Positions 1 to 62,223 of a DNA stretch of 62,223 nt are shown in pieces. The stretch's first letter is position 1. Every line of letters starts with the position of its first letter. Location: positions 1 through 62,223 of the forward strand of contig JABJKT010000135.1 of assembly GCA_018660225.1 (NCBI GenBank), given 5' to 3'. The notes under the pieces were generated by a model. The model was not told the DNA's origin, did no database searches, and saw only the letters and a list, made by a program, of their open reading frames with translations. This DNA is from Kordiimonadaceae bacterium (GTDB taxonomy: Bacteria; Pseudomonadota; Alphaproteobacteria; Sphingomonadales; Emcibacteraceae). The translations under genes were made by a program, and so were the position numbers.

Positions 1-1
1 T

Positions 2-421
2 AGGGCCGAAGCGGAAAATCTTGATAATGTGATTTTCTTGGATCCTGTACCAAAGAAAGAATTGGCAGGACTTTTGGCGGGGGCTGACATAGGATTACAA
101 TTACTGGCAAATGTTGAGGCATTTTACTTTGGAACTTCGCCAAATAAGTTTTTTGACTATTTGTCGGCGGGCTTACCTGTGCTGACCAACTATCCAGGAT
201 GGATTGCTGAACTTGTGAGCGAAAATGATTGTGGTTATGTTGTGGCACCGCAAGACCCCGAAGCTTTTTCTGTAGCATTGATAAATGCTGAAAATAATAG
301 AAATTATCTTCTTAAAGCAGGTAACAATGCTAATATTTTAGCGAGAAATGAATTTGCGCGAGATGATTTGGCTGATAAGTTCGTATCATGGTTGGAAGCG
401 GCCGTTTATGATATTAAATAA
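2..421 (+). CDS. Glycosyltransferase family 4, C-terminal part (5' end outside window)
   Basis: The reading frame is open from base 2, so this is the 3' part of a longer gene; a GTG at 29 is inside the frame and is not a credible start. The visible 140 residues are the C-terminal, nucleotide-sugar-binding Rossmann half of a GT-B retaining glycosyltransferase. The stretch from ADIGLQLL through SPNKFFDYLSAGLPVLT, with a glycine/proline turn after the helix, is the donor-binding region typical of WbuB-like family 4 enzymes. It would transfer a sugar to the lipid-linked repeat unit at the cytoplasmic face. It is followed 36 bases later by the acyltransferase gene on the same strand, so the two are probably cotranscribed. 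Acceptor and donor cannot be told. Confidence 0.85.
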   Translation, partial: RAEAENLDNVIFLDPVPKKELAGLLAGADIGLQLLANVEAFYFGTSPNKFFDYLSAGLPVLTNYPGWIAELVSENDCGYVVAPQDPEAFSVALINAENNRNYLLKAGNNANILARNEFARDDLADKFVSWLEAAVYDIK

Positions 422-457
422 CGCTTCAAAGTAACTTAATGCATGAAGGAAGAAGTG

Positions 458-1093
458 ATGAAAATAGCTATATTTGGAGCTTCAGGGCAGGGTAGAGAAG
501 TTGCGGATATATGCACTTTAATTGCTTATGATGAAATCGTATTCTTTGTAGATGATGAAGCGGAGCAATGTGTTTATCCTAATAAAGTATATCTAGATAC
601 TAAAGAAAATGTTGAAAAATTAAATAATCAGGGTTTCTGTTTTGCAATCGGCATAGGGTCACCGAAGATTAGAAAAAATATCGCTGACAGATATAATCAT
701 TTAGATTTTCCAAATATAATCCACCCTTCGGCAACTTTTGGACTTTATCAAAAAGAAGCTATTGATAAAACGAGAGGTAATATTATTACGGCTGGTGTTC
801 GGTTCACTAATAATATCAAATGCGGAAATTTTGGTCTTTACAACCTAAATGCAACTATCGCCCACGATTGTATAATTGAAGATTACGTGTCGATTATGGC
901 TGCGGTTAATGTATCAGGTAATGTACATCTTAAACAAAATACAAATATTGGTGTAAATGCGGCAATACTACATGGTAATAATGAAAGAAAATTGACAGTA
1001 GGAGAGAATTCAATTGTAGGTGCGGGTGCAGTAGTTACCAAGGATGTTCCAGCAAATGTCACTGTAGTTGGAGTTCCCGCTAAAATTCAGTGA
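458..1093 (+). CDS. NeuD/PglD-type sugar O/N-acyltransferase (left-handed beta-helix)
   Basis: 211 residues from the ATG at 458, which has AAGGAAG a few bases upstream; an in-frame ATG at 443 lacks such a site. Residues 1-75 form a Rossmann-like nucleotide-sugar-binding domain with the GASGQGRE turn at 7-14. From about residue 85 on come hexapeptide repeats of a left-handed beta-helix, ending in the usual GAGAVVTKDVP...GVPAK tail. His136 in ATIAHDC is the expected general base. Such enzymes transfer an acetyl or similar group from acyl-CoA to an amino sugar nucleotide. The aminotransferase at 1782-2999 and PglC-like transferase at 1098-1769 sit next door on the opposite strand, the same trio as PglC/D/E, so an amino-sugar N-acetylation role is likely. 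It ends 4 bases from the convergent neighbour. Confidence 0.85.
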   Translation: MKIAIFGASGQGREVADICTLIAYDEIVFFVDDEAEQCVYPNKVYLDTKENVEKLNNQGFCFAIGIGSPKIRKNIADRYNHLDFPNIIHPSATFGLYQKEAIDKTRGNIITAGVRFTNNIKCGNFGLYNLNATIAHDCIIEDYVSIMAAVNVSGNVHLKQNTNIGVNAAILHGNNERKLTVGENSIVGAGAVVTKDVPANVTVVGVPAKIQ

Positions 1094-1097
1094 TCAA

Positions 1098-1769
1098 TTA
1101 TGGTCTTATTTTCCCAAAAGTGTTCTTATCAATTCTGGGAATTTCCGAAAATACGGAATTTAGAACATCACTATCCGGAAATATTACGACCCATGACGTT
1201 ATAAACATGAGTGCAATATCACCCCAAAAACTTCTGTTGTCTTTATACCATAATTCTAATTTTGTCTTTGCAGGTATTATTTCGTTTTTATAACAATAAT
1301 CATAATCAACTGCATTTAATAGAATCGTTACTTCATCGCGAAATACGATTGAACCGATGCCCGTTATACCTGGTCTTAATCCAACGAACACATCTTCGTA
1401 TTCTTCAGGATACCATGACTGTACTTTAAGCATTTGAGGTCGTGGGCCTACAAAGCTCATTTTGCCAAATAAAATATCTAAAAGTTGCGGGATTTCATTA
1501 ATTTTTGATTTTCTTAAAAAGCCACCCATAGGCAAAATACGAGGATCATCTTTTAATGTATAAATTCCGCCTTCCATATTTGGGCTATCCTCAAGCATGG
1601 TGGCAAATTTGGTAATGGTGAAAACCTTATTATCCAGTCCGATACGTTCCTGGCGATAAAAAATTTTGTTTTCCCCTGAAAACCGCAAAGCGATAGCCAC
1701 AGGGAGTAAAATTGGCGAAAGTATTATCAGTAAAATAAGAGCTACTATAAAATCAAAAAGACGTTTCAT
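1098..1769 (-). CDS. PglC-like initiating sugar-phosphate transferase (monotopic PGT)
   Basis: 223 residues, the length of a minimal monotopic phosphoglycosyltransferase (no extra N-terminal membrane domain as in WbaP). A hydrophobic re-entrant helix spans about 5-28, followed by the FYRQERIGL segment (37-45), the KFATM segment and the C-terminal SFVGPRP motif (105-111). These enzymes move a sugar phosphate from a UDP sugar to undecaprenyl phosphate and start repeat-unit assembly. The catalytic Asp-Glu pair expected in the helix before PQL is Asn91-Glu92 here (codons AAT GAA), a departure discussed in the findings. It is the last gene of the minus-strand group and lies 12 bases after the aminotransferase. 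The adjacent NeuD-type and DegT-type genes suggest a diacetamido-type UDP sugar as substrate. Confidence 0.88.
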   Translation of the reverse strand: MKRLFDFIVALILLIILSPILLPVAIALRFSGENKIFYRQERIGLDNKVFTITKFATMLEDSPNMEGGIYTLKDDPRILPMGGFLRKSKINEIPQLLDILFGKMSFVGPRPQMLKVQSWYPEEYEDVFVGLRPGITGIGSIVFRDEVTILLNAVDYDYCYKNEIIPAKTKLELWYKDNRSFWGDIALMFITSWVVIFPDSDVLNSVFSEIPRIDKNTFGKIRP

Positions 1770-1781
1770 TTATATTCCATA

Positions 1782-2999
1782 TTATTTATTTGCAACATTC
1801 ATGACTTTTCTAATAGCATCGCACATACTTACCATATCAGTATCGTTTAATGTATGGTGCACGGGAAACATAAACGATGTTTCGCCCAAGGATCTGGCAA
1901 TAGGTAAAAAAGTTTCCGGTCGATAGTTTTCGGGACCATCAAATGCATTTTCAAGGTATATCTCTGAGCAGGCGCCGTCTATTACAGGCACGCCCTCTGC
2001 CCTTAATGCTTCGCGTACGCGGTTGCGGTCCCATCCTTCTTTTAATTGATCAGGCACAATATAGGCGTAATATTTGTAATATACATGAGGGCTATTAGAA
2101 TTTGGTATAGGGGTACGAAACGCAGAATAATTTTTGAAGCAATTGGCTAAAATATTAGCATTTCTGCTACGAAGACCAAGCCATTCATTTATTTTCTTTA
2201 ATTGACATACACCTATAGCCGCTTGCATTTCTGTAAGGCGCCAATTGGTGCCAAAACCTTCTGCTAACCATCTAAACCCATCGGGATGGTCGTAATTAAA
2301 GACTTTATCATAACCACGTCCGTGGTCTTTATATGACCATGCCTTTTCCCAATATTTTTTGTTATTTGTAACAAGCATGCCGCCTTCACCGCCTGTAGAC
2401 ATTATTTTGTCCTGACAAAATGAAAAACTTCCGATATGACCGATACTGCCAACTGGTTTGCCTTTATAAGTTGCTCCATGGGCTTGTGCGCAGTCCTCTA
2501 TGACAAGTAATCCATGTTCATCGGCTAACTGCATGATAGGGTCCATGTCACAGGGCCAACCAGCAAGATGGACGACTATTACGGCTTTCGTATTTGGCGT
2601 GATTTTATCTCGGATAGTGTCGGCAGTCATATTACCACTATTAATATCGACATCGCAAAATATAGGTGTAGCGCCAGATATAATAATTGAACTTACGCTA
2701 GCAAAAAATGACCTTGATGTGACAATCACTTCGTCATCAGGTTTGATATCAATGGCTTTTAAAGCAAGTTCAAGAGAAACCGTTCCATTGGCAACGGCTA
2801 CACCATATTGACAACCACATAGTTCAGAGAATTTTTTTTCAAATTCAGAACATTTTGTTCCGCCCCAATAATTGACTTTTCCAGACTTTAATACATCTGA
2901 AACTGCTGCAATTTCGTCATCTTCATATACGGGCCATGGTGAAAGCGGTTCCGCACAAGCTTTTGGTCCACCATTAATAGCTAATTCTTCTTGAGACAT
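1782..2999 (-). CDS. DegT/DnrJ/EryC1/StrS-family PLP sugar aminotransferase
   Basis: 405 residues with fold-type I PLP features: Lys198 in SFCQDKIMSTGGEGG is the expected internal aldimine lysine and Asp169 in VIEDCAQ pairs with the pyridine nitrogen. It should convert a keto-sugar nucleotide to an amino sugar using glutamate. The start ATG at 2999 follows directly after the epimerase stop (17 bases). The preceding epimerase could supply the keto intermediate, and the PglC-like enzyme after it could use the product, but the position aminated (C3 or C4) cannot be read from the sequence. The gene is one of four members of this family in the window (also 36916-37926, 39949-41094 and 43671-44807); each has clearly different surroundings and they are not close copies. 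Confidence 0.9.
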   Translation of the reverse strand: MSQEELAINGGPKACAEPLSPWPVYEDDEIAAVSDVLKSGKVNYWGGTKCSEFEKKFSELCGCQYGVAVANGTVSLELALKAIDIKPDDEVIVTSRSFFASVSSIIISGATPIFCDVDINSGNMTADTIRDKITPNTKAVIVVHLAGWPCDMDPIMQLADEHGLLVIEDCAQAHGATYKGKPVGSIGHIGSFSFCQDKIMSTGGEGGMLVTNNKKYWEKAWSYKDHGRGYDKVFNYDHPDGFRWLAEGFGTNWRLTEMQAAIGVCQLKKINEWLGLRSRNANILANCFKNYSAFRTPIPNSNSPHVYYKYYAYIVPDQLKEGWDRNRVREALRAEGVPVIDGACSEIYLENAFDGPENYRPETFLPIARSLGETSFMFPVHHTLNDTDMVSMCDAIRKVMNVANK

Positions 3000-3016
3000 T
3001 AATTGTTATCCTAAAG

Positions 3017-4012
3017 TTAATCTGCAGTAACGCCATGACCTTCAAAGACATTTTTGACATACCAATCATAGGTCCGCGAAAGGCCGTCTTCTAGGCTTAC
3101 TGTTGATTGATAACCCGTTAGAGACATTGCCATTGTCATGTCAGGACAGCGGCGTAGCACGGAACCTTCTGTTTCCGGCATAAAGGTTAGACCTTTACCG
3201 ATACCCGTCGCCTTAAGAATACCATTAGCCAATGTTTCCATATTAATCTCATCATCCGTAGAACCCAAATTCAGTGATGCGCCCTCACACTCTGGTGACA
3301 TGATAACTCTTTCCAATAAATCGACAGCGTCTTCAATATAACAAAAGGTACGTTTATGGGTCGGCGAATATACTTGAAGCGGTAAATCATTACTCTCCAA
3401 TGTATGAGACCGTTCCAGTAAAATTGGAACAACATGTGACATACCCATACGCGGTCCATAGACATTATGAGGGCGAATGATTGTGAACGGTACCTTGGAA
3501 TTTTGGCACATGGCCTCGCCATATATTTTGGAGAGCATATATGATGTTCTTGGCTCAGATAAATCTGTAAGGCCAAGCGGTGTGTCTTCAGGGGTAGGAA
3601 TAGGCAGATCAAAATATTTCAGCGTACCCGCATAAATCTCACTGGTTGACGTAAACACCAAGCGACCAAGGTTTTCCTGTAACGTTGCAAATTCAATAAT
3701 GTTTGATAGTAACTCAACATTTTTCGTTAGCACTTCATAAGGACGCCCTAACACATGTGGCACACCAATAATCGCCGCGAAATGATAAATGACATCATAA
3801 TTTTTATCCAGGCGATCGATGAATGATTTATTGAGCAAATCTTCTTCAATCATCTTGACATTCTCTAAAGCCAGAAAAGCCGCTAAATCAGGATCTTTAG
3901 CAGCACGGGCGAAATTATCCAACAAATGAATTTCGTGCCCGCTTTTATGAAGTTTTTCTGCAAGATGAAGCCCGATGAAACCAGCACCACCTGTGATTAG
4001 TATTTTACTCAT
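3017..4012 (-). CDS. NAD-dependent sugar epimerase/dehydratase (extended SDR)
   Basis: 331 residues. The Rossmann motif GGAGFIG is at 8-14, the TSTSE segment with the catalytic Ser/Thr at 121-125, and the YxxxK pair is Tyr158/Lys162. These mark an extended short-chain dehydrogenase acting on a nucleotide sugar (epimerase or 4,6-dehydratase type). The start codon overlaps the stop of the dehydrogenase upstream in an ATGA arrangement (4009-4012), so the two are translationally coupled. It could act on the product of that dehydrogenase (for example 4-epimerisation of a UDP hexuronic acid, or decarboxylation as in UDP-xylose synthases). The sequence alone does not decide among these. Confidence 0.85.
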   Translation of the reverse strand: MSKILITGGAGFIGLHLAEKLHKSGHEIHLLDNFARAAKDPDLAAFLALENVKMIEEDLLNKSFIDRLDKNYDVIYHFAAIIGVPHVLGRPYEVLTKNVELLSNIIEFATLQENLGRLVFTSTSEIYAGTLKYFDLPIPTPEDTPLGLTDLSEPRTSYMLSKIYGEAMCQNSKVPFTIIRPHNVYGPRMGMSHVVPILLERSHTLESNDLPLQVYSPTHKRTFCYIEDAVDLLERVIMSPECEGASLNLGSTDDEINMETLANGILKATGIGKGLTFMPETEGSVLRRCPDMTMAMSLTGYQSTVSLEDGLSRTYDWYVKNVFEGHGVTAD

Positions 4013-5421
4013 TTTATGCCTTTACCTATGAATTCCAATTTTATTTTATTTTTTGCAGCGTCGTATATTTGTTGCTGTGTTAATACATTATGCGCATCTA
4101 AAAAAGCAACATCATTTCCTTTTGACCAATCATATAAATCAATAGCTTTGTACTCCGCATGTTGAACTGCGAAAACAACTGCATCAATATTCTCGAGTGA
4201 AGGTAGTTCTTGAAAAACTGATCTTTCAAGTTCTTCCCAGTAATCAAGTAATGGGTCATGGGCTACCACTGTCGCCCCTTCTTTTTCTGCATTTAGAACA
4301 AATGGTTCTGATGGTGAGTATCTAGTATCGCCAACATCCTGAAGATAGCTGACGCCCAGCAATAAAATGGTTTTATTGTTAAGATCGTCACCTAACTGTT
4401 TTTTAGCCTTTGCCAGTGCCGTTAAGGGCATTTTTTTATTAGCGGCGACGGCACTTTTGCAAAATGGAAATTCCATTCCTTCTATGCCAAAAAGCTCACG
4501 TGCTCCAATATCCACAAAATGTGGGTCCTTCGTTAAGCAGTAGCCGCCAACGCCAAACCCCGGAAACCTGATATTATCATGAGTAGGCCTAACTCTGACC
4601 GCATCAAGCACTTGGAATAGATCGACGCCAACCGCCTCAGCAAAAGTACCCCATTCCTGTATCAGAGCAATATTTGCGGCTCTGTAGCTGTTTTCCAATA
4701 CTTTTGCCGTTTCCGATGCAGTCGTTGAATGAAGTCGAGTTAATGGATAATTTTCAGTATCTATCACTTTGGATAAGAAGCTTTCAGCAGCATCAGCAGC
4801 CTCTTCAGTAGCACCAGAATATACGCGCCAGAAATTGACAATAGATTTATAATAATTTTTACCGGGCATAACGCGCTCATAGGAATGAGCAATTAACAAG
4901 CTGCCATCATCAAGACCACGCTCTGCCATTGCTTTATTTAATTCAGGCACAACAACTTTTTCACAAGTCCCCGGCGGAACTGTTGTTTCAACGAGCACTA
5001 ATGTTCCAGGTTTTACCTTGGAACCCACAGTTTGTAACGCTTTTCTAAACCCACCAAAAGAGGCCGTATGAGTCCCATCTTCAAGCTCTATAACATCAAG
5101 ATGGATATCAACCACAACAATATCAGCGAATTGATAAACGTCTGGATCTGATGTGGCTGTTAAATTTCCTTGTTTAATTACTCGCTCAAATGCAGCTTTT
5201 AAATCCGGGTCGTTGCTGACAATGGGTAGATGACCTCTATTTACCATATCAATTTTTTCTAAGCCAGCCTCATTGGGAAGGTCGACGCCTATAACATTGA
5301 AACAAACGTCTCCATTTGCATTTTTGGCATCTGCGACAGCAATAGCCATCGCCATTCCAACAAACCCTAAGCCCTGAACGCAGACAAGTGGACTGGGGTG
5401 GCTAAAAGAAATATCGTTCAT
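4009..5421 (-). CDS. UDP-sugar 6-dehydrogenase (UDP-Glc/GDP-Man dehydrogenase family, possibly UDP-HexNAc type)
   Basis: 470 residues with the three-domain layout of the family. The N-terminal NAD site is GLGFVG (17-22), the central segment has ERVMPGK (182-188), and the catalytic Cys295 lies in GGYCLTKDP. The C-terminal UDP-binding Rossmann domain contains DTRYSPS. The enzyme oxidises C6 of a UDP sugar twice, giving the uronic acid, with 2 NAD+. The ERVMPG signature resembles UDP-GlcNAc/ManNAc dehydrogenases (WbpA, WecC), which would supply the first step for the WbpB/D/E-like genes at 42-45 kb. That link is inference. It is longer than the usual 430-440 residues and has a small insertion near the N-terminus. 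A 112-base AT-rich gap separates it from the heparinase-like gene. Confidence 0.85.
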   Translation of the reverse strand: MNDISFSHPSPLVCVQGLGFVGMAMAIAVADAKNANGDVCFNVIGVDLPNEAGLEKIDMVNRGHLPIVSNDPDLKAAFERVIKQGNLTATSDPDVYQFADIVVVDIHLDVIELEDGTHTASFGGFRKALQTVGSKVKPGTLVLVETTVPPGTCEKVVVPELNKAMAERGLDDGSLLIAHSYERVMPGKNYYKSIVNFWRVYSGATEEAADAAESFLSKVIDTENYPLTRLHSTTASETAKVLENSYRAANIALIQEWGTFAEAVGVDLFQVLDAVRVRPTHDNIRFPGFGVGGYCLTKDPHFVDIGARELFGIEGMEFPFCKSAVAANKKMPLTALAKAKKQLGDDLNNKTILLLGVSYLQDVGDTRYSPSEPFVLNAEKEGATVVAHDPLLDYWEELERSVFQELPSLENIDAVVFAVQHAEYKAIDLYDWSKGNDVAFLDAHNVLTQQQIYDAAKNKIKLEFIGKGIK

Positions 5422-5533
5422 CGTATAAAAATGTACCTCAGTTTTCTGGTTTATTCTCTGACTTCCTCAATACATTACACGGAAGAATTAATAAATACAT
5501 ATTTTCTACTTTTGACTAACGGGTAATAGCAGC

Positions 5534-7444
5534 TTATTTATATATTTTTGTAATGATCGTCACTTTATTTTTAAATTCTCCCTGAGCTTGAATAGATAGC
5601 CCCTCTATCATTTTAAGATATTTTTGTGAATATTTATAGTTTAAGTCACAATCCGTTGTGAACTCATCATCAGAGGAAATTTCAAGATTATAGTTGCCGA
5701 TCAGCCACAACTTATTGTCTTTGTGTGTGATGTTCCGTTTCGCATCACCCAAATTCCATCTTAATAGCCAGTGGTTTTGCGGTCCGGAGATATGATCAGT
5801 CACTGTGATTTTTTCATCTTCGACCTTAATGGTACGTTTATGCGAAACGTTTAGGTAATCGGTATACTCGGCGGTTACTTCATCAGCATTGGTTTCGGCA
5901 TTGAGCGACCATTTCCCCCGAATCCATTTGCCGAATAGAAAACGTCCTAAAGCAGGCATTTGGTCACGATTTGCAAATTGTATTGTGTTGTGTCCGGCTA
6001 CTCCTTTCATAGCCTCAATAATGGATTTATCCCCGGTGGTATAACTGTAAGTACCTGAATCGATAAGAATATTTTTACCCTCTGACCAGAGATCGAAATG
6101 CAGGGCATCAGAATGGGGTGGTCGGTCCCTATAATAGGGAAGTCGAAATAAAAACCACGAATCGTCAGGTTTATTGCAAATATGGATATAATAGCCACCG
6201 TCGGCGAATAGTTTGGAAATTCTCTTTTTTGGTGAATATATCGTTTCTTTCAAGTTTGCGTAGGCCCACGCCTGCTGATCATCCCAATCCCCAGCCGCAT
6301 AGCATGCGTGACCATCGAACAAAATGCTGGCTAATTGTATAGAGGGTTTAAAGTTTCTGTATTCAGCCAGAGCAAGATTATAAATATGCGCCCCATCATT
6401 ACCTCCTAGATTCGGCGCATCACCGCTTTGCGGGTCAGTGAAGGTGAATAACCAGTCAGTAGCCGCATTTATTTTCCTGTTTAAACCATTGCTGAAAGGG
6501 GGAAGATTAAAATCCCGTCGCCATATTTCGCTTAGGCAATATGCATCCAATATCATTCGGTGATAGACCACGGAATGCTGCGAAAAGGAACCATCGGAAT
6601 ATATCAGATTTTCGCCTACCCATTCTAATAATCGTCGCCCTTTTTTATGATATTTTGTGCCCATTGTTTTTTGTGCCGTGCTCAAACCGGGTTGCACTGT
6701 TAGCCAATAACCGCCAATAAAAAGCGCTGCACCTTCGCTAATTAGGTGGTTATTTCTTTGCGCTTGTGCATATTGTGTTGTCGGAGAAATACGATTCAAA
6801 TGACGCTCTACGAACTGCGCACATTTAACCGGATCGCAATTTTCGTCGCCAAGTAGTTTTACCGCTGTAAGAAAATGAAGTAGTCGTAAGCTTGTCTCCT
6901 GGCCGCATTTCCATTGAATTCCCTGGTTTGCAGGATTTTTATCACACCAGTCCTGCATCCATCTATTCAGCACTTTAATATATTTTAGATCACCACTAAT
7001 GATAAAAGCCTGCGCCAGAGTCGGAGCCCACGAAAACCTCGAAGTTTCCCACAATATTTTAACATCTGAATCCTGAAAACCAAACTCGTCTATTCTAGTC
7101 CAATGGGTATTACTGCTGTAGGTTTTTCCTAAGAATGGGTCATGAAACCAATCGGGGCAGCCCTGAAATTGATAATCAAAATGCGAGAATAATATTAATT
7201 CGCCACACAGTAATTTGTCAGCTGAAGAAATTATTTTTTCAGAACCATGTAAATTATCCGGTTTTATTGGCGGATTGGAAATTTTAAAAAAAATGCCGTC
7301 AGTAGCAAATTCCTTGATTTTCATAGTTTGGCGGTAATAACCGATTTTAAGCAAACTTCGATAAATAAAAATTCGAAAGACGCTCACTGCACCGAGTTGC
7401 AAGAGTGTTTGTAAAAGATAGCTTAATTTTTTTAATCGAGCCAA
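5534..7444 (-). CDS. Heparinase II/III-family polysaccharide lyase-like protein
   Basis: About 636 residues. The helical (alpha/alpha toroid) half contains NNHLISEGAAL and the HSVVYHRM segment, and the beta-sandwich half has RPPHSDALHFDLW, GTYSYTTGD and AGHNTIQF, all hallmarks of heparinase II/III lyases. The frame opens with TTG at 7483 inside the upstream gene, without a ribosome site. I prefer TTG at 7444, which has AAAGG upstream and starts 14 bases after the neighbour's stop. No clear signal peptide is visible, so the cellular compartment is uncertain. The pairing with a two-domain Gfo/Idh oxidoreductase is a recurring arrangement in surface-polysaccharide loci. Likely roles are trimming or release of the glycan, or turnover of misassembled product. 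Confidence 0.88.
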   Translation of the reverse strand: MARLKKLSYLLQTLLQLGAVSVFRIFIYRSLLKIGYYRQTMKIKEFATDGIFFKISNPPIKPDNLHGSEKIISSADKLLCGELILFSHFDYQFQGCPDWFHDPFLGKTYSSNTHWTRIDEFGFQDSDVKILWETSRFSWAPTLAQAFIISGDLKYIKVLNRWMQDWCDKNPANQGIQWKCGQETSLRLLHFLTAVKLLGDENCDPVKCAQFVERHLNRISPTTQYAQAQRNNHLISEGAALFIGGYWLTVQPGLSTAQKTMGTKYHKKGRRLLEWVGENLIYSDGSFSQHSVVYHRMILDAYCLSEIWRRDFNLPPFSNGLNRKINAATDWLFTFTDPQSGDAPNLGGNDGAHIYNLALAEYRNFKPSIQLASILFDGHACYAAGDWDDQQAWAYANLKETIYSPKKRISKLFADGGYYIHICNKPDDSWFLFRLPYYRDRPPHSDALHFDLWSEGKNILIDSGTYSYTTGDKSIIEAMKGVAGHNTIQFANRDQMPALGRFLFGKWIRGKWSLNAETNADEVTAEYTDYLNVSHKRTIKVEDEKITVTDHISGPQNHWLLRWNLGDAKRNITHKDNKLWLIGNYNLEISSDDEFTTDCDLNYKYSQKYLKMIEGLSIQAQGEFKNKVTIITKIYK

Positions 7445-7458
7445 CGTCCGATCGCCTT

Positions 7459-9594
7459 TTATTGTTGCTTCAGTTGTTCCCAAGCACTGATGGAAGCGCG
7501 CGATACCTCCATAACCTGCTCAAACGAAATAGGTGCGGCCGTGCCATCTGAGACTGCGTCTATAAATGATTGAGCGCAGGCTTTGTGTCCCTTATCTTGT
7601 GAAAATCTACCCTTACTACTAGACGTGCCATATCCCTTTAATTTTCTAAAATTATCGAGCACGGTTGTTTTTCCCGATTGGAATATCTCAATACGTTCTT
7701 TCGCAAAGCTTTGATGCCCATTGGCAAAATAGTGAATAGTCGCGATGGAGCCATTTTCGAACGTCAGGTTTATGGTCGCGACATCATGGCAGTTATTTAC
7801 GCCGTCGGCTGTCTTAGTTCCTATTGCGGACACTTCGACAATTGGAGAAGCTATTAAAAAGCGTGCAATATCAATAAAATGGCAGGCCTCACCAATGATG
7901 CGCCCACCACCGATTTCTTCATCCTGATACCAGGTATCTTCGGAAATGTGTCCGGCGTTGCATGTATAAATTAAGCTGATGGGTTCGGATGATTTCAGAG
8001 TTTGTTTCTTCAATTTTTTCATTAAAGGTGCAAAACGGCGATTAAACCCGACCATGATTATAGGTGCATCTGATCCTTCGCCTGCTTTGCTATAGGCATA
8101 TTCAATTTCATCAAGCTCAGCCATTTTTAGTGCCAGCGGTTTTTCAACAAACACATTTTTGCCCGCGTCTAGTGCTTGGATGACAAAAGCTGCATGTGAA
8201 TTATGCTGCGTGCTTATAATAATAGTATTAATCTCAGCATCATTAATAAGTTCGTCGCTGTCAGTGGTGTTATATTCGAACTTGAATTTCCTGCCATAAT
8301 GGCTGCTCGAAACGCCTTGGGAGCTGGCAATGGTTTTTAGACGCGCCCCCGTATTACTTAAGGCCGGCAGTAAAACCCGACCGGCATAGTTACCCGCACC
8401 AATGGCACCAATCACCGGTTCTTTTGGATTATGGTCTTTTATTACATCGGAAAAAGATAGCGTTTTTTGCTGGATTGATTCATTATCACTGCTGTAGGTT
8501 ATAAAGACACCTAACGCGCTTTTATTATCGAGCAGCATGTCATAGGCTTTGGCCGCTTCATTTATACCAAAAGAACCACTTTTTAACTTGTTCACCTGCA
8601 TGGAATTTTGCGCAAGCATGTCCAAAATTGCTTCAAAATTTCTTTGTGATGTCCACCTGACGAAGCCTGCGGGATAATCCTGACCCTGTTCTTCATATAG
8701 CGGATCATAGCGACCCGGCCCGTAAGCGGAGGATACCTGAAACTTTATTTCCTTTTCGTAAAAATCAGCCCTTTGTAAATCTAGTCCGACAACGCCCACC
8801 AGAATGATACGGCCTCTTTTTCTGCACATGGTTGCCGCCTGGTGCATGGGTTCATTGCTCTTCGTTGAGGCGGTTATGATCACTCCGTCGACGCCGCGAC
8901 CTCGAGAAAAGGATCGCGCGAGCTCTATCGGGTCCTGATCCATACTTAGATTGACGGTCTCGGCACCAAATTGTTCTGCAAGAGCTAACTTATCCGGGTC
9001 AAAATCCACACCGAGAACACGGCAGCCATTTGCACGAAGAATTTGAACCGCCATTAAGCCAATCAAACCTAAACCAGTGACAACAAAGCATTCGCCGATT
9101 GTGGGTTGCGCCAGACGAATGCCCTGAAGCGCGATGGAGCCAACCACCGTATAAGCTGCAGCTTCGTCATCAACTTCATCAGGAATTTTCGCGCATAAAT
9201 GTTTCGCAACGCATACAATTTCTGCATGCGATCCATTGGAAACAACTCGGTCGCCGATTTTATAACCCTCTACACCGGAGCCGATTTCCAAAACGGTACC
9301 AACATTCGAATATCCCATTGTTATCGGTTGGTCCAGCTTAGACTTCACAGCATCAATAGTGGACACCAGTCCATCGGTTTTAATTTTATTGAGCACCATT
9401 TTCACTTTTTCAGGCTGCTGTCGCGCTTTTTCCAGATAACTTGAGCGGCCGAAGTCCACAAGCATTCGTTCGGTTCCAGCTGAAATAAGAGATCGCCGGC
9501 TTTGAATGAGTAGATGTCCTGCTTTGCATCTTGGACGAGGAACTTCAACAATGTTACTTATACCGCTTGATAGATCTTGAAGTACTTGTTTCAT
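7459..9594 (-). CDS. Two-domain oxidoreductase: zinc-type alcohol dehydrogenase fused to Gfo/Idh/MocA
   Basis: 711 residues. Residues about 1-370 are a medium-chain dehydrogenase (GYSNVGTV, then a Rossmann site with GLGLIGLMAVQIL near 174-186). After a linker, about 385-711 is a Gfo/Idh/MocA oxidoreductase with GAIGAGNYAG, FVEKPLALK and GEACHFIDIARFL. The fusion is known from many polysaccharide loci as the bi-domain oxidoreductase; its substrate has not been defined to my knowledge. The gene is the first of the minus-strand group and overlaps the widest open frame of the heparinase-like gene. A 250-base AT-rich, divergent region (9595-9844) separates it from the plus-strand glycosyltransferase and probably holds promoters for both. 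Confidence 0.92.
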   Translation of the reverse strand: MKQVLQDLSSGISNIVEVPRPRCKAGHLLIQSRRSLISAGTERMLVDFGRSSYLEKARQQPEKVKMVLNKIKTDGLVSTIDAVKSKLDQPITMGYSNVGTVLEIGSGVEGYKIGDRVVSNGSHAEIVCVAKHLCAKIPDEVDDEAAAYTVVGSIALQGIRLAQPTIGECFVVTGLGLIGLMAVQILRANGCRVLGVDFDPDKLALAEQFGAETVNLSMDQDPIELARSFSRGRGVDGVIITASTKSNEPMHQAATMCRKRGRIILVGVVGLDLQRADFYEKEIKFQVSSAYGPGRYDPLYEEQGQDYPAGFVRWTSQRNFEAILDMLAQNSMQVNKLKSGSFGINEAAKAYDMLLDNKSALGVFITYSSDNESIQQKTLSFSDVIKDHNPKEPVIGAIGAGNYAGRVLLPALSNTGARLKTIASSQGVSSSHYGRKFKFEYNTTDSDELINDAEINTIIISTQHNSHAAFVIQALDAGKNVFVEKPLALKMAELDEIEYAYSKAGEGSDAPIIMVGFNRRFAPLMKKLKKQTLKSSEPISLIYTCNAGHISEDTWYQDEEIGGGRIIGEACHFIDIARFLIASPIVEVSAIGTKTADGVNNCHDVATINLTFENGSIATIHYFANGHQSFAKERIEIFQSGKTTVLDNFRKLKGYGTSSSKGRFSQDKGHKACAQSFIDAVSDGTAAPISFEQVMEVSRASISAWEQLKQQ

Positions 9595-9844
9595 TCGTTA
9601 TGGCTTTCGATATAAATATTCTACATTAACCTAAGAATAACATCTCTCATTTTGCACTTTTGGTCTAGTAATTTAAAAAAAGAAATATTAAATTGAATTA
9701 TATAAAGTATTTTCCACTAAAATATAACCAATTATTCTTTTTATTTTATTACATGGATAATAGTCATATAGTTGAGAATAAATCGAACAAAAAATATTTT
9801 CGAATGTTACATTTTGCTAGATAGTTAATTGAGGAATTCAGGCT
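9595..9844. promoter_or_regulatory. Divergent intergenic region, presumed promoters both ways
   Basis: 250 bases between the divergent bi-domain oxidoreductase (minus) and the glycosyltransferase (plus). It is very AT-rich with many A/T tracts, as expected for promoters, but no pair of -35/-10 boxes stands out enough to name. The plus-strand gene has a GAGG ribosome site just upstream of its GTG. I see no RNA gene or open frame in it. Confidence 0.4.
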
Positions 9845-10987
9845 GTGAGCCACGGTCACATATTATTGGTAATCGATCACTTAAGGGGAGGTGGGGCCGC
9901 ATCACAAATGATGATCTTGGCCAGAACCCTTAATGCCAACGGTTACCGCATAACTATTTTCACTTATCATCTAGGAAGTGGTCCGCACTATGATCTACTA
10001 TGTAAGGATGGAATTGAAGTCATCCAATGCGCAAAAGGCAGGTTTAAGTTTGGGATCGTATTGGCTCTAATGAGATTAATAAATAAAACAAATTATTGCT
10101 GCATTATTTCTTATCTGACGACGCCAAATTTTTACGCGGTTCTTGCAAAGATTTTAAGTAAAAAAAATATCCCGGTGCTTGTTTCGGAGCGGGCTGCTAT
10201 TGAGGCAAATGTTTCATTGCAAGCACGTTTATTTCGTGCGGTCTATTTTAGGTTATGCAAGTTTGTCTTATTTAATTCCCATGACAACAGGAAAAATACT
10301 GAAAAACTTTACCCGTTTATAAAAAACAAAACGCAAACCATCTATAACGCGATTGATCATCTATCGTTCAAAATACACGAACAATTTGATGAAACGGACG
10401 AAAGAAAAATATTAAACATATTGGTAATTTCTACGCCGCGGCCAGCAAAGAATGCATTGTGCCTCGCTGAAGCACTCAGGGAATTACGGGATAAAAATAA
10501 AATAATGCCAGTTGTTCAATGGCTTGGCCCGATTGATCTGGATGATGAATCAGTTCGTTATGTGGATGAGATAACAGCGTATTTAACAGAGCAAAGCTTG
10601 TTGGATCAGTGGGATTGGCTAGGCTACAGAGATGATGTTAAATCATTACTTGCTCAGAGTGATGTTCTGGTCCATCCATCCTATTTCGAAGGGCTACCAA
10701 ATGCTATTTGTGAAGCCTTGGCGAGTGGGCTACCGATCATCGCCAGTGATGTATGTGATCACCCTCGATTGATAGGTAATAATCAGGACAGGGGTATGTT
10801 GTTTGATCCTTATGACTTTAAATCACTTGCCTGTAGTATTAATGAATTTAATCAATTGCCTGTAAAAACATTGAACCTTATGCGTAAAAATGCTTTAGAA
10901 TACGCTGGTACGTATTTATCATTGGAAAAATTTTCCAAAGATTACATGAACATTATTTTAAAATTAACCAATACATCCAACTCGTGA
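9845..10987 (+). CDS. Glycosyltransferase family 4 (GT-B)
   Basis: 380 residues starting with GTG, with GAGG about ten bases upstream. The N-terminal half shows the glycine-rich start of GT4 enzymes (LRGGGAASQMM, 14-24) and SERAAIEANVS in the linker. The C-terminal half carries the donor-binding run HPSYFEGLPNAICEALASG followed by LPIIASDV, including the E-x7-E type glutamates. It should add a hexose or amino sugar to the lipid-linked repeat on the cytoplasmic side. It heads a plus-strand unit with the polytopic membrane protein 12 bases later. Donor and linkage are unknown. Confidence 0.92.
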   Translation: MSHGHILLVIDHLRGGGAASQMMILARTLNANGYRITIFTYHLGSGPHYDLLCKDGIEVIQCAKGRFKFGIVLALMRLINKTNYCCIISYLTTPNFYAVLAKILSKKNIPVLVSERAAIEANVSLQARLFRAVYFRLCKFVLFNSHDNRKNTEKLYPFIKNKTQTIYNAIDHLSFKIHEQFDETDERKILNILVISTPRPAKNALCLAEALRELRDKNKIMPVVQWLGPIDLDDESVRYVDEITAYLTEQSLLDQWDWLGYRDDVKSLLAQSDVLVHPSYFEGLPNAICEALASGLPIIASDVCDHPRLIGNNQDRGMLFDPYDFKSLACSINEFNQLPVKTLNLMRKNALEYAGTYLSLEKFSKDYMNIILKLTNTSNS

Positions 10988-10999
10988 TCGAGAAAATAG

Positions 11000-12424
11000 A
11001 TGACAGCATTAGCAGAAAAATCATCTGTAGCTTATATAAGTATAAATAGAATTATAGTCGCATTTTTCGTAATCTGGACGCTTGCTTTAATAATATTGAC
11101 GGCATTTTATCAAGATTCCTCACCATTTTTCATTCTGATGTTTGCGCTGATAATTGGCATTCCTCCGACTATCACTTTTGTTGATGATAAAGAACAAAAT
11201 TTATTGGTTTTTCTAAAAATATTTGCAACTTTGCTTGTCATTGCGACGGTTGTTCAGGTTTATATGCATTTTATTTTCGATGTTCCGATACAAGTGGTTT
11301 CGGATATGAATAAGTTTTATCATGCAGCACTTGGGGATTTTGGACAGTTTACGCTGGGTGTACGTCAAACTATGGATAGCCCTTACCCTGTTATTGTCTG
11401 GCAATATGTCTATAATTTGGCCACTTATTTGGGAGTGCCGAGAACTCCAATATTGGGAATAATACTTAACAGCCTTATTATGTCGTGGTCAGGGGTGATA
11501 ACATGGCGTCTTGGAAAGCTTTTTCTTGATGTGAAAACCTGTAATATTTTGGTATGGCTATTTGCCCTGTCGGGTTTCACTTGGCTTTTTGGCGTTACTT
11601 TCTTGCGTGACTGTTACGCACTTTTCCTGAATGTTTTATTTATTTATTATTCGTTGATTTTCATAGATAGCAACCCCACAAAAGCAATGAGGATTGCTGC
11701 TTTGTTTGGCATGGCAATAACTTTTTATTTGTCACTTTATACCAGAGCAGAATCAATTTTATTTCTTTTGATGTGGGGCGGTTTACTGACCTTTTTTAAG
11801 GGCTTCAACAATTTACGCTTTTTTGTGCTTGTCATTGCAGGGACAATCATTGGTGGAGTTTTATTTATGACCGTTTTTAACGGCATGATTTATATATTGT
11901 ATTTCGCAACATCCATTATCACTCGCCAAGAGTATGTTAATGCAGCCAATGACGCCCAGGGGCTTGGTACAACGCTTATCCTAAGCCAACCTATCCCAAT
12001 TCGTGTCACGCTTGGTACAATTTTATTGCATGCAAACCCCATTCCCTTGTGGAGCGGATTTGATGTTTCATTCGGTGTCTATAAATGGCTGAAAAGTTTT
12101 GGGGGAATTTACTTGGCGCTTCTTGTGCCGTCATTATTGGTGGGATTTGTTACAAGTTTTAGAACTGACGTTGCAGATACTCAGGCCAAGAGGAACATTA
12201 TAAAGGCAAATGCTATTTTTTGCATCATTGTGGCTGTCGTGATCGCTATGACGTCGATGGAACAGCGGCACTATGCGGTTTATCTTCCTCAATTGATATT
12301 ACTGGCGCTCATACCGAATTATAAAAGTAAAGCACTTTTAAAAACTTATTCGATCGTGTTTAGTTTTTGGATGTTGGCACTGTTTGGGGTCCATACTTTT
12401 TGGGCGTATCTGAAGTTTTTGTAA
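11000..12424 (+). CDS. Polytopic membrane protein, candidate Wzy-like polymerase or lipid-linked glycosyltransferase
   Basis: 474 residues, almost entirely hydrophobic helices (roughly eleven to twelve segments), with a larger polar loop around 275-340 and another near 385-395. A FLRD motif and a following YTRAES motif sit at helix ends, the kind of Arg/Asp/Glu placements found in Wzy polymerases and in GT-C/RgtA-like enzymes. No family is recognised with certainty. No other polymerase candidate is visible in a locus that has a flippase and a chain-length protein, which favours Wzy by elimination. It shares its unit with the glycosyltransferase upstream; a 155-base gap with its own promoter-like signals follows. 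Confidence 0.6.
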   Translation: MTALAEKSSVAYISINRIIVAFFVIWTLALIILTAFYQDSSPFFILMFALIIGIPPTITFVDDKEQNLLVFLKIFATLLVIATVVQVYMHFIFDVPIQVVSDMNKFYHAALGDFGQFTLGVRQTMDSPYPVIVWQYVYNLATYLGVPRTPILGIILNSLIMSWSGVITWRLGKLFLDVKTCNILVWLFALSGFTWLFGVTFLRDCYALFLNVLFIYYSLIFIDSNPTKAMRIAALFGMAITFYLSLYTRAESILFLLMWGGLLTFFKGFNNLRFFVLVIAGTIIGGVLFMTVFNGMIYILYFATSIITRQEYVNAANDAQGLGTTLILSQPIPIRVTLGTILLHANPIPLWSGFDVSFGVYKWLKSFGGIYLALLVPSLLVGFVTSFRTDVADTQAKRNIIKANAIFCIIVAVVIAMTSMEQRHYAVYLPQLILLALIPNYKSKALLKTYSIVFSFWMLALFGVHTFWAYLKFL

Positions 12425-12524
12425 CAGAATTACCTGTGGCCATTATTCAGAAATATAGTATTCTGATTAAAGATAATCCCAACCGCTGGAACAGATTTTT
12501 TTATAATTAAATTTGGTGTGGAAA

Positions 12525-12558
12525 TTGACAAATGTAAGTGAGAGATGTATTTACATCT
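12525..12558 (+). promoter_or_regulatory. Candidate promoter with overlapping operator before VTC module A
   Basis: TTGACA at 12525-12530 matches the -35 consensus. TATTTA at 12548-12553, 17 bases on, is a fair -10 box. A perfect inverted repeat, AGATGTA-TT-TACATCT (12543-12558), covers the -10 box, the usual position for a repressor site. The VTC gene starts at 12583 with AGGA upstream, leaving a leader of about 20 bases. The dyad is seen directly; its role as an operator is inference. Confidence 0.5.
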
Positions 12559-12582
12559 TTTATAAATTAGGACGTAATTTTG

Positions 12583-13278
12583 ATGAATAAAAATACTACC
12601 GTTGACTATCAGGATTGGCGTTACGAACGAAAAATTAGAGTAGATACTTTGGGCGTTAGAGGACTTGAAGCTTTAATTTTATCCAACAAGGCTTTTTTTA
12701 GAACTCTTCATGCGGAAAGACGGGTCAATAATATATATTTTGACGATGATGATTTTAATTGCTTTTTTTCTAACGTAGACGGAAATGCAGCAAGGGAAAA
12801 ATTTCGAATTCGTTGGTATGGGGATGTATTTGGAGATATTTGCAACCCCATTCTAGAGATCAAGATTAAAGACGCATTGGTAGGGTCCAAGAAAAGATTT
12901 CGCTTAAATGATTTTAATTTAAATCGGTCTATGAAAAAAAATCCTATAAAAAAGGCACTTGAAGGATTAGATACTTCACTATCTATTCGTTCAGATATCA
13001 AACGACTGCGCCCTACATTAATTAATAGTTATATAAGACGATATTATATTTCCAGTGACGGAAAATATCGCTTAACGTTGGATTATGATTTGGAATTTTA
13101 TAAATTTGAAGCGGTCAGTCGAACAATATTGAGTAAAAGAAGCCAGCCAGGTCTGGTTGTCGAGATAAAGTACGATGTAAAAGATGATAGCGGTGTTGAT
13201 GAAGTGACAAATGATCTTCTGTTTCGCATAACAAAAAATTCAAAATATGCGACCGGCGTAGAAATTACACAATATTAA
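12583..13278 (+). CDS. VTC-domain (polyphosphate polymerase-like) protein, module A
   Basis: 231 residues from the ATG at 12583 (a TTG precedes it directly). It has the triphosphate-tunnel arrangement of VTC domains: YERK near 14-17, RIR (75-77), the EIKIK strand (about 92-96), SYIRRYY, RLTLDYD, VEIKY (EIK at 194-196) and a final NSKYATG. These correspond in order to the basic and acidic residues that line the VTC4 tunnel, so the fold and probably the active site are intact. VTC4 polymerises ATP gamma-phosphate into polyphosphate; bacterial members are named after that, without much direct proof. No membrane segment, so cytoplasmic. It leads a three-gene unit with DUF4956 (75 bases later) and a CotH-like protein. 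Confidence 0.9.
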   Translation: MNKNTTVDYQDWRYERKIRVDTLGVRGLEALILSNKAFFRTLHAERRVNNIYFDDDDFNCFFSNVDGNAAREKFRIRWYGDVFGDICNPILEIKIKDALVGSKKRFRLNDFNLNRSMKKNPIKKALEGLDTSLSIRSDIKRLRPTLINSYIRRYYISSDGKYRLTLDYDLEFYKFEAVSRTILSKRSQPGLVVEIKYDVKDDSGVDEVTNDLLFRITKNSKYATGVEITQY

Positions 13279-13352
13279 TGTGAAATATTACTATTTTTAG
13301 TAAAAGATGGGTATAAAGTTTTTATTAGATTTAAATTAAAGGAAAAAGAAGA

Positions 13353-14033
13353 ATGGACAGGATCCAAACTTTTCAAGAATTTTTAGCAACGTCAAGCGCC
13401 GATGTATCGGTATTAAGCTTTATGATAAATTTGCTTATAGCGGCATTTTTGTCCAGCATTCTGGCTTGGGTTTATGTAAATTACGGAAAAGCACTTTCAA
13501 ATCGCGATAGTTTTTCGAGAAATTTTCTCATCTTATCAATGACCATCATGGTTATCATTACCATTGTGAAATCTTCATTGGCACTTTCGCTTGGTTTGGT
13601 AGGGGCGCTTTCCATCGTGCGTTACAGAACCGCAATTAAGGAACCTGAAGAGCTTGCCTACACATTTGTCGCGATTGCCATTGGTTTAGGGATGGGCGCT
13701 GATCAGGTTCTTATAACAATTTTATCCTTTACAGTAATGGTTATCTTGATCATTGTCCGTTCCAAGATAAATAAAACTTCGGTATCCGAGTTTGTGAATT
13801 TTAGAGTTTATGGTCCTGCAGATCAGGTGAATATTGAAAAAATAAACAATGTACTAGCGGGCCACACAATTGAATTAAAGCTGAAGCGTTTTGACGAAGA
13901 AGATGGCTGCGTTGAAGTTTTATACACGGCCATTTTTGGTTCAATGGACGACATGGTAGCAGCGAAAAAAGAGTTGAATGAATTAAGTTCAGATTTCAAT
14001 TTATCTTATTTTGAAAATATCGGGAGTATTTAA
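13353..14033 (+). CDS. DUF4956 membrane protein, module A
   Basis: 226 residues, ATG preceded by AAGGA. Four or so membrane helices fill the first 140 residues. The family signature runs from KSSLALSLGLVGALSIVR into YRTAIKEPEEL (73-101). The C-terminal 80 residues are a soluble alpha/beta domain ending in short strands. Function unknown; the family is often found beside VTC-domain and CotH genes. The conserved polar RYRT-IKEPEE stretch between helices could form a pore or contact site. The stop is immediately followed by the TTG start of the CotH-like gene, which implies tight coupling and fixed stoichiometry. Confidence 0.92.
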   Translation: MDRIQTFQEFLATSSADVSVLSFMINLLIAAFLSSILAWVYVNYGKALSNRDSFSRNFLILSMTIMVIITIVKSSLALSLGLVGALSIVRYRTAIKEPEELAYTFVAIAIGLGMGADQVLITILSFTVMVILIIVRSKINKTSVSEFVNFRVYGPADQVNIEKINNVLAGHTIELKLKRFDEEDGCVEVLYTAIFGSMDDMVAAKKELNELSSDFNLSYFENIGSI

Positions 14034-16613
14034 TTGCTCGTTAAGAAGGAAAATAGAACTTCGGGTGTGACAGGAATATTAGGCATTTCAGTTAAAAAAA
14101 TGTCTAAAAGCCGCTGGACGAGTATGGCCGGAATTCTGATCGTACTGTTGGTGGCGTTATCTTCGAGCGTTTATTACGGGGCACATCTCTACCGGACATA
14201 TCAGGTCTTTACGCTCTATGACATTGCCAAAGGCATAATAAATTTAAATTTTGAAATCCCAAAAAATTATTTTAAAGGCCTGATGGCGGAACCCCGTGTT
14301 ATCGTTATTGATTTTAAAAATAATGATTATCAAAAACTGGCATATTTAAGACGAACTGCGCTCGAATCCAGTGAGATGGTCATCGGCCAAGAAATTAAAG
14401 ATGAAATCGTTCCTGGAAGGATAAGATTTTTTGGCGACGAAGAAAGCATCAAAGCTGAGTTTTCTTTATCGGGGCAAAATTTTGATCACATCGGCGATCC
14501 AAACCGTTGGTCTCTTAGAGTAAAAACCAAAGGGGACAACGTTCTCGCAGGAATGAAGAAATTTACTTTGGTCGTTCCGAAAACGAGGGCTCCCGGAGTG
14601 TTTTCTGAATGGCTGAACCATAAATTTGAACAATATTTAGGGATGATATCGCTGAGATATGAATTTGTAAGGGTTGTTGTAAATGGAAAAGATATAGGGA
14701 TATTTGCTTTTGAAGAACATTTCGACAAGAGATTACTCGAAGACAATAATCACCGGGAAGGTTTGATTGTCCAAGCTAGGGGTGATGGCGGGCTAAAAGT
14801 GTTCGGTCCAACTAAAGTAGCGGAGGATCCTGCTTTACAAGCACAATGGGTTCATCTGCAATCATTATGGCAATCCTTTAGAGTTGGCGACATACCGACG
14901 AGCAGTTTGTTTTCAATTGATGAGCTTGCCAAATATTACGCTATAGCCGACCTGGTGAACGGTCAACATACCCATTACGATGGAAATGAGTTTTTCTATT
15001 TCAATCCATTGACAAGGTTATTACAGCCGATAGGCCGGGAATGGAGCTCCCCCTACAAAAAGCCATTTGAATATGGCCTGTTCATCGAAACGCTGGATCC
15101 GGCGGTGACCATTGATGCGGCAATGCCTTCCGCGGTTAAATCATTTCAGCGCCAGGTATTTGATGATGACAAATTTGTAGCGGCTTATTTTCAGGAACTT
15201 CAGCGTATTTCATCAAAAAGTTTCATAGATGATTTTCTGGAATCGGCAGCCGAAGAAATTAGCGAAGTCAGAGGAATACTCTATTCGCAATATCCCTATT
15301 TAGATATGAGTGAACAATATCTTTTTAGCCAGATGAATTATATCAACAACTTTTTGGCGGCTGATCATTCTGACTTGGTTCTAAGTTATTTTGAGAGCGA
15401 TGCTCAGGGCACGAATTCGCTGGTGATTAAAAATAATGCGCCTTTCCCAATATCATTAACGTCGCTTAATGTGGGCGCAACCTTGCTAGGTTTAGATTCC
15501 GTTGTGCCCGCCAATAGCACTACGAAATTAACAATCAATGATTTACCGCAAAATACAAGCGGCCAGGAAATGACGCTGCTTTTTGGTATGCCAGGGATAC
15601 AGAAGAGCCATATGACCACGGTATTCCCCTGGGCGGAGGGAAATGCAGCCCAGCTCAACAGCTACCCTGTGAGAGAGGGTGCGAGCGACTATGTGTTCAA
15701 GCAGGATAATCAATATATATTATCAAGCGACGGTAATCCCGTTAATATTTCCGAAAACCTGGTGGTTCCAAAAGGATATTCATTAATCATCAGGCAGGGC
15801 ACGACCATCAATCTGACTAATAATGCCACCATATTATCTTACGGCCCGGTTCATTTTGAAGGTACAGCAGAAAACCCGATTTCGGTCACATCGAGCGATC
15901 AAACAGGCGCTGGCTTAATTGTTCTGGGCGCAATTGAAAAAAGCATTGTTAACTATGCTAAATTTGATGGATTGACTGCGTACAATTCTCCTAGCTGGGC
16001 CGTATCGGCCGCTGTTTTATTTTATGAAAGTGATGTGGATATTAGACATAGCGTTTTTAGCAATAACAATTCCGAAGACAGCTTAAATATTGTGAGATCG
16101 AAATTTACTATGGACGGCGTTTTGTTTGAGGGCAGTAGGTCGGATGCGTTTGATTCAGATTTTTCAAATGGAACAATTCAATCAACCAAATTCATTAATC
16201 TTGGCAACGACGCAATTGATGCTTCCGGCTCATACATCTCATTAACTAACATTGAAATAGAAGCAGCGGGAGATAAAGGTCTGAGTATTGGTGAACGTTC
16301 CGAAATGAATGGTCGCGATATAAAGATCCAAAATTCCGGTGTGGCAGTCACAGCTAAGGATAGCTCCAGCTTTGAACTCACTGAAGTTACTCTTCGCGAT
16401 AATGACGTTGGCTTTGCGCTTTTTCAAAAGAAGTCGGAATATAGCGTGGCACAAGGCACGGTTACTGATCTTACAATGGTGAATTCTACCGAGAATTATC
16501 TGATCCAAACAGGGTCTGTACTTAGTATCGATAGCATATTAATAACGGGTGATTTAAAGGATGTTGAAGCATTAATGTATGGTGCCGTTTATGGCCGGGC
16601 GACGGTTCGATAG
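14034..16613 (+). CDS. CotH-kinase-like protein with C-terminal parallel beta-helix, module A
   Basis: 859 residues from TTG at 14034; GGGAG lies 7 bases upstream and the TTG abuts the previous stop. An ATG at 14100 is the alternative. One membrane anchor lies at about 27-47, and the remainder should be periplasmic. The CotH-like part (about 65-400) has RVKTKGDN, a conserved Glu pair at 227-228 (FAFEEHF), and a late YFNP...IGREWS segment where other CotH kinases have the metal-binding WDFD-type motif (Glu336 here). From about 545 on it is a beta-helix with an Asp-rich set: Asp704/707/709, Asp726/729 and GDKGLSIGE at 746-754. No cysteine was noticed. Homologues lie at 18487 and 22671. The substrate could be a protein or the exported glycan. 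Confidence 0.85.
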   Translation: MLVKKENRTSGVTGILGISVKKMSKSRWTSMAGILIVLLVALSSSVYYGAHLYRTYQVFTLYDIAKGIINLNFEIPKNYFKGLMAEPRVIVIDFKNNDYQKLAYLRRTALESSEMVIGQEIKDEIVPGRIRFFGDEESIKAEFSLSGQNFDHIGDPNRWSLRVKTKGDNVLAGMKKFTLVVPKTRAPGVFSEWLNHKFEQYLGMISLRYEFVRVVVNGKDIGIFAFEEHFDKRLLEDNNHREGLIVQARGDGGLKVFGPTKVAEDPALQAQWVHLQSLWQSFRVGDIPTSSLFSIDELAKYYAIADLVNGQHTHYDGNEFFYFNPLTRLLQPIGREWSSPYKKPFEYGLFIETLDPAVTIDAAMPSAVKSFQRQVFDDDKFVAAYFQELQRISSKSFIDDFLESAAEEISEVRGILYSQYPYLDMSEQYLFSQMNYINNFLAADHSDLVLSYFESDAQGTNSLVIKNNAPFPISLTSLNVGATLLGLDSVVPANSTTKLTINDLPQNTSGQEMTLLFGMPGIQKSHMTTVFPWAEGNAAQLNSYPVREGASDYVFKQDNQYILSSDGNPVNISENLVVPKGYSLIIRQGTTINLTNNATILSYGPVHFEGTAENPISVTSSDQTGAGLIVLGAIEKSIVNYAKFDGLTAYNSPSWAVSAAVLFYESDVDIRHSVFSNNNSEDSLNIVRSKFTMDGVLFEGSRSDAFDSDFSNGTIQSTKFINLGNDAIDASGSYISLTNIEIEAAGDKGLSIGERSEMNGRDIKIQNSGVAVTAKDSSSFELTEVTLRDNDVGFALFQKKSEYSVAQGTVTDLTMVNSTENYLIQTGSVLSIDSILITGDLKDVEALMYGAVYGRATVR

Positions 16614-16623
16614 TATCTGTGTG

Positions 16624-17727
16624 CTAGCGCGAGATCGCATCCAGAATGTGAAATATCTTTTTACAATTACTTGAATAGGAATAGTCACGTTTAACGATGG
16701 CTATACTTTTTTGCCCCATGGTTGAAATCTGATCGTAATCAGTTACTATTTTTTCCAACTTTTCTTGCAGTTGTTTGGGGTTTTGCGGCTGCAGCAAATA
16801 TCCGTTTTCACCCTCATCAATGGCATCTGCTATCGCCCCTACATCAGTAGCGACAACGGCTAGTCCCTGTGACATTGCCTCGATCAAGGCGTTTGGAAAA
16901 CCTTCTGCGTGGCTGGGAAAAACCAGAATATGTGACTTTTTAAACTCTTCGATTACCTTATCATGATCCAGCCAGCCCTTGAGCTCTACCCTGTGTAATT
17001 GTTTTTCTCGGATAATCTCAGAGATTGGTTCTTCGTCGTTACCGCCGCCGATCAGGTTAAAGCCACACTGCTTTAACAATTCTGAATTCTCTATCGCCTC
17101 CATAAGATCGTATACGCCTTTCTTTCTGGTTATCCAGCCAACATAAATAAATCTTATTTGATTAAAGCGGACAGGGTTTTTAGGAGGATTATCAGGAATT
17201 TTAATATTATTGGGAAGCCAATTGGCGATAAGTTTGATCCGCTGTTCAGCAATGCCGAGTTGGGTATAAAATTCAATCCATTGACTGCCTTGTGCTCCAA
17301 TAAAGGTTGGGACAGATAATAACTTTTTAGCAAATTTGGTGAACAGCTTTGATCTTTTGATGTGATCCATAAAATGGCCGGAAACTTGATATAATATGGT
17401 TGGCGTATCGCGGCGCTCTATCATTGATGATAAAACGATCCGTTCCACAAAACCCAATCCACCGCTACAAAAAATTAAGGCGCTGGAATATTTATTCGCT
17501 TTTAACATTTTTCGAAGTTCAAAAATTCGTCCAATGAAACGGACAATTTTTCTAAATATATTCGGCGGTGGAAAAGACGGGCTGTAAACATTCAATAGAT
17601 CGACATCGATATTATTCTGGCTGGCATATTCCAAAAGACCGATGGTTGCAACCATGATGCCGCCAGGGTTACCTGAGCCATGCTCCGGTTTTTGTGCGCC
17701 TATAATTAAATATCTATTTTTCGTCAT
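16624..17727 (-). CDS. Glycosyltransferase family 4 (GT-B)
   Basis: 367 residues. The start has a glycine-rich loop (GSGNPGGIMVATIGLL, about 17-32). The C-terminal half shows IYVGWITRKKGVYDLMEAI and FPSHAEGFPNALIEAMSQG followed by LAVVATDVGAIAD, a complete GT4 donor site. It is the last gene of the long minus-strand run and stops 10 bases from the convergent CotH-like gene of module A. It follows VTC module B with a 72-base gap, so it may be read from the same transcript. Donor and acceptor are unknown. I saw no terminator hairpin with a T-run in the short convergent junction. Confidence 0.9.
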   Translation of the reverse strand: MTKNRYLIIGAQKPEHGSGNPGGIMVATIGLLEYASQNNIDVDLLNVYSPSFPPPNIFRKIVRFIGRIFELRKMLKANKYSSALIFCSGGLGFVERIVLSSMIERRDTPTILYQVSGHFMDHIKRSKLFTKFAKKLLSVPTFIGAQGSQWIEFYTQLGIAEQRIKLIANWLPNNIKIPDNPPKNPVRFNQIRFIYVGWITRKKGVYDLMEAIENSELLKQCGFNLIGGGNDEEPISEIIREKQLHRVELKGWLDHDKVIEEFKKSHILVFPSHAEGFPNALIEAMSQGLAVVATDVGAIADAIDEGENGYLLQPQNPKQLQEKLEKIVTDYDQISTMGQKSIAIVKRDYSYSSNCKKIFHILDAISR

Positions 17728-17799
17728 ATTAAATTCTTTAAATTAATTGTTTTCTTTGAGCGCAGGGAAGGGGAGCTTTTCATCGAGGTTGTAGAACAC

Positions 17800-18480
17800 T
17801 CAGATATAAACCGCCCTGTCTGTAAGTGCCAATCCCAACAAATATTTTGAATTTCGCCTTGGATAAAATGGTAAAGTCCGGGCTATTCTGGAAAAGTCTT
17901 CCCGAAGCTCAGGGGGGAACTTAAACTCTACAATTTTATTTTCATATTTTCGTGTCCTAGCGGATGATACATCCTTAGATTTTCCGATATCACCGAATTC
18001 AAGATCACTATCGATGGTGATCCTGATGCCTTTACCAATTGAATAATATTCTCGCAGATAATTTATTGATAAAACAGACTTAATATCGCGACCATAGGGA
18101 GATCTTTCCAAAATATTTGGGTTTTTTCGTATTTGAACATCGAGCGATTTTGCACTCATACTCGAGAGGGAATCGTTGAAAGCATCCATTTTAATTGTTT
18201 CTTTTGAGCCTAGTCGGCCTGATTTCTTTTTAAACTCGAAATTATACGTTTGGTCTTTTAAATCAACTTCTTTCGACGGATACCACCGCAGCCGCATTTT
18301 AGTTCTATGACCGACACCCGCTAAATTATCCCGCGCGCATTCAAAATCAATTGTATCAAAATAAATAGAGCTAACAGTTCTATTCGGAAACATCTTTCGG
18401 GCGAAAGCCTGCGATAACAACCAGTTTTTAAACTGATTATATTCGTTTCTCTTTAAGACAAATTTTATTTCATATCTCAT
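17800..18480 (-). CDS. VTC-domain (polyphosphate polymerase-like) protein, module B
   Basis: 226 residues. Tunnel residues in order: Glu4/Lys6 (RYEIK), Arg63/Arg65 (RLRW), Lys84-86, Arg143 (YLREYY), Arg153 (RITID), Glu185/Lys187 (EFK) and Lys212 in NSKYLLG. All positions expected for a working VTC tunnel are present although overall similarity to modules A and C is low. No membrane segment. It starts 6 bases after the CotH-like stop, in the third position of its module, whereas the VTC gene is first in module A. Function by family is polyphosphate synthesis or another triphosphate reaction; the real substrate is unproven. Confidence 0.9.
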   Translation of the reverse strand: MRYEIKFVLKRNEYNQFKNWLLSQAFARKMFPNRTVSSIYFDTIDFECARDNLAGVGHRTKMRLRWYPSKEVDLKDQTYNFEFKKKSGRLGSKETIKMDAFNDSLSSMSAKSLDVQIRKNPNILERSPYGRDIKSVLSINYLREYYSIGKGIRITIDSDLEFGDIGKSKDVSSARTRKYENKIVEFKFPPELREDFSRIARTLPFYPRRNSKYLLGLALTDRAVYI

Positions 18481-18486
18481 GCAATT

Positions 18487-21177
18487 TTAATTCCTGGCCA
18501 TCGGACCAACACGGTATAATTCATCTACATCCAATTCGCTACCACTGATCTCAATCCCCTCTAATGTAAGCGAATTATTGCTTTGATTTAACACATCCGC
18601 TGCAGATAAATTGCTTTGTGTAATGCTCAGACTTGCACCGCCGTAAACCGGTTTTTTAATATAAGCCATTGCCGCATAAAGACCGACATTTTTCATACTA
18701 ATATTGGAAACGATTGTTGTTGAGCCGTCTTTCGAAACAATACCGGCCAAAACATCTGTGGCAGTTATGTCTGAGAAGTTTAGCTGGCTCGCTTCTCCAG
18801 AAGATATGGCTTTATCCCCCAACTTTGAAAAATGTAAGTTTGAGCCATTAATTATAGAACCGGAAGTATCAAGCCCGTCGCCGCCCAGATTTGAAAATGT
18901 GGAATTAACGATGGTTCCCGTTGAATAATCGGCATCAAAGCCGTCTGAAAAACCATCAGTTATTGCCAAATTGGCAATATCAAAATTTGAACGGACTATA
19001 TTTAATCCGTCTTCTGCCGCAGAATTTATTATCTCAATATTTTTCAGCTTAACGGCCGATTGATAAAAAGTAAGGCCTCCTGTCAATCCAAGTGATCCCG
19101 CGTGAAGCTCATTTGATCCTTCCATCACCACATTTTCAAAAGTTGATAGCGCGCTTACATTTATAACATGAATGCCTTGCCAACTATCTTCCAATGGGCT
19201 CAACTTAATGGGCTTTTCCAAAGTACCTAAAGCGTTTATTGGCCCTTCGGATAATATATAAGCCGTAGTAGCAAAATTTAATGTTGTTCCGGCTTCAATG
19301 TTCAGACTATAGCCCTTCGGAATAATTAAAGGCTCTTCAACCGTCCAGTTACCCTGTGCAATATGGATATCGTTATCAGTAAAACTTATGAAATCGAGCG
19401 TGTTTTCACTATTTAATTTTTGAATGTTAATAAAGGGATTTTCGGGGCTGCTCTGAAGTGCCAATCTGACTTTAAATGTAATTTGTTTTGCAAATAATTC
19501 TGTTTCAATTTTCAGATATGAGTTTTGCGACCACTGCAGGTCTTCCATTTTTACGAACGTCGCTACCGGCAGATCATTTTGTCTGTTTGCCGCGAGTGTT
19601 AACTGCTCATCCAATAAAAAAGTAGTTTCAACACATTCTTCGATATTTTCACAAAGTGCAGAAATGCCAACAACTTTAACCGGAAAGTCAGTTAAATTAT
19701 AAAGAGCGAGAATTCCGTCAGAGAAATATTCGGCAAATATATGTTCAGGGAAGTCCAATTCCTCTATTTTGAAGGAATAATCATTATAGTTTACCAGGGA
19801 TAAGCTTTGCTTAATATTTAGCTTTTGTAGTTTCTGGATATCCCATTGGTCTTTTGCCACCTCCTGTAGTTCAGTAATCCCCGACATGTGAAGTTGTTGT
19901 AAGTTTTTAGAAAGAACAGACAAATCAAGTTCTTCATAATCCAAGGGAAAAAACGATCTTAATCTGTCATTTTCTACGAAAACCTCATCTAAGCTGGCTT
20001 CAACAATTTTAAAGTTTTTTTCGAAATTTTTCGCGAATTCCGGTGTCTCCAGCAGCTCTATATAGAGGTTTGGATAAGCATCCAACTTTGCAGCTGAACT
20101 GGTGCTCATAAAAGCTTGATCCGTTGTAATAGGTTCAAATTTTAGTGTGTAGGGATTGAAATAGTGCCTTGTATTTGAATTGGCCAGACTATGTAAATTC
20201 CCCCACGCTACTGCGGTTATAAAAGCTTTGGAATATGCATCGACATTGAAGACCTGATCAAATTCATATTGTTTAAGTTTGTAGTGTCGAACAGAGTTAA
20301 CCGCTTGGCTGTAAAGTCTGATCATCTCCTCATTTGTGACATAACTTCCTTCTCGATATAATCCCAGTTCAACCGTATTAAATAGCTCCAGCGGAAGTAA
20401 ATTTGTTGCCTCCGAGGTTGGAACGTTTAATAGTCTGGTATTGGCAGAATTATAATACCAACCGTCCTGAGTGCCGAATTTAACAATAGGACCCTCTTTG
20501 CGACCCATCGCTTCGAGGAAATCCTTGGATGCATTTTCTTCTATATTCATTATTCCCCAATTTTCACCGTTCATGACCGTCCGGACAAATTCGTGCCGGG
20601 GCGCCAAATTACCAACCTTTCTCATTAAATACTGAAAAAGGTGATCATGTGGGAACTGTCTGGTGGACGGGCGTTGGATTGAAAAAGTGGTGATTCCTTT
20701 AAATGACGCATCATCCTTCAAGCGAACGCGGTAGCTCCATTTTGTTGGCGGTATCCAATGAGCGCCAAGATCACCCTTCAGCCTTATATCTGCCGAATGT
20801 TCCTGATCGTTGATAGTTATTTTTGCAGGATAAAATTCATGTTGGCGCAAAACTCCTTTTGTGATAGCGGCTTCACGTTCTTTACCAATAGATTTCAGGT
20901 GGCGAAATTTTATATCGATTTGCAATTTATCTTTAATCGCAGGAAAGCGTCCTTCAAAAATTACTTTAGGTAATTTAGTCAGTAAAGAGGGTCTGAATGT
21001 GGGGAATATTCCTGAAACACCACTTAAATAAAGCGAATTAACGAAATAATTAATCGACTGGGCTTTAAAGTAATAGGCGTTTTTCTCATTTAGAAAAAAG
21101 TATGCACAGTTTGCTATAAAAAAGAGAGCTAATCCGCCATATAGAACAAAACGACCTGCCTTCTGTTGATAACGCAT
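18487..21177 (-). CDS. CotH-kinase-like protein with C-terminal parallel beta-helix, module B
   Basis: About 896 residues from ATG at 21177 (a GTG lies directly before; positions below count from it). A membrane anchor at about 11-30 puts the rest in the periplasm. CotH-like features: RLKGD (133-137), YRVRL, a Glu pair at 214-215 (NIEEN) and a late segment HYFNP...FEPITTDQ with Asp354 where the metal-binding aspartates are expected. The beta-helix from about 620 on has the same Asp-rich set as module A: DGFDADYS starting at Asp746, then GDGLDTSGS and GDKAISSGE. It shares the NIVRS segment just before the first Asp motif. Gaps of about 15 and 6 bases to DUF4956 and VTC show one transcription unit. 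Confidence 0.85.
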   Translation of the reverse strand: MRYQQKAGRFVLYGGLALFFIANCAYFFLNEKNAYYFKAQSINYFVNSLYLSGVSGIFPTFRPSLLTKLPKVIFEGRFPAIKDKLQIDIKFRHLKSIGKEREAAITKGVLRQHEFYPAKITINDQEHSADIRLKGDLGAHWIPPTKWSYRVRLKDDASFKGITTFSIQRPSTRQFPHDHLFQYLMRKVGNLAPRHEFVRTVMNGENWGIMNIEENASKDFLEAMGRKEGPIVKFGTQDGWYYNSANTRLLNVPTSEATNLLPLELFNTVELGLYREGSYVTNEEMIRLYSQAVNSVRHYKLKQYEFDQVFNVDAYSKAFITAVAWGNLHSLANSNTRHYFNPYTLKFEPITTDQAFMSTSSAAKLDAYPNLYIELLETPEFAKNFEKNFKIVEASLDEVFVENDRLRSFFPLDYEELDLSVLSKNLQQLHMSGITELQEVAKDQWDIQKLQKLNIKQSLSLVNYNDYSFKIEELDFPEHIFAEYFSDGILALYNLTDFPVKVVGISALCENIEECVETTFLLDEQLTLAANRQNDLPVATFVKMEDLQWSQNSYLKIETELFAKQITFKVRLALQSSPENPFINIQKLNSENTLDFISFTDNDIHIAQGNWTVEEPLIIPKGYSLNIEAGTTLNFATTAYILSEGPINALGTLEKPIKLSPLEDSWQGIHVINVSALSTFENVVMEGSNELHAGSLGLTGGLTFYQSAVKLKNIEIINSAAEDGLNIVRSNFDIANLAITDGFSDGFDADYSTGTIVNSTFSNLGGDGLDTSGSIINGSNLHFSKLGDKAISSGEASQLNFSDITATDVLAGIVSKDGSTTIVSNISMKNVGLYAAMAYIKKPVYGGASLSITQSNLSAADVLNQSNNSLTLEGIEISGSELDVDELYRVGPMARN

Positions 21178-21195
21178 CACTTATAACTTTCATTA

Positions 21196-21864
21196 TTATT
21201 GCAATTGACGCCCATGATAAAAACTGCAGGAAATTTTTGGGTGCAATTCTTTTAATTTCGTTGAGAGGTTTTCCATGGCTTCACAATTGTCAAAATTTAC
21301 CGCCAGAAAAACCGAAGTGTCCTCGCCGCCGAAATTATAGTTTTTAATGTCCATGGAAATCGCATGTTCTTTAACACTATCAAGAATTTGAGAAATGGGC
21401 ACCTCCGTGTTGGTAAAGTCTACCAGCATATTATAATCAGTTTCAAAGGTATTGGACTTTCGCGATAGCCAAAACAGAATTAAGATCATAAGGATTACAA
21501 AAACCAGTGACGTGATGAATGTTTGATTTGCTCCGTAGCCAAGTCCCAATGAGATAGCGATGAATAAATAAACCAGTTCTTCGGGTTCCTTAATAGGCGT
21601 TCTAAAGCGGACGATCGAAAGTGCGCCCACAAGGCCGAGCGATAATGCTAAAGATGATTTAACGATTGTAATCACTAAAAACACCACAATGGCGAGCAGC
21701 GGAATTACTATACCAATATGAAATTTTCCGGATAAAGAAATAGATTTTCGAACGTAAACAGCTCTAAGAATGAAAGATGCTACAATACAGACTAGTAAAT
21801 TTATTAGCAATTCCGGGGTGTTTAATGTTTCCGCGTTCATTAATCCCGCACTTAATTCATCCAT
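21196..21864 (-). CDS. DUF4956 membrane protein, module B
   Basis: 222 residues; the ATG has a strong AAAGGAGCG ribosome site. The first 145 residues hold four or so membrane helices, with the signature KSSLALSLGLVGALSIVR then FRTPIKEPEEL at 69-97, nearly identical to module A in this stretch. The C-terminal soluble domain is much more diverged. It is the first gene of module B. The 145 bases upstream (21865-22009) are AT-rich and include a CTAATATTAG palindrome (21961-21970); a shared 9-base core of it also lies before module C. Unknown function; see the three-module finding. Confidence 0.92.
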   Translation of the reverse strand: MDELSAGLMNAETLNTPELLINLLVCIVASFILRAVYVRKSISLSGKFHIGIVIPLLAIVVFLVITIVKSSLALSLGLVGALSIVRFRTPIKEPEELVYLFIAISLGLGYGANQTFITSLVFVILMILILFWLSRKSNTFETDYNMLVDFTNTEVPISQILDSVKEHAISMDIKNYNFGGEDTSVFLAVNFDNCEAMENLSTKLKELHPKISCSFYHGRQLQ

Positions 21865-22009
21865 AAAATCGCTCCTTTTGATTAATGATTACGCTGGTAC
21901 TCTAGTTTAATTTTTTCAACAAGTTCAATATAAATGTGCTTCAAATTAGGATCTAAAAATCTAATATTAGTGATAGATATATCAAACTTCCACAATTATC
22001 TATAATAAC
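21865..22009 (-). promoter_or_regulatory. Upstream region of VTC module B with short palindrome
   Basis: 145 bases between module C's VTC stop and module B's DUF4956 start. It holds a perfect 10-base palindrome CTAATATTAG (21961-21970). The nine bases CTAATATTA recur at 25676-25684, just upstream of module C's first gene. A weak TTGATA/TAGATT pair with 16-base spacing is possible on the minus strand. The region could be a separate promoter for module B, but AT-rich DNA makes such matches common. Confidence 0.25.
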
Positions 22010-22684
22010 TTATTCTGCCGAAAGAATTAGTTTGGTGAAATTAATCGATCGGCCATATTTGGAAAAGCGGCTCTTTGTAAGGGCGATGTCTTCCGAAATT
22101 TTCAGTGCATCAAGTGTCATTGCTGACTTGAGCTCCATCACATGTGTATCATCCTGAACAGTATTTGAAATATTTAATCTATCACGATCAAAAGATTTAA
22201 CTCTTGAATACTGGATATCCATATCAAGTGTCATTCGTCTGCCGTTACCGTCTCCAAAATATTTGCGGGTATAATTTACCAGTGTGACAGGGCATAACCG
22301 TTTTACACGTGCCTGATTAATCATTGCAGTCAGTCGCGAGTCCAACGCGGCTAAGGATAAATCGTGAAAATCGGCTGATGCTTTTTGCCGGCCCGTCATA
22401 CCCGTTACCTTCATTTCATGACGAGCGGAAGATTTAAAACCGTCAAGTTTATGGTACCACCTGACACGATATTTTTGCCGCGGTACGATACCTTCTTCGC
22501 CGAGCCAATATAAATTAAATCGTAAGTAATCATAATATACGGAATAAATTTTTCGCGGCTCATATAGCGGCGTAAATCCATTTTCTTTTAATAAGGTATA
22601 AATATAGGGCAGCTTCGCTTTTTCCACTGCCCACTTTGTTTCCAGGCGAGTTTCAAAGGCACTACTAACGTCAGTAGGCTTCAA
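22010..22684 (-). CDS. VTC-domain (polyphosphate polymerase-like) protein, module C
   Basis: About 224 residues. The frame opens with TTG at 22705, but TTG at 22684 has AAAAGGGG seven bases upstream and is the better start. It still overlaps the CotH-like stop by 14 bases, so translation is coupled. Tunnel residues (numbered from 22684): ETK at 15-17, RVR (73-75), Glu90/Lys92 (HEMK), Arg140 (YTRKYF), Arg150 (RMTLD), Glu184/Lys186 (ELK) and a final FSKYG. All match the VTC pattern. It is the most diverged of the three VTC proteins by eye. Cytoplasmic, no signal peptide. Confidence 0.87.
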   Translation of the reverse strand: MKPTDVSSAFETRLETKWAVEKAKLPYIYTLLKENGFTPLYEPRKIYSVYYDYLRFNLYWLGEEGIVPRQKYRVRWYHKLDGFKSSARHEMKVTGMTGRQKASADFHDLSLAALDSRLTAMINQARVKRLCPVTLVNYTRKYFGDGNGRRMTLDMDIQYSRVKSFDRDRLNISNTVQDDTHVMELKSAMTLDALKISEDIALTKSRFSKYGRSINFTKLILSAE

Positions 22685-25040
22685 TGGTTGACCCCTTTTG
22701 CGCAAATATTTTCAAGCCACATGAATTTAATAAGGCTTGCGAAGTGATAACTGCACCACCATTATATTCTTGTTTTTTTCTGTAGCTTTCAAAACAATTC
22801 CCATAAGTATCTATGGTACCGTCGCTCACATTCAGGTAACCACCATCCTTGGCAACAGCACCGAGTTGAGAATTTTTAATATCAACAAGGTTAAAGTAAG
22901 CATTCGCTTCCTCACCTACTGAAATCGCTTTATCCTGGCATCGCTCGGCAACAAAACTTTCAATTCTGTAAGTTCCGCTCGACAGATCAATACAGTCATT
23001 GTGAGCAGATGATACAATAACATTTTTAAAGGTTAAGTCGGAATAATCCGAATCTATCGCGTCAGCGCCGATATTTTTGATATCTAGCAAATTAACGGTT
23101 CCATTAACCCTGACCAAATTTACGCCATCTTCGCAGGCAGCATTATTGACGTGCACATTTAAATTCGAAAGCTCGCCGTCAAAGAACGACAGGCATCCGG
23201 TCACCAGAGAGCGGTTATAGCGTATCTCGGTGGGAATGATTGTACTTTGTCCCTCAAAATTAAATGTAGCACCATCAGGCACGTCTCCTGTAACAACGAC
23301 GCGACCGACTTGCCCGTTTTCTTCTTCAGAAACGATGTTGATTTCCAGGGGCAGGGGAGTTTGTTCGCCAGAGAAGCTGAGAAAGTGTGTTTGCCCCGCC
23401 GGGACATTTAATTCCATGCTTGTTTCAATATCTGAAGTGTACGCGATATTGCGAATTCCATTGTCCAGAATAAGATTTCCATCGCTTGAGATGGAAAAAT
23501 TTCCAATTGAAGGAATTGCTTCACCGTCTTCACTGGTAGGTTTTTTAAATACTTCGGAAATATCTTTGCCCTGCAAATGGGAGCATTGCGTGTTTAAGTT
23601 GGAATTACTTAACGAAATTTTGCAATGACTATATTGGTTTTTTGAAATATCAAATCCTGTAAACTCGAAGGTCCCTTTTGTTCTGTCGGATAAATATTCA
23701 ACAAGATTTATTTCAGCGCTAAAGCCGTCTTTTTCAAATTCATTTTCTGGCGATGCGTTATTCTGCATCACCGTTAATATATCAACATAGTGATTAAACG
23801 CATTTTCGATCTTTGAGCGGGGAAAATTTCCACCGCGTTTTTTGTATTTATCAAATACAACATCGAGAAAAGCCGAATTTGAAAAATTGTTGATGGCATT
23901 TTGGATGTCCTGAGTAGGGAAATAGTGTGCGGGAAGTGAACTGGCGAAATTTTCAGCTGAGGTCGATAAAGCTTTGTCAATTTCTATATCCCCATCATAA
24001 TAAATAGGCACCAGTTTTTGATATAACGGGTCGTAATAAAATTTGCGGTTTATCGGTAGCAATCCGTGAGAGCCAGACATCAATTTTGAAAGAAGAAAAA
24101 ACAAACTTTCGCGTTCAATCAATTGATTGCTTGCTTTAAGTGCTTCGATTGTAATGAGTTCTTGTCTGTGTCCATCGATAAGATAATTAAAGAAAAGCTT
24201 GTTTATAAGCGTCAATGCGTCAAGGGTGATTGATCTGGAAATTGGATTATCTGCCCATGAGCCATTTTCAGGAAGCGCAAAGCTCTTCGATTCAATCCAT
24301 TCGCCGTCCACGGTGGCATTACTATCCTGAAATGGCACCATATCCCAAATTCTACGATCATCCCCTTCTACCATTATTGATTCACGCTGCAGAAATGCTT
24401 CTATCATTTCCTTGGCAGGCACTTCCTGATAAAGGTATAAATCCTCAGAATCTTCCATTTTTACATTTATAAAACGGGTCTCGGGCGCAATGAAGTCAAA
24501 TTCTCTAAAGATAATCGTCGAGAGGATTTCATTGTCAGCATTGCGGGTCTCGGGCAGTAATAGTTTGAATTTTACGACGTTGTTAATATTCTCATCTTTT
24601 AAATTCACAGCGAGCGAGCTGTAAAAATTTCCAGATGAATTTTGCGCAATATGATCTTTCCAATCGCCGGTAATGCGAATTTTTGCAGTATCTGAACATT
24701 TTTTATTCTCATCAATCCAATTAATCTTCGCTTTAAATTTCTTTTTATATTCCGGGGCAATATTTGCAGAGCGATGCACGAATGCTTTGAAAAGATTTAC
24801 CCGCCATTTTTTAGATTTTGAACGTGATAAAGAAATGGAAATTTCGTCAGGAAACGCAGAATCCCTTAGCCTCTCTGTTCCCATAGAAGAAAAAGAGACT
24901 GGCACACAGCTAGGATCAAGAAAGTCCTCCTCAGCTAATAGCAAGTTCGAGCTGAGTAAATATATAAAAAGAACTAATGCCCCAAAACCTGAATGGAACT
25001 TTGAAGAACTCTGTTTTCGGACTTGATTATTTTGAGACAT
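22671..25040 (-). CDS. CotH-like secreted protein with C-terminal beta-helix, module C
   Basis: 789 residues with a cleavable-type signal peptide (hydrophobic 19-36, then AEEDFLD), unlike the membrane-anchored partners in modules A and B. CotH-like features: RITGD (122-126), Glu206 (LYQEVPA), and YYDGD with Asp349/Asp351 near the site of the canonical metal aspartates, so this copy looks the closest to a working kinase site. The beta-helix part carries NLVRV, DAIDSDYS (Asp660/663/665), NDCIDLSSG and QDKAISVGE. About ten cysteines in the mature region suit a periplasmic disulfide-bonded protein. The ATG overlaps the end of the DUF4956 gene by 67 bases; no later start would keep the signal peptide, so the overlap is real. 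Confidence 0.82.
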   Translation of the reverse strand: MSQNNQVRKQSSSKFHSGFGALVLFIYLLSSNLLLAEEDFLDPSCVPVSFSSMGTERLRDSAFPDEISISLSRSKSKKWRVNLFKAFVHRSANIAPEYKKKFKAKINWIDENKKCSDTAKIRITGDWKDHIAQNSSGNFYSSLAVNLKDENINNVVKFKLLLPETRNADNEILSTIIFREFDFIAPETRFINVKMEDSEDLYLYQEVPAKEMIEAFLQRESIMVEGDDRRIWDMVPFQDSNATVDGEWIESKSFALPENGSWADNPISRSITLDALTLINKLFFNYLIDGHRQELITIEALKASNQLIERESLFFLLSKLMSGSHGLLPINRKFYYDPLYQKLVPIYYDGDIEIDKALSTSAENFASSLPAHYFPTQDIQNAINNFSNSAFLDVVFDKYKKRGGNFPRSKIENAFNHYVDILTVMQNNASPENEFEKDGFSAEINLVEYLSDRTKGTFEFTGFDISKNQYSHCKISLSNSNLNTQCSHLQGKDISEVFKKPTSEDGEAIPSIGNFSISSDGNLILDNGIRNIAYTSDIETSMELNVPAGQTHFLSFSGEQTPLPLEINIVSEEENGQVGRVVVTGDVPDGATFNFEGQSTIIPTEIRYNRSLVTGCLSFFDGELSNLNVHVNNAACEDGVNLVRVNGTVNLLDIKNIGADAIDSDYSDLTFKNVIVSSAHNDCIDLSSGTYRIESFVAERCQDKAISVGEEANAYFNLVDIKNSQLGAVAKDGGYLNVSDGTIDTYGNCFESYRKKQEYNGGAVITSQALLNSCGLKIFAQKGSTIEAY

Positions 25041-25642
25041 GTAAGGGCCTCTTCCATGGTTTTAAATTGGATTATAATATCGATAGTTTCATCCTGCTTA
25101 TCTTCATCAATATGACTTGAAACGCTGGAAATTTTATCCATCGGTATTTCAGATGGGATTTCAAATTTAGAGGAAATTATTTGTAACAGTAATTGCACAG
25201 GACTTTCAGAAAATTCCATTTTCGAAGACGCTTTGCCGCCAATTAAATTCAGGAAAAAATCTAAAATATTCATAGTAGAAGGAGTGACCGCAGCTAAAAT
25301 TGCCAAACTAATTCCATATTGCGGAGAAACCCCAACGGAAATGCCAATAATGAGATAACAGAAGAAAATGACTAGCTCAAATGGATTTTTAATAGGCGTT
25401 CTGAAACGAACAATGGATAAAGCACCGATCATTCCGAGCGAAAGAGCGAGGTTAGAGGAAATAGTCCATGTTATAATCAATCCTGCCGGTGGTAAAAGAA
25501 ACGCCGAATATCTTTGTGAACTAAGTCGTGCCCATGTCTGACCGCCAAAAGATATTGCGAGGTTAACAAACAGTCCTAAAACTGCTGCACTAATGATCGC
25601 CAAATAATGATTTTCTGCAAGCAATGTATTTAAATAATTCAT
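24974..25642 (-). CDS. DUF4956 membrane protein, module C
   Basis: 222 residues, first gene of module C. Four or so membrane helices precede and include the signature SNLALSLGMIGALSIVR then FRTPIKNPFEL (62-90). Compared with modules A and B, the Lys before the signature is missing (ISSN instead of VKSS) and EPEE has become NPFE. The C-terminal soluble domain is about 80 residues and its last 22 codons are shared, in another frame, with the start of the CotH-like gene. A TATAAT box lies at 25681-25686 on the minus strand, about 40 bases upstream of the ATG; no good -35 partner is visible. Confidence 0.9.
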   Translation of the reverse strand: MNYLNTLLAENHYLAIISAAVLGLFVNLAISFGGQTWARLSSQRYSAFLLPPAGLIITWTISSNLALSLGMIGALSIVRFRTPIKNPFELVIFFCYLIIGISVGVSPQYGISLAILAAVTPSTMNILDFFLNLIGGKASSKMEFSESPVQLLLQIISSKFEIPSEIPMDKISSVSSHIDEDKQDETIDIIIQFKTMEEALTCLKIIKSENRVLQSSIQVLGH

Positions 25643-25706
25643 CCAGATCTCTCATGATTTTTTACTGATGATATGCTAATATTATATAGTTAATGGTTTG
25701 TAAATT

Positions 25707-27164
25707 TTAGGACCTAAGCCGAGCCAGTAAATATTTTCTCTCTTGAGCGCTACTACCTATAAACAAAATGAAAATAATCGATATGAACATAAAAAGATAG
25801 AACAAAAATGAATTAAATATATCTATTACCAGACTTTGGCCTAATGTAAATAAAAGCCCTAACAGCATTGCTAAAAAGGGCCGTACCAGTGAAAATCTTA
25901 ATGAATAGCTATAATAGCCCAATGCAGTCATGGAAATGGCCTGTGAAAGATATCCTAGAACAATACTTATAGCCGCCCCCATCAGCCCGTATATTGGTAA
26001 TAATAAATATATCCCGATAAATGTCGTGATGAGCTGAACCAGATAACTGCTTAAGTCATAAACGGGTTTTTTTGCGATAAATGATCCAATGCCAGTAATC
26101 CAGCCTGCGCCTTGAATTATTATGCCGTAGGCCAAAAATATTGATAATCCAGCCGCTTCACTATATTGCTCGCCAGCAAGCAGGGGAACAAACCAGTTTG
26201 CACACGCGCTGAAAATAATAAATAGGACCGCACCAAACACACAGTAGCTTCGCAAAATAAGATCAAATGAGTCCTGCGCATCATCGGTCTTATAGGTTGA
26301 CATATAAAATGGTCCCCAGGCGGTTTGAAAAGCGGTCGTGCCAACCCTGAATAAATTGGCCACTCTGTTTGCCACGGCATAAATTGCTATGGCCTCAATA
26401 CCCAGGCTTTGTGAAATCATACTGCGGTCTACGGAAGGCACTAGATTTGCAGATAAGGATATTATCCCGTAGGGGATGCCAAATGTGAATAGGGCGCGAA
26501 TGATTGGCGCTGTGGCGATGCGTCCGAACCAGCCTCTGCATAAGAATAACCCAAAAACGGCAAATAAAAGCAATGCACAGCATTGTAACACCAATATGCT
26601 CATGAGCGGATTTTCAAAAAAGTATGCACCGATAAGTGCGGCAAAAATGATGCAGGTTGATGATCCCAATGTCAGGTAGGCAAACCCGTTGCGCTCGTAG
26701 CTCCACTTCATCAAATTAATGGAATAATTCAGTGGTATGGTGAGGAATATTTTTAACGCCAATATCCACATCAGTGGCTCGTATATGGGTGGTACGCCAT
26801 AAATTGCCATTATCTCGCTGCGAAAATATAATAATCCGCCAATCACGAATAAACCGAGCGTTAATTGCACTAACAGGGAAGATGTGCAGATCGCCTTTCT
26901 AGCATTTATGTCCTCATCGTCATAAAAATAACGCGCAAGGGCTGAATCCTGTCCCATTATCGATAAAAATACAAAGAGCATTTCGACCACTAAAAATAAA
27001 TCGAGTACGCCGAATGTTTCTTTACTGAGTAGTCTGGTTAAAAAAGGAAAAGTAAGAATAGAAGAAAATCGCCCCAGCGCAGCCAATCCTCCGTAAAAGA
27101 AGGCATCCTTGGCCAGAAACTTTAAACGATAACCAACAGAAGACGATTTCAGTTTTTTATTCAC
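25707..27164 (-). CDS. Wzx-type polysaccharide flippase
   Basis: 485 residues, GTG start, with twelve to fourteen hydrophobic helices spread over the whole length. The N-terminal pattern (FLAKDAFFYGGLAALGRFSS, then LTRLLSKETFGVLDLF) is typical of the oligosaccharide flippase/MATE-like family. It moves the undecaprenyl-linked repeat unit across the inner membrane. It lies between the methyltransferase gene and VTC module C, on the same strand as both. With the Wzz-like protein at 44845 and the candidate polymerase at 11000 it completes a Wzx/Wzy-type export route. Confidence 0.93.
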   Translation of the reverse strand: MNKKLKSSSVGYRLKFLAKDAFFYGGLAALGRFSSILTFPFLTRLLSKETFGVLDLFLVVEMLFVFLSIMGQDSALARYFYDDEDINARKAICTSSLLVQLTLGLFVIGGLLYFRSEIMAIYGVPPIYEPLMWILALKIFLTIPLNYSINLMKWSYERNGFAYLTLGSSTCIIFAALIGAYFFENPLMSILVLQCCALLLFAVFGLFLCRGWFGRIATAPIIRALFTFGIPYGIISLSANLVPSVDRSMISQSLGIEAIAIYAVANRVANLFRVGTTAFQTAWGPFYMSTYKTDDAQDSFDLILRSYCVFGAVLFIIFSACANWFVPLLAGEQYSEAAGLSIFLAYGIIIQGAGWITGIGSFIAKKPVYDLSSYLVQLITTFIGIYLLLPIYGLMGAAISIVLGYLSQAISMTALGYYSYSLRFSLVRPFLAMLLGLLFTLGQSLVIDIFNSFLFYLFMFISIIFILFIGSSAQERKYLLARLRS

Positions 27165-27202
27165 GGGTTTTTCTTCATAATTTAAATATATTCTAATTCA
27201 TG

Positions 27203-28006
27203 TCAGGACTTGTTTTTGTTAAATACAAACTCATTACATCCTAAACTCGAAATAGTAACACTTTTTATTAGCGAAAATTTTCTTTTTCCAAGAAATTCTA
27301 TAATTTCATCCGGAGTTGCGACTTCAAACGGATATCCCCCTACCCAGTCGGTCCAGTCAATAAAGGGATTCATTCCACGCTTTTTTTTATAATTAAAATA
27401 AGGCCTTATATAAGTCATCGGCTTAAGTAATATTAAATATTTCAAAAACCCTATTGTAAACACAGTGATAAACAATAAAAGAGAAAAAACACTATTTAGC
27501 GGCCAAGGCAAAAAGTTATATGTTCTTTTTATCCAAGTCCAAACAGTGGATTTCCATCCTTGATCGTTATATATTGCAATAAAGAGCAAGCCATCTTCCT
27601 TTACGAGGTCAGACGCATTTTCAATAGCATCCCACATTTCTCCGGTGTGATGCAGAACACCCCAGCTATAAACAATATTATGCTTGTCATATTTGCTTAG
27701 ATACTCTTTATCCAGTACATCTCCCTGTTCAACTTTCCAGATATCATCATTGAAATTATATTTATTTTTCAGGTAGGCGGTACATTCCACTGAATTGATG
27801 TCATAATCAAAAGAGTTTACTTTTGCGCCTAACCGGGCGGCAACCAGTGAGAACAGGCCACTACCTGAACCAATATCTATGAATGATTTGTCTTTTAAAT
27901 TTTCACAAGACAACATTGACTTAATGGAACTTTCTGCTTCCACTATTCTGTCTTCATCCAGTATAGAGACTAATTTTTTCCAATTTTTCCCAAAACCAAA
28001 TCTCAT
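27203..28006 (-). CDS. Class I SAM-dependent methyltransferase
   Basis: 267 residues. The SAM motif is IDIGSGSG at 43-50, an acidic ribose-binding residue is in FDYD, and the motif IV/post-IV region reads IVYSWGVLHHTGEMW. After the Rossmann domain comes a hydrophobic stretch of about 30 residues (FSLLLFITVFTIGF...), suggesting membrane contact, as suits a lipid-linked glycan or sugar substrate. The ATG shares one base with the stop of the upstream glycosyltransferase (TAATG at 28006). Likely an O- or N-methylation of the glycan, or a cap at the chain end; the target is not readable. Confidence 0.88.
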   Translation of the reverse strand: MRFGFGKNWKKLVSILDEDRIVEAESSIKSMLSCENLKDKSFIDIGSGSGLFSLVAARLGAKVNSFDYDINSVECTAYLKNKYNFNDDIWKVEQGDVLDKEYLSKYDKHNIVYSWGVLHHTGEMWDAIENASDLVKEDGLLFIAIYNDQGWKSTVWTWIKRTYNFLPWPLNSVFSLLLFITVFTIGFLKYLILLKPMTYIRPYFNYKKKRGMNPFIDWTDWVGGYPFEVATPDEIIEFLGKRKFSLIKSVTISSLGCNEFVFNKNKS

Positions 28007-29193
28007 TATTTATCCTTATTCTTATGTTCGATTAATTGAATCAGCTTATTTACCGGTGTGTCTATCATATGTTTCTGAAACCACAAATACCCTTTATGAC
28101 CAACTGAATTTTTGTGTGATACGGATTTATTTTTAATATATTCAATTAAGGCCTCTTTAATTTCGCTAACTGTGTCGGCATGATAAATGGGATATAGATC
28201 CGGATATTGATCATTGTATAAATGATCATCGCGTTTTGCAAAGACGGGTACCTCACAAGCCATAAATTCGCCAATGGCACCATAGGTCAGAAAGCTGTGA
28301 TATAACTCGGCGACACCGATATCCGAAAGCTGAATTCCCTGTAACAGTATTTTTCTGCTTATCTTGGGAAACCACGAAACATTTTTTTCCAGACCCAATT
28401 TTTCAATAAGTGTTTTGCTATCATCAACGTCAGGTCCATATTCAAAGGTAATTACTTTAACTTTAATATCATCATACTCATCAATAAATTCCCTTAGACC
28501 TTCAAATAAGAGATTATTTGCTTTTAATGAAATAAATTCTCTTGTATCGCGCCAACAATGGCGGGAATGGTGGAAAATAACAATCTCGTTATTTTCTCTA
28601 ATATTCTTAAATTGATGTATAAGTTTTTTTTCACTTTGTGTGGCAGTGGTTAAATCTACGTCTTTCTTATGATATATAATTGGAATAGTAGAAGATATAA
28701 TTTTTCTATCATAACCTATTTTTTTTGAGTAAAATTCAAGGTTATGGCTTGGTTCAAACCAAAGTGCATCAGTGTCATTAATTCCCTGTTTCTGGTATTT
28801 CATGAGTTTTAATATTTTCAGTATGCGTTTTGGGTGAGTAAATTGGAAAAATGGCAAATAAAACATATCTGCACCATATGGGATAAATAAATCCAGTTTT
28901 AATCCGGCCATTCTCATGAATGCAGGAACATCTCCGCAGCCAATTAAGAAATCATATCCTTCCATATCTTTTCTAATGGTATCAATATACGTTTCTTTCA
29001 GATCATCGATTCCTGACCATTCATAATAGTGGGTATAGTTTTTATAACTATCATCAAATGTGTCGGCACTGGGATGGAAATGTTCCGGTATATCTTTTTG
29101 AACAAATAAATGGGCATCTATACCGCGGTCCCGTAGATGCCTGGCAATTGCGAAAAAGCAATTATTCATATTATTGATGAGCGCAACCCGCAT
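28006..29193 (-). CDS. Putative GT-B glycosyltransferase
   Basis: 395 residues. The N-terminal half has the Rossmann start MRVALINNMNNCFFAIARHL and later VIGC-type beta strands with IPYGADMFYLPF. The C-terminal half shows KNVSWFPKISRKILLQGI, then LSDIGVAELYHSFLTYG and MACEVPVFAKRDD, equivalent to the family 4 donor site but diverged. It is therefore read as a glycosyltransferase, with less certainty than the other family 4 genes. It sits 1 base from the amidotransferase gene upstream (stop at 29195) and overlaps the methyltransferase gene, placing it in the long operon. Confidence 0.75.
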   Translation of the reverse strand: MRVALINNMNNCFFAIARHLRDRGIDAHLFVQKDIPEHFHPSADTFDDSYKNYTHYYEWSGIDDLKETYIDTIRKDMEGYDFLIGCGDVPAFMRMAGLKLDLFIPYGADMFYLPFFQFTHPKRILKILKLMKYQKQGINDTDALWFEPSHNLEFYSKKIGYDRKIISSTIPIIYHKKDVDLTTATQSEKKLIHQFKNIRENNEIVIFHHSRHCWRDTREFISLKANNLLFEGLREFIDEYDDIKVKVITFEYGPDVDDSKTLIEKLGLEKNVSWFPKISRKILLQGIQLSDIGVAELYHSFLTYGAIGEFMACEVPVFAKRDDHLYNDQYPDLYPIYHADTVSEIKEALIEYIKNKSVSHKNSVGHKGYLWFQKHMIDTPVNKLIQLIEHKNKDK

Positions 29194-29194
29194 G

Positions 29195-30340
29195 CTAATC
29201 GTCCTTACGGGTATATTTAGTATAAAAGCTTTTCGGTGCGAGCTCTAATTTATACATGAGCCATAACAGCGGTTTTAGGCGTATAAAAAGTTTCCTGTAA
29301 TTCTTAAATTCGCGGTAATTTCTTTTGGGAGCTTCCATTAATGAAATGAATTCATTATCACTATAGCCAAGGCGTTTTTTAACCAATTCCATAATTTCTA
29401 TTGCCACAGGGTCTTCATAGGGTACTTTTGCCATTTCTGTAGCAGCTTCTTCCCTCGTTAGCTGCCCGCACCGTACCAGTGCGCTTTGTTCTATAATTCT
29501 CATATCTATACCAAATCTTTTGGGCATAAAGTATCTGTGATAGAAGGCGGTGAAGCGGTTATCCAGATGATGGCCTCCGTACCACTCCCAATCATATTTA
29601 TCTATGAGCATTTTTTTGACGTCTTCTTTGATGTAATTGGTGTAATAAATGGGGCGAATTTGTTTGACACCATTAAAAATCATCCACTTGAATTGCTTTA
29701 GAATTGTCATGTTTGGATATGTCTTCATAGGAATTTTGCCGTATTTCTTATGGACATCGGCGATATATTTGCCGTCCATATAAAGCCAACCGAGCGGAGA
29801 CACGCCTTCGGTTCTGAATGAATGGCCGTTAAAGCTGTATTTTACACCAAATTTAGCCGCCGCTTTATACATTACTGCGGCAAAGGCAATGTCTGTCGGG
29901 GCTTCAATATCGGGCACGCCTGCTTTAATGAAGGCTTTATATATATCATCATATTCTTTATTATCAGCAACAATTGTATATAAATCTATATCGAGTTGTT
30001 CTGTCATTTTCCGGATATTTTGTGTGGCGATAGTACTGTTCCAGGTATTGTCAAAATGAACCGCCAAAGGCCGAAGGCCAAGCTCGATCGCCTGATGCAT
30101 CATAAAGGATGAATCGCATCCCCCGCTCACTCCTATAATCACATCATAAGGTTTGCCTTTGCCGGCTTTAATGACATCTTCGGCTAATTTTTCTAACCGT
30201 TTTTGGCCTTCTTCGCCTGTGGGATATTCTTTACACATATCGTCATGATCATGACAATAATTACACACGCCTTCCTCATCAAAGGTAATGAGAGGAAAGT
30301 CGCTGGTATATATACATCGTTTACAAGTTTGCTCGGTCAT
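29195..30340 (-). CDS. N-acetyl sugar amidotransferase, WbpG/WbuX/PseA family (copy 1)
   Basis: 381 residues from ATG at 30340 (an upstream in-frame TTG at 30349 is less likely). A zinc-ribbon-like pair of motifs, C6xxC9 and C26xxC29, precedes a PP-loop ATP-pyrophosphatase site SGGCDSS at 72-78 and the HFDNTWNS segment. These enzymes adenylate an N-acetyl group and, with ammonia from a HisH/HisF-like pair, turn it into an acetamidino group. About four in five residues match copy 2 at 33771-34916 by eye, including zinc and ATP motifs, so both look active. It lies after the AsnB-like gene, which could also supply ammonia. Confidence 0.92.
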   Translation of the reverse strand: MTEQTCKRCIYTSDFPLITFDEEGVCNYCHDHDDMCKEYPTGEEGQKRLEKLAEDVIKAGKGKPYDVIIGVSGGCDSSFMMHQAIELGLRPLAVHFDNTWNSTIATQNIRKMTEQLDIDLYTIVADNKEYDDIYKAFIKAGVPDIEAPTDIAFAAVMYKAAAKFGVKYSFNGHSFRTEGVSPLGWLYMDGKYIADVHKKYGKIPMKTYPNMTILKQFKWMIFNGVKQIRPIYYTNYIKEDVKKMLIDKYDWEWYGGHHLDNRFTAFYHRYFMPKRFGIDMRIIEQSALVRCGQLTREEAATEMAKVPYEDPVAIEIMELVKKRLGYSDNEFISLMEAPKRNYREFKNYRKLFIRLKPLLWLMYKLELAPKSFYTKYTRKDD

Positions 30341-30377
30341 TAAATTCAATCTATTTAAATTTTTACTCAGTAGAAAG

Positions 30378-32288
30378 TTAAGTTAAAGAATTTTCATTCT
30401 TTAACCATAGAATGAAAATAATAGCATCCCATAGCTCGCATGAATAATCTTTTTTGTTGTTTTGATGTTGTTCCCAAATGGTAGCGAGTACATCAACATG
30501 TAATATATCTTTAAATAAAACTGTATTATCAAAAAGAAGGCCATAAGCCCAGTCTTTTAAATCATTGCGCAACCATTTATCAAGCGGAACGGCAAATCCT
30601 TTCTTGGGACGGTCAAAGTCAATGTTAGGTAAATATTTATTCAGCAATGCGCGAAGCGGTAATTTACCTTTCTCGTTACTCTGCAGTAATTCATTGGGCA
30701 ATGACCAGGCGAATTCAACAATTTTGTGATTTAACAAAGGCACCCGCACTTCGAGGCTAGAGGCCATACTTGCTCTGTCGACCTTGACCAATATATCATC
30801 CGTCAGATATTGCTTCGTATCGCTGAAGCGCATGATATGATCAAACTCCAGTTCAGTTTCCGGCCTTGAAAAAAGGAATTCCCCTTTGCTTTTGTTAACG
30901 ACGAGACATTGGCTAAGCCCGCCGCGGGAAATAAAGCTTCTATAAAATGACCAGGGAGAATTTAAATGATTTATTCGCTCGAATAATAAGCCCAGCTTCT
31001 GAAACCTCGCTGATTTGAGAAGTCGGGGATTAAATATACTTGATATGATTTTGATTGCAAAACGTACTGGCGACGGAATGGATTTCACCTTCTGGTGATT
31101 TTTGTTTGTTCTAAAATAACGCGAATAGCCATAAAAAAGCTCATCTCCTCCATCCCCCGACAAGCAAACGGTCACATGTTTTCGGGTAAGTTCGCATAAC
31201 AGCATCGTCGGCAATTGGGAGGCGTCCGAGAAGGGCTCATCATAATGCTTTATAATTTTTTCAATAGATTCTTTGACCGTTTTTGAGGAACAATAAAGCT
31301 CGGTATGGTCTGTATCAAGTGTTGTGGCGACTTCATTGGCAAAGGGTATTTCGTCAAACTCCTTTTCGTCAAAGCCGATGCTGAAAGTTTTTACGCTGTC
31401 TTTCGAGCAAGCCTGCGCCATTGCTACGACGGCTGACGAATCTATTCCGCCAGACAGAAAAATACCAACCGGCACATCTGCCACCAATTGATCTTGAACG
31501 GCATTTTTTAATAACGCTTCAAACTTTTCTGTTGCTTCGGGCAGTGATTGCGGTATTGGCGTGGTGTTTTTTGTATCGACCAGCTCTTCTAACGACCAAT
31601 ATTTTTTCTCGCACCACTGATTAACCGGAATCATTTCGCTGGTGTTCAAGGTTAAAATGGATCCAGGCGAAATTTTCAGTATGTCCTGATAAATAGAAAG
31701 CGGTCCCGGGATATAGCCATAATCAAAAAAGCGCGAAACTGCATCGCTTGATATTTTAGCCTGCCAGTTCGGCATCGCCTTAAAAACTTTTAATTCTGAA
31801 CCGAAAACAATGTTTGAGCCGCACGTCCCCACATAGAGAGGCTTTTCCCCCATACGGTCACGGACGAAACTTAAGCTTTTGTCCTCGTTATCATATAATG
31901 CCAGGGCAAACATGCCCTCTGTTTGCTTTATTGATTGCTCTAAGCCAAATTCCGCAATTAATTGAACTAATACTTCTGTATCGGATTGACCGATAAAAAC
32001 ATGACCTTTTTCAATCAATATGTCTTTTAATTTTTTAAAATTATAAATTTCACCATTAAAGATCATAACATATCTCTTGCAATGGGAAGTCATTGGCTGA
32101 TGGCCTGATGACGATAGATCATGTATCGATAATCGGCGGTGGCCTAATCCGACCTTTTTGTCAGGCGACAACCAATGGCCGAAATCATCAGGGCCACGGT
32201 GAACTATTTGGCCCGTCATATTTTCCAATATCTCTTCAGGCTCGCCTAATTCGTTATTTAAATCAACAAAGCCACAGATGCCGCACAT
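30378..32288 (-). CDS. Glutamine-hydrolysing asparagine synthase family protein (AsnB-like)
   Basis: 636 residues. Cys2 after the initiator Met is the glutaminase nucleophile (MCGICGF), with RGPDDFG, FNGEIYN and GEKPLY following. The synthetase half has the PP-loop SGGIDSS at 279-285 and the LSGDGGDELFYGY segment. Both domains look complete, so the enzyme should use glutamine and ATP to make an amide. In a polysaccharide locus such copies usually amidate a sugar uronic acid, not free aspartate. Here it lies inside the acetamidino gene set, between amidotransferase copy 1 and the HisF-like gene, which makes a sugar substrate likely. Confidence 0.92.
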   Translation of the reverse strand: MCGICGFVDLNNELGEPEEILENMTGQIVHRGPDDFGHWLSPDKKVGLGHRRLSIHDLSSSGHQPMTSHCKRYVMIFNGEIYNFKKLKDILIEKGHVFIGQSDTEVLVQLIAEFGLEQSIKQTEGMFALALYDNEDKSLSFVRDRMGEKPLYVGTCGSNIVFGSELKVFKAMPNWQAKISSDAVSRFFDYGYIPGPLSIYQDILKISPGSILTLNTSEMIPVNQWCEKKYWSLEELVDTKNTTPIPQSLPEATEKFEALLKNAVQDQLVADVPVGIFLSGGIDSSAVVAMAQACSKDSVKTFSIGFDEKEFDEIPFANEVATTLDTDHTELYCSSKTVKESIEKIIKHYDEPFSDASQLPTMLLCELTRKHVTVCLSGDGGDELFYGYSRYFRTNKNHQKVKSIPSPVRFAIKIISSIFNPRLLKSARFQKLGLLFERINHLNSPWSFYRSFISRGGLSQCLVVNKSKGEFLFSRPETELEFDHIMRFSDTKQYLTDDILVKVDRASMASSLEVRVPLLNHKIVEFAWSLPNELLQSNEKGKLPLRALLNKYLPNIDFDRPKKGFAVPLDKWLRNDLKDWAYGLLFDNTVLFKDILHVDVLATIWEQHQNNKKDYSCELWDAIIFILWLKNENSLT

Positions 32289-32325
32289 ATAAAACCTTCT
32301 ATACTTTATTCATTTTAATATTGCA

Positions 32326-33096
32326 TTATTTTGCAATGATTTGCTCGATAATATTTTGAGGTGGGTAATTAATTAAAACGCCCATTCCTTTTTTCTGAAA
32401 AACGAACATGCTTCCTGCTGTTACCGCTGAAGCATTTCCCTGTTTAAGCGCTGACCTTAAATCTTCAGCGTTTCCTGCACCGCCATTTGCTATAACCGGA
32501 ATTGAGAGTGCTGAAGCAAGCTCTTCAATTAATTTAAGGTCAAAACCATCCCATGTTCCTTCATGATTTATTGAGGTGAGCAATATTTCACCCGCGCCCA
32601 ATTCCTGAAGTTTTAATGCCCAATTGAGCGGGCTTTCATTTGTTTTTTTGCGCCCGCGTTCTCTATAAACATGATATTTTCCAAACATATTTTTTAGGAC
32701 ATCGATTGAGGCCACGACGGCTTGACTGCCATATTTTTGTGAAATTTGCGGCAGTAGTTCAGCTTGCTCGAAAAGGGCACTGTTCAAGGATATTTTTTCA
32801 ATACCAATTCTAAATAAATTATCAGCATCCCCAACTGATTTTATGCCGCCGCCGTAAGTGAGCGGCATAAAACATTCGCTGGCCACTTTATTGATTATTT
32901 CAAAGTCTGGCCGCATATCTTTATCGGAAGCCATAATATCCAGCAGAATAAGTTCATCAACTTCCAGCTCGTTGAAGATGCGTATTGCATTTATTGGATC
33001 TCCAATATACGTAGCTGACTTAAAATTTACAGTTTTGACCAAGCCTTCACCGTCCAGGAGCAGGCAAGGCATGACACGTCGTCTTAGAGCAGACAT
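32326..33096 (-). CDS. HisF-like ammonia-using subunit for acetamidino sugar formation (AglZ/HisF2 type)
   Basis: 256 residues of a HisF-type (beta/alpha)8 barrel. RVMPCLLLDGEGLVKTVNF gives Asp15 at the position of HisF Asp11, and ASIDV gives Asp132 at that of Asp130. YGGGIKSVGDA and ANGGAGNAED are the two phosphate-site glycine motifs. It pairs with the HisH-like protein 12 bases upstream. The absence of any other his gene, and the neighbouring WbpG-type amidotransferases, identify it as the HisF2/WbuZ-type partner which channels ammonia in surface-sugar synthesis, as in P. aeruginosa and E. coli O-antigen loci. Confidence 0.9.
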   Translation of the reverse strand: MSALRRRVMPCLLLDGEGLVKTVNFKSATYIGDPINAIRIFNELEVDELILLDIMASDKDMRPDFEIINKVASECFMPLTYGGGIKSVGDADNLFRIGIEKISLNSALFEQAELLPQISQKYGSQAVVASIDVLKNMFGKYHVYRERGRKKTNESPLNWALKLQELGAGEILLTSINHEGTWDGFDLKLIEELASALSIPVIANGGAGNAEDLRSALKQGNASAVTAGSMFVFQKKGMGVLINYPPQNIIEQIIAK

Positions 33097-33108
33097 ATTT
33101 AACCTTTC

Positions 33109-33765
33109 CTATATATTATTTGCAAAATTAGACAGCAGCTTCATTCCAAACTTATGGCTTTTTTCAGGATGAAACTGTGCTCCGAATACATTATCTTTCA
33201 TAATAATGGCGTCAAATTTTGGACCGTGGGTTGCTTTGGCGATCACATTTTTCTGATCGGCGCATTCAACAAAGTAAGAATGGACGAAATAAAAGCGATA
33301 ACTATCATCCATTTCCGCAATCAGGGGGCTTGGGTTTGTCGGCTCAATGTAATTCCAACCCATGTGGGGAACCTTTAGTTCACGGTCATAATTCTTCATA
33401 TCAAACTTTTTTGCGCCGCCTTTTATCCAGCCGAAACCCTTCTGTTTGCCTTCTTCGCTACCCTCGGTAAGAAGCTGCATTCCCAGACAAATGCCCAGTA
33501 GCGGAACTTTTTGTATCAGTACTTTTTCATTTAATATATCAAAAAAATGTTTTTTGTGAAGTGTATCCATTGCGCTATCAAAAGCCCCGACGCCAGGCAG
33601 TAGAATTTTTTCGGCCCGCTCAAGATCACGAGGAGACGAAGACACAATAAATTTTGCATCAATTTTTCTTAGCATATTCTGGATTGAACCAAGGTTCCCA
33701 ACGCCATAATCAACTATGGTAATTTCTGACACGATAGGTTTTTTCCTTTGGTTATCCAGCGACAC
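33109..33765 (-). CDS. HisH-like glutaminase subunit for acetamidino sugar formation
   Basis: 218 residues from GTG at 33765. An inner GTG at 33732 would give the usual HisH beginning (SEITIVDYGVGN) and is an equally possible start. Class I glutaminase triad: Cys93 (GICLGMQ), His199 and Glu201 (FHPEK). It releases ammonia from glutamine for the HisF-like partner encoded directly after. The gene starts 5 bases after the stop of amidotransferase copy 2. Together the three form the WbpG-HisH2-HisF2 set (WbuX-Y-Z in E. coli), so histidine biosynthesis is not the role. Confidence 0.9.
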   Translation of the reverse strand: MSLDNQRKKPIVSEITIVDYGVGNLGSIQNMLRKIDAKFIVSSSPRDLERAEKILLPGVGAFDSAMDTLHKKHFFDILNEKVLIQKVPLLGICLGMQLLTEGSEEGKQKGFGWIKGGAKKFDMKNYDRELKVPHMGWNYIEPTNPSPLIAEMDDSYRFYFVHSYFVECADQKNVIAKATHGPKFDAIIMKDNVFGAQFHPEKSHKFGMKLLSNFANNI

Positions 33766-33770
33766 TTCGA

Positions 33771-34916
33771 CTAAACATCTTTTCGCGTGTACTTGGTATA
33801 AAAAGTCTTCGGCGCAAGTTGCAATTTATACATAAGCCACAAAAGTGGCTTAATGCGTACAAAAGTCTTTTTATAACTCTTGTAGTCCTTGTAACTTTTT
33901 CTTGGTGCCTTCATAAGCGATTGGAATTCATTATCACTATAGCCAAGTCGTTTTTTTACCAGCTCAACAATTTCAAGAGCTTCGGGGGATTCGTACGGCA
34001 TTATTGCCAACTCCGCCTCAGCCTCTTCCCGGCTTAATTGCCCACTTCGGACCAAAGCACTATGGGCGATGATACGCATGTCGATATCAAAGCGTTTTTG
34101 TATAAAATAGAGATGGCAAAAGGCGGTGAATCTATTGTCTAGATGGTGTCCACCATACCACTCCCAATCATATTTCTCTGTAAGCAGTTTTTTTACGTCT
34201 TCTTTTATATAATCAGTGTAATATAGCGGTCGAATTTGCTTTACACCATTAAATATCATCCACTTTAATTGCTTGAGCAGTGTCATATTTGGGTAAGTTT
34301 TTAGCGGTATGGTGCCAAATTTTTTATGGACGTCAATAACATATTTCCCATCCATATATATCCATCCCAGCGGGGATATACCCTCTGTTCTGAAAGAATG
34401 GCCGTTAAAGCTATATTTAATACCAAATTTTGCAGCTGTTTTGTACATAACTGCCGCAAGGGCTATATCTGTCGGGCCATCGATATCGGCAACGCCGGCT
34501 TTAATAAAGGCTCTGTAAATATCATCATATTCTTTGTTGTCGGCAACAACCGTATGAAGGTCGATGTTTAACGCCTCAGTCATTTTACGGATGTTCTGTG
34601 TTGCAATGGTGCTGTTCCATGTATTATCGAAATGGACAGCTAAAGGGCGCAGGCCCAGTCCAATCGCTTGATGTAACAGGTATGATGAATCGCAGCCACC
34701 GCTTACACCAATAATCACATCGTAAGGTTTTTTGCGTCCGGCCTTTTTAATCTCGGCAGCCAGTTTTTCCAGGCGTTTCTGTCCCTCTTCGCCAGCCGGA
34801 TACTCTTCGCACATTTGATCATATTCATGACAATAATTACAAACGCCTTCACTATCAAATTCAATTAACGGGAAGTCGCTATCATAAAGACAACGTACGC
34901 AAATTTGTTTAGGCAT
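33771..34916 (-). CDS. N-acetyl sugar amidotransferase, WbpG/WbuX/PseA family (copy 2)
   Basis: 381 residues, the same length as copy 1. C6xxC9 and C26xxC29 and the PP-loop SGGCDSS at 72-78 are intact. It is directly upstream of the HisH-like and HisF-like genes (gap 5 bases), the standard order, so it is probably the ancestral member of the set and copy 1 the duplicate. The differences between copies are spread along the protein and not concentrated in the motifs, which suggests selection on both for distinct or successive sugar substrates. A 125-base non-coding gap with an imperfect hairpin lies upstream. Confidence 0.92.
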   Translation of the reverse strand: MPKQICVRCLYDSDFPLIEFDSEGVCNYCHEYDQMCEEYPAGEEGQKRLEKLAAEIKKAGRKKPYDVIIGVSGGCDSSYLLHQAIGLGLRPLAVHFDNTWNSTIATQNIRKMTEALNIDLHTVVADNKEYDDIYRAFIKAGVADIDGPTDIALAAVMYKTAAKFGIKYSFNGHSFRTEGISPLGWIYMDGKYVIDVHKKFGTIPLKTYPNMTLLKQLKWMIFNGVKQIRPLYYTDYIKEDVKKLLTEKYDWEWYGGHHLDNRFTAFCHLYFIQKRFDIDMRIIAHSALVRSGQLSREEAEAELAIMPYESPEALEIVELVKKRLGYSDNEFQSLMKAPRKSYKDYKSYKKTFVRIKPLLWLMYKLQLAPKTFYTKYTRKDV

Positions 34917-34956
34917 ATTTTTTCGATTCCGTATTTATTGCAGGCAACACTTTCTC

Positions 34957-34993
34957 CCGACTGGATTAAATAATTGTTTAACCAATTAGTCGG
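34957..34993. repeat. Imperfect inverted repeat upstream of amidotransferase copy 2
   Basis: Arms CCGACT (34957-34962) and AGTCGG (34988-34993) pair, and inside them GG/CC and TTAAA/TTTAA can continue the stem with small bulges. It sits in the 125-base gap between two operon halves (34917-35041). There is no T-run after it on either strand, so a terminator is not supported. It could be an mRNA processing site or an operator. Confidence 0.3.
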
Positions 34994-35041
34994 CTATTCA
35001 TAACAAAGCTGGATGAACTTAGCTACATTTATATATAATCA

Positions 35042-35827
35042 TTAAATCATTAGATCTGAAAAGGGCTCATTCTCGGATTTGTTTTCCCGCGATATTTTTA
35101 ACAAGATTTTTTGCCCATTAATATAAAAATAGGAAGGATAGTTTTCGGGATCGGCAGCCCGAATTTGATTGTAAAGCTCGGAGAGAGAGTAATCAATATC
35201 CAGCTGCGAGTGTTTCGGCGTTCTGTTTTCAAGTCGTCTGTCATTAAAGTTTATATTTTCCTGCTTAATGGGTTGTGCTTCTCCGGAATTTAGAAGCGCC
35301 AGCGCTTTGAGCACTAACGCGGGTTCTAGCGCCTGAGTTTTGGCTGCGAGACTTCTTGGCGTATCAAATACCGATATTGGGAAAGTTTCCTGTAATATGA
35401 TATCCCCTGTGTCGATGCCTTCATCAATGATATGTATTGTTATACCACTTTGTGTCTCGCCATTTTCTAAAACCCAATTCAGTGTTCTGGCCCCGGGGTA
35501 ATCTGGTAAAATTGCGCCATGAATGTTAACGCAAAGGCCTGTGGCGTTTAAAAATTCCTTTGGAAAAAGAAATGAAAAGCCAGCAGAAAAACAGAATTTT
35601 CCTTTAAGTTCAGTACCCAATGCGATTAATTCGGAACGATGGTTTATGGCTTGAATTGGAATATTATATATATTGGCTATATTCAGACTGGCATCACTTT
35701 TTGAGCTTCCAGAAGTTGGTTTGTAAAAAACCTTTTCTATAGAATGTCCCCCATCAATCAGAGCCTGTGTCACTTTTTCCATGCCACCCCCCACAAAATA
35801 ATAAATTTTGGATGTATCAAATATCAT
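35042..35827 (-). CDS. Sugar N-formyltransferase-like protein (formyltransferase fold, copy 1)
   Basis: 261 residues from ATG at 35827; the frame opens at 35851, but that would overlap the neighbour by 35 bases and lacks a ribosome site. The formyltransferase triad is complete: Asn101 and His103 (CVNIHGAILPDYPG) and Asp142 (DTGD). The N-terminal part is short and lacks the typical SLLP loop (replaced by GAILPDYPG). It should transfer a formyl group from N10-formyl-tetrahydrofolate to an amino sugar nucleotide (the family also contains methionyl-tRNA formyltransferase, excluded by context and length). It follows the GNAT/FemAB-like gene with an 11-base overlap. Confidence 0.82.
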   Translation of the reverse strand: MIFDTSKIYYFVGGGMEKVTQALIDGGHSIEKVFYKPTSGSSKSDASLNIANIYNIPIQAINHRSELIALGTELKGKFCFSAGFSFLFPKEFLNATGLCVNIHGAILPDYPGARTLNWVLENGETQSGITIHIIDEGIDTGDIILQETFPISVFDTPRSLAAKTQALEPALVLKALALLNSGEAQPIKQENINFNDRRLENRTPKHSQLDIDYSLSELYNQIRAADPENYPSYFYINGQKILLKISRENKSENEPFSDLMI

Positions 35828-36926
35828 TTTTCTTTTTCCCGTTGAGTTCATGAAATGGGTAACTGTAAAAATCGGGAAATGATTTTAGTAACGTCTCGGA
35901 GGTCTCATTTTTTATCGAATTATCAAATACCAGCGTGTAAGAACAATAAAAATGATCATCTGCACCAAACCTGCTTTTGAACCGATGCAAGTTTTTATGT
36001 CCTACCGGCGTTCCTCCCCAGCTCCACTTTTTATAGTTATTGCGCATGGCCTCGGTTAAAGCTGTATGGATCACGGCAGACATAGGTTGGTTTTTTTTAT
36101 GATCTGAGCGTGTCGCTGGTACAAAATATTCTACAGTATTTTTGAAATAGAGCAATAAAAGTGACGCTACAATTTCACCGTCAGATTTGGCAGTGTAAAT
36201 GTTATAATCTATATTAGGTTTATAATTATTAAGTATAAAATCAAAGAAACAATTTTGCTTTGGGATCCCCCCTATAAGAAGCATACTTTCAGTATGAAGC
36301 TGTAGTAAAGTTTGGAACGATGCGGGACTGTTATCAATTTCAATTTCATAGTTAGATTTATATCCCTTGCGGATCATATTTCGAGATTTTTGGTGACACA
36401 TATTCATGATAGCCTCACCATCATCAAATTCATCAGATGTGTCGGGCAAAGTCGTTATTTGGCCAACTCTTCTAACTGTAATGAATTCAATATTATTGAG
36501 TTCAAAATAACTTTCAAGAAAATCATTGGTGTTGGAAAGTCCGGTTGTAATTATGGTAGCAGTTCTGATATTTTCTTCATGGCAAATTTGCAAGAATAGT
36601 TTCATTATTTGTTGTCGGCAACATAACAGTTGTTCAGGATTTAATTCAGGAGAGGTAATAAGATCACCGTGGCTACCGTAGTAGGGTAACGAATTCATAA
36701 TACTACCCTGATCCATAGATTTTTTAATAAAACAAGGTAAAAGCCCGCAAACATTTCCTGAACTGTCTCTGGCTACTATATATTTTGAATTTGCTGAACT
36801 CAATACGCCAACCAGCAGCGCCTTGTATTTTGTCGTATGATACAGCGATGCGTTCGTGATATTGTTGAGGAATTGATCAATATCCTTTTCATCTTTATCT
36901 GTCATGATGGTAATTTTATATTCCAT
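35817..36926 (-). CDS. FemAB/GNAT-like acyltransferase
   Basis: 369 residues. Two acetyltransferase-like halves: an N-terminal one with YHTTKYKALL and a GLLPCFIKKS strand, and a C-terminal one with LQLHTESMLLIG, EIVASLLLLYFKNTVEYF and the MSAVIHTALTEAMR helix followed by WSWGGTP. This is the pattern of FemAB-related, Acetyltransf_6-type proteins seen in many polysaccharide loci, where they are thought to attach an acyl or aminoacyl group to an amino sugar. Gene overlaps of 11 bases on both sides place it firmly in the operon with the aminotransferase and formyltransferase. The acyl group is unknown. Confidence 0.75.
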   Translation of the reverse strand: MEYKITIMTDKDEKDIDQFLNNITNASLYHTTKYKALLVGVLSSANSKYIVARDSSGNVCGLLPCFIKKSMDQGSIMNSLPYYGSHGDLITSPELNPEQLLCCRQQIMKLFLQICHEENIRTATIITTGLSNTNDFLESYFELNNIEFITVRRVGQITTLPDTSDEFDDGEAIMNMCHQKSRNMIRKGYKSNYEIEIDNSPASFQTLLQLHTESMLLIGGIPKQNCFFDFILNNYKPNIDYNIYTAKSDGEIVASLLLLYFKNTVEYFVPATRSDHKKNQPMSAVIHTALTEAMRNNYKKWSWGGTPVGHKNLHRFKSRFGADDHFYCSYTLVFDNSIKNETSETLLKSFPDFYSYPFHELNGKKKNDI

Positions 36927-37926
36927 AAAATTCTCTAAAATATTTTTTGGTTACACCAACAATTTTATTACAGGATGCCATCGATAAACTTGGGTAAATC
37001 GGAATTGATAGTGTGTTTTGAAAACAGGTTTCGGCATTCTTATATGATCGGTTTTTTACTTTAAATTTTTTGTGTAATAATTCGTCTACACCCTTACGGA
37101 TAGCGATATCGTAGGTTTCGAAATATTTTTTTGCTTTTTTAAAATCGTATCCTTTTTCCAGCCAAAGTGGAAATCTGAAGTGGGACGATTTTAGCTTATA
37201 AATTTTATCCGATAATTCTTTGGGAAGATTTTTATAATATTGGGTAGCAAGTTTATTTCTTCTTTTTTGAAAATCACTGTATCGGGCAAGTTGCCCGTTG
37301 ACCAGACTGCCCATAACGTCATTCCAACCTTCGTCCATTAGTTTGAGTGGATATTTACCAGCAATGCAAGAAATAAGTGCGCCACCAGAAAGTGCTGTTA
37401 AACATTTGGTTGGATGAAATGAGACCGTTATAAAGTCGCCGTAATATGATCGTTTTTTTATCAAATCGTCGAAGTTCTGGCATAAATCATTTATGATGAA
37501 GCAATCGAAATCTTTGAAGTCATTTGCATCCACATCAATACCAAATACTGAAATGAGGATAATAGCCGCAGTGTTATGATCTAGATGATTTTGCACTGTT
37601 TCTTTTGTCATAATCCAGTTGGTGCCAACGTCACATAATACTGGATTAAATCCCATTGATAAAATAGCTTCATACACTTCTGAACAAACATACGTCGGTA
37701 ATATTACGTCCCGTTTATTTGTTTTAACGGCGATATGTGAAAGGGCAAGTTCAATTGCTCTCTGACCTGAATACGTCAATCTAATTTCATTAAACCCGGA
37801 AATATTTTGAAGATTAGTACGAAATGATTGCACCTGTTTTCCGGAAATTAATAGCTCAGACTGCAGCACACTCAAAATATTAGTTTTGTCTTCCTTATTT
37901 ATCCACGGTCTAGAATGAGAGATCAT
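36916..37926 (-). CDS. DegT/DnrJ/EryC1/StrS-family aminotransferase (short, diverged)
   Basis: 336 residues, shorter than the usual 370-400. Lys174 in SFHPTKCLTALSGGA is the PLP lysine, and Asp147 is in IINDLCQ, where other members have an ED pair. The early YSGQRAIELAL segment replaces the common SGTxAL. The C-terminal domain appears reduced. It may act on a small or unusual substrate, or have lost part of the dimer-contact region. It lies between the two formyltransferase genes, so a likely job is making the amine that is then formylated or acylated by the neighbours. Confidence 0.83.
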   Translation of the reverse strand: MISHSRPWINKEDKTNILSVLQSELLISGKQVQSFRTNLQNISGFNEIRLTYSGQRAIELALSHIAVKTNKRDVILPTYVCSEVYEAILSMGFNPVLCDVGTNWIMTKETVQNHLDHNTAAIILISVFGIDVDANDFKDFDCFIINDLCQNFDDLIKKRSYYGDFITVSFHPTKCLTALSGGALISCIAGKYPLKLMDEGWNDVMGSLVNGQLARYSDFQKRRNKLATQYYKNLPKELSDKIYKLKSSHFRFPLWLEKGYDFKKAKKYFETYDIAIRKGVDELLHKKFKVKNRSYKNAETCFQNTLSIPIYPSLSMASCNKIVGVTKKYFREFYGI

Positions 37927-37950
37927 ATTAATAAATTCTTTTTCGGTTGA

Positions 37951-38886
37951 TTAGTGAAGTCTGCTTCGAACACTTTTCATGAGTATTTGTAAGGCGTCGT
38001 TATTGTTTTTAATACCTTTGATAGAAATTTCGGTTACTTTTAGAGCACCTTTTCCACAAGCAATTACCGGATGTCCATCATGCCTATACATTATTTGTCC
38101 GGGCACCGCACAAAATGGTGGTTCATCATTTTTTAATTCAGCACGCCAGATGGTTACTTTCTTTTCATTTTCCAGTGTCGTATATGCGCCTGAGAAAGGA
38201 TGCGATGATGCTCTGATTAAGGCATGGACCTTTTCAGCCTGGTCGGACCAGTTGATTTTACCGTCTTCAGGTTTGCGCGGGTAACATCTTAGAGAATCTT
38301 GCGGATCATTAGACTGGTGGATAGGCTGTAAAGTCTCGTTTTCCAAACCGTCAAGCGCTTCACAGAAAGCTAGAGGCGTTATATCTTCGAGCCATTCATA
38401 AATGTCAGCTATATAAATATTTTGATCCAATGAGAAATATTTTTTTAAGATTACATCACCACTATCAAGACTATGTGGATCAATTTTATGGATCGATAAT
38501 GCTATCTTTTCTTCATTATTAATAATTGCCCAATTGGGACAGGCGTTGCCTCTATAACGAGGTAAATCACCGGCGTGACCGTTGAGTATACCCATTGGGA
38601 AGGCAGCACAAGCATCCGAGCCAATTAAGTTTGGCCAATTAAGGGTAATCGCGATATCTGCATTTACACTTTTTAATTTATCAATAATTTCTTCTTTATT
38701 CAGCGTTTGGCTGCAAAAGAAAGGAATGTTATTTTGCGTGGAAAATTTCTCAAAATCATCTTCATGAGCCCTATAGTGTGTTTCACTTCTGGCTGTACCA
38801 ACCAAAGCAATTGTATGATTTTTTTGCTGCAAATAGTGAGCGGTCTGCAGCAATAATTCTGACCTTCCTAATATCGCTATGCGCAT
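37951..38886 (-). CDS. Sugar N-formyltransferase (copy 2)
   Basis: 311 residues. Complete formyltransferase triad: Asn102 and His104 (LNGHAGDLPRYRGN) and Asp144 (DSGD). The C-terminal subdomain begins near RCYPRKPEDGKINW and runs through ALIRASSHPFSGAYT, like the ArnA/FMT C-terminal domain. It should formylate an amino sugar nucleotide using N10-formyl-tetrahydrofolate. Copy 1 at 35042 lacks most of this C-terminal part, so the two are not recent duplicates and probably have different substrates. It lies 9 bases after the unknown Rossmann protein. Confidence 0.87.
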   Translation of the reverse strand: MRIAILGRSELLLQTAHYLQQKNHTIALVGTARSETHYRAHEDDFEKFSTQNNIPFFCSQTLNKEEIIDKLKSVNADIAITLNWPNLIGSDACAAFPMGILNGHAGDLPRYRGNACPNWAIINNEEKIALSIHKIDPHSLDSGDVILKKYFSLDQNIYIADIYEWLEDITPLAFCEALDGLENETLQPIHQSNDPQDSLRCYPRKPEDGKINWSDQAEKVHALIRASSHPFSGAYTTLENEKKVTIWRAELKNDEPPFCAVPGQIMYRHDGHPVIACGKGALKVTEISIKGIKNNNDALQILMKSVRSRLH

Positions 38887-38895
38887 AATTTATCT

Positions 38896-39933
38896 CTAAA
38901 AATCAAGGGCTATTCCATTTTTTACAGCAGTTAATTTTGCTTCCTCAACTGATGCGCCTTTCCGTAACGACTTTACAACAATCTCACCGACTTTCAAACC
39001 TGCCGCATGTAGATCGACTATGGCTCTTGGCCCCATATATGCTGTTGTAACGGTCATATATCCCGGTGGGACAGCTCTTTTCGGGTGTTTTATAACTCCG
39101 GCGCTCTTTAAAGATTCATCATCCACGTTACCGCAAATATGAACAATCGGTAGTGAATTATCCTTTATCCATTCGATAGGAATACCATTTTCCCCTCCGA
39201 TTACGGGCTCTTTGCTGATATGTTCAAGTACAACAATTGCCTCACTATTTTCGACCAGCGCCTGCAGCTCGGGCTTGTTCAACGTATCGTGGGCATTTGG
39301 ATCAATTACATGTATTTCTGCTTGCAGCGGCTCGAGCACTTTAATGGCTTCTTTGGCAAAAGGATTGCCCCCAACTATCAAGATTTTTGACCTGAATACC
39401 TCTATATTTAATTCAAAGAGTAGTTTTAATGCGAGTAATCCTACATATCTGAATATTTCCAGTCTTGGATTTGTTTCATTGGTGCCCAGTACGGGTATAG
39501 AATGTTTGTCGCAAAGCTCAAGATCAAGATCTTCCTCGCGGAACTCCCAGGGTTCCCACATTAACGGGATACAACAATCTGACGGTAAATTTTCAATAAT
39601 TTGATTACCAATTGGGCGCAAAAAATTCAAATTAGTGACGATATTGGCATCTTTGGCGAATAAGTGGGCTGGCTCGGTTGTCGCGTAAATTTTATCCTCA
39701 ATACCTAAATCTTTTGACCAAGCATTCAATGAAGAAATATTATCGTTTGCCAATCCATATTGAGAATCTTTTGCAATTGCAATAACGCGGTCAGCCCCAG
39801 CGAGCGCTGCGATGAGCGGCGTGACTGCGAATAAGTTTGAAGCACATTCCGTAAGAATTGTCATTCCTTTAAGGTCTATATCCAGATCAGTAATTATAGA
39901 CTGCATTAATTTATTTATTCTAGCATGATTCAT
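38896..39933 (-). CDS. Unknown Rossmann-fold protein of the amino-sugar cluster
   Basis: 345 residues, family not recognised. The first half includes LFAVTPLIAALAGADRVIAIA, which reads like an NAD/SAM-type beta-alpha unit. The middle has a second dinucleotide-like motif (KILIVGGNPFAKEAIKVL, about 183-200) followed by an acidic strand end IHVID. The layout resembles the two-domain NAD proteins such as S-adenosylhomocysteine hydrolase or 2-hydroxyacid dehydrogenases, but typical catalytic residues are not obvious. The last third has HPKRAVPPGYMTVT. It lies between the aminotransferase (39949) and formyltransferase (37951), so a step on a nucleotide sugar, or a regulatory role, is possible. Confidence 0.6.
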   Translation of the reverse strand: MNHARINKLMQSIITDLDIDLKGMTILTECASNLFAVTPLIAALAGADRVIAIAKDSQYGLANDNISSLNAWSKDLGIEDKIYATTEPAHLFAKDANIVTNLNFLRPIGNQIIENLPSDCCIPLMWEPWEFREEDLDLELCDKHSIPVLGTNETNPRLEIFRYVGLLALKLLFELNIEVFRSKILIVGGNPFAKEAIKVLEPLQAEIHVIDPNAHDTLNKPELQALVENSEAIVVLEHISKEPVIGGENGIPIEWIKDNSLPIVHICGNVDDESLKSAGVIKHPKRAVPPGYMTVTTAYMGPRAIVDLHAAGLKVGEIVVKSLRKGASVEEAKLTAVKNGIALDF

Positions 39934-39948
39934 AGTAACAATGTTCTG

Positions 39949-41094
39949 TTAAGGATGTATATTTTTTAATTTATCAACAACATAAGCATAATCGTCTGCG
40001 GTCATTTTGTTGTGCAGTGGAATGGCCATGGAAAATTGGTCGGCGTCACGGGCATTTGGGTAATCATCAGTTTTTAGTGAATAATTATCTTTATAATATC
40101 CTAGCATATGAACGGCGTGGGTGCCAGGGCGGGTGTAAATGCCGTTTTCCTGCAAATATTCCATAATATCATTTCGTGGCATGGGCGATTTACTTTCATC
40201 GACAAAGCATACGTAGGCCTGATATGCCGGAGAACAATTTTGCGGGATGGCAGGCGTTCGCAGCCAGTTAATGTCCGCCAATTCTTTCGCATAATAATCG
40301 GCCCAATATTGGCGCTCGGTAATAAATTTTCGCAGCTTGGTTATTTGTACCAATCCGATTGCCGCCTGAACATCAGACATACGGTAATTGAAGCCAAGGT
40401 GATTAAAATCCGGTAACAAATAGGGTTTGGCGCCCTGATGACGCACTTCTGCAGAAACGGACGCTCCGTGATTTCTAAGGATAACCATTTTTTCGGCCAA
40501 CGCGTCATCATTGGTTGTGACCATGCCGCCTTCGCCGGTGGTAATTGATTTGCGCGGATGAAAGGAAAAAGCAGCGGCCTTGCCGATTTCACCGGGATAT
40601 TTACCGTCTAGTGTTGCACCCGCAGCGCAGGCCGCATCTTCAAGAATAAGAATATCACCGGCTATGTCTTTAATCGATGTCATATCAGCAAATAATCCGA
40701 ACAAATGCACCGGAATTATTACTTTGGTCTTTGAGGTGATTTTGCTCGCTAAATCCTTGGGGCACATGTTAAATGTTTCCAAATCAATGTCACAAAAGAC
40801 TGGTGTTGCCCCGCAATAGACCACGGCGTTGGCGGTTGCAATCCATGTAAAGGCTGGCACTATGACTTCATCGTCGGGGCCAACTTCCATAGCAACGAGA
40901 GCCAAATGCAGCGCGGTGGTGCAGCTTGTTGTTGCCACAGCATGTTTGACATTATGTTCTTTGGCAAAAGCTTCTTCAAAGGCTTTTACCTTTGGCCCCT
41001 GTGTTAACCATCCACTTTCAATAGGGCCTTTAACAGCTTGCCATTCTTCTTCACCGAGGCTTGGTTCTGAAATTTGTATTTTACGAAATTCCAT
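39949..41094 (-). CDS. DegT/DnrJ/EryC1/StrS-family PLP sugar aminotransferase
   Basis: 381 residues. Lys182 in SFHPRKSITTGEGG is the PLP lysine and Asp153 in LEDAACA the pyridine partner. VPAFTWIATANAV and HLFGLFAD are typical of C4 or C3 aminotransferases of UDP/GDP/dTDP sugars. The gap to the epimerase upstream is 2 bases, so the pair (epimerase/dehydratase then aminotransferase) makes a 4- or 3-amino sugar. The downstream formyltransferase would cap it. This matches the dehydratase-aminotransferase-formyltransferase order of formamido-deoxy-sugar pathways, but no dehydratase is identified with certainty. Confidence 0.9.
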   Translation of the reverse strand: MEFRKIQISEPSLGEEEWQAVKGPIESGWLTQGPKVKAFEEAFAKEHNVKHAVATTSCTTALHLALVAMEVGPDDEVIVPAFTWIATANAVVYCGATPVFCDIDLETFNMCPKDLASKITSKTKVIIPVHLFGLFADMTSIKDIAGDILILEDAACAAGATLDGKYPGEIGKAAAFSFHPRKSITTGEGGMVTTNDDALAEKMVILRNHGASVSAEVRHQGAKPYLLPDFNHLGFNYRMSDVQAAIGLVQITKLRKFITERQYWADYYAKELADINWLRTPAIPQNCSPAYQAYVCFVDESKSPMPRNDIMEYLQENGIYTRPGTHAVHMLGYYKDNYSLKTDDYPNARDADQFSMAIPLHNKMTADDYAYVVDKLKNIHP

Positions 41095-41096
41095 TA

Positions 41097-42107
41097 TTAA
41101 TTACTTTCTACTGCACGGCGACGCTGGTCTACTTCCTCTTTATGGCTTGAGCGCCATTCAATCAGTTTGTTCAGACCTTCTTTTAACTCCATTAATGCTG
41201 TGAAATCTAATTCTGCTTTGGCCTTATCCGGTGACCCAATTCGATTTTTCACGAACATCTGGTCAGCCTCCTGATAACTGAGCTCAAGATCTGATCCTGT
41301 CATTTCTATAAGCATATTGGCAAGATCCTTAATACTTGTGCGGTGGCCGGTGCAAACATTATAAAATTCGTCTGAAGTGTCACCTTTCATGGCTGCAACA
41401 TTGGCTTTTGCGCAATCGCCAACATATACGAAATCATATGCCTGACTTCCATCACCATATATTGTAGGTGAAATTCCGTTCTCAAGTTGATCAAGAATTT
41501 TCATAATTACCGCAATATAAGCGCCATGATAGTCCTGACGAGGGCCATAAACATTAAAATATCTCAGGCCACTATAGTCAAAGTGCTTATCAGATCCTTT
41601 ATGTCTTTTATATAACGAACGACACATATGTTCACCGGCAATTTTTGAAGCACCGTAAAAAGTTTCGTTGTTATAGGGGTGATCTTCATCCATTGGTTCG
41701 CGCACCGCGTCACCATAAACTGATGCCGACGATGAAAATACCAGTTTTTTTACATTGTTATTAATAATCGCTTCTAAAACATTAAATGTACCTGCTATAT
41801 TTACATCAAAAGCAGAGCGTGGGAAGTCGTAACATTGAAGCAACCACAATGCGGCAAAATGAAATACGCCATCCGTGCCTTTAAACGCTTTATCAAGATG
41901 ATCTGTATGCATTATATTCGCCCCTAGCGAATATATATTCAATCGTGGGTCATTGATTACTTCCGCCAAATTTTCTTCACTTCCCCTGGTGAAGTTGTCA
42001 AAAACTGTTACCTCGGCCACTTCTTCCTTGAGCAATTCTTCAACTGTATGAGAGCCGATTAATCCCGCTCCGCCGACCACGGTAAATTTTTTTCCTCTAA
42101 TATCCAT
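41097..42107 (-). CDS. NAD-dependent epimerase/dehydratase (extended SDR)
   Basis: 336 residues. GGAGLIG at 12-18 is the NAD site; SSSASVYGD holds the Ser and FYGASK the Tyr/Lys pair. RYFNVYGPRQ and GDGSQAYDFVYVGD are the substrate-side motifs common to UDP-sugar epimerases. It is separated from the Gfo/Idh gene by 56 bases and from the aminotransferase by 2, so it starts a sub-operon for the second amino-sugar branch. Both 4-epimerase and 4,6-dehydratase activities are possible. Confidence 0.87.
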   Translation of the reverse strand: MDIRGKKFTVVGGAGLIGSHTVEELLKEEVAEVTVFDNFTRGSEENLAEVINDPRLNIYSLGANIMHTDHLDKAFKGTDGVFHFAALWLLQCYDFPRSAFDVNIAGTFNVLEAIINNNVKKLVFSSSASVYGDAVREPMDEDHPYNNETFYGASKIAGEHMCRSLYKRHKGSDKHFDYSGLRYFNVYGPRQDYHGAYIAVIMKILDQLENGISPTIYGDGSQAYDFVYVGDCAKANVAAMKGDTSDEFYNVCTGHRTSIKDLANMLIEMTGSDLELSYQEADQMFVKNRIGSPDKAKAELDFTALMELKEGLNKLIEWRSSHKEEVDQRRRAVESN

Positions 42108-42163
42108 ATTCCAGATCTTTCATAAGACGCTACTATTTGTTTTTGTTGATTAATTCAATACTA

Positions 42164-43141
42164 TTACTTTAAATTTTCTTTAATAATCCATGCCACTTTT
42201 AATGCTTTCAATGCTTGATCACCGGAAACGATTGGTTGGACTTCTTCTTTAATAACCGAAATAAAATGGGCCAATTCAGTGGTTAGAGGCTCTGCGCGGC
42301 GCAGCAATATTTTTTCGACACGTGTATCCATTACAGAAGTACCAAGCTCTGAAAGTGGATCCTGTTCCAGCACATCCTTCCTATGATGATAAAGTTCCAA
42401 TTCCTGAGTAAAGTAATCCAGCACAAATACGCCTTTATCAGTATCAACTTCCAAAATTCTATTTCTCTTATGGGTTATTCTGCTTGCCGTTATATCCGCA
42501 ATAATTCCTGACGGGAATGTCATCATTGCTACGCATAAATCTTCGGATTGCGATGTTTTATTTCTGACCATTGCTGCAGAGACTGTATCGGGAACCTCGT
42601 CAACAATTGAAAGTATGATATCCAAATCATGGATCATAATATCATCGACAACCCCGACATCTGTAATCCGCGCGCCGCCAATACCTACTCGACTGGCTTT
42701 AATATTATTAATTTTGAAGCTGCCATTTTGTAAAATATTTTTCAGTTGTAATATCGCCGGATTAAATTGTTCAACATGACCCACTAATATTTTTACGTTA
42801 TGGGCATTTGATAAACTAATGAGTTTTTTTGCATCTTGCTCATCGGTGGCCAGCGGTTTTTCAATAAGACAATGAATGCCGTTCTTGATAAAATAGCTGG
42901 CAATTTCGTAATGTGTGGTGGAAGGCGTACACACACTAACTGCGTCAACCTCATCAATAATATTTTGTATATTTTCGAAGAATTTACACTGATATGCCTG
43001 TGAAATTTTTTCCCCGTTTTCTACATCCAAATCATAAATGCCGACCAATTCAACATCTTTCAATTGGCTATAAATACGAATATGGTTTTGTCCCATGGAA
43101 CCTGCACCAATTACTGCCACTTTTATTTTGTCGTTGTTCAT
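42164..43141 (-). CDS. Gfo/Idh/MocA oxidoreductase, WbpB/WlbA-like UDP-sugar 3-dehydrogenase
   Basis: 325 residues. NAD site GAGSMG at 12-17; EKPLA with Glu94-Lys95-Pro96; HVEQFNPA and the HDLDIIL segment (His-Asp-x2-His type catalytic region). In pathways for 2,3-diamino-2,3-dideoxy sugar acids, WbpB oxidises C3 of UDP-GlcNAcA and the aminotransferase WbpE then adds the amine. The acyltransferase (43151) and WbpE-like aminotransferase (43671) directly upstream make the three-gene set complete. The dehydrogenase at 4009 would supply UDP-GlcNAcA. The identification is by context and motifs; the exact sugar is unproven. Confidence 0.85.
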   Translation of the reverse strand: MNNDKIKVAVIGAGSMGQNHIRIYSQLKDVELVGIYDLDVENGEKISQAYQCKFFENIQNIIDEVDAVSVCTPSTTHYEIASYFIKNGIHCLIEKPLATDEQDAKKLISLSNAHNVKILVGHVEQFNPAILQLKNILQNGSFKINNIKASRVGIGGARITDVGVVDDIMIHDLDIILSIVDEVPDTVSAAMVRNKTSQSEDLCVAMMTFPSGIIADITASRITHKRNRILEVDTDKGVFVLDYFTQELELYHHRKDVLEQDPLSELGTSVMDTRVEKILLRRAEPLTTELAHFISVIKEEVQPIVSGDQALKALKVAWIIKENLK

Positions 43142-43150
43142 TGTAGTCCT

Positions 43151-43666
43151 TTATACTTCGTCAATTTTAACGTGGCGTCTGCTACCATCTTTATTGACAT
43201 AATCAATTATTCTCGCCGGCACACCCATAACCAGTGCGTAATCCGGTACATCTCTGGTAACCACAGCGCCTGCAGCAACCATACAATGCTGACCCAGCGT
43301 AACGCCGCAAATGATTGTGGCATTGGCACCAATACTTGCGCCGTCCAAAATAGTGGTTGGTGTGATGTTCCAATCTACGTTATGTGCTCTTGGTACAAGG
43401 TCATTGGTGAATGTTGCATTGGGGCCTATAAAAACATCATTCGCAATGATTAATCCATGATAAAGTGAAACACCATTTTGAATTTTGCAGCGCGCGCCAA
43501 GGGAAACTTTAAAATCTATATAGCAACATTGCCCGATATTGCAATCCTCGCCCAATACGGCATCTTCTCTAATTTTAGTCCAATTCCAGACTTTTACACC
43601 GTTGGCCAGTTTGGCATGCTCACTTACTTCTGCGGTACAATGGATATAGGGCGCATCTTTTACCAT
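43151..43666 (-). CDS. WbpD/WlbB-like UDP-3-amino sugar N-acetyltransferase (left-handed beta-helix)
   Basis: 171 residues, almost entirely hexapeptide repeats: VKVWNWTKIREDAVLGEDC, then NIGQCCYID, and the signature VFIGPNATFTNDLVPRA. The C-terminal repeats end with MVAAGAVVTRDVPDYALVMG. This matches the small WbpD/WlbB family that acetylates the 3-amino group of UDP-GlcNAc3NA, using acetyl-CoA. It lies 9 bases from the Gfo/Idh gene and 4 bases from the aminotransferase. Trimer formation is expected from the fold. One of the better-supported assignments in the cluster. Confidence 0.9.
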   Translation of the reverse strand: MVKDAPYIHCTAEVSEHAKLANGVKVWNWTKIREDAVLGEDCNIGQCCYIDFKVSLGARCKIQNGVSLYHGLIIANDVFIGPNATFTNDLVPRAHNVDWNITPTTILDGASIGANATIICGVTLGQHCMVAAGAVVTRDVPDYALVMGVPARIIDYVNKDGSRRHVKIDEV

Positions 43667-43670
43667 ATTG

Positions 43671-44807
43671 TTAACTCTTTAAAGTGGAAACAACAGCATT
43701 AATAATAATTTGTTGTTCGGCATCTTCCAGATAAGGGTGCATCGGAAGACTAAATACTCGTTCACATAAATCTTCGCACACCGGCAAGCTATCTGTGGCA
43801 GACGGATATTGAATATATCCGGGCTGTTTATTCAGTGGTATCGGGTAGTAAACAGCCGTAGGAACATTTAAATCACTTAACTTTTTTTGAATAGAAGCGC
43901 GCTCATTAGCTGAGACACAAAGCGTATACTGTGCCCAACAAGAGACATAATCTTCATGAACCAAAGGTGTTATCGCGATACCGTCAAACGCCTCATTATA
44001 TTTTCTGGCAACCTGTTCACGCGCTTTTAATTCATCTGGAAATATAGTTAATTTTTCGATTAATATAGCGGCTTGAATTGTGTCCATGCGCGCATTCAAA
44101 CCTAATCTTACGTTATGATATTTGTTCTGACCCTGACCGTGCACACGAATGGAGAGCATTTTCTCATATAGTTCGCTGTCGTTTGTAAAGGCAGCGCCGC
44201 CATCGCCATAACAACCGAGTGGCTTGGCCGGGAAAAAACTTGTCGCTGCAGCATCGCCGATGGAGCCAATTTTTTTATTTTTATAAACACCGCCAAAACC
44301 CTGACAAGCATCATCAAGAACCAACAACTCTTTTTCATTGGCCAGACCGATAATTTCATCAAAATCTGCAGGCAGACCAAAAAGGTCGACCGGCATGATA
44401 GCTTTCGGCTTCAAGCCCATACCAAGTGCCTTATCTATGGCTTGGCGCACACTGCTCACATCAATATTGTAACTCGTAGCATCAACATCGCAAAAAATAG
44501 GAGTTGCTCCGGTTAACGCAACAACTTCGGCTGTAGCAACGAAAGTAAATGCGGGAATAAGAACCGCATCACCGGGGCCAATTCCCCATGCCATTAGCGG
44601 CAGCAAAAGTGCGTCTGTCCCGCTTGAACAGGCAACCACATGTTTTACACCACAAAAGTCGGCAAGTTGTCGCTCTAGGCTCTCAATTTCTGGTCCCATC
44701 ACGAATTTACCGCTATTGATCACTGAAATTACGGCGTTATCAATTTTTTGACCTAAATGTCTCCGCTGTGCCATAAGGTCGATGAAAGGTATTTGTCTAG
44801 CTGTCAA
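43671..44807 (-). CDS. WbpE/WlbC-like UDP-sugar C3 aminotransferase (DegT family)
   Basis: 378 residues. Lys195 in SFFPAKPLGCYGDGGA is the PLP lysine; this FFPAKPLGCYGDGG form is the WbpE/WlbC signature. Asp166 in LDDACQGFGG is the pyridine partner. It converts the 3-keto UDP-GlcNAcA made by the WbpB-like enzyme to the 3-amino sugar using glutamate. The gene order, WbpE-, WbpD-, WbpB-like, with gaps of 4 and 9 bases, is a complete branch; the Wzz-like gene lies 37 bases upstream. Confidence 0.92.
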   Translation of the reverse strand: MTARQIPFIDLMAQRRHLGQKIDNAVISVINSGKFVMGPEIESLERQLADFCGVKHVVACSSGTDALLLPLMAWGIGPGDAVLIPAFTFVATAEVVALTGATPIFCDVDATSYNIDVSSVRQAIDKALGMGLKPKAIMPVDLFGLPADFDEIIGLANEKELLVLDDACQGFGGVYKNKKIGSIGDAAATSFFPAKPLGCYGDGGAAFTNDSELYEKMLSIRVHGQGQNKYHNVRLGLNARMDTIQAAILIEKLTIFPDELKAREQVARKYNEAFDGIAITPLVHEDYVSCWAQYTLCVSANERASIQKKLSDLNVPTAVYYPIPLNKQPGYIQYPSATDSLPVCEDLCERVFSLPMHPYLEDAEQQIIINAVVSTLKS

Positions 44808-44844
44808 GAATTAAATCCCTTAATTTATAGAAATCATAAATAAC

Positions 44845-45801
44845 TTACGATTTAATATTTTTTGTGCGATTTTTGATAATCGTATACCAAGGACCAAATG
44901 AGTATACAAAGACTTGATAAAAGCCAAGTAAAATGACGCCTGCTATCGCACCGAGTACTGTCATTAAGCCGCGCTTAGGTGATGATTTATAATCGGGAAC
45001 AACGGAAGGGTCTACGACTTGAAAAGCATAATCTTCTTTAACTTGAGCCAACATTTCATTCTTCTTTTCGGCCTCAAGCAGGCTAAGTAGAACGTTGCGC
45101 ATATCTGTTAGCTTTGTTTCCAGCAGTTCATTTTCAAGATGATTTAAATTTAATTTAGCCTGTGTAATATCTTTCTCGCTAACATAGCTATTTAACGAGT
45201 CGAAAAACTTGTTTGCCAGTTCTGATGCAAATACGGGGTTTGGCATCTCTACTGTAACGGTAATAATGCCAACCACAGGATCGGGGACAACGGTAAATAT
45301 ACGGTTGAAAATTACCAAAGCATCGGTCCGGACATATTTCTGCGATTTTACGTCTTCACCAATAAGGGTGTATAGCCAAGTTCTAATTCTTAGCTTTACT
45401 CTATTTGTAAATGAAAGCGCCGGCCTGATCCATTCCTGTTTTTGTTCATCCCATTTTTCATTATAAATATAATGCAACAAATCCTGTTCCAGAATAAAAT
45501 GCCATAGAAAATCCCGTGATTGCATAATTGTAATTTTTTCTGATATTCCCTGTCCGGAAAATTTATCACCTTTTATTCCAGGTATCCGGCTTAACCCTCC
45601 TAAAATATTTGAATTTTCAGATTCCAATAGTTCAGATGGGAAAGCCTTTGCCACTGCTCTATATTTAGGGGTTTCTGATATTGCCAAATACAAAGCAAAT
45701 GTTGTGCCCAATATGCCCCCTACCAAAAGCAGTCGCCATGAAGCAAACAATAATACAACTATATCATTGAGATCATTAATCTGAAGGGCTATTTTTTTCA
45801 C
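44845..45801 (-). CDS. Wzz-type chain-length determinant protein
   Basis: 318 residues, GTG start with AGAGA upstream. Two membrane helices, at about 22-42 and 278-300, flank a periplasmic domain with coiled-coil potential around 215-260. SSPKRG precedes the second helix, the proline-containing motif of polysaccharide co-polymerases. No tyrosine-kinase domain follows, so it is the short Wzz type, not a BY-kinase partner. It should set chain length together with the Wzy-like polymerase. It is the first gene of the 29 kb minus-strand run; the 554-base gap before it is the natural place for the main promoter. Confidence 0.92.
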   Translation of the reverse strand: MKKIALQINDLNDIVVLLFASWRLLLVGGILGTTFALYLAISETPKYRAVAKAFPSELLESENSNILGGLSRIPGIKGDKFSGQGISEKITIMQSRDFLWHFILEQDLLHYIYNEKWDEQKQEWIRPALSFTNRVKLRIRTWLYTLIGEDVKSQKYVRTDALVIFNRIFTVVPDPVVGIITVTVEMPNPVFASELANKFFDSLNSYVSEKDITQAKLNLNHLENELLETKLTDMRNVLLSLLEAEKKNEMLAQVKEDYAFQVVDPSVVPDYKSSPKRGLMTVLGAIAGVILLGFYQVFVYSFGPWYTIIKNRTKNIKS

Positions 45802-46355
45802 GTTAAATCTCTTTTTCTATAAGCACTCAACTTAAATAATGTTTAATGAATTTTAATATATTATTCGTAATCATTAATACTTTTAAATAGTAGCCGGGTG
45901 TAATTTAACTATTTTCTGGAGACTACCACATTGATGTCTTCAGAGTAATAAGCTATTCACAATTCTTTTTTATATCTTAAAGTTCAATTTAATCAATTTA
46001 AATTATGATAGGATACTATAAATATTTTAAACAATTTCCAGAAGATCTTACTAGTTAAAGGAAATAAGAAAAACAATAGGTGTTTGATAAGTGAGAAATT
46101 TAAAGTGATTTGATCGGTTTTTATTAATAATGCTGTTGATTGTATGTTAATTTAATATGCTGTAATTTCAATAATATTCCCAGATAATTCTTTAGGGAAT
46201 ATTCGGTTAGTATCATGATACTCTATGAGTTTTTCACATAAATCTCCGCGATATCTCTTTAACATAAGATTTTTCTTTTGAATCAACGAATTTTCAAAAA
46301 TAGACCATCCGCCTCATCACTCCCACACCACCTTTTCTGCCGGTTGTTTAAGTCC
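45802..46355. other. 554-base intergenic region between the polysaccharide and catabolic regions
   Basis: No convincing gene of either strand is seen here; the base composition is very AT-rich. It contains two neighbouring dyads at 46173-46222, described separately. It must hold the promoter for the Wzz gene (minus strand, start 45801) but no clear -35/-10 pair stands out among the many A/T runs. A weak A/T hairpin (46276-46299, arms TTTTGAA and TTCAAAA) could help end transcription of the symporter gene. Confidence 0.5.
46173..46222. repeat. Two adjacent dyads: AATATTCCC/GGGAATATT and AGTATCATGATACT
   Basis: A perfect 9-base inverted repeat, AATATTCCC (46173-46181) and GGGAATATT (46195-46203) with a 13-base spacer, is followed 5 bases later by a 14-base perfect palindrome AGTATCATGATACT (46209-46222). 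Neither is followed by a T-run, so they do not look like terminators. They look like protein-binding sites or a structured RNA, but no regulator is assigned. Confidence 0.4.
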
Positions 46356-48029
46356 TTATATCCAAAAGCTGAAGAACAGGTACATTCCCACGACCAGTCC
46401 AAGCACGACAATTGTCAGGGTGATGTCGAACCAGGTGACATCTTCGTGTAGTTTTCCGCCGTCAGCACGGATGGAGGCGTAGGTCAGGCCGTCTATCTGC
46501 TCCGCTCTAGGTGGTGGCGTCAGGAGCGACACGCCGCTGATAATGATCAGGCTGATCAGGAACAGCCAGCCAGACACATAAAGGAAGCTATAATCACCAA
46601 TATAGGCAAGCCAGGCCGGATCAGATATTTTATCGGCACCGAAGAATGTCTGAATAGTAAGTTTGGCCAGACCAATGACAAAACCGCACGCCAGCCCCCA
46701 CACGGCACCATAGCTGTTAATACGTTGCCAGAATAGGCCAAGCAGGAACACGGCCGTAATCGGCGGTGCTAGATAGCCCTGAACGCTCTGCAGATATTGA
46801 TAAAGGCCGCCGCTCGCCACCATTTTCATTACAGGGATCCACATCATGCCGAGGATGACAACGACCGCGGTCGCCATGCGGCCTACGCGGACATATTCTT
46901 TTTCGGACAGGTCCGGTTTGAGTTTTTCATAAAAATCAATAGTGAACAATGATGCGCAAGAATTAAACAGTGATGAAAGCGAACTCATCAACGCAGCAAG
47001 TAAACCACCAACCACAAGACCACGAAGCCCGGAAGGTAGCAAATTTGCCACCATAGCCGGGAATACCTGATCACCAAGAATTTCACCATTTGCATCTGTC
47101 GGAATAGCGATGATGCCTTTTTGATGAAGGGCGTAACCGATCATTCCGGGTACCAAGAATATAAGCACCGGCCAAACTTTCATGAAACCACCAAATAGCG
47201 CACCACGGCGAGCCGTTGCCATATCGCGTGCCGCCAATGTACGTTGGACGATATATTGGTCAGTACACCAATACCAAATACCAACGATCGGCGAGGCGAT
47301 CATAACGCCAAGCCACGGAAATTCAGGATCGGAAAGTGGTCGCCACAGGGCAAACTTGGCTTCTTCTGCACCAATAACCGTTTTAAGCTCAGAAAAGCCG
47401 CCAAGCTGGCTCAGGCCGAAAAATGTAATGAATATTGCCCCGCCAAGCAGGATAAAGGCTTGAATGGCGTCGGTATAAAGTACCGCCCTCATGCCGCCAA
47501 AAATAGTATATACCCCGGTCAGTATTACAGTTGAAAATGCGCCAACCCAGAAGGCATTTTCCGGTGTGCCAAAGGTGTCAGGCAGCAATACCTGAAAAAC
47601 CAGCGCCCCGGCATAAATGGTTACCGATACCTTGGTCAGTACGTAAGCCAGTAATGAAATTGCCGAAAGAATAGCCCGCGCGGTGGCGTTAAAACGCCGC
47701 TCAAGAAATTCCGGCATGGTATAAACACCGGAACGGTAATAAAAGGGCACAAACACCCAGCCGAGCATTACCATGATCCAGGCGTGGAGTTCCCAGTGGG
47801 CCATGGCCATACCGGTTGACGCCCCTGATCCGGCAAGGCCGACAATATGTTCTGAGCCGATATTAGACGCGAAAAGCGAGGCACCGATGGCGAACCAGCC
47901 AACGTTTCTGCCGGCAAGGAAATAATCCTTCGTGCTGTTTTGTTCGCGCGAAGACCACCAGACGACACCAATTAAAATGATAAAATAAATTCCAACGACA
48001 GCCCAATCAAAACCGGTAAGTCCAACCAT
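46356..48029 (-). CDS. Sodium/solute symporter, SGLT type (SSS family)
   Basis: 557 residues with about fourteen membrane helices. The segment ASNIGSEHIVGLAGSGA and the preceding YFLAGRNVGWFAIG are signature stretches of sodium/sugar cotransporters of the SSS family. The ribosome site AGGTGGAAG lies just ahead of the ATG. It should import a sugar, polyol or similar small solute with Na+, which fits a marine cell. It shares strand and direction with the Rieske oxygenase gene 49 bases upstream, so the two may be cotranscribed. Confidence 0.92.
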   Translation of the reverse strand: MVGLTGFDWAVVGIYFIILIGVVWWSSREQNSTKDYFLAGRNVGWFAIGASLFASNIGSEHIVGLAGSGASTGMAMAHWELHAWIMVMLGWVFVPFYYRSGVYTMPEFLERRFNATARAILSAISLLAYVLTKVSVTIYAGALVFQVLLPDTFGTPENAFWVGAFSTVILTGVYTIFGGMRAVLYTDAIQAFILLGGAIFITFFGLSQLGGFSELKTVIGAEEAKFALWRPLSDPEFPWLGVMIASPIVGIWYWCTDQYIVQRTLAARDMATARRGALFGGFMKVWPVLIFLVPGMIGYALHQKGIIAIPTDANGEILGDQVFPAMVANLLPSGLRGLVVGGLLAALMSSLSSLFNSCASLFTIDFYEKLKPDLSEKEYVRVGRMATAVVVILGMMWIPVMKMVASGGLYQYLQSVQGYLAPPITAVFLLGLFWQRINSYGAVWGLACGFVIGLAKLTIQTFFGADKISDPAWLAYIGDYSFLYVSGWLFLISLIIISGVSLLTPPPRAEQIDGLTYASIRADGGKLHEDVTWFDITLTIVVLGLVVGMYLFFSFWI

Positions 48030-48078
48030 GCTACTTCCACCTTTTTGATTTTACAGTACAGCCTGCGATCAAATTAGT

Positions 48079-49362
48079 CTATTGGGTTTTTGTCAGCCAG
48101 TCGGAACCTTCATCAATTGATTTATCCGTGTCCGCTAAATAAGTTGCCGAGCGGATATTGAAAATTTCCGAAGCCGATGCTTCCGGCGGCTCTATACCGG
48201 CTTCAAGGTCTTTGGCCATTTTAAGAAGACGTTTTCTAAAGGCGATGATCGCCTTATCGCTGGTGCCGAGCCGCTCACTCGTTCGGTCACAAATAAGGCC
48301 CATGCTTTCCTGCACCGCCGCGTCTTGGTTTGGGATGCCGAGAATGCCGGTGTAATTATCATCCGTTTGCACTTTTCTATCGATCAGATATTCATTACCT
48401 TTATTGGCCAGCGGTTTGTAATCATCATCTATTGGCCCCCACATGCCGGTGCGCGGGTGAAAGAAGTTTTCTTCCCACTCATTAAATTCGCGGGTCGGGT
48501 TACAGTTAAAAGACCATGTCCAGACATTTTCATCATCAATAGGCACCCAGGCATGGCCGGCGTAGCTATGGCCTACGCAATCGCGCCCCTCTTTTATCTG
48601 CGGCGGAATTAGAGTGTGGAACGGCACTAAAAATTGGGTAACGCGCCAGTAATAATCATCACCGGCATTTCTTCTCGCGCTTATCCTGTGACCATAATCG
48701 GTCTCATCAATGAAAAACACCGGGTGGCGGTCTGCGGCGGCGAAGTCAGCGCTTGATTTGTTTTTATCATTCTCAGGCTTGGGCTTTAAATCCTCAAGAT
48801 TGCGGTGGAGAAACGAAATATGACTGGAATCTATCCCGCCCTCTAGCGCCTGCGCCCAATTGCATTCTTGTAGTCTTTTGGTAACGACCAGCTGCTTTTC
48901 AGGAAGGCCTGCCCATTCAAAATTGGGTATTTCCGGTTTTAAGTCGGGCGGACCCATATAAATCCAAACCGCACCACCCTTGGCCACGGCCGGGTATGAT
49001 TTAATCTTTACCTTATGTTTGAAATCGGATTCTGCTGGCTCACTGGGCATTTCAACGCAGTTTCCGTCCACATCAAATTTCCAGCCATGATAAACACATC
49101 TAAGGCCGCATTCTTCGTTACGACCGAAAAACATTCCGGCCCGGCGGTGCGGACAGTAGGCATCAACAATACCGATATTACCGTCCGTATCCTTAAACGC
49201 CACCAGATCTTCCCCAAGAATTCGCACACGAACAGGATCACAGTCCGGCTCAGAAATTTCTTCTTCGAGCAGTGCCGGCATCCAGAAACGGCGAAGCAAT
49301 TCCCCCATCGGCGTGCCTTCACCAACCCGCGTTAGCATGTCATTATCAGATTGTCTTAACAA
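48079..49362 (-). CDS. Rieske-type aromatic-ring-hydroxylating oxygenase, alpha subunit
   Basis: 427 residues from TTG at 49362, which has AGGGA eight bases upstream; the N-terminal motif (GTPMGELLRRFWMPALL) of related oxygenases is only complete from this start. The Rieske [2Fe-2S] site is CPHRRAGM...CVYHGWKFD, with two Cys and two His, near residues 70-95. The mononuclear iron region has EGGIDSSHISFLH. It resembles phthalate- and phenoxybenzoate-type dioxygenase subunits. No ferredoxin or reductase gene is adjacent. The SSS symporter downstream may bring in its substrate. Hydroxylation or demethylation of a plant-derived aromatic is possible. Confidence 0.9.
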   Translation of the reverse strand: MLRQSDNDMLTRVGEGTPMGELLRRFWMPALLEEEISEPDCDPVRVRILGEDLVAFKDTDGNIGIVDAYCPHRRAGMFFGRNEECGLRCVYHGWKFDVDGNCVEMPSEPAESDFKHKVKIKSYPAVAKGGAVWIYMGPPDLKPEIPNFEWAGLPEKQLVVTKRLQECNWAQALEGGIDSSHISFLHRNLEDLKPKPENDKNKSSADFAAADRHPVFFIDETDYGHRISARRNAGDDYYWRVTQFLVPFHTLIPPQIKEGRDCVGHSYAGHAWVPIDDENVWTWSFNCNPTREFNEWEENFFHPRTGMWGPIDDDYKPLANKGNEYLIDRKVQTDDNYTGILGIPNQDAAVQESMGLICDRTSERLGTSDKAIIAFRKRLLKMAKDLEAGIEPPEASASEIFNIRSATYLADTDKSIDEGSDWLTKTQ

Positions 49363-49389
49363 TTTATCGGTCCCTATAATATGTGATTA

Positions 49390-49409
49390 ACTGTTATTGT
49401 TATAACAGT
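49390..49409. promoter_or_regulatory. 20-base operator-like inverted repeat before the Rieske gene
   Basis: ACTGTTAT-TGTT-ATAACAGT is a perfect dyad with 8-base arms, ending 28 bases before the TTG start of the Rieske gene. Its size and position suit a GntR- or TetR-type repressor dimer. No such regulator gene lies close by in this window, so the partner is unknown. Confidence 0.5.
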
Positions 49410-49453
49410 AAGTCGGGCTGTTGTATAGGGTGTTTTTTATGGTCAGTTACTTC

Positions 49454-49561
49454 TTAATCATCCGCCATAAACATCGATCTGATTTTTTCTTCCGTTAAGC
49501 CCGCCTGGCGAAGTTTACGGACATTGTTGGGGGCGTACTTCATTTGAAAAGGCATCGCCAT
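49454..49561 (-). pseudogene. Short ORF, possible 3' remnant of an enzyme gene
   Basis: A 35-codon frame starts with ATG at 49561 and stops with TAA at 49454-49456. The frame stays open upstream of the ATG for about 18 codons to a stop. Its product has a patterned charged helix (NNVRKLRQAGLTEEKIRSMF) like the last helix of amidohydrolase or phosphotriesterase-type enzymes, which suggests decay of a longer gene. No ribosome site is obvious. It could also be a real small protein. Confidence 0.25.
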
Positions 49562-49741
49562 TTCCAAATATTGCCAGTCCAATAAAATTTTGCATCGAAA
49601 CCCTGCTATCAATATCTAAAGCAGTTTCGTTAACGGTTGGCTGAGTAAATTAATCAACCGCCATCATCCCCTATTTTTTTGCTAAAGCATCTTACCATAG
49701 ATCGCGCAAATTGCTATTATTCTATCTTATTCGTAGCTCTA

Positions 49742-52177
49742 TCACTCATATCTGAGGGCGAGGATTGGGTTTTTGATGGCAACACGGGTGGCGTGGCTGG
49801 CGATGGTGGCCCATGCGATGAATAGAACACTGGCCCCGGCGCTTATAAACACAAGCGGCATAAGATCAATGCGGTAAGCATAGCTCTGAAGCCAGTTATC
49901 AATCAGTAGCGCGGCGACCGGCCATGCGGCGAGGACCGCCCACATGACGGGCTTGGAAAATTGCCAGACAAAAAGCCGTACGATGTCAAAAACGGTAGCA
50001 CCGAAAACCTTGCGGATGCCCACTTCTTTGGTGCGGCGCTGCACATTAAAGGACGCAAGACCGAAGATGCCCAAAAAGGCGATAACAATGGCAAGGGCAG
50101 CAAAGCCGCCAAAGACCTGAGTTTGCCTGTTCTCATTGGCATATTGATCGGCGAGGCTATCGGTGAGGTAAGTTTTTAACACCGCTACATCCGGCACATA
50201 AGTAGGCCAGATGGCATCAATTTGGTCAATGACGCCTTGGTCAAAGCGGTCAAGCTTGACGACCATGGCACTGAAAAAATTACTGGCATTTGCAAACAGC
50301 ATTGGCCCTGCCTGATTATGGATAGACTGGAAATGAGCCGTTTTCATTACGCCAATGATTTCAACCGTTACCGGACCATTCATATAATCCTGCATCTGGT
50401 ATGTTTTACCAAGCGCATCAGTGGCACTTTCAAAGCCGAGCGCCGTCAGCGCCAGTTCATTAATTATGATCGAGGCGGCACTTGGTTTATCACTTATCAT
50501 TCTGTCAATGTCGCGGCCCTGCTCAAAACTACGTCCAGCGATCAGCGTCATGTCCATCACCTGATCAAAATTAACATCTGCGGCCACTGACTGGACCGTG
50601 GTGCGGCCCTGCGCATTATCCGCGCCTAGCGGAATAAGACTGACATTATTTTGTGATCCATTTCCGGGCAGTTGGGCCATCAATGTTGCGGACGATACGC
50701 CCGGAATTTGTCTTATGCGTTCAGCCAGTGCCTGTTGATCGCTCGCTTCATCAGCCGCGCCAACGCCCCAATAGGCGAGGACATTTTCATCATTAAACCC
50801 TAGATCCATGGTTGTTGCCAGACGGGTTTGTAGATAAAAATGACCTGCTGCAATCATTAAAATAATCGAAATAGTATATTGGAAAAATATCAAGCCGATA
50901 CGAAAACGCGCCACCCTTGGTGACTGCGAACGGCCGCCGGAAAACGCGCTGGCCGGTGATTTTGACGACAGGTGAAAGGCCGGATAAAGTCCGGCGAGAA
51001 AACCTGTGATAAGGCTTGAAGCCGCGGCAATTATTATAAACGCTGATCCCATACGGGTATTTTCTATTTCAACCAAACCAATCCAGTTAAAAACCATGGG
51101 CGCGAGTAGTGCCGTCAGCGCGAGCGAGAGGATAAAGGCGAAACTTACCAATGTAAGCGCTTCAAATAAATATCTTGTAATGAGCTGGCTGCGTTTTGCA
51201 CCGACCACTTTATGCATGGCGATTTCTTTTTCACGGGCGCTGGCACCGGCCGTGGAAAGATTGATAAAATTAATGCTCGCCATAATCATAATAAGCGCGG
51301 CTATGCCAATGAAACCATAAACAAGTGTTGCGCTACCATTAGGGCCAATAGTGTTTCTGGTATTTTGATAAAGGTGGATATCGGCGATCTTCATGTAAGA
51401 AAGGTTCATCACATCGCTCGGTTTATAATCCTGCCAGCTTTCCGGGGCAAAGAAGGCATTGCGGTCTAAAAAATCAGCCGTGCCAAGGGTCATATTATTT
51501 ATAGTACCACCATCTGCGAGAATGAAATAACTATAGAGCCGCGAAGAGGTCCAGTCGATAAAATCACCATCTAATGCACCCGGCCCGTTAAAGATCAGTA
51601 TTTCAAAATCCATATGGGTTTTTCCAGCTGGCTCTTCTAACACGCCGGTGATTGCGTAATCCTGATCACCAATGCTTACCGTTTTGCCAAGCGCCGCTTG
51701 GCCCGGGAAGTGTTTATTTGCAAAAACATTGCTCACCACCGCCGTGAAGGCAAGATCAAGCGCCGTTTCACCGTTTCCTTCCAAGAATGGATAATTAAAG
51801 ACGTCAAAAAACGTTTCTTCAATTCTATAGGATTTTTCTACAAACAGATCGTTAGCAATTTTTACAGGCGCGCTTCCAGCGTAAAATCTGGTGAAGCTTC
51901 CAATGTCAGCAAAATCTTTTTCCATTGCGGCTTTAAGTTCACGCGGGGTTCTGGCATTGGTGTTCGGTGCTCTGCCCGGTGCTGAAAAATGGGTCTGAAC
52001 TGTATAAATTCTATCGTTGTTACTCAGCAAGCGATCATAGCCCATTTCACTTTGCACAAAGAGTATGATTAAAAATGCAGCCGTTAGGCCAATGGTTAGT
52101 CCACCAATATTGATGAAACTGAATAGTTTATTGCGCATTGAAATTCGTAAGGCAACGATGAGATAATTTTTTAGCAT
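49742..52177 (-). CDS. MacB/FtsX-like ABC transporter permease (no ATPase gene beside it)
   Basis: 811 residues from ATG at 52177; AGGGG lies about 9 bases upstream. The frame opens earlier with TTG at 52201. Eight or so helices: one near 18-38, a first FtsX core around 280-420, one near 430, and a second core around 680-810, with two large periplasmic domains between. This is the duplicated MacB_PCD/FtsX layout common in alphaproteobacteria and Bacteroidetes. The divergent and downstream neighbours do not encode the ATP-binding partner. It may work with an ATPase encoded elsewhere, in lipoprotein, peptide or drug export. Confidence 0.88.
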   Translation of the reverse strand: MLKNYLIVALRISMRNKLFSFINIGGLTIGLTAAFLIILFVQSEMGYDRLLSNNDRIYTVQTHFSAPGRAPNTNARTPRELKAAMEKDFADIGSFTRFYAGSAPVKIANDLFVEKSYRIEETFFDVFNYPFLEGNGETALDLAFTAVVSNVFANKHFPGQAALGKTVSIGDQDYAITGVLEEPAGKTHMDFEILIFNGPGALDGDFIDWTSSRLYSYFILADGGTINNMTLGTADFLDRNAFFAPESWQDYKPSDVMNLSYMKIADIHLYQNTRNTIGPNGSATLVYGFIGIAALIMIMASINFINLSTAGASAREKEIAMHKVVGAKRSQLITRYLFEALTLVSFAFILSLALTALLAPMVFNWIGLVEIENTRMGSAFIIIAAASSLITGFLAGLYPAFHLSSKSPASAFSGGRSQSPRVARFRIGLIFFQYTISIILMIAAGHFYLQTRLATTMDLGFNDENVLAYWGVGAADEASDQQALAERIRQIPGVSSATLMAQLPGNGSQNNVSLIPLGADNAQGRTTVQSVAADVNFDQVMDMTLIAGRSFEQGRDIDRMISDKPSAASIIINELALTALGFESATDALGKTYQMQDYMNGPVTVEIIGVMKTAHFQSIHNQAGPMLFANASNFFSAMVVKLDRFDQGVIDQIDAIWPTYVPDVAVLKTYLTDSLADQYANENRQTQVFGGFAALAIVIAFLGIFGLASFNVQRRTKEVGIRKVFGATVFDIVRLFVWQFSKPVMWAVLAAWPVAALLIDNWLQSYAYRIDLMPLVFISAGASVLFIAWATIASHATRVAIKNPILALRYE

Positions 52178-52292
52178 TTTCTGGCCCCTGTTATATATCA
52201 ACCTAGCAAAACATTAAAACATTGCCCGGTCCAGTCAATTCTAATGCGATGAATGGCTATTAATTTGCGATAAAATAAAGTAGGACTAGAAA

Positions 52293-53321
52293 ATGGAACC
52301 TTTACGAATTGGAATTATAGGCTCCGGCTTTATTGCCGGTGTTGTGGCGGACGCTGCTAAAAACACGCCGCTTATGTCGGTAAGTGCCGTTTGTAGTAGG
52401 CTTGAAAGCAGTGCGAGCGCCTTTGCAGCGCAGTATGATATTGAACATGTTTTTGAGAGCTGGCAGCAGCTTATATCGTCTGATGAAATTGATGCGGTAT
52501 ATGTTGCAACGCCGACCAATGTAAGGGAAGAAATATCAGTTGCTGCGGCGAGTGCCGGAAAACATATTTTCGCCGAAAAACCATTCGCGAGCGAGGCATC
52601 ACTGGCAAATATCATTAACGCCGCCCGTGATAATAAAGTGGCCTTCATGGACGCTACTCATTTTAGTCATAATCCGCGCACTGATGAAATAAAACGCACC
52701 ATGATAGAAGAAATAGGCCCGCCGAAGTTACTTCGGACTACATTTTATTATCCTTTTGATGACCGCAATAATATTCGCTTTGATCCGGCCAAGGAACCAC
52801 TGGCGGCCGTAGGTGATCTTGCCTGGTATAATATGCGGGCGATCGTTGAATTTCTGGGTACTGATACGGAAATTGAACATATTACCACCTACGCTGAAAA
52901 AGATCAGCAAACGGGGATCATCATTCGCGGCTCTGGGGCGATTAATTTTAAAGATGGAAAGATGTCCAGTTTTGATTTTGGCTTTAACGGCGGTGTTATA
53001 CTGATGGATCTGGATATAATTGGTGATAAGGGAATGTTCAGGCTCGATGATTTTGTGCTCGATTGGCACGGTGGTTTTGATTTTTCAGACGGTCATTATG
53101 ATTTAAGTTATCAAATGCGAGCTGACTTGGACGAACCGGACCAGTGGCAGCATATTAAGCTTGAGGGCCAAAAGCCGCAAAAAATTCACATGCTAGAAAA
53201 TTTTGTCCATCTAACGGCAGACCCCTGCGGCGAAAATGCTAATGAGACAATGAAAACATCCCTTAAAACCCAGCAGCTTGTCGATGCGCTGTGGAAGGCT
53301 TGTAATGCTCCAAACAATTAA
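52293..53321 (+). CDS. Gfo/Idh/MocA-family oxidoreductase
   Basis: 342 residues. NAD site GIIGSGFIAG at 7-16, Glu95-Lys96-Pro97 in FAEKPFAS, and the ATHFSHNPRTDEI segment behind it. The C-terminal domain follows the usual beta-sheet order (GDLAWYNMRAI, GVILMDLDI). It oxidises or reduces a sugar, polyol or similar compound with NAD(P). It is divergent from the MacB-like permease (91-base gap, 52202-52292) and ends in a 4-base overlap with the convergent GlcF gene (stops at 53318-53321). An AAATAAAGTA decamer at 52273-52282 upstream matches part of the AraC-region repeat; probably chance. Confidence 0.88.
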   Translation: MEPLRIGIIGSGFIAGVVADAAKNTPLMSVSAVCSRLESSASAFAAQYDIEHVFESWQQLISSDEIDAVYVATPTNVREEISVAAASAGKHIFAEKPFASEASLANIINAARDNKVAFMDATHFSHNPRTDEIKRTMIEEIGPPKLLRTTFYYPFDDRNNIRFDPAKEPLAAVGDLAWYNMRAIVEFLGTDTEIEHITTYAEKDQQTGIIIRGSGAINFKDGKMSSFDFGFNGGVILMDLDIIGDKGMFRLDDFVLDWHGGFDFSDGHYDLSYQMRADLDEPDQWQHIKLEGQKPQKIHMLENFVHLTADPCGENANETMKTSLKTQQLVDALWKACNAPNN

Positions 53322-54589
53322 AGATTAGCGGGCTTTTTACCGCCTGTGGCCCAATTAAGAAGCTCAATAATATGTACGGTGGGAATATCGGTGCCGGAGC
53401 CGATCTGAATATTACAGCCGATATTACCGCTGGCGATTACGTCGGCTTTGGTGGCTTCAATATTGGTAACTTTTCTCTTTTTTAGTTTTTCAGCCATGTA
53501 GCTCTCAAGGATATTGTAGGTCCCGGCAGAGCCGCAGCAAATGTGACTTTCTTTTATGTCCCTTACTTCAAACCCAGCTTCTATGAGCAGTTGTTTCGGT
53601 AAGCCAATGATTTTTTGTCCATGTTTTAAGGAGCAGGCCGAATGATAAGCAACACTAGGCGCATTATCAATTTTGCTTTCCCCTAATCCAATTTGCTCAA
53701 TGACTTCTGTTATATCTTTGGCCAGTGATGAGATACGCATTGCTTTATCCGCGTAGTGTGGATCATCTTTAAACATATGGCCGTAATCTTTAATTGACGT
53801 GCCGCAGCCGGATGTATTTATGACAATGGCATCAAGGGTGCCTTTTTCAATTTCCTCAATCCAGCCATCGATGTAGGCTTTGGCTGTATTAAGGGCCACT
53901 TCATTTTTGCCCATATGTTCAGTGATCGCACCGCAGCAACCAACGCTTTTTGGCGTGATAAGCTCTACACCGCGTCTTGTTAAAAACGCGGCGGTGGCAA
54001 TGTTTATATGCTCACCAACGGCCCGCTGCACGCATCCGCCGTGAAGGCCCATACGGTATTTCTTTTGTCCCTGGGCCTCGCTGGTTTCTGCTAATTTTTC
54101 TGTGCTTAAAATTACCTTTAGGCCTAGCATGGCTTTAAATTCCGCCGGTAATAATCTTTTAAAAGGCGTGATCAGTTTTGATGCTCTAATCGCCCACTTA
54201 AATCGTGTGGGGTAGGGTAAAATAGCGCTAAGCAGTGATCTGATAATATTGTTTTTTAGCGGGCGTTTATAGGTTTTTTCAATATGCGCTCGCCCCTGCG
54301 CCAACAGATGAGCGTAATGAACGCCCGAAGGGCAGGTGGTCATGCAAGATAAACACGTAAGGCATTTATCAATATGGCGCGCTTCAACCTCTGTCGCGGG
54401 TCGGTCATTTTCAAGCATTTCTTTTATCAAGTAAATTCGCCCGCGCGGGCTATCAAGCTCATTACCGGTTAACATATAGGTCGGGCAGGTGGCGGTGCAA
54501 AAACCGCAATGGACGCAACTTCTTATGATATGCTCTGCTTCGGCAATTTTTGGATTTTCAAGCTGTCTATTGGAAAAACGCGTCTGCAT
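53318..54589 (-). CDS. glcF: Glycolate oxidase iron-sulfur subunit
   Basis: 423 residues. Two four-Cys clusters: Cys25, 28, 31 and 35 (CVHCGFCTATCPTY) and Cys76, 79, 82 and 86 (CLTCLSCMTTCP), plus the CCG motifs SVGCCGAITEHMG and HICCGSAGTYNI. It passes electrons from the GlcD/GlcE flavin subunits to the membrane quinone pool. It starts 2 bases after the GlcE stop. GlcDEF oxidises glycolate to glyoxylate; homologous complexes also take D-lactate or other 2-hydroxy acids, so the real substrate follows from the other genes of this operon. Confidence 0.93.
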   Translation of the reverse strand: MQTRFSNRQLENPKIAEAEHIIRSCVHCGFCTATCPTYMLTGNELDSPRGRIYLIKEMLENDRPATEVEARHIDKCLTCLSCMTTCPSGVHYAHLLAQGRAHIEKTYKRPLKNNIIRSLLSAILPYPTRFKWAIRASKLITPFKRLLPAEFKAMLGLKVILSTEKLAETSEAQGQKKYRMGLHGGCVQRAVGEHINIATAAFLTRRGVELITPKSVGCCGAITEHMGKNEVALNTAKAYIDGWIEEIEKGTLDAIVINTSGCGTSIKDYGHMFKDDPHYADKAMRISSLAKDITEVIEQIGLGESKIDNAPSVAYHSACSLKHGQKIIGLPKQLLIEAGFEVRDIKESHICCGSAGTYNILESYMAEKLKKRKVTNIEATKADVIASGNIGCNIQIGSGTDIPTVHIIELLNWATGGKKPANL

Positions 54590-54591
54590 GC

Positions 54592-55716
54592 TTAGAAGCC
54601 CATCCTGCCGGGGTTTAAAATATTCCTCGGATCAAAAGCATTTTTCACCCGTGCCTGCAGTTTTTCTGTCACCGGATCAGGCTTGCTCATAAAGGGAAGC
54701 GAGTTTTTATTATCTGGTGTATTTCTGATCAGCCAAAAAGCACCGTGGTTTATTTTTGGGGTTTGATCAGATGACATCCAGAGCTGTGATCCGGCCCAGT
54801 CAAAATAATAAAATTCTGGATTATGGCCGGTGATAATTTGGGTCATTTCAGTCGCTGGGGCTGATATTTTCCATAGTGGGATATCACGCGGCGGCGCTAG
54901 CGGCTCAACATCGCGAATATTTTGCCATAAAGCCAAGCTTTGCTCTTTTTCTATCAGCGAAGTGCTTTTTTTGCCGATAATGCTTAAAACGGCATCAGTG
55001 CGTTCTTTTATCGAAGCGTTGGCTCCTTCTATACGAACATATGTGGCTTTATTGGGCAAATGTGCCAGCCCGCTTACTTCAAAAGGACTGCCAGCGATAG
55101 CCGCCATTAATATTATTGCTTCCACGTCTGAAAGCTCGTTTACGGCGATGGTCACTTCCGTTTCCGCAAGCGGGGACAGTTTTAACGTCATTTCTGTTAT
55201 GGCTCCGAGCGTTCCGTAAGAGCCGGTCATTAACTTGCTTACATCATAACCGGTTACGTTCTTAACCACTCGCCCACCCGCTTTAAAGACTTTACCAAAA
55301 CCGGACACACCTTCAATCCCCAGCACATAATCACGTGCGGCCCCTGCCATAAAGCGTTTAGGGCCGGAAAGGTTATTACCTATTATGCCTCCTATCGTGC
55401 CGCATCCTTTTTCTATCCCGAGTAACGGACCAAGGTCCGGTGGCTCAAAGCGAAGCTCTTGTTTTTGTTCGGTAAGGACTTTATTAAGCTCAGATAATTT
55501 AACACCCGGCTCAAGGGTTATCACCAGTTCTTCTGGTTCATATAATTTAATCTGATCTAATTCTGATAGCGACATGGTGCCACCCGTATTCATCTTGCTG
55601 CCGAGCGATATCAGGCTGCCGCCCGTTCGTAGATCGAGACTTTTTTCAGCGACAATATAATCGCGGATTATCTCGGTAACCTGATCCAGTGATGTGGGTG
55701 AAAAAATATCTGTCAT
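54592..55716 (-). CDS. glcE: Glycolate oxidase FAD-binding subunit GlcE
   Basis: 374 residues, a shortened relative of GlcD. FAD-domain features: LDLRTGGSLISLG, GCGTIGGIIGNNLSGP and the KNVTGYDVSKLMTGSYGTLG stretch. The C-terminal substrate part is small, ending with FDPRNILNPGRMG. The ATG codon overlaps the stop of GlcD by one base (55716). It forms the second flavin subunit of the glycolate-oxidase-type complex. Confidence 0.93.
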   Translation of the reverse strand: MTDIFSPTSLDQVTEIIRDYIVAEKSLDLRTGGSLISLGSKMNTGGTMSLSELDQIKLYEPEELVITLEPGVKLSELNKVLTEQKQELRFEPPDLGPLLGIEKGCGTIGGIIGNNLSGPKRFMAGAARDYVLGIEGVSGFGKVFKAGGRVVKNVTGYDVSKLMTGSYGTLGAITEMTLKLSPLAETEVTIAVNELSDVEAIILMAAIAGSPFEVSGLAHLPNKATYVRIEGANASIKERTDAVLSIIGKKSTSLIEKEQSLALWQNIRDVEPLAPPRDIPLWKISAPATEMTQIITGHNPEFYYFDWAGSQLWMSSDQTPKINHGAFWLIRNTPDNKNSLPFMSKPDPVTEKLQARVKNAFDPRNILNPGRMGF

Positions 55717-57203
55717 CAGAACCTTGGAATATCCGGAAAGAGAAGTTTGCCGCCGTGAACATGCATTTTACCCAGTTCAGCACAGCGATGAAGTTTTGGA
55801 AACATTTTGCCGGGATTTAACCGGTGTTTTGGGTCAAAGGCGCATTTTAGCCGTTCCTGTTGCGCAAGGTCATCTTCACTGAATACCTCATACATCAAAT
55901 CGCGTTTTTCAACGCCGACACCATGCTCGCCTGTTAGTGCGCCACCCACTTTTACACAAAGTCTTAGAATATCGGCGCCAAAATCCTCGGCCAGTTCCAG
56001 CTCACCCGGTTTGTTGGCATCATAAAGGATCAGTGGGTGAAGGTTACCGTCACCTGCGTGAAAAACATTGGCAACACGGAGCTTATATTTTTTTGAAAGC
56101 ACATTCATCTGCCGCAGCACTTCAGGAAGTTTCTTACGTGGGATCGATCCATCCATACAGTAATAATCAGGTGAAATACTGCCAAGGGCCGGGAAGGCGG
56201 CCTTGCGTCCGGCCCAAAAATTCATCCGCTCCGCTTCTGATTTACTGACCTCAATTGATGTTGCACCAAGATCTGTTGCGATTTCTGAAACCTGCTCTAT
56301 AAAATAATCAACTTCGCTTTGAACCCCGTCAAACTCGGCGATTAAAATGGCTTCAGCGTCCCTTGGATATCCCGGATGGCAGTAATCTTCTGCGGCGTTA
56401 AGGGCGAGTTTATCCATCATCTCCATCCCGGCAGGAATGATCCCCGACGCAATGGTGCGCGCCACACATTCACCGGCATGCTCCACATTGGAAAACCCGA
56501 TTAGCATTGCCCTTGCGATATTGGGCTTTGGTAATATGCGGACGATGATTTCAGTGACGATACCCAGCAGTCCTTCTGATCCGGTTATAAGCCCGATCAG
56601 GTCATAACCGCTTTCCTGCATATATTTACCGCCAAGCTCAATGGTCTCCCCGCTCATCAGTACCATCTTAAGCCCGAGAATGTTATTAGTGGTAAGGCCG
56701 TATTTCAGGCAGTGAACTCCGCCTGAATTTTCCGCCACATTACCGCCAATGGTGCAGGCGATTTGGCTTGATGGATCGGGGGCATAATAAAAACCGTTAT
56801 CTTGCACCGCATCAGAAATTGCCAGATTGGTAACGCCGCACTGGGTAACAACACAGCGGTTCTCAAAATCTATCTCTATTATTTCATTTAGCCGTGATAG
56901 ACCGAGTGTCAGTCCGTCTTCAAGCGGAAGTGCACCGCCCGAAAGCGACGTGCCGGCCCCTCTAGGCACTACTTTAATGTTAAGCTCAAAGCATATTTTA
57001 AGAACCTCAACCACCTCTTCGGTTGAGGCAGGAAGAGCGACGATCATCGGCGACTGTCTGTAAGCGGTAAGGGCGTCACTCTCGAAAGCCTTTCGGCCTC
57101 TTTCGGATGTGACTATTCCCTGATCACCAAGCAGATCTTTCAGTCGCCTGGTAAGCTCAGGCAACTGATCGAGAATAGCTTGTTCCGGCTCGGGCATCTT
57201 CAT
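55716..57203 (-). CDS. glcD: Glycolate oxidase flavin subunit GlcD
   Basis: 495 residues of the FAD-linked oxidase family. Residues 90-230 carry the PCMH FAD-binding fold (VPRGAGTSLSGGALPLEDG, ASSQIACTIGGN-type segment and GLITGSEGLLGIVTEI). The C-terminal oxidase domain includes NVFHAGDGNLHPLI, GEHGVGVEKRDLM and NPGKMFP. It oxidises a 2-hydroxy acid; electrons leave through GlcF. It sits 32 bases after the MFS gene on the minus strand, in the six-gene operon behind the Tm-1-like gene. Confidence 0.93.
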   Translation of the reverse strand: MKMPEPEQAILDQLPELTRRLKDLLGDQGIVTSERGRKAFESDALTAYRQSPMIVALPASTEEVVEVLKICFELNIKVVPRGAGTSLSGGALPLEDGLTLGLSRLNEIIEIDFENRCVVTQCGVTNLAISDAVQDNGFYYAPDPSSQIACTIGGNVAENSGGVHCLKYGLTTNNILGLKMVLMSGETIELGGKYMQESGYDLIGLITGSEGLLGIVTEIIVRILPKPNIARAMLIGFSNVEHAGECVARTIASGIIPAGMEMMDKLALNAAEDYCHPGYPRDAEAILIAEFDGVQSEVDYFIEQVSEIATDLGATSIEVSKSEAERMNFWAGRKAAFPALGSISPDYYCMDGSIPRKKLPEVLRQMNVLSKKYKLRVANVFHAGDGNLHPLILYDANKPGELELAEDFGADILRLCVKVGGALTGEHGVGVEKRDLMYEVFSEDDLAQQERLKCAFDPKHRLNPGKMFPKLHRCAELGKMHVHGGKLLFPDIPRF

Positions 57204-57235
57204 GAGACGGCCTCTTCTTTAATATTTATTGCACA

Positions 57236-58555
57236 TTATTCGCTAGGTGACGCACCCTCAGCCTTTAATTTTGCTTGTTTGCGGTCATTATACCATACAC
57301 CACCAAATACAAATAGTAGCACTATTGGTAACAGCGCTACAGTCTGGAAGGATTGCTCGGCGGCGTATACGAGTGTGCCTGTATGCTCTGCGCTTCCCTC
57401 GGCCATAGCGGCGAAGGCATCAGCCCCGCCAGCGGCTTCAAGTTTTGCATTATCATATGCGGCACCAAGTAATGGCAGCACGATATAAGTGGACATGGCA
57501 CCGGCTGAGCCGATAAGGCCAATGGCCCAAGCACCGCCACGTGGGTAACGTTCGGCAGCGGAAGCCAGCATTGTTGGCCACATGAAACAAACACCCGCGC
57601 CCCATACGGTCGCAGCGATTATGCCGGTAACAGGACTATCAGCAACACTGAGCATATAAAGCCCGATGCTGGTAAGCAGTGCCGAAAACCAAAGCAGCCC
57701 TACAGGGGATAGTTTATGGGCCAGCGTTCCTGCAAAATGGCGAGCGACAAACATAATTCCGCTTACATACACAAGCAGTAATATACCGCGCATACCCACC
57801 GTATGGGTCAGGGCCAGATCAACCCATTGACCCGGTGCAAGTTCAGATGCAGCGGTTAGGAACATAGCGCCGAACCAGATGAAAAAGCTCGGCCGTCTGA
57901 AAATTTCCTTGATCATATCGCCGAAGCTAACGTCAAGATCTGCACTTTCGGTTTTAGGAAATTTTACGCCGATATTTAAAATAAGAAAGGCAACGGCTGG
58001 AATAAAAATAAGCGATAAGGCTATTTGCCAGTTAAGGCCTATTGAATTAATGGCTATACCTGAAAGGCCGCCGACAATAAGTCCGGCTGGCCACCATGCA
58101 TGGAGCACATTAAGGCGGTGGGTTTTATCTTCAGGATAAAGTGATGCTGTCGCCGGGTTAATCGCCGCTTCAACGAAACCCCAGGCGATCCCTTTAAGCA
58201 GCATGCCAACCCAGAGCGCCCAGTAAATTGATGCGCCACTGGTAATATCACCAGCAAAAACAAGAATAGCATTTCCGATTATGATCAATGTTGCCGCGGC
58301 GGTAATTGACCGTCCCATTCCAATCTTATCCATAAACGGACTGACAACAAAAAGCGTGATTGAAAAACCAAGGAAAATAATGCCGAGGATTTCACCGATC
58401 ATTGTTGCCGACGTTGTGAAATCAATAGGATCAAGAAAATTTGTTTTCAGATCAGCAGCAACCGTTGCCCCTAGTGACATGGAAATGGCAATGGTAAATA
58501 AAGCCATGCTACAAATTAAAAATATCTTACTGCGGTCATATTGTTCACTTGACAT
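57236..58555 (-). CDS. Major facilitator superfamily transporter, sugar type
   Basis: 439 residues with twelve membrane helices. The first-half loop has VVSPFMDKIGMGRS, near the MFS motif GxLxDRxGRR, and the later GIAWGFVEAAINPATASLYP is seen in FucP-like sugar permeases. It should import the substrate that the operon enzymes oxidise. The neighbours are GlcD (32-base gap) and the SRPBCC gene (23-base gap), both on the minus strand. Confidence 0.9.
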   Translation of the reverse strand: MSSEQYDRSKIFLICSMALFTIAISMSLGATVAADLKTNFLDPIDFTTSATMIGEILGIIFLGFSITLFVVSPFMDKIGMGRSITAAATLIIIGNAILVFAGDITSGASIYWALWVGMLLKGIAWGFVEAAINPATASLYPEDKTHRLNVLHAWWPAGLIVGGLSGIAINSIGLNWQIALSLIFIPAVAFLILNIGVKFPKTESADLDVSFGDMIKEIFRRPSFFIWFGAMFLTAASELAPGQWVDLALTHTVGMRGILLLVYVSGIMFVARHFAGTLAHKLSPVGLLWFSALLTSIGLYMLSVADSPVTGIIAATVWGAGVCFMWPTMLASAAERYPRGGAWAIGLIGSAGAMSTYIVLPLLGAAYDNAKLEAAGGADAFAAMAEGSAEHTGTLVYAAEQSFQTVALLPIVLLFVFGGVWYNDRKQAKLKAEGASPSE

Positions 58556-58578
58556 ATTACTACCCTTTTATTTCCTTG

Positions 58579-59016
58579 TTATTTTGAAAAATGTTCCTTC
58601 AGAGCGTCAAACCCACCCTGAAAAACCCCGTTTGCCACCATGTCGGCTTTTTCTTCTTCTTCGCCTTCGTCCGTCGTAAATTCAGCTGTCCACTGAATAT
58701 AGGTGCGGTCCCCGTCGCTTATTGGTCTAAGTTCCATAGTTGATATATAATCAAATAAGCCCAGCCCCGTGGTCAGCATGTCATAAGAAAAAGAAAAATC
58801 AAGTTCAGAATAAGCAATCAGCGTTTCTCTTATATTTTCACCGTCAGCTAGATAAAAATTACGCACGCACCCAATTGTTGTCGGTGCAAGGCCATCTTCG
58901 ATTTCGCTACGGTCAATAGCGGGATGCCATTTTGGTAAATCATTAAAACCTCTGACAACCTGCCATACTTTGTCAAGGGGGGCGTCAATCACTGATGTGG
59001 CAAATACATTTATCAT
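58579..59016 (-). CDS. SRPBCC-fold (START/PYR-like) protein
   Basis: 145 residues. The pattern VFATSVIDAPLDKVWQVVRG at the start, then SEIEDG and a long C-terminal helix (DMVANGVFQGGFDALKEHF), is a small START-type hydrophobic pocket. Such proteins bind lipophilic or aromatic compounds, or act as cyclases. In this operon it could hold a substrate or intermediate. The gap to the Tm-1-like gene is 15 bases. No catalytic residues are readable. Confidence 0.85.
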   Translation of the reverse strand: MINVFATSVIDAPLDKVWQVVRGFNDLPKWHPAIDRSEIEDGLAPTTIGCVRNFYLADGENIRETLIAYSELDFSFSYDMLTTGLGLFDYISTMELRPISDGDRTYIQWTAEFTTDEGEEEEKADMVANGVFQGGFDALKEHFSK

Positions 59017-59031
59017 AATAGTCTCCGTTTT

Positions 59032-60237
59032 TTATTTTGTAAGCTCAAGGTAATTTTCTGCAAGTGCATTTGAAAACTCCGCATCATTAATATGATAGGG
59101 TAACTTTATCAGCGTCACATTACCGTCCGGTTTTAGTGTTCGCTCCAGAGCATCAATAAATGCAGTATCTATCGATTGGTCATAAAATGCGCCCCCTTCA
59201 ATATCAAGAGCAGAAAAGCCGTTCAGTGGGATAAGAAATCTTGCCGGCGCTTTGAACTGATTTAATTTGTTGCCAATCCATTTCCCCATTTTGTCATTTT
59301 CGGTGGCTGTTGTCCGCATTAGTGTGATTTGCGGATTATGATTATAAAATAATCTGTTCGAGTATTTTTCGGGAATAGTTTCTGGGGCTCCAAAGTTTAC
59401 CATGTCCACTGCGCCGCAGGATCCAACATAGGGGATGCTATTATTTATAAAAGCATCAAGTCTTTCTTCACCAGCGCTTAATATGCCGCCCATTAGATGA
59501 TCGGCAACTTCCGTTGTGGTGCTGTCGATCACACCCGATATCATGCCATTATTCACAAGTTTTTCAAGTGTTCTGCCGCCCGTACCAGTAGCGTGAAAAA
59601 CCAAACATTGATTTTCCTGCTCCAGCTGTGATTTAACCGCCCCAACACAAATGGTCGTTACACCGAACATCGTCATGCCAACCACTGGTTTTGCAGACTG
59701 CGCGGGAATGTATCTGTTGCTAATCATGCCCGATAAGCTATGGGCCGCGTTTGAAAGAACCTGTTCGAGAATTGGATTGAGGCCGCTGATATCGGTAATG
59801 GAATATACCATACTTATATCGGCCTCTCCTACATAAGGGGCTATATTGCCTGACGCAACGGTAGAGACTATAATTTTTGGAATGCCAATAGGTAAATTTT
59901 GAAATGCAGGACTGATAAGGGCCGTGCCGCCGGAGCCACCAAAACCAATAACACCGCCGAGATCATTTTGAGCCGCCAGATAATTTTTAAAAGCATCAGC
60001 CATGGCTGCAACAGCCGTTCCGCGGTCACCGGTGAAAACAGCATCGGCGCCGTCCGGATGCATATTTGCAACCTCATAGGCGGAAATGTCGGCGTTACTA
60101 CTTGTATCTTTAGCGGACGTTCTCAGATCAACGGTTACCGTCTCCAGACCTTGCTTTTTAATAAGATCGCGCACAAAAAGAAGCTCGACTTCTTTGGTGT
60201 CAAACGTTCCTGCAATATAGGCCGTTTTGCTGATCAT
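59032..60237 (-). CDS. Tm-1-like (UPF0261) ATP-binding domain protein
   Basis: 401 residues, the standard length. The N-terminal half has YIAGTFDTKEVELLFVRDLI and GVIGFGGSGGTALISPAFQN with a phosphate-binding glycine cluster, the second half GMTMFGVTTICVGAVKSQL and HATGTGGRTLEKL. The Tm-1 family includes a plant virus resistance protein and many bacterial members of unknown role, often beside sugar-acid or aromatic catabolic genes. It is the first gene of the six-gene minus-strand operon and is preceded by one copy of the 55-base repeat. Confidence 0.9.
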   Translation of the reverse strand: MISKTAYIAGTFDTKEVELLFVRDLIKKQGLETVTVDLRTSAKDTSSNADISAYEVANMHPDGADAVFTGDRGTAVAAMADAFKNYLAAQNDLGGVIGFGGSGGTALISPAFQNLPIGIPKIIVSTVASGNIAPYVGEADISMVYSITDISGLNPILEQVLSNAAHSLSGMISNRYIPAQSAKPVVGMTMFGVTTICVGAVKSQLEQENQCLVFHATGTGGRTLEKLVNNGMISGVIDSTTTEVADHLMGGILSAGEERLDAFINNSIPYVGSCGAVDMVNFGAPETIPEKYSNRLFYNHNPQITLMRTTATENDKMGKWIGNKLNQFKAPARFLIPLNGFSALDIEGGAFYDQSIDTAFIDALERTLKPDGNVTLIKLPYHINDAEFSNALAENYLELTK

Positions 60238-60276
60238 TTACCTTACCTCTTATTATCTCTTAATAAAAATATAGGT

Positions 60277-60332
60277 GCTTTATTCAGTTCGGTATTGGTG
60301 AATAAAGTTATTTTTTTAGGAAAAAAGCGTCA
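60277..60332 (-). promoter_or_regulatory. Regulatory element, copy 1, upstream of the Tm-1-like operon
   Basis: On the minus strand the element begins with TGACGCTTTTTTCCTA (60332 down to 60317) and goes on through CTTTATTCACCAATAC to AATAAAGC near 60277, ending about 39 bases before the ATG at 60237. The other copy (61096-61150, plus strand) agrees in the first 18 bases exactly and in most of the rest. Inside copy 1 there is also a 9-base inverted repeat, CTTTATTCA (60278-60286) and TGAATAAAG (60299-60307). A binding site for the neighbouring AraC-type regulator is the simplest reading. Confidence 0.65.
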
Positions 60333-60346
60333 CTTTATTCTGACGC
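60321..60346 (-). terminator. Rho-independent terminator of the AraC-type regulator gene
   Basis: Read on the minus strand, GCGTCA (60346-60341), an 8-base loop and TGACGC (60332-60327) form a perfect 6-base stem, followed directly by six T (60326-60321). The stem overlaps the stop codon of the AraC gene (60335-60337). It also overlaps copy 1 of the regulatory repeat, so ending of the regulator transcript and start of the operon are packed into the same bases. Confidence 0.7.
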
Positions 60347-61063
60347 ATGCCTATTTATGGAATGTTGTTTGATATAGTTCATCGGCGTTATCCCAAGGTG
60401 TTTCTTGAAATGGGACGTAAAAGCGCTTTGGTCATAAAAGCCAAGGCGGTGCGCGGTTTCGGAAATACTTAATCCGCCCGCTATGAGCAAATCACAGGAT
60501 TTCAGTATCCGTAAATTGAGGATATATTGGTGTGCGCTGGTATTAAATATCCGCTTAAATCTTTTTTCAAATTGGCGAACGGAAAGCCCGGCCACTTTTG
60601 CCATGTCTTCGTTGCATATTTTTTTAGTATAATTGTCTTTTAAATAATTTAGCGCCTTGGAAATATCATTAAAGGGTCGCAAATTTACGGAGCTGTCCTC
60701 AAGTTCCTGTAATGCACCACAAAGTCCTTGTACTTTCCCGCCCGCGTCAATGATCGGCACTTTATTACAGATAAACCATTGCTCTTCGCCCATATGATTT
60801 GGGAAAAGCTCTATAATATTTAGCTTACTTTTTGATGTTACAAACACCTCTGCATCATCTTTTCGGTACTGCACAGCCAGTTCATGATTAAAAAGATCAA
60901 AATCGGTCTTTCCTTTTATTATATCCACATTGTCAAAACCGAAATGTTCGGCAAATTGCTGATTGCAATTCATTAAGGTGCTTTGCGTGTCTTTTACAAA
61001 AAGCAACAAGTCGTTAATTCCATCAAAAAGATGAGAGAAATAAGGAGAAGTAATGTAATTCAT
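60335..61063 (-). CDS. AraC-family regulator with N-terminal PAS-type sensor
   Basis: 242 residues. Residues 8-120 form a PAS-like sensor domain (LLLFVKDTQSTLMNCNQQF, then HFGFDNVDIIKGKTDFDLF). Residues about 140-240 are the double helix-turn-helix AraC domain, with the end consensus ETAHRLGFYDQSAFTSHFKK and PMNYI. It probably senses a small molecule or redox ligand through PAS and activates the Tm-1-like operon and the GMC gene. Both have the same repeat upstream, at 60277 and 61096. It lies divergent to the GMC gene (136-base gap) and is followed by a terminator. Confidence 0.92.
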   Translation of the reverse strand: MNYITSPYFSHLFDGINDLLLFVKDTQSTLMNCNQQFAEHFGFDNVDIIKGKTDFDLFNHELAVQYRKDDAEVFVTSKSKLNIIELFPNHMGEEQWFICNKVPIIDAGGKVQGLCGALQELEDSSVNLRPFNDISKALNYLKDNYTKKICNEDMAKVAGLSVRQFEKRFKRIFNTSAHQYILNLRILKSCDLLIAGGLSISETAHRLGFYDQSAFTSHFKKHLGITPMNYIKQHSINRHASE

Positions 61064-61095
61064 AGTATTTGAAATAGAAATGTGAGTTCTCCTGA

Positions 61096-61150
61096 TGACG
61101 CTTTTTTCCTAAATAAAGTACCTTATTCCCAATACAATGTAAAATAAAAC
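61096..61150 (+). promoter_or_regulatory. Regulatory element, copy 2, upstream of the GMC gene
   Basis: On the plus strand TGACGCTTTTTTCCTA (61096-61111) is followed by AATAAAG (61112-61118), CTTATTCCCAATAC (61122-61135), and AAATAAAAC ending at 61150, about 49 bases before the ATG at 61200. A TACAAT box (61133-61138) could be the -10. The opening 16 bases recur exactly, in opposite orientation, 764 bases away at 60317-60332. The site also lies in front of the AraC gene itself and may serve autoregulation. Confidence 0.65.
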
Positions 61151-61199
61151 TGGTTTTCTAGTGTATGATAAAAAGACAGGTCAATTTAGGGAATAATTT

Positions 61200-62223
61200 A
61201 TGGCAGACGAGACTGAAGTAATTGTCGTTGGGTCCGGTGCAGGTGGTGGGATGATGGCTCATACCCTGACAACGTCCGGCGTTAACGTGCTTCTGCTTGA
61301 GGCGGGCAGGCGATATGAGCCTGAAAGTGATGCCGCCATGTTCCAGCTTCCCAAAGAAGCGCCGCTGCGCGGTGAAGGTACGCCCGATAAGAATGATGGC
61401 TATTTTGATGCAAATATCGGCGGCTTTGAAATGCCCGGACAGCCTTATACGTACGAAAATGAGCAGTTCAGATGGTGGCGCTCCCGTCAGCTTGGTGGCA
61501 GAACCCATCATTTCGGACGGCAAACCCCGCGCTACGGGCCTGAGGATTTTAAAGTTCAAACTATGACGGGCCGTGAAGTTGACTGGCCCTTTTCATATGA
61601 TGATATAGAGCCCTTTTATGACCGGGTTGAAACCATAATGGGCATTTTCGGCCCCAACGCGGATGAGGCTGTTTATAATTCACCGCTTCCGCCAAATCAC
61701 ATCAGACAAAAACCACCGGCCCCGCGCGCCAGTGAGATGATTTTTCAGAAGGCGCTGAAAAAAATGGGCATTAAAACAATGGCCCATCCGACCGCCATTC
61801 TAACATCGCCCCTTAACGGAAGACAGGCCTGCTTTTATGCCACGAACTGTATTCGTGGATGCTCAATCGGTGCGGCCTTTGATAGTGTGACGGCCTATAT
61901 CAAACCGGCTGAACAAACCGGTAATTTAAATATTATTACCCATGCGGTGGCCTATGAAATACTGACCGATGAAAGCGGTGAAAAAGCGACAGGCGTGCGC
62001 TATATTGATACGCAGAGCGGCGAGAAAAAGGAAGTTTTTGCCAAAGTTGTCGTGTTAGCACCGGGCGCTATGGAAAGCTCGCGTATTTTACTTAATTCAA
62101 AATCTGCGAGCGCACCAAACGGGCTGGCTAATTCGAGCGGTATGGTAGGAAAATATATTTCTGATACGCTCTTTACGTCGTTATGGATCCATATTCCTGA
62201 ACTTGATTACGCACCGGCCCATA
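61200..62223 (+). CDS. GMC-family oxidoreductase (3' end outside window)
   Basis: The ATG at 61200 has AGGGA seven bases before it and the frame stays open to the window end, giving 341 residues. FAD motif VVGSGAGGGMMAH (9-21) and ELLEAG-like acceptor LLLEAGRRYEP. The RSRQLGGRTHHFGRQTPR segment is the second flavin/substrate motif, with an unusual RTHHFG in place of the more common GTSxHWxG. Such flavoproteins oxidise alcohols or sugars (gluconate/2-keto-gluconate type, cholesterol, choline). The catalytic His pair lies beyond the window. It should be an early oxidation step of the route shared with the MFS transporter and GlcDEF. Confidence 0.9.
   Translation, partial: MADETEVIVVGSGAGGGMMAHTLTTSGVNVLLLEAGRRYEPESDAAMFQLPKEAPLRGEGTPDKNDGYFDANIGGFEMPGQPYTYENEQFRWWRSRQLGGRTHHFGRQTPRYGPEDFKVQTMTGREVDWPFSYDDIEPFYDRVETIMGIFGPNADEAVYNSPLPPNHIRQKPPAPRASEMIFQKALKKMGIKTMAHPTAILTSPLNGRQACFYATNCIRGCSIGAAFDSVTAYIKPAEQTGNLNIITHAVAYEILTDESGEKATGVRYIDTQSGEKKEVFAKVVVLAPGAMESSRILLNSKSASAPNGLANSSGMVGKYISDTLFTSLWIHIPELDYAPAH

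Follow-up and report, generated by a model that had tools for sequence, protein, structure and literature searches.

Three genes, encoding a protein with a VTC domain, a membrane protein of the DUF4956 family and a large exported protein that joins a CotH-like domain to a beta-helix, constitute a truly conserved cassette, three diverged versions of which (modules A, B and C) are present in the window analysed here, a stretch of 62,223 nucleotides from a Kordiimonadaceae bacterium. The genome (3.04 Mb) contains three VTC and three DUF4956 genes, every one of them inside the same 13-kb stretch; by simple arithmetic, the chance of two modules landing within 13 kb of the third is about 2e-5. A scan of the flanking genes places all three modules inside a Wzx/Wzz-type glycan locus, at which neither structured RNA nor tRNA was found. 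The genes, with the evidence for each assignment in brackets, are as follows:

12580..13278, plus strand: module A VTC-domain protein, 232 aa, starting at TTG 12580 or ATG 12583 (Pfam VTC, tunnel residues)
13353..14033, plus strand: module A DUF4956 membrane protein, 226 aa (Pfam DUF4956, 7e-18)
14034..16613, plus strand: module A exported CotH-like/beta-helix protein, 859 aa (Pfam CotH, family profile 2e-250, active-site columns, tree)
17800..18480, minus strand: module B VTC-domain protein, 226 aa (Pfam VTC, 1.2e-24)
18487..21180, minus strand: module B exported CotH-like/beta-helix protein, 897 aa (Pfam CotH, AlphaFold2 model, fold matches, tree)
21196..21864, minus strand: module B DUF4956 membrane protein, 222 aa (Pfam, AlphaFold2 model, fold matches)
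22010..22705, minus strand: module C VTC-domain protein, 231 aa (Pfam VTC, 2.8e-18)
22671..25040, minus strand: module C exported CotH-like/beta-helix protein, 789 aa, highly diverged (alignment, family profile, ladder)
24974..25642, minus strand: module C DUF4956 membrane protein, 222 aa, diverged (Pfam below cut-off, invariant motif)

In module C, the DUF4956 gene and the CotH-like/beta-helix gene overlap by 67 bp. The module coordinates given in the preliminary description were correct except for the choice of start codon in the module A VTC gene. The three sets it listed are present as well: Pfam supports all three VTC proteins and the DUF4956 and CotH-like proteins of modules A and B, but the DUF4956 protein of module C stays below the cut-off and the large protein of that module has no Pfam CotH match.

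Spread and origin of the cassette

In a survey of 299 genomes of the phylum, the three genes were found together beyond chance, as had been expected: all 11 VTC genes above the cut-off have a DUF4956 gene no more than 4.1 kb away, and full-length CotH/beta-helix genes occur only in the five genomes possessing the trio, with all seven copies inside trios. Among 84 loci with a match, 44 carry all three families and another 17 VTC together with DUF4956, despite cut contigs, and the cassette recurs in at least ten phyla, with SAR11, Bacteroidota and Chloroflexota among the carriers. The assumption that an exported CotH always requires VTC is ruled out, since 21 of the 26 CotH-bearing genomes of the phylum are without VTC; only the CotH of the beta-helix type is therefore tied to the VTC-DUF4956 pair.

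Comparable gene arrangements have been described. In streptococci, clostridia and bifidobacteria, CotH, a poly-phosphate polymerase and DUF4956 (as well as DUF4832) are encoded beside pelDEADAFG (PMC7112168), i.e. the same three families are found side by side in an exopolysaccharide locus. The window differs from this accessory cluster in having three sets instead of one, in CotH-like proteins with a beta-helix and a His at the catalytic Asp position, and in its surroundings, as neither pel genes nor DUF4832 were matched among the genes scanned on both sides of the modules. NELoc-2 of Clostridium perfringens, with the order VTC, 'tubulin/FtsZ', resolvase, VTC, 'tubulin/FtsZ', CotH (PMC2879425), is a precedent for two VTC sets and CotH in one locus, if 'tubulin/FtsZ' denotes the DUF4956 gene, as its position and size suggest. 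This locus, however, is from a Gram-positive organism, contains two sets against the three of the window, and its single CotH (497 aa) is too short for a beta-helix.

The three modules had been called paralogous, and they are indeed homologues, but they belong to different sub-lineages in the trees and share no DNA-level repeats. Module B groups with Alphaproteobacteria (support 100/85 in the DUF4956 tree and 100 in the CotH/beta-helix tree) and the large protein of module A with Bacteroidota-type proteins (Saprospiraceae/Cytophagales; support 99); module C stands alone in the trees on a very long branch, its exact placement being unsure. Local triplication is ruled out by the DUF4956 and CotH/beta-helix trees and by the absence of long DNA repeats; the modules represent either independent acquisitions or old lineages. 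Probably, the genome has gathered three diverged versions of the cassette in a variable surface-glycan locus, for differing surface substrates. A plasmid search with a module B protein and a phage search with a module A protein yielded no match.

The three proteins of the cassette

The VTC proteins all exceed the Pfam cut-off of 23 bits (PF09359; A 6.6e-29, 101.6 bits; B 1.2e-24, 87.6 bits; C 2.8e-18, 66.8 bits), and their tunnel residues are intact in all three modules, as had been read from motifs: the positions equivalent to Vtc4 K200, R264, R266, E426 and K458 do not vary among the three window proteins and 33 aligned bacterial VTCs, whose profile matches Vtc4 chains at about 1e-13. Polyphosphate in bacteria is thought to come from PPK enzymes, and PPK1 is also encoded in the genome studied here, so that VTC is not needed for cytoplasmic polyphosphate. 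R264, R266 and E426 are the residues mutated to inactivate yeast VTC (PMC9911596), and it is with this Vtc1/Vtc3/Vtc4 complex (PDB 7ytj, 8i6v) that the bacterial proteins share a homologous tunnel polymerase domain and catalytic residues. In contrast to the yeast complex, the polymerase of the window is a separate soluble protein (226-232 aa), in which the VTC domain fills the whole chain and which lacks SPX and membrane helices.

The DUF4956 proteins of modules A and B are recognised by Pfam (PF16316, cut-off 30.6 bits) with 7e-18 (65.4 bits) and 3.3e-17 (63.2 bits), respectively; the one of module C reaches 5.4e-6 (26.7 bits) and retains the invariant motif LALSLG..GALSIVRFRT.IK. In the AlphaFold2 model of the module B protein (pLDDT 87), five helices are followed by an ACT-like domain (residues 140-220, beta-alpha-beta-beta-alpha-beta), in agreement with fold matches, although this domain fills the list of PDB matches, so that the membrane part is barely covered. 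The invariant residues lie in the membrane-embedded region and where it borders on the cytoplasm, and the ACT-like domain, which could be regulatory, is poorly conserved; R86 and R88 (B numbering) are found in 52 of 52 sequences and K92 in 51 of 52. In Chloroflexota, the N-terminus of DUF4956 is extended by a fused signal peptide plus secreted sugar-hydrolase-like domain, which places this terminus outside and the C-terminus inside. With VTC soluble, DUF4956 built of five helices and a cytoplasmic ACT-like domain, and the CotH/beta-helix protein exported, the trio spans the inner membrane as anticipated. Basic residues in the membrane helices of yeast VTC are required for chain movement (PMC9911596), a further point of likeness. 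No sequence relationship was found between VTC and DUF4956, and the comparison of DUF4956 with MgtC (PF02308) gave a Pfam E of 0.06 for A and a profile-profile probability below 1%, the latter with a small MgtC alignment.

Pfam detects CotH (PF08757, cut-off 23.8 bits) in the large proteins of module A (6.8e-7, 29.5 bits) and module B (3.5e-8, 33.8 bits). The module C protein is homologous along its length in the alignment, and the family profile, which was built with C itself included, scores it at 5e-70 in the CotH part and 6e-60 in the beta-helix. In the module B protein, the CotH-like domain (about residues 80-440) shares its fold with the Bacillus spore CotH kinase (PDB 5jd9/5jda; PMC7821199), aligning with 5jd9 at Z 26.7 and rmsd 3.1 over 311 residues; the beta-helix (about 595-885) is modelled with pLDDT above 90 across most of 600-890. 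The metal-binding Asp251 is likewise shared by B and C, with Glu at this position in A; 40 of 53 relatives have the Asp. At the position of the catalytic Asp228, however, the large proteins of all three modules have His, as do 45 of 53 relatives; of the plain CotH proteins from similar loci, 12 out of 13 keep the Asp. D228Q renders CotH inactive in B. subtilis (PMC7821199), and with His at this position the CotH-like protein does not qualify as an ordinary kinase, as had been proposed for it. The window proteins further differ from Bacillus CotH in being exported, with an N-terminal membrane segment or signal, and in their C-terminal beta-helix. It is this beta-helix which is most strongly conserved, with an Asp-to-Lys ladder repeating every 22 residues (consensus DgLN, DgFDxD, DglDxS, DKaiSxGE, KD, KK; autocorrelation of conservation 0.50 against a shuffle maximum of 0.35), and no Asp, Glu or Lys of this ladder is lost in module C despite its very long branch.

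Neighbouring genes and proposed function

Genes for exported metallophosphoesterases (13 adjacent to the cassette versus 9 elsewhere, p 1.6e-7) and exported pyrophosphatases (4 versus 2, p 0.003) adjoin the cassette in several phyla, and the phosphate theme thereby gains independent support; a Pho4 phosphate transporter is located near the cassette in two cases. Neither a phosphatase nor a pyrophosphatase is encoded within the window modules themselves, and the single PF00719 enzyme of the genome is without export signal. Glycan-type genes were searched with a narrow probe, made up of the glycan families of the window together with a few GT2 proteins. In other genomes, such genes show no enrichment around the cassette (odds ratio 1.0), and 38 of 56 long loci lack them by this probe. 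A general link between cassette and glycan loci is therefore rejected as a rule, so that the preliminary description's tie to glycan export is not supported and its glycan-independent alternative fits the survey better.

We tentatively propose, as a plausible though not quite probable reading, that each module corresponds to the eukaryotic VTC machine, as a split bacterial counterpart or analogue extended by a component outside the cytoplasm, polyphosphate being made inside and passed outward via DUF4956. As the intact catalytic residues suggest, soluble VTC would use ATP in the cytoplasm to build polyphosphate or a short chain of phosphoanhydrides; DUF4956, in line with its topology, may dock VTC and pass the chain across the membrane past R86, R88 and K92 (B numbering). 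Outside, the CotH-like/beta-helix protein would bind and use the chain, the straight ladder of Asp, Ser and Lys being suited to a linear polymer, and in some lineages exported metallophosphoesterase and pyrophosphatase might cut the product to phosphate. The outer protein would be an addition in comparison to yeast VTC, and the comparison implies no kinship of DUF4956 with Vtc1. We know of no established bacterial polyphosphate exporter; if working as proposed, the cassette would allow phosphate polymer or phosphoryl energy to reach the cell surface. That the CotH-like/beta-helix protein is an extracytoplasmic phosphotransferase using exported polyphosphate in place of ATP, with the His at Asp228 as acid-base or phospho-acceptor and the ladder as polymer track, seems improbable to us, but, if true, would explain a kinase-fold activity outside the cell, where ATP is absent. 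Direct and cheap tests are offered by the replacement of Asp by His, seen in a defined subfamily of CotH, and by the association of the cassette with exported pyrophosphatase.

Alternatively, VTC could supply a phosphate donor with which the CotH/beta-helix protein phosphorylates the polysaccharide of the locus, with one module for each of three sites or linkages. The position of all three modules in a glycan locus, the trio with plain CotH adjoining pel genes in streptococci and clostridia (PMC7112168) and a beta-helix fold nearest to AlgG and other sugar enzymes are consistent with such a role, but the missing catalytic Asp and the glycan-poor neighbourhoods elsewhere render it unlikely. Hydrolases or cyclases are possible among tunnel enzymes with similar residues, and in a sensing system VTC might act as phosphohydrolase or cyclase, with DUF4956 detecting the product through its ACT-like domain and signalling to the outer protein, no polymer crossing the membrane. 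ACT-like folds frequently bind small ligands, and bacterial VTCs retain one Glu (RYExK), absent from Vtc4, of the acidic patch seen in tunnel hydrolases (PMC4641920); however, the conservation of the membrane part of DUF4956 rather than of its ACT-like domain speaks against sensing, which also leaves the exported phosphatases unexplained, and we rate it as less likely again. Most doubtful is a beta-helix acting as AlgG-like glycan epimerase, lyase or binding module on an exported polysaccharide, merely regulated or energised by VTC and DUF4956: AlgG is the top PDB match of the module B beta-helix (Z 27.2 over 278 residues) and the fold is commonest among sugar-acting enzymes, but there is no general tie to glycan genes, the DPHD epimerase motif of AlgG/AlgE is absent from the conserved ladder, and Z scores of 22-27 are reached by numerous unrelated beta-helices among the same matches.

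Three modules in a surface-polysaccharide locus

The window is a surface-polysaccharide locus of the Wzx/Wzz type; besides the features listed below it contains aminotransferase, epimerase, glycosyltransferase, amidotransferase and formyltransferase genes. The three modules of the preliminary description, each with a VTC-domain protein, a DUF4956 membrane protein and an exported CotH-like/beta-helix protein, were all recovered and their account extended: Pfam matched VTC in modules A, B and C, and both DUF4956 and CotH in A and B; the DUF4956 protein of C lies slightly under the cut-off, and its CotH-like protein is detectable by alignment and family profile only.

Features of the locus
1098-1769, initiating sugar transferase
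5534-7483, heparinase-like enzyme
12580-16613, module A (VTC, DUF4956, CotH-like)
16624-17727, glycosyltransferase, between modules A and B
21864-17800, module B (DUF4956, CotH-like, VTC)
25642-22010, module C (DUF4956, CotH-like, VTC)
25707-27164, flippase
44845-45801, Wzz-like protein

On the minus strand, a WbpG-like amidotransferase-type protein (29195-30349) is encoded near HisF-like (32326-33096) and HisH-like (33109-33765) proteins; these genes probably serve the amidination of a glycan sugar, a reading for which we take wbpG/hisH/hisF sets as the basis. Two formyltransferase-domain genes (35042-35851, 37951-38886) suggest that N-formylated sugars may be made.

Published precedents are the CotH-PPP-DUF4956 genes adjoining pel clusters (PMC7112168) and Clostridium perfringens NELoc-2, which has two VTC sets with CotH (PMC2879425), whereas the window has three modules. 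DUF4956 is seldom named in the literature searched and is given no function in the passages covered.

Linkage and neighbours in other genomes

Among 299 genomes drawn from the phylum, all 11 VTC genes over the cut-off had a DUF4956 gene at most 4.1 kb away, and VTC was absent from just one of 12 DUF4956 matches. A CotH/beta-helix profile search, made independently of these two families, found seven full-length copies in five of the 299 genomes, every one inside a VTC-DUF4956 pair and separated from the next match by about fifty orders of magnitude. Plain CotH domains occurred in 26 of these genomes, 21 of them lacking VTC; they are tied to the pair more loosely than the CotH/beta-helix type. 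Scanning GTDB contigs with a DUF4956 motif gave 80 loci, distributed over Bacteroidota, Chloroflexota, Planctomycetota, Verrucomicrobiota, Pelagibacteraceae, Myxococcota, Nitrospinota, Margulisiibacteriota, Calditrichota, Omnitrophota, Acidobacteriota and others. After addition of the nine phylum loci, all three families were present in 44 of the 84 loci having a match, even though many contigs are short; the trio does recur, as claimed.

The proposed tie to glycan genes was not supported in the surveyed loci, where such genes were not enriched beside the cassette (same strand, within two genes; odds ratio 1.0). The cassette adjoins housekeeping genes in a Pelagibacteraceae (L054) and a Dokdonia (L043) locus. 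Compared with the rest of the loci, an exported or lipoprotein metallophosphoesterase family was found 13 times beside the cassette versus 9 elsewhere (p 1.6e-7), and family I inorganic pyrophosphatase 4 versus 2 times (p 0.003), all six of the latter having signal-like or lipoprotein-like N-termini. The gene order is DUF4956, CotH/beta-helix, VTC, pyrophosphatase, phosphoesterase in L073 and phosphoesterase, DUF4956, CotH/beta-helix, VTC, pyrophosphatase in the distant L093 (Pelagibacteraceae); a Pho4 phosphate transporter was found twice in the surveyed loci. Extracytoplasmic pyrophosphatase and phosphatase would make sense if a phosphoanhydride reached the outside. The accessory enzymes are not obligatory for the cassette, as the window genome has PPK1 and a single family I pyrophosphatase without export signal.

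The cassette-adjoining metallophosphoesterases (L078:8990-9919, L073:15003-15893 and cluster relatives) carry A/L-G-H where the first metal motif would normally read D-x-H, and retain the GD and GNHD motifs. A genome of the same order (G250) encodes a lone DUF4956-like protein without VTC or CotH (L026:8980-9678). About twenty related genomes (family f29, genus g63) encode large CotH proteins, many of about 1500 aa, without VTC or DUF4956, which is a different CotH context.

Residues, folds and a possible mechanism

In the best mechanism, which we advance tentatively, VTC and DUF4956 would be the two parts of a split polyphosphate synthase and translocator of VTC type, feeding the extracytoplasmic CotH-like/beta-helix protein. 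The analysis shows the linkage, the residues, the folds, the Asp-to-His change, the ladder and the phosphatase neighbours; the product, its translocation, the action of the outer protein and the reason for keeping three modules are inferred from these. The VTC tunnel residues, described earlier as intact, are indeed so: equivalents of yeast Vtc4 K200, R264, R266, E426 and K458 (numbered by our own mapping of chain positions, offset 3 in 5iiq) are invariant in all three modules and throughout an alignment of 33 sequences. The triple change R264A/R266A/E426N has served to inactivate yeast VTC (PMC9911596). Bacterial VTC also keeps one Glu (RYExK) of the acidic patch featured by tunnel hydrolases (PMC4641920), so that sequence alone does not fix its reaction.

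The AlphaFold2 model of DUF4956 (pLDDT 87) consists of five helices followed by a C-terminal domain of beta-alpha-beta-beta-alpha-beta order, whose fold is similar to ACT and other ferredoxin-like folds. In Chloroflexota, a signal peptide and secreted domain are fused N-terminally (L056:9314-10660, L065, L069, L075, L077), that of L056 being 3-keto-disaccharide-hydrolase-like; the N-terminus should therefore lie outside and, given five helices, the ACT-like domain inside, a well-supported topology. R86 and R88 (module B numbering) are the same in all 52 sequences compared, and 51 of these have Lys at position 92; this topology would place all three at the cytoplasmic face, the predicted entry side for a phosphate chain from VTC.

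In the module B model, residues 80-440 adopt the CotH fold (5jd9, Z 26.7, rmsd 3.1, 311 residues) and residues 595-885 a right-handed beta-helix (AlgG, Z 27.2, rmsd 3.0, 278 residues), which many other beta-helix enzymes match at Z 22-27. Bacillus subtilis CotH is inactivated by replacing D228 with Gln (PMC7821199). This position is His in A, B, C and 45 of 53 relatives, and Asp in 12 of 13 plain CotH proteins from similar loci, some of which share an operon with the beta-helix type; at the metal-binding Asp251 position, 40 of the 53 have Asp and 8 have Glu. The change to His is a consistent one and not a sign of decay. Conservation is highest in the beta-helix, where it repeats with a 22-residue period (autocorrelation 0.50 versus 0.35 in the best of 2000 shuffles) as a ladder, with module B D724, N727, D746, D749, D751, D768, D771, S773, D789, K790, S793, E796, K817, D818, K842 and K843 at least 80% conserved. 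Although its branch in the CotH/beta-helix tree is 4.3 changes per column long, module C retains all sixteen, whereas it keeps 16 of 31 conserved CotH positions, about half being lost.

Origin of the modules

The whole window genome has no VTC or DUF4956 gene outside the modules, and 59 genomes sharing its genus, family or order gave no DUF4956 match, which marks the modules as acquired locally, by this species or this locus. Module B groups with alphaproteobacterial modules (support 100/85 in the DUF4956 tree, 100 in the CotH/beta-helix tree), the large protein of A with Saprospiraceae and Cytophagales (99, CotH/beta-helix tree), and C has no partner in either tree. To judge from these placements, the modules were assembled in the variable locus and did not originate within it. 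Two different CotH/beta-helix genes share one locus in a Proteobacteria MAG (L032:3541-9440) and in a Deltaproteobacteria/Myxococcota MAG (L058:5290-11987).
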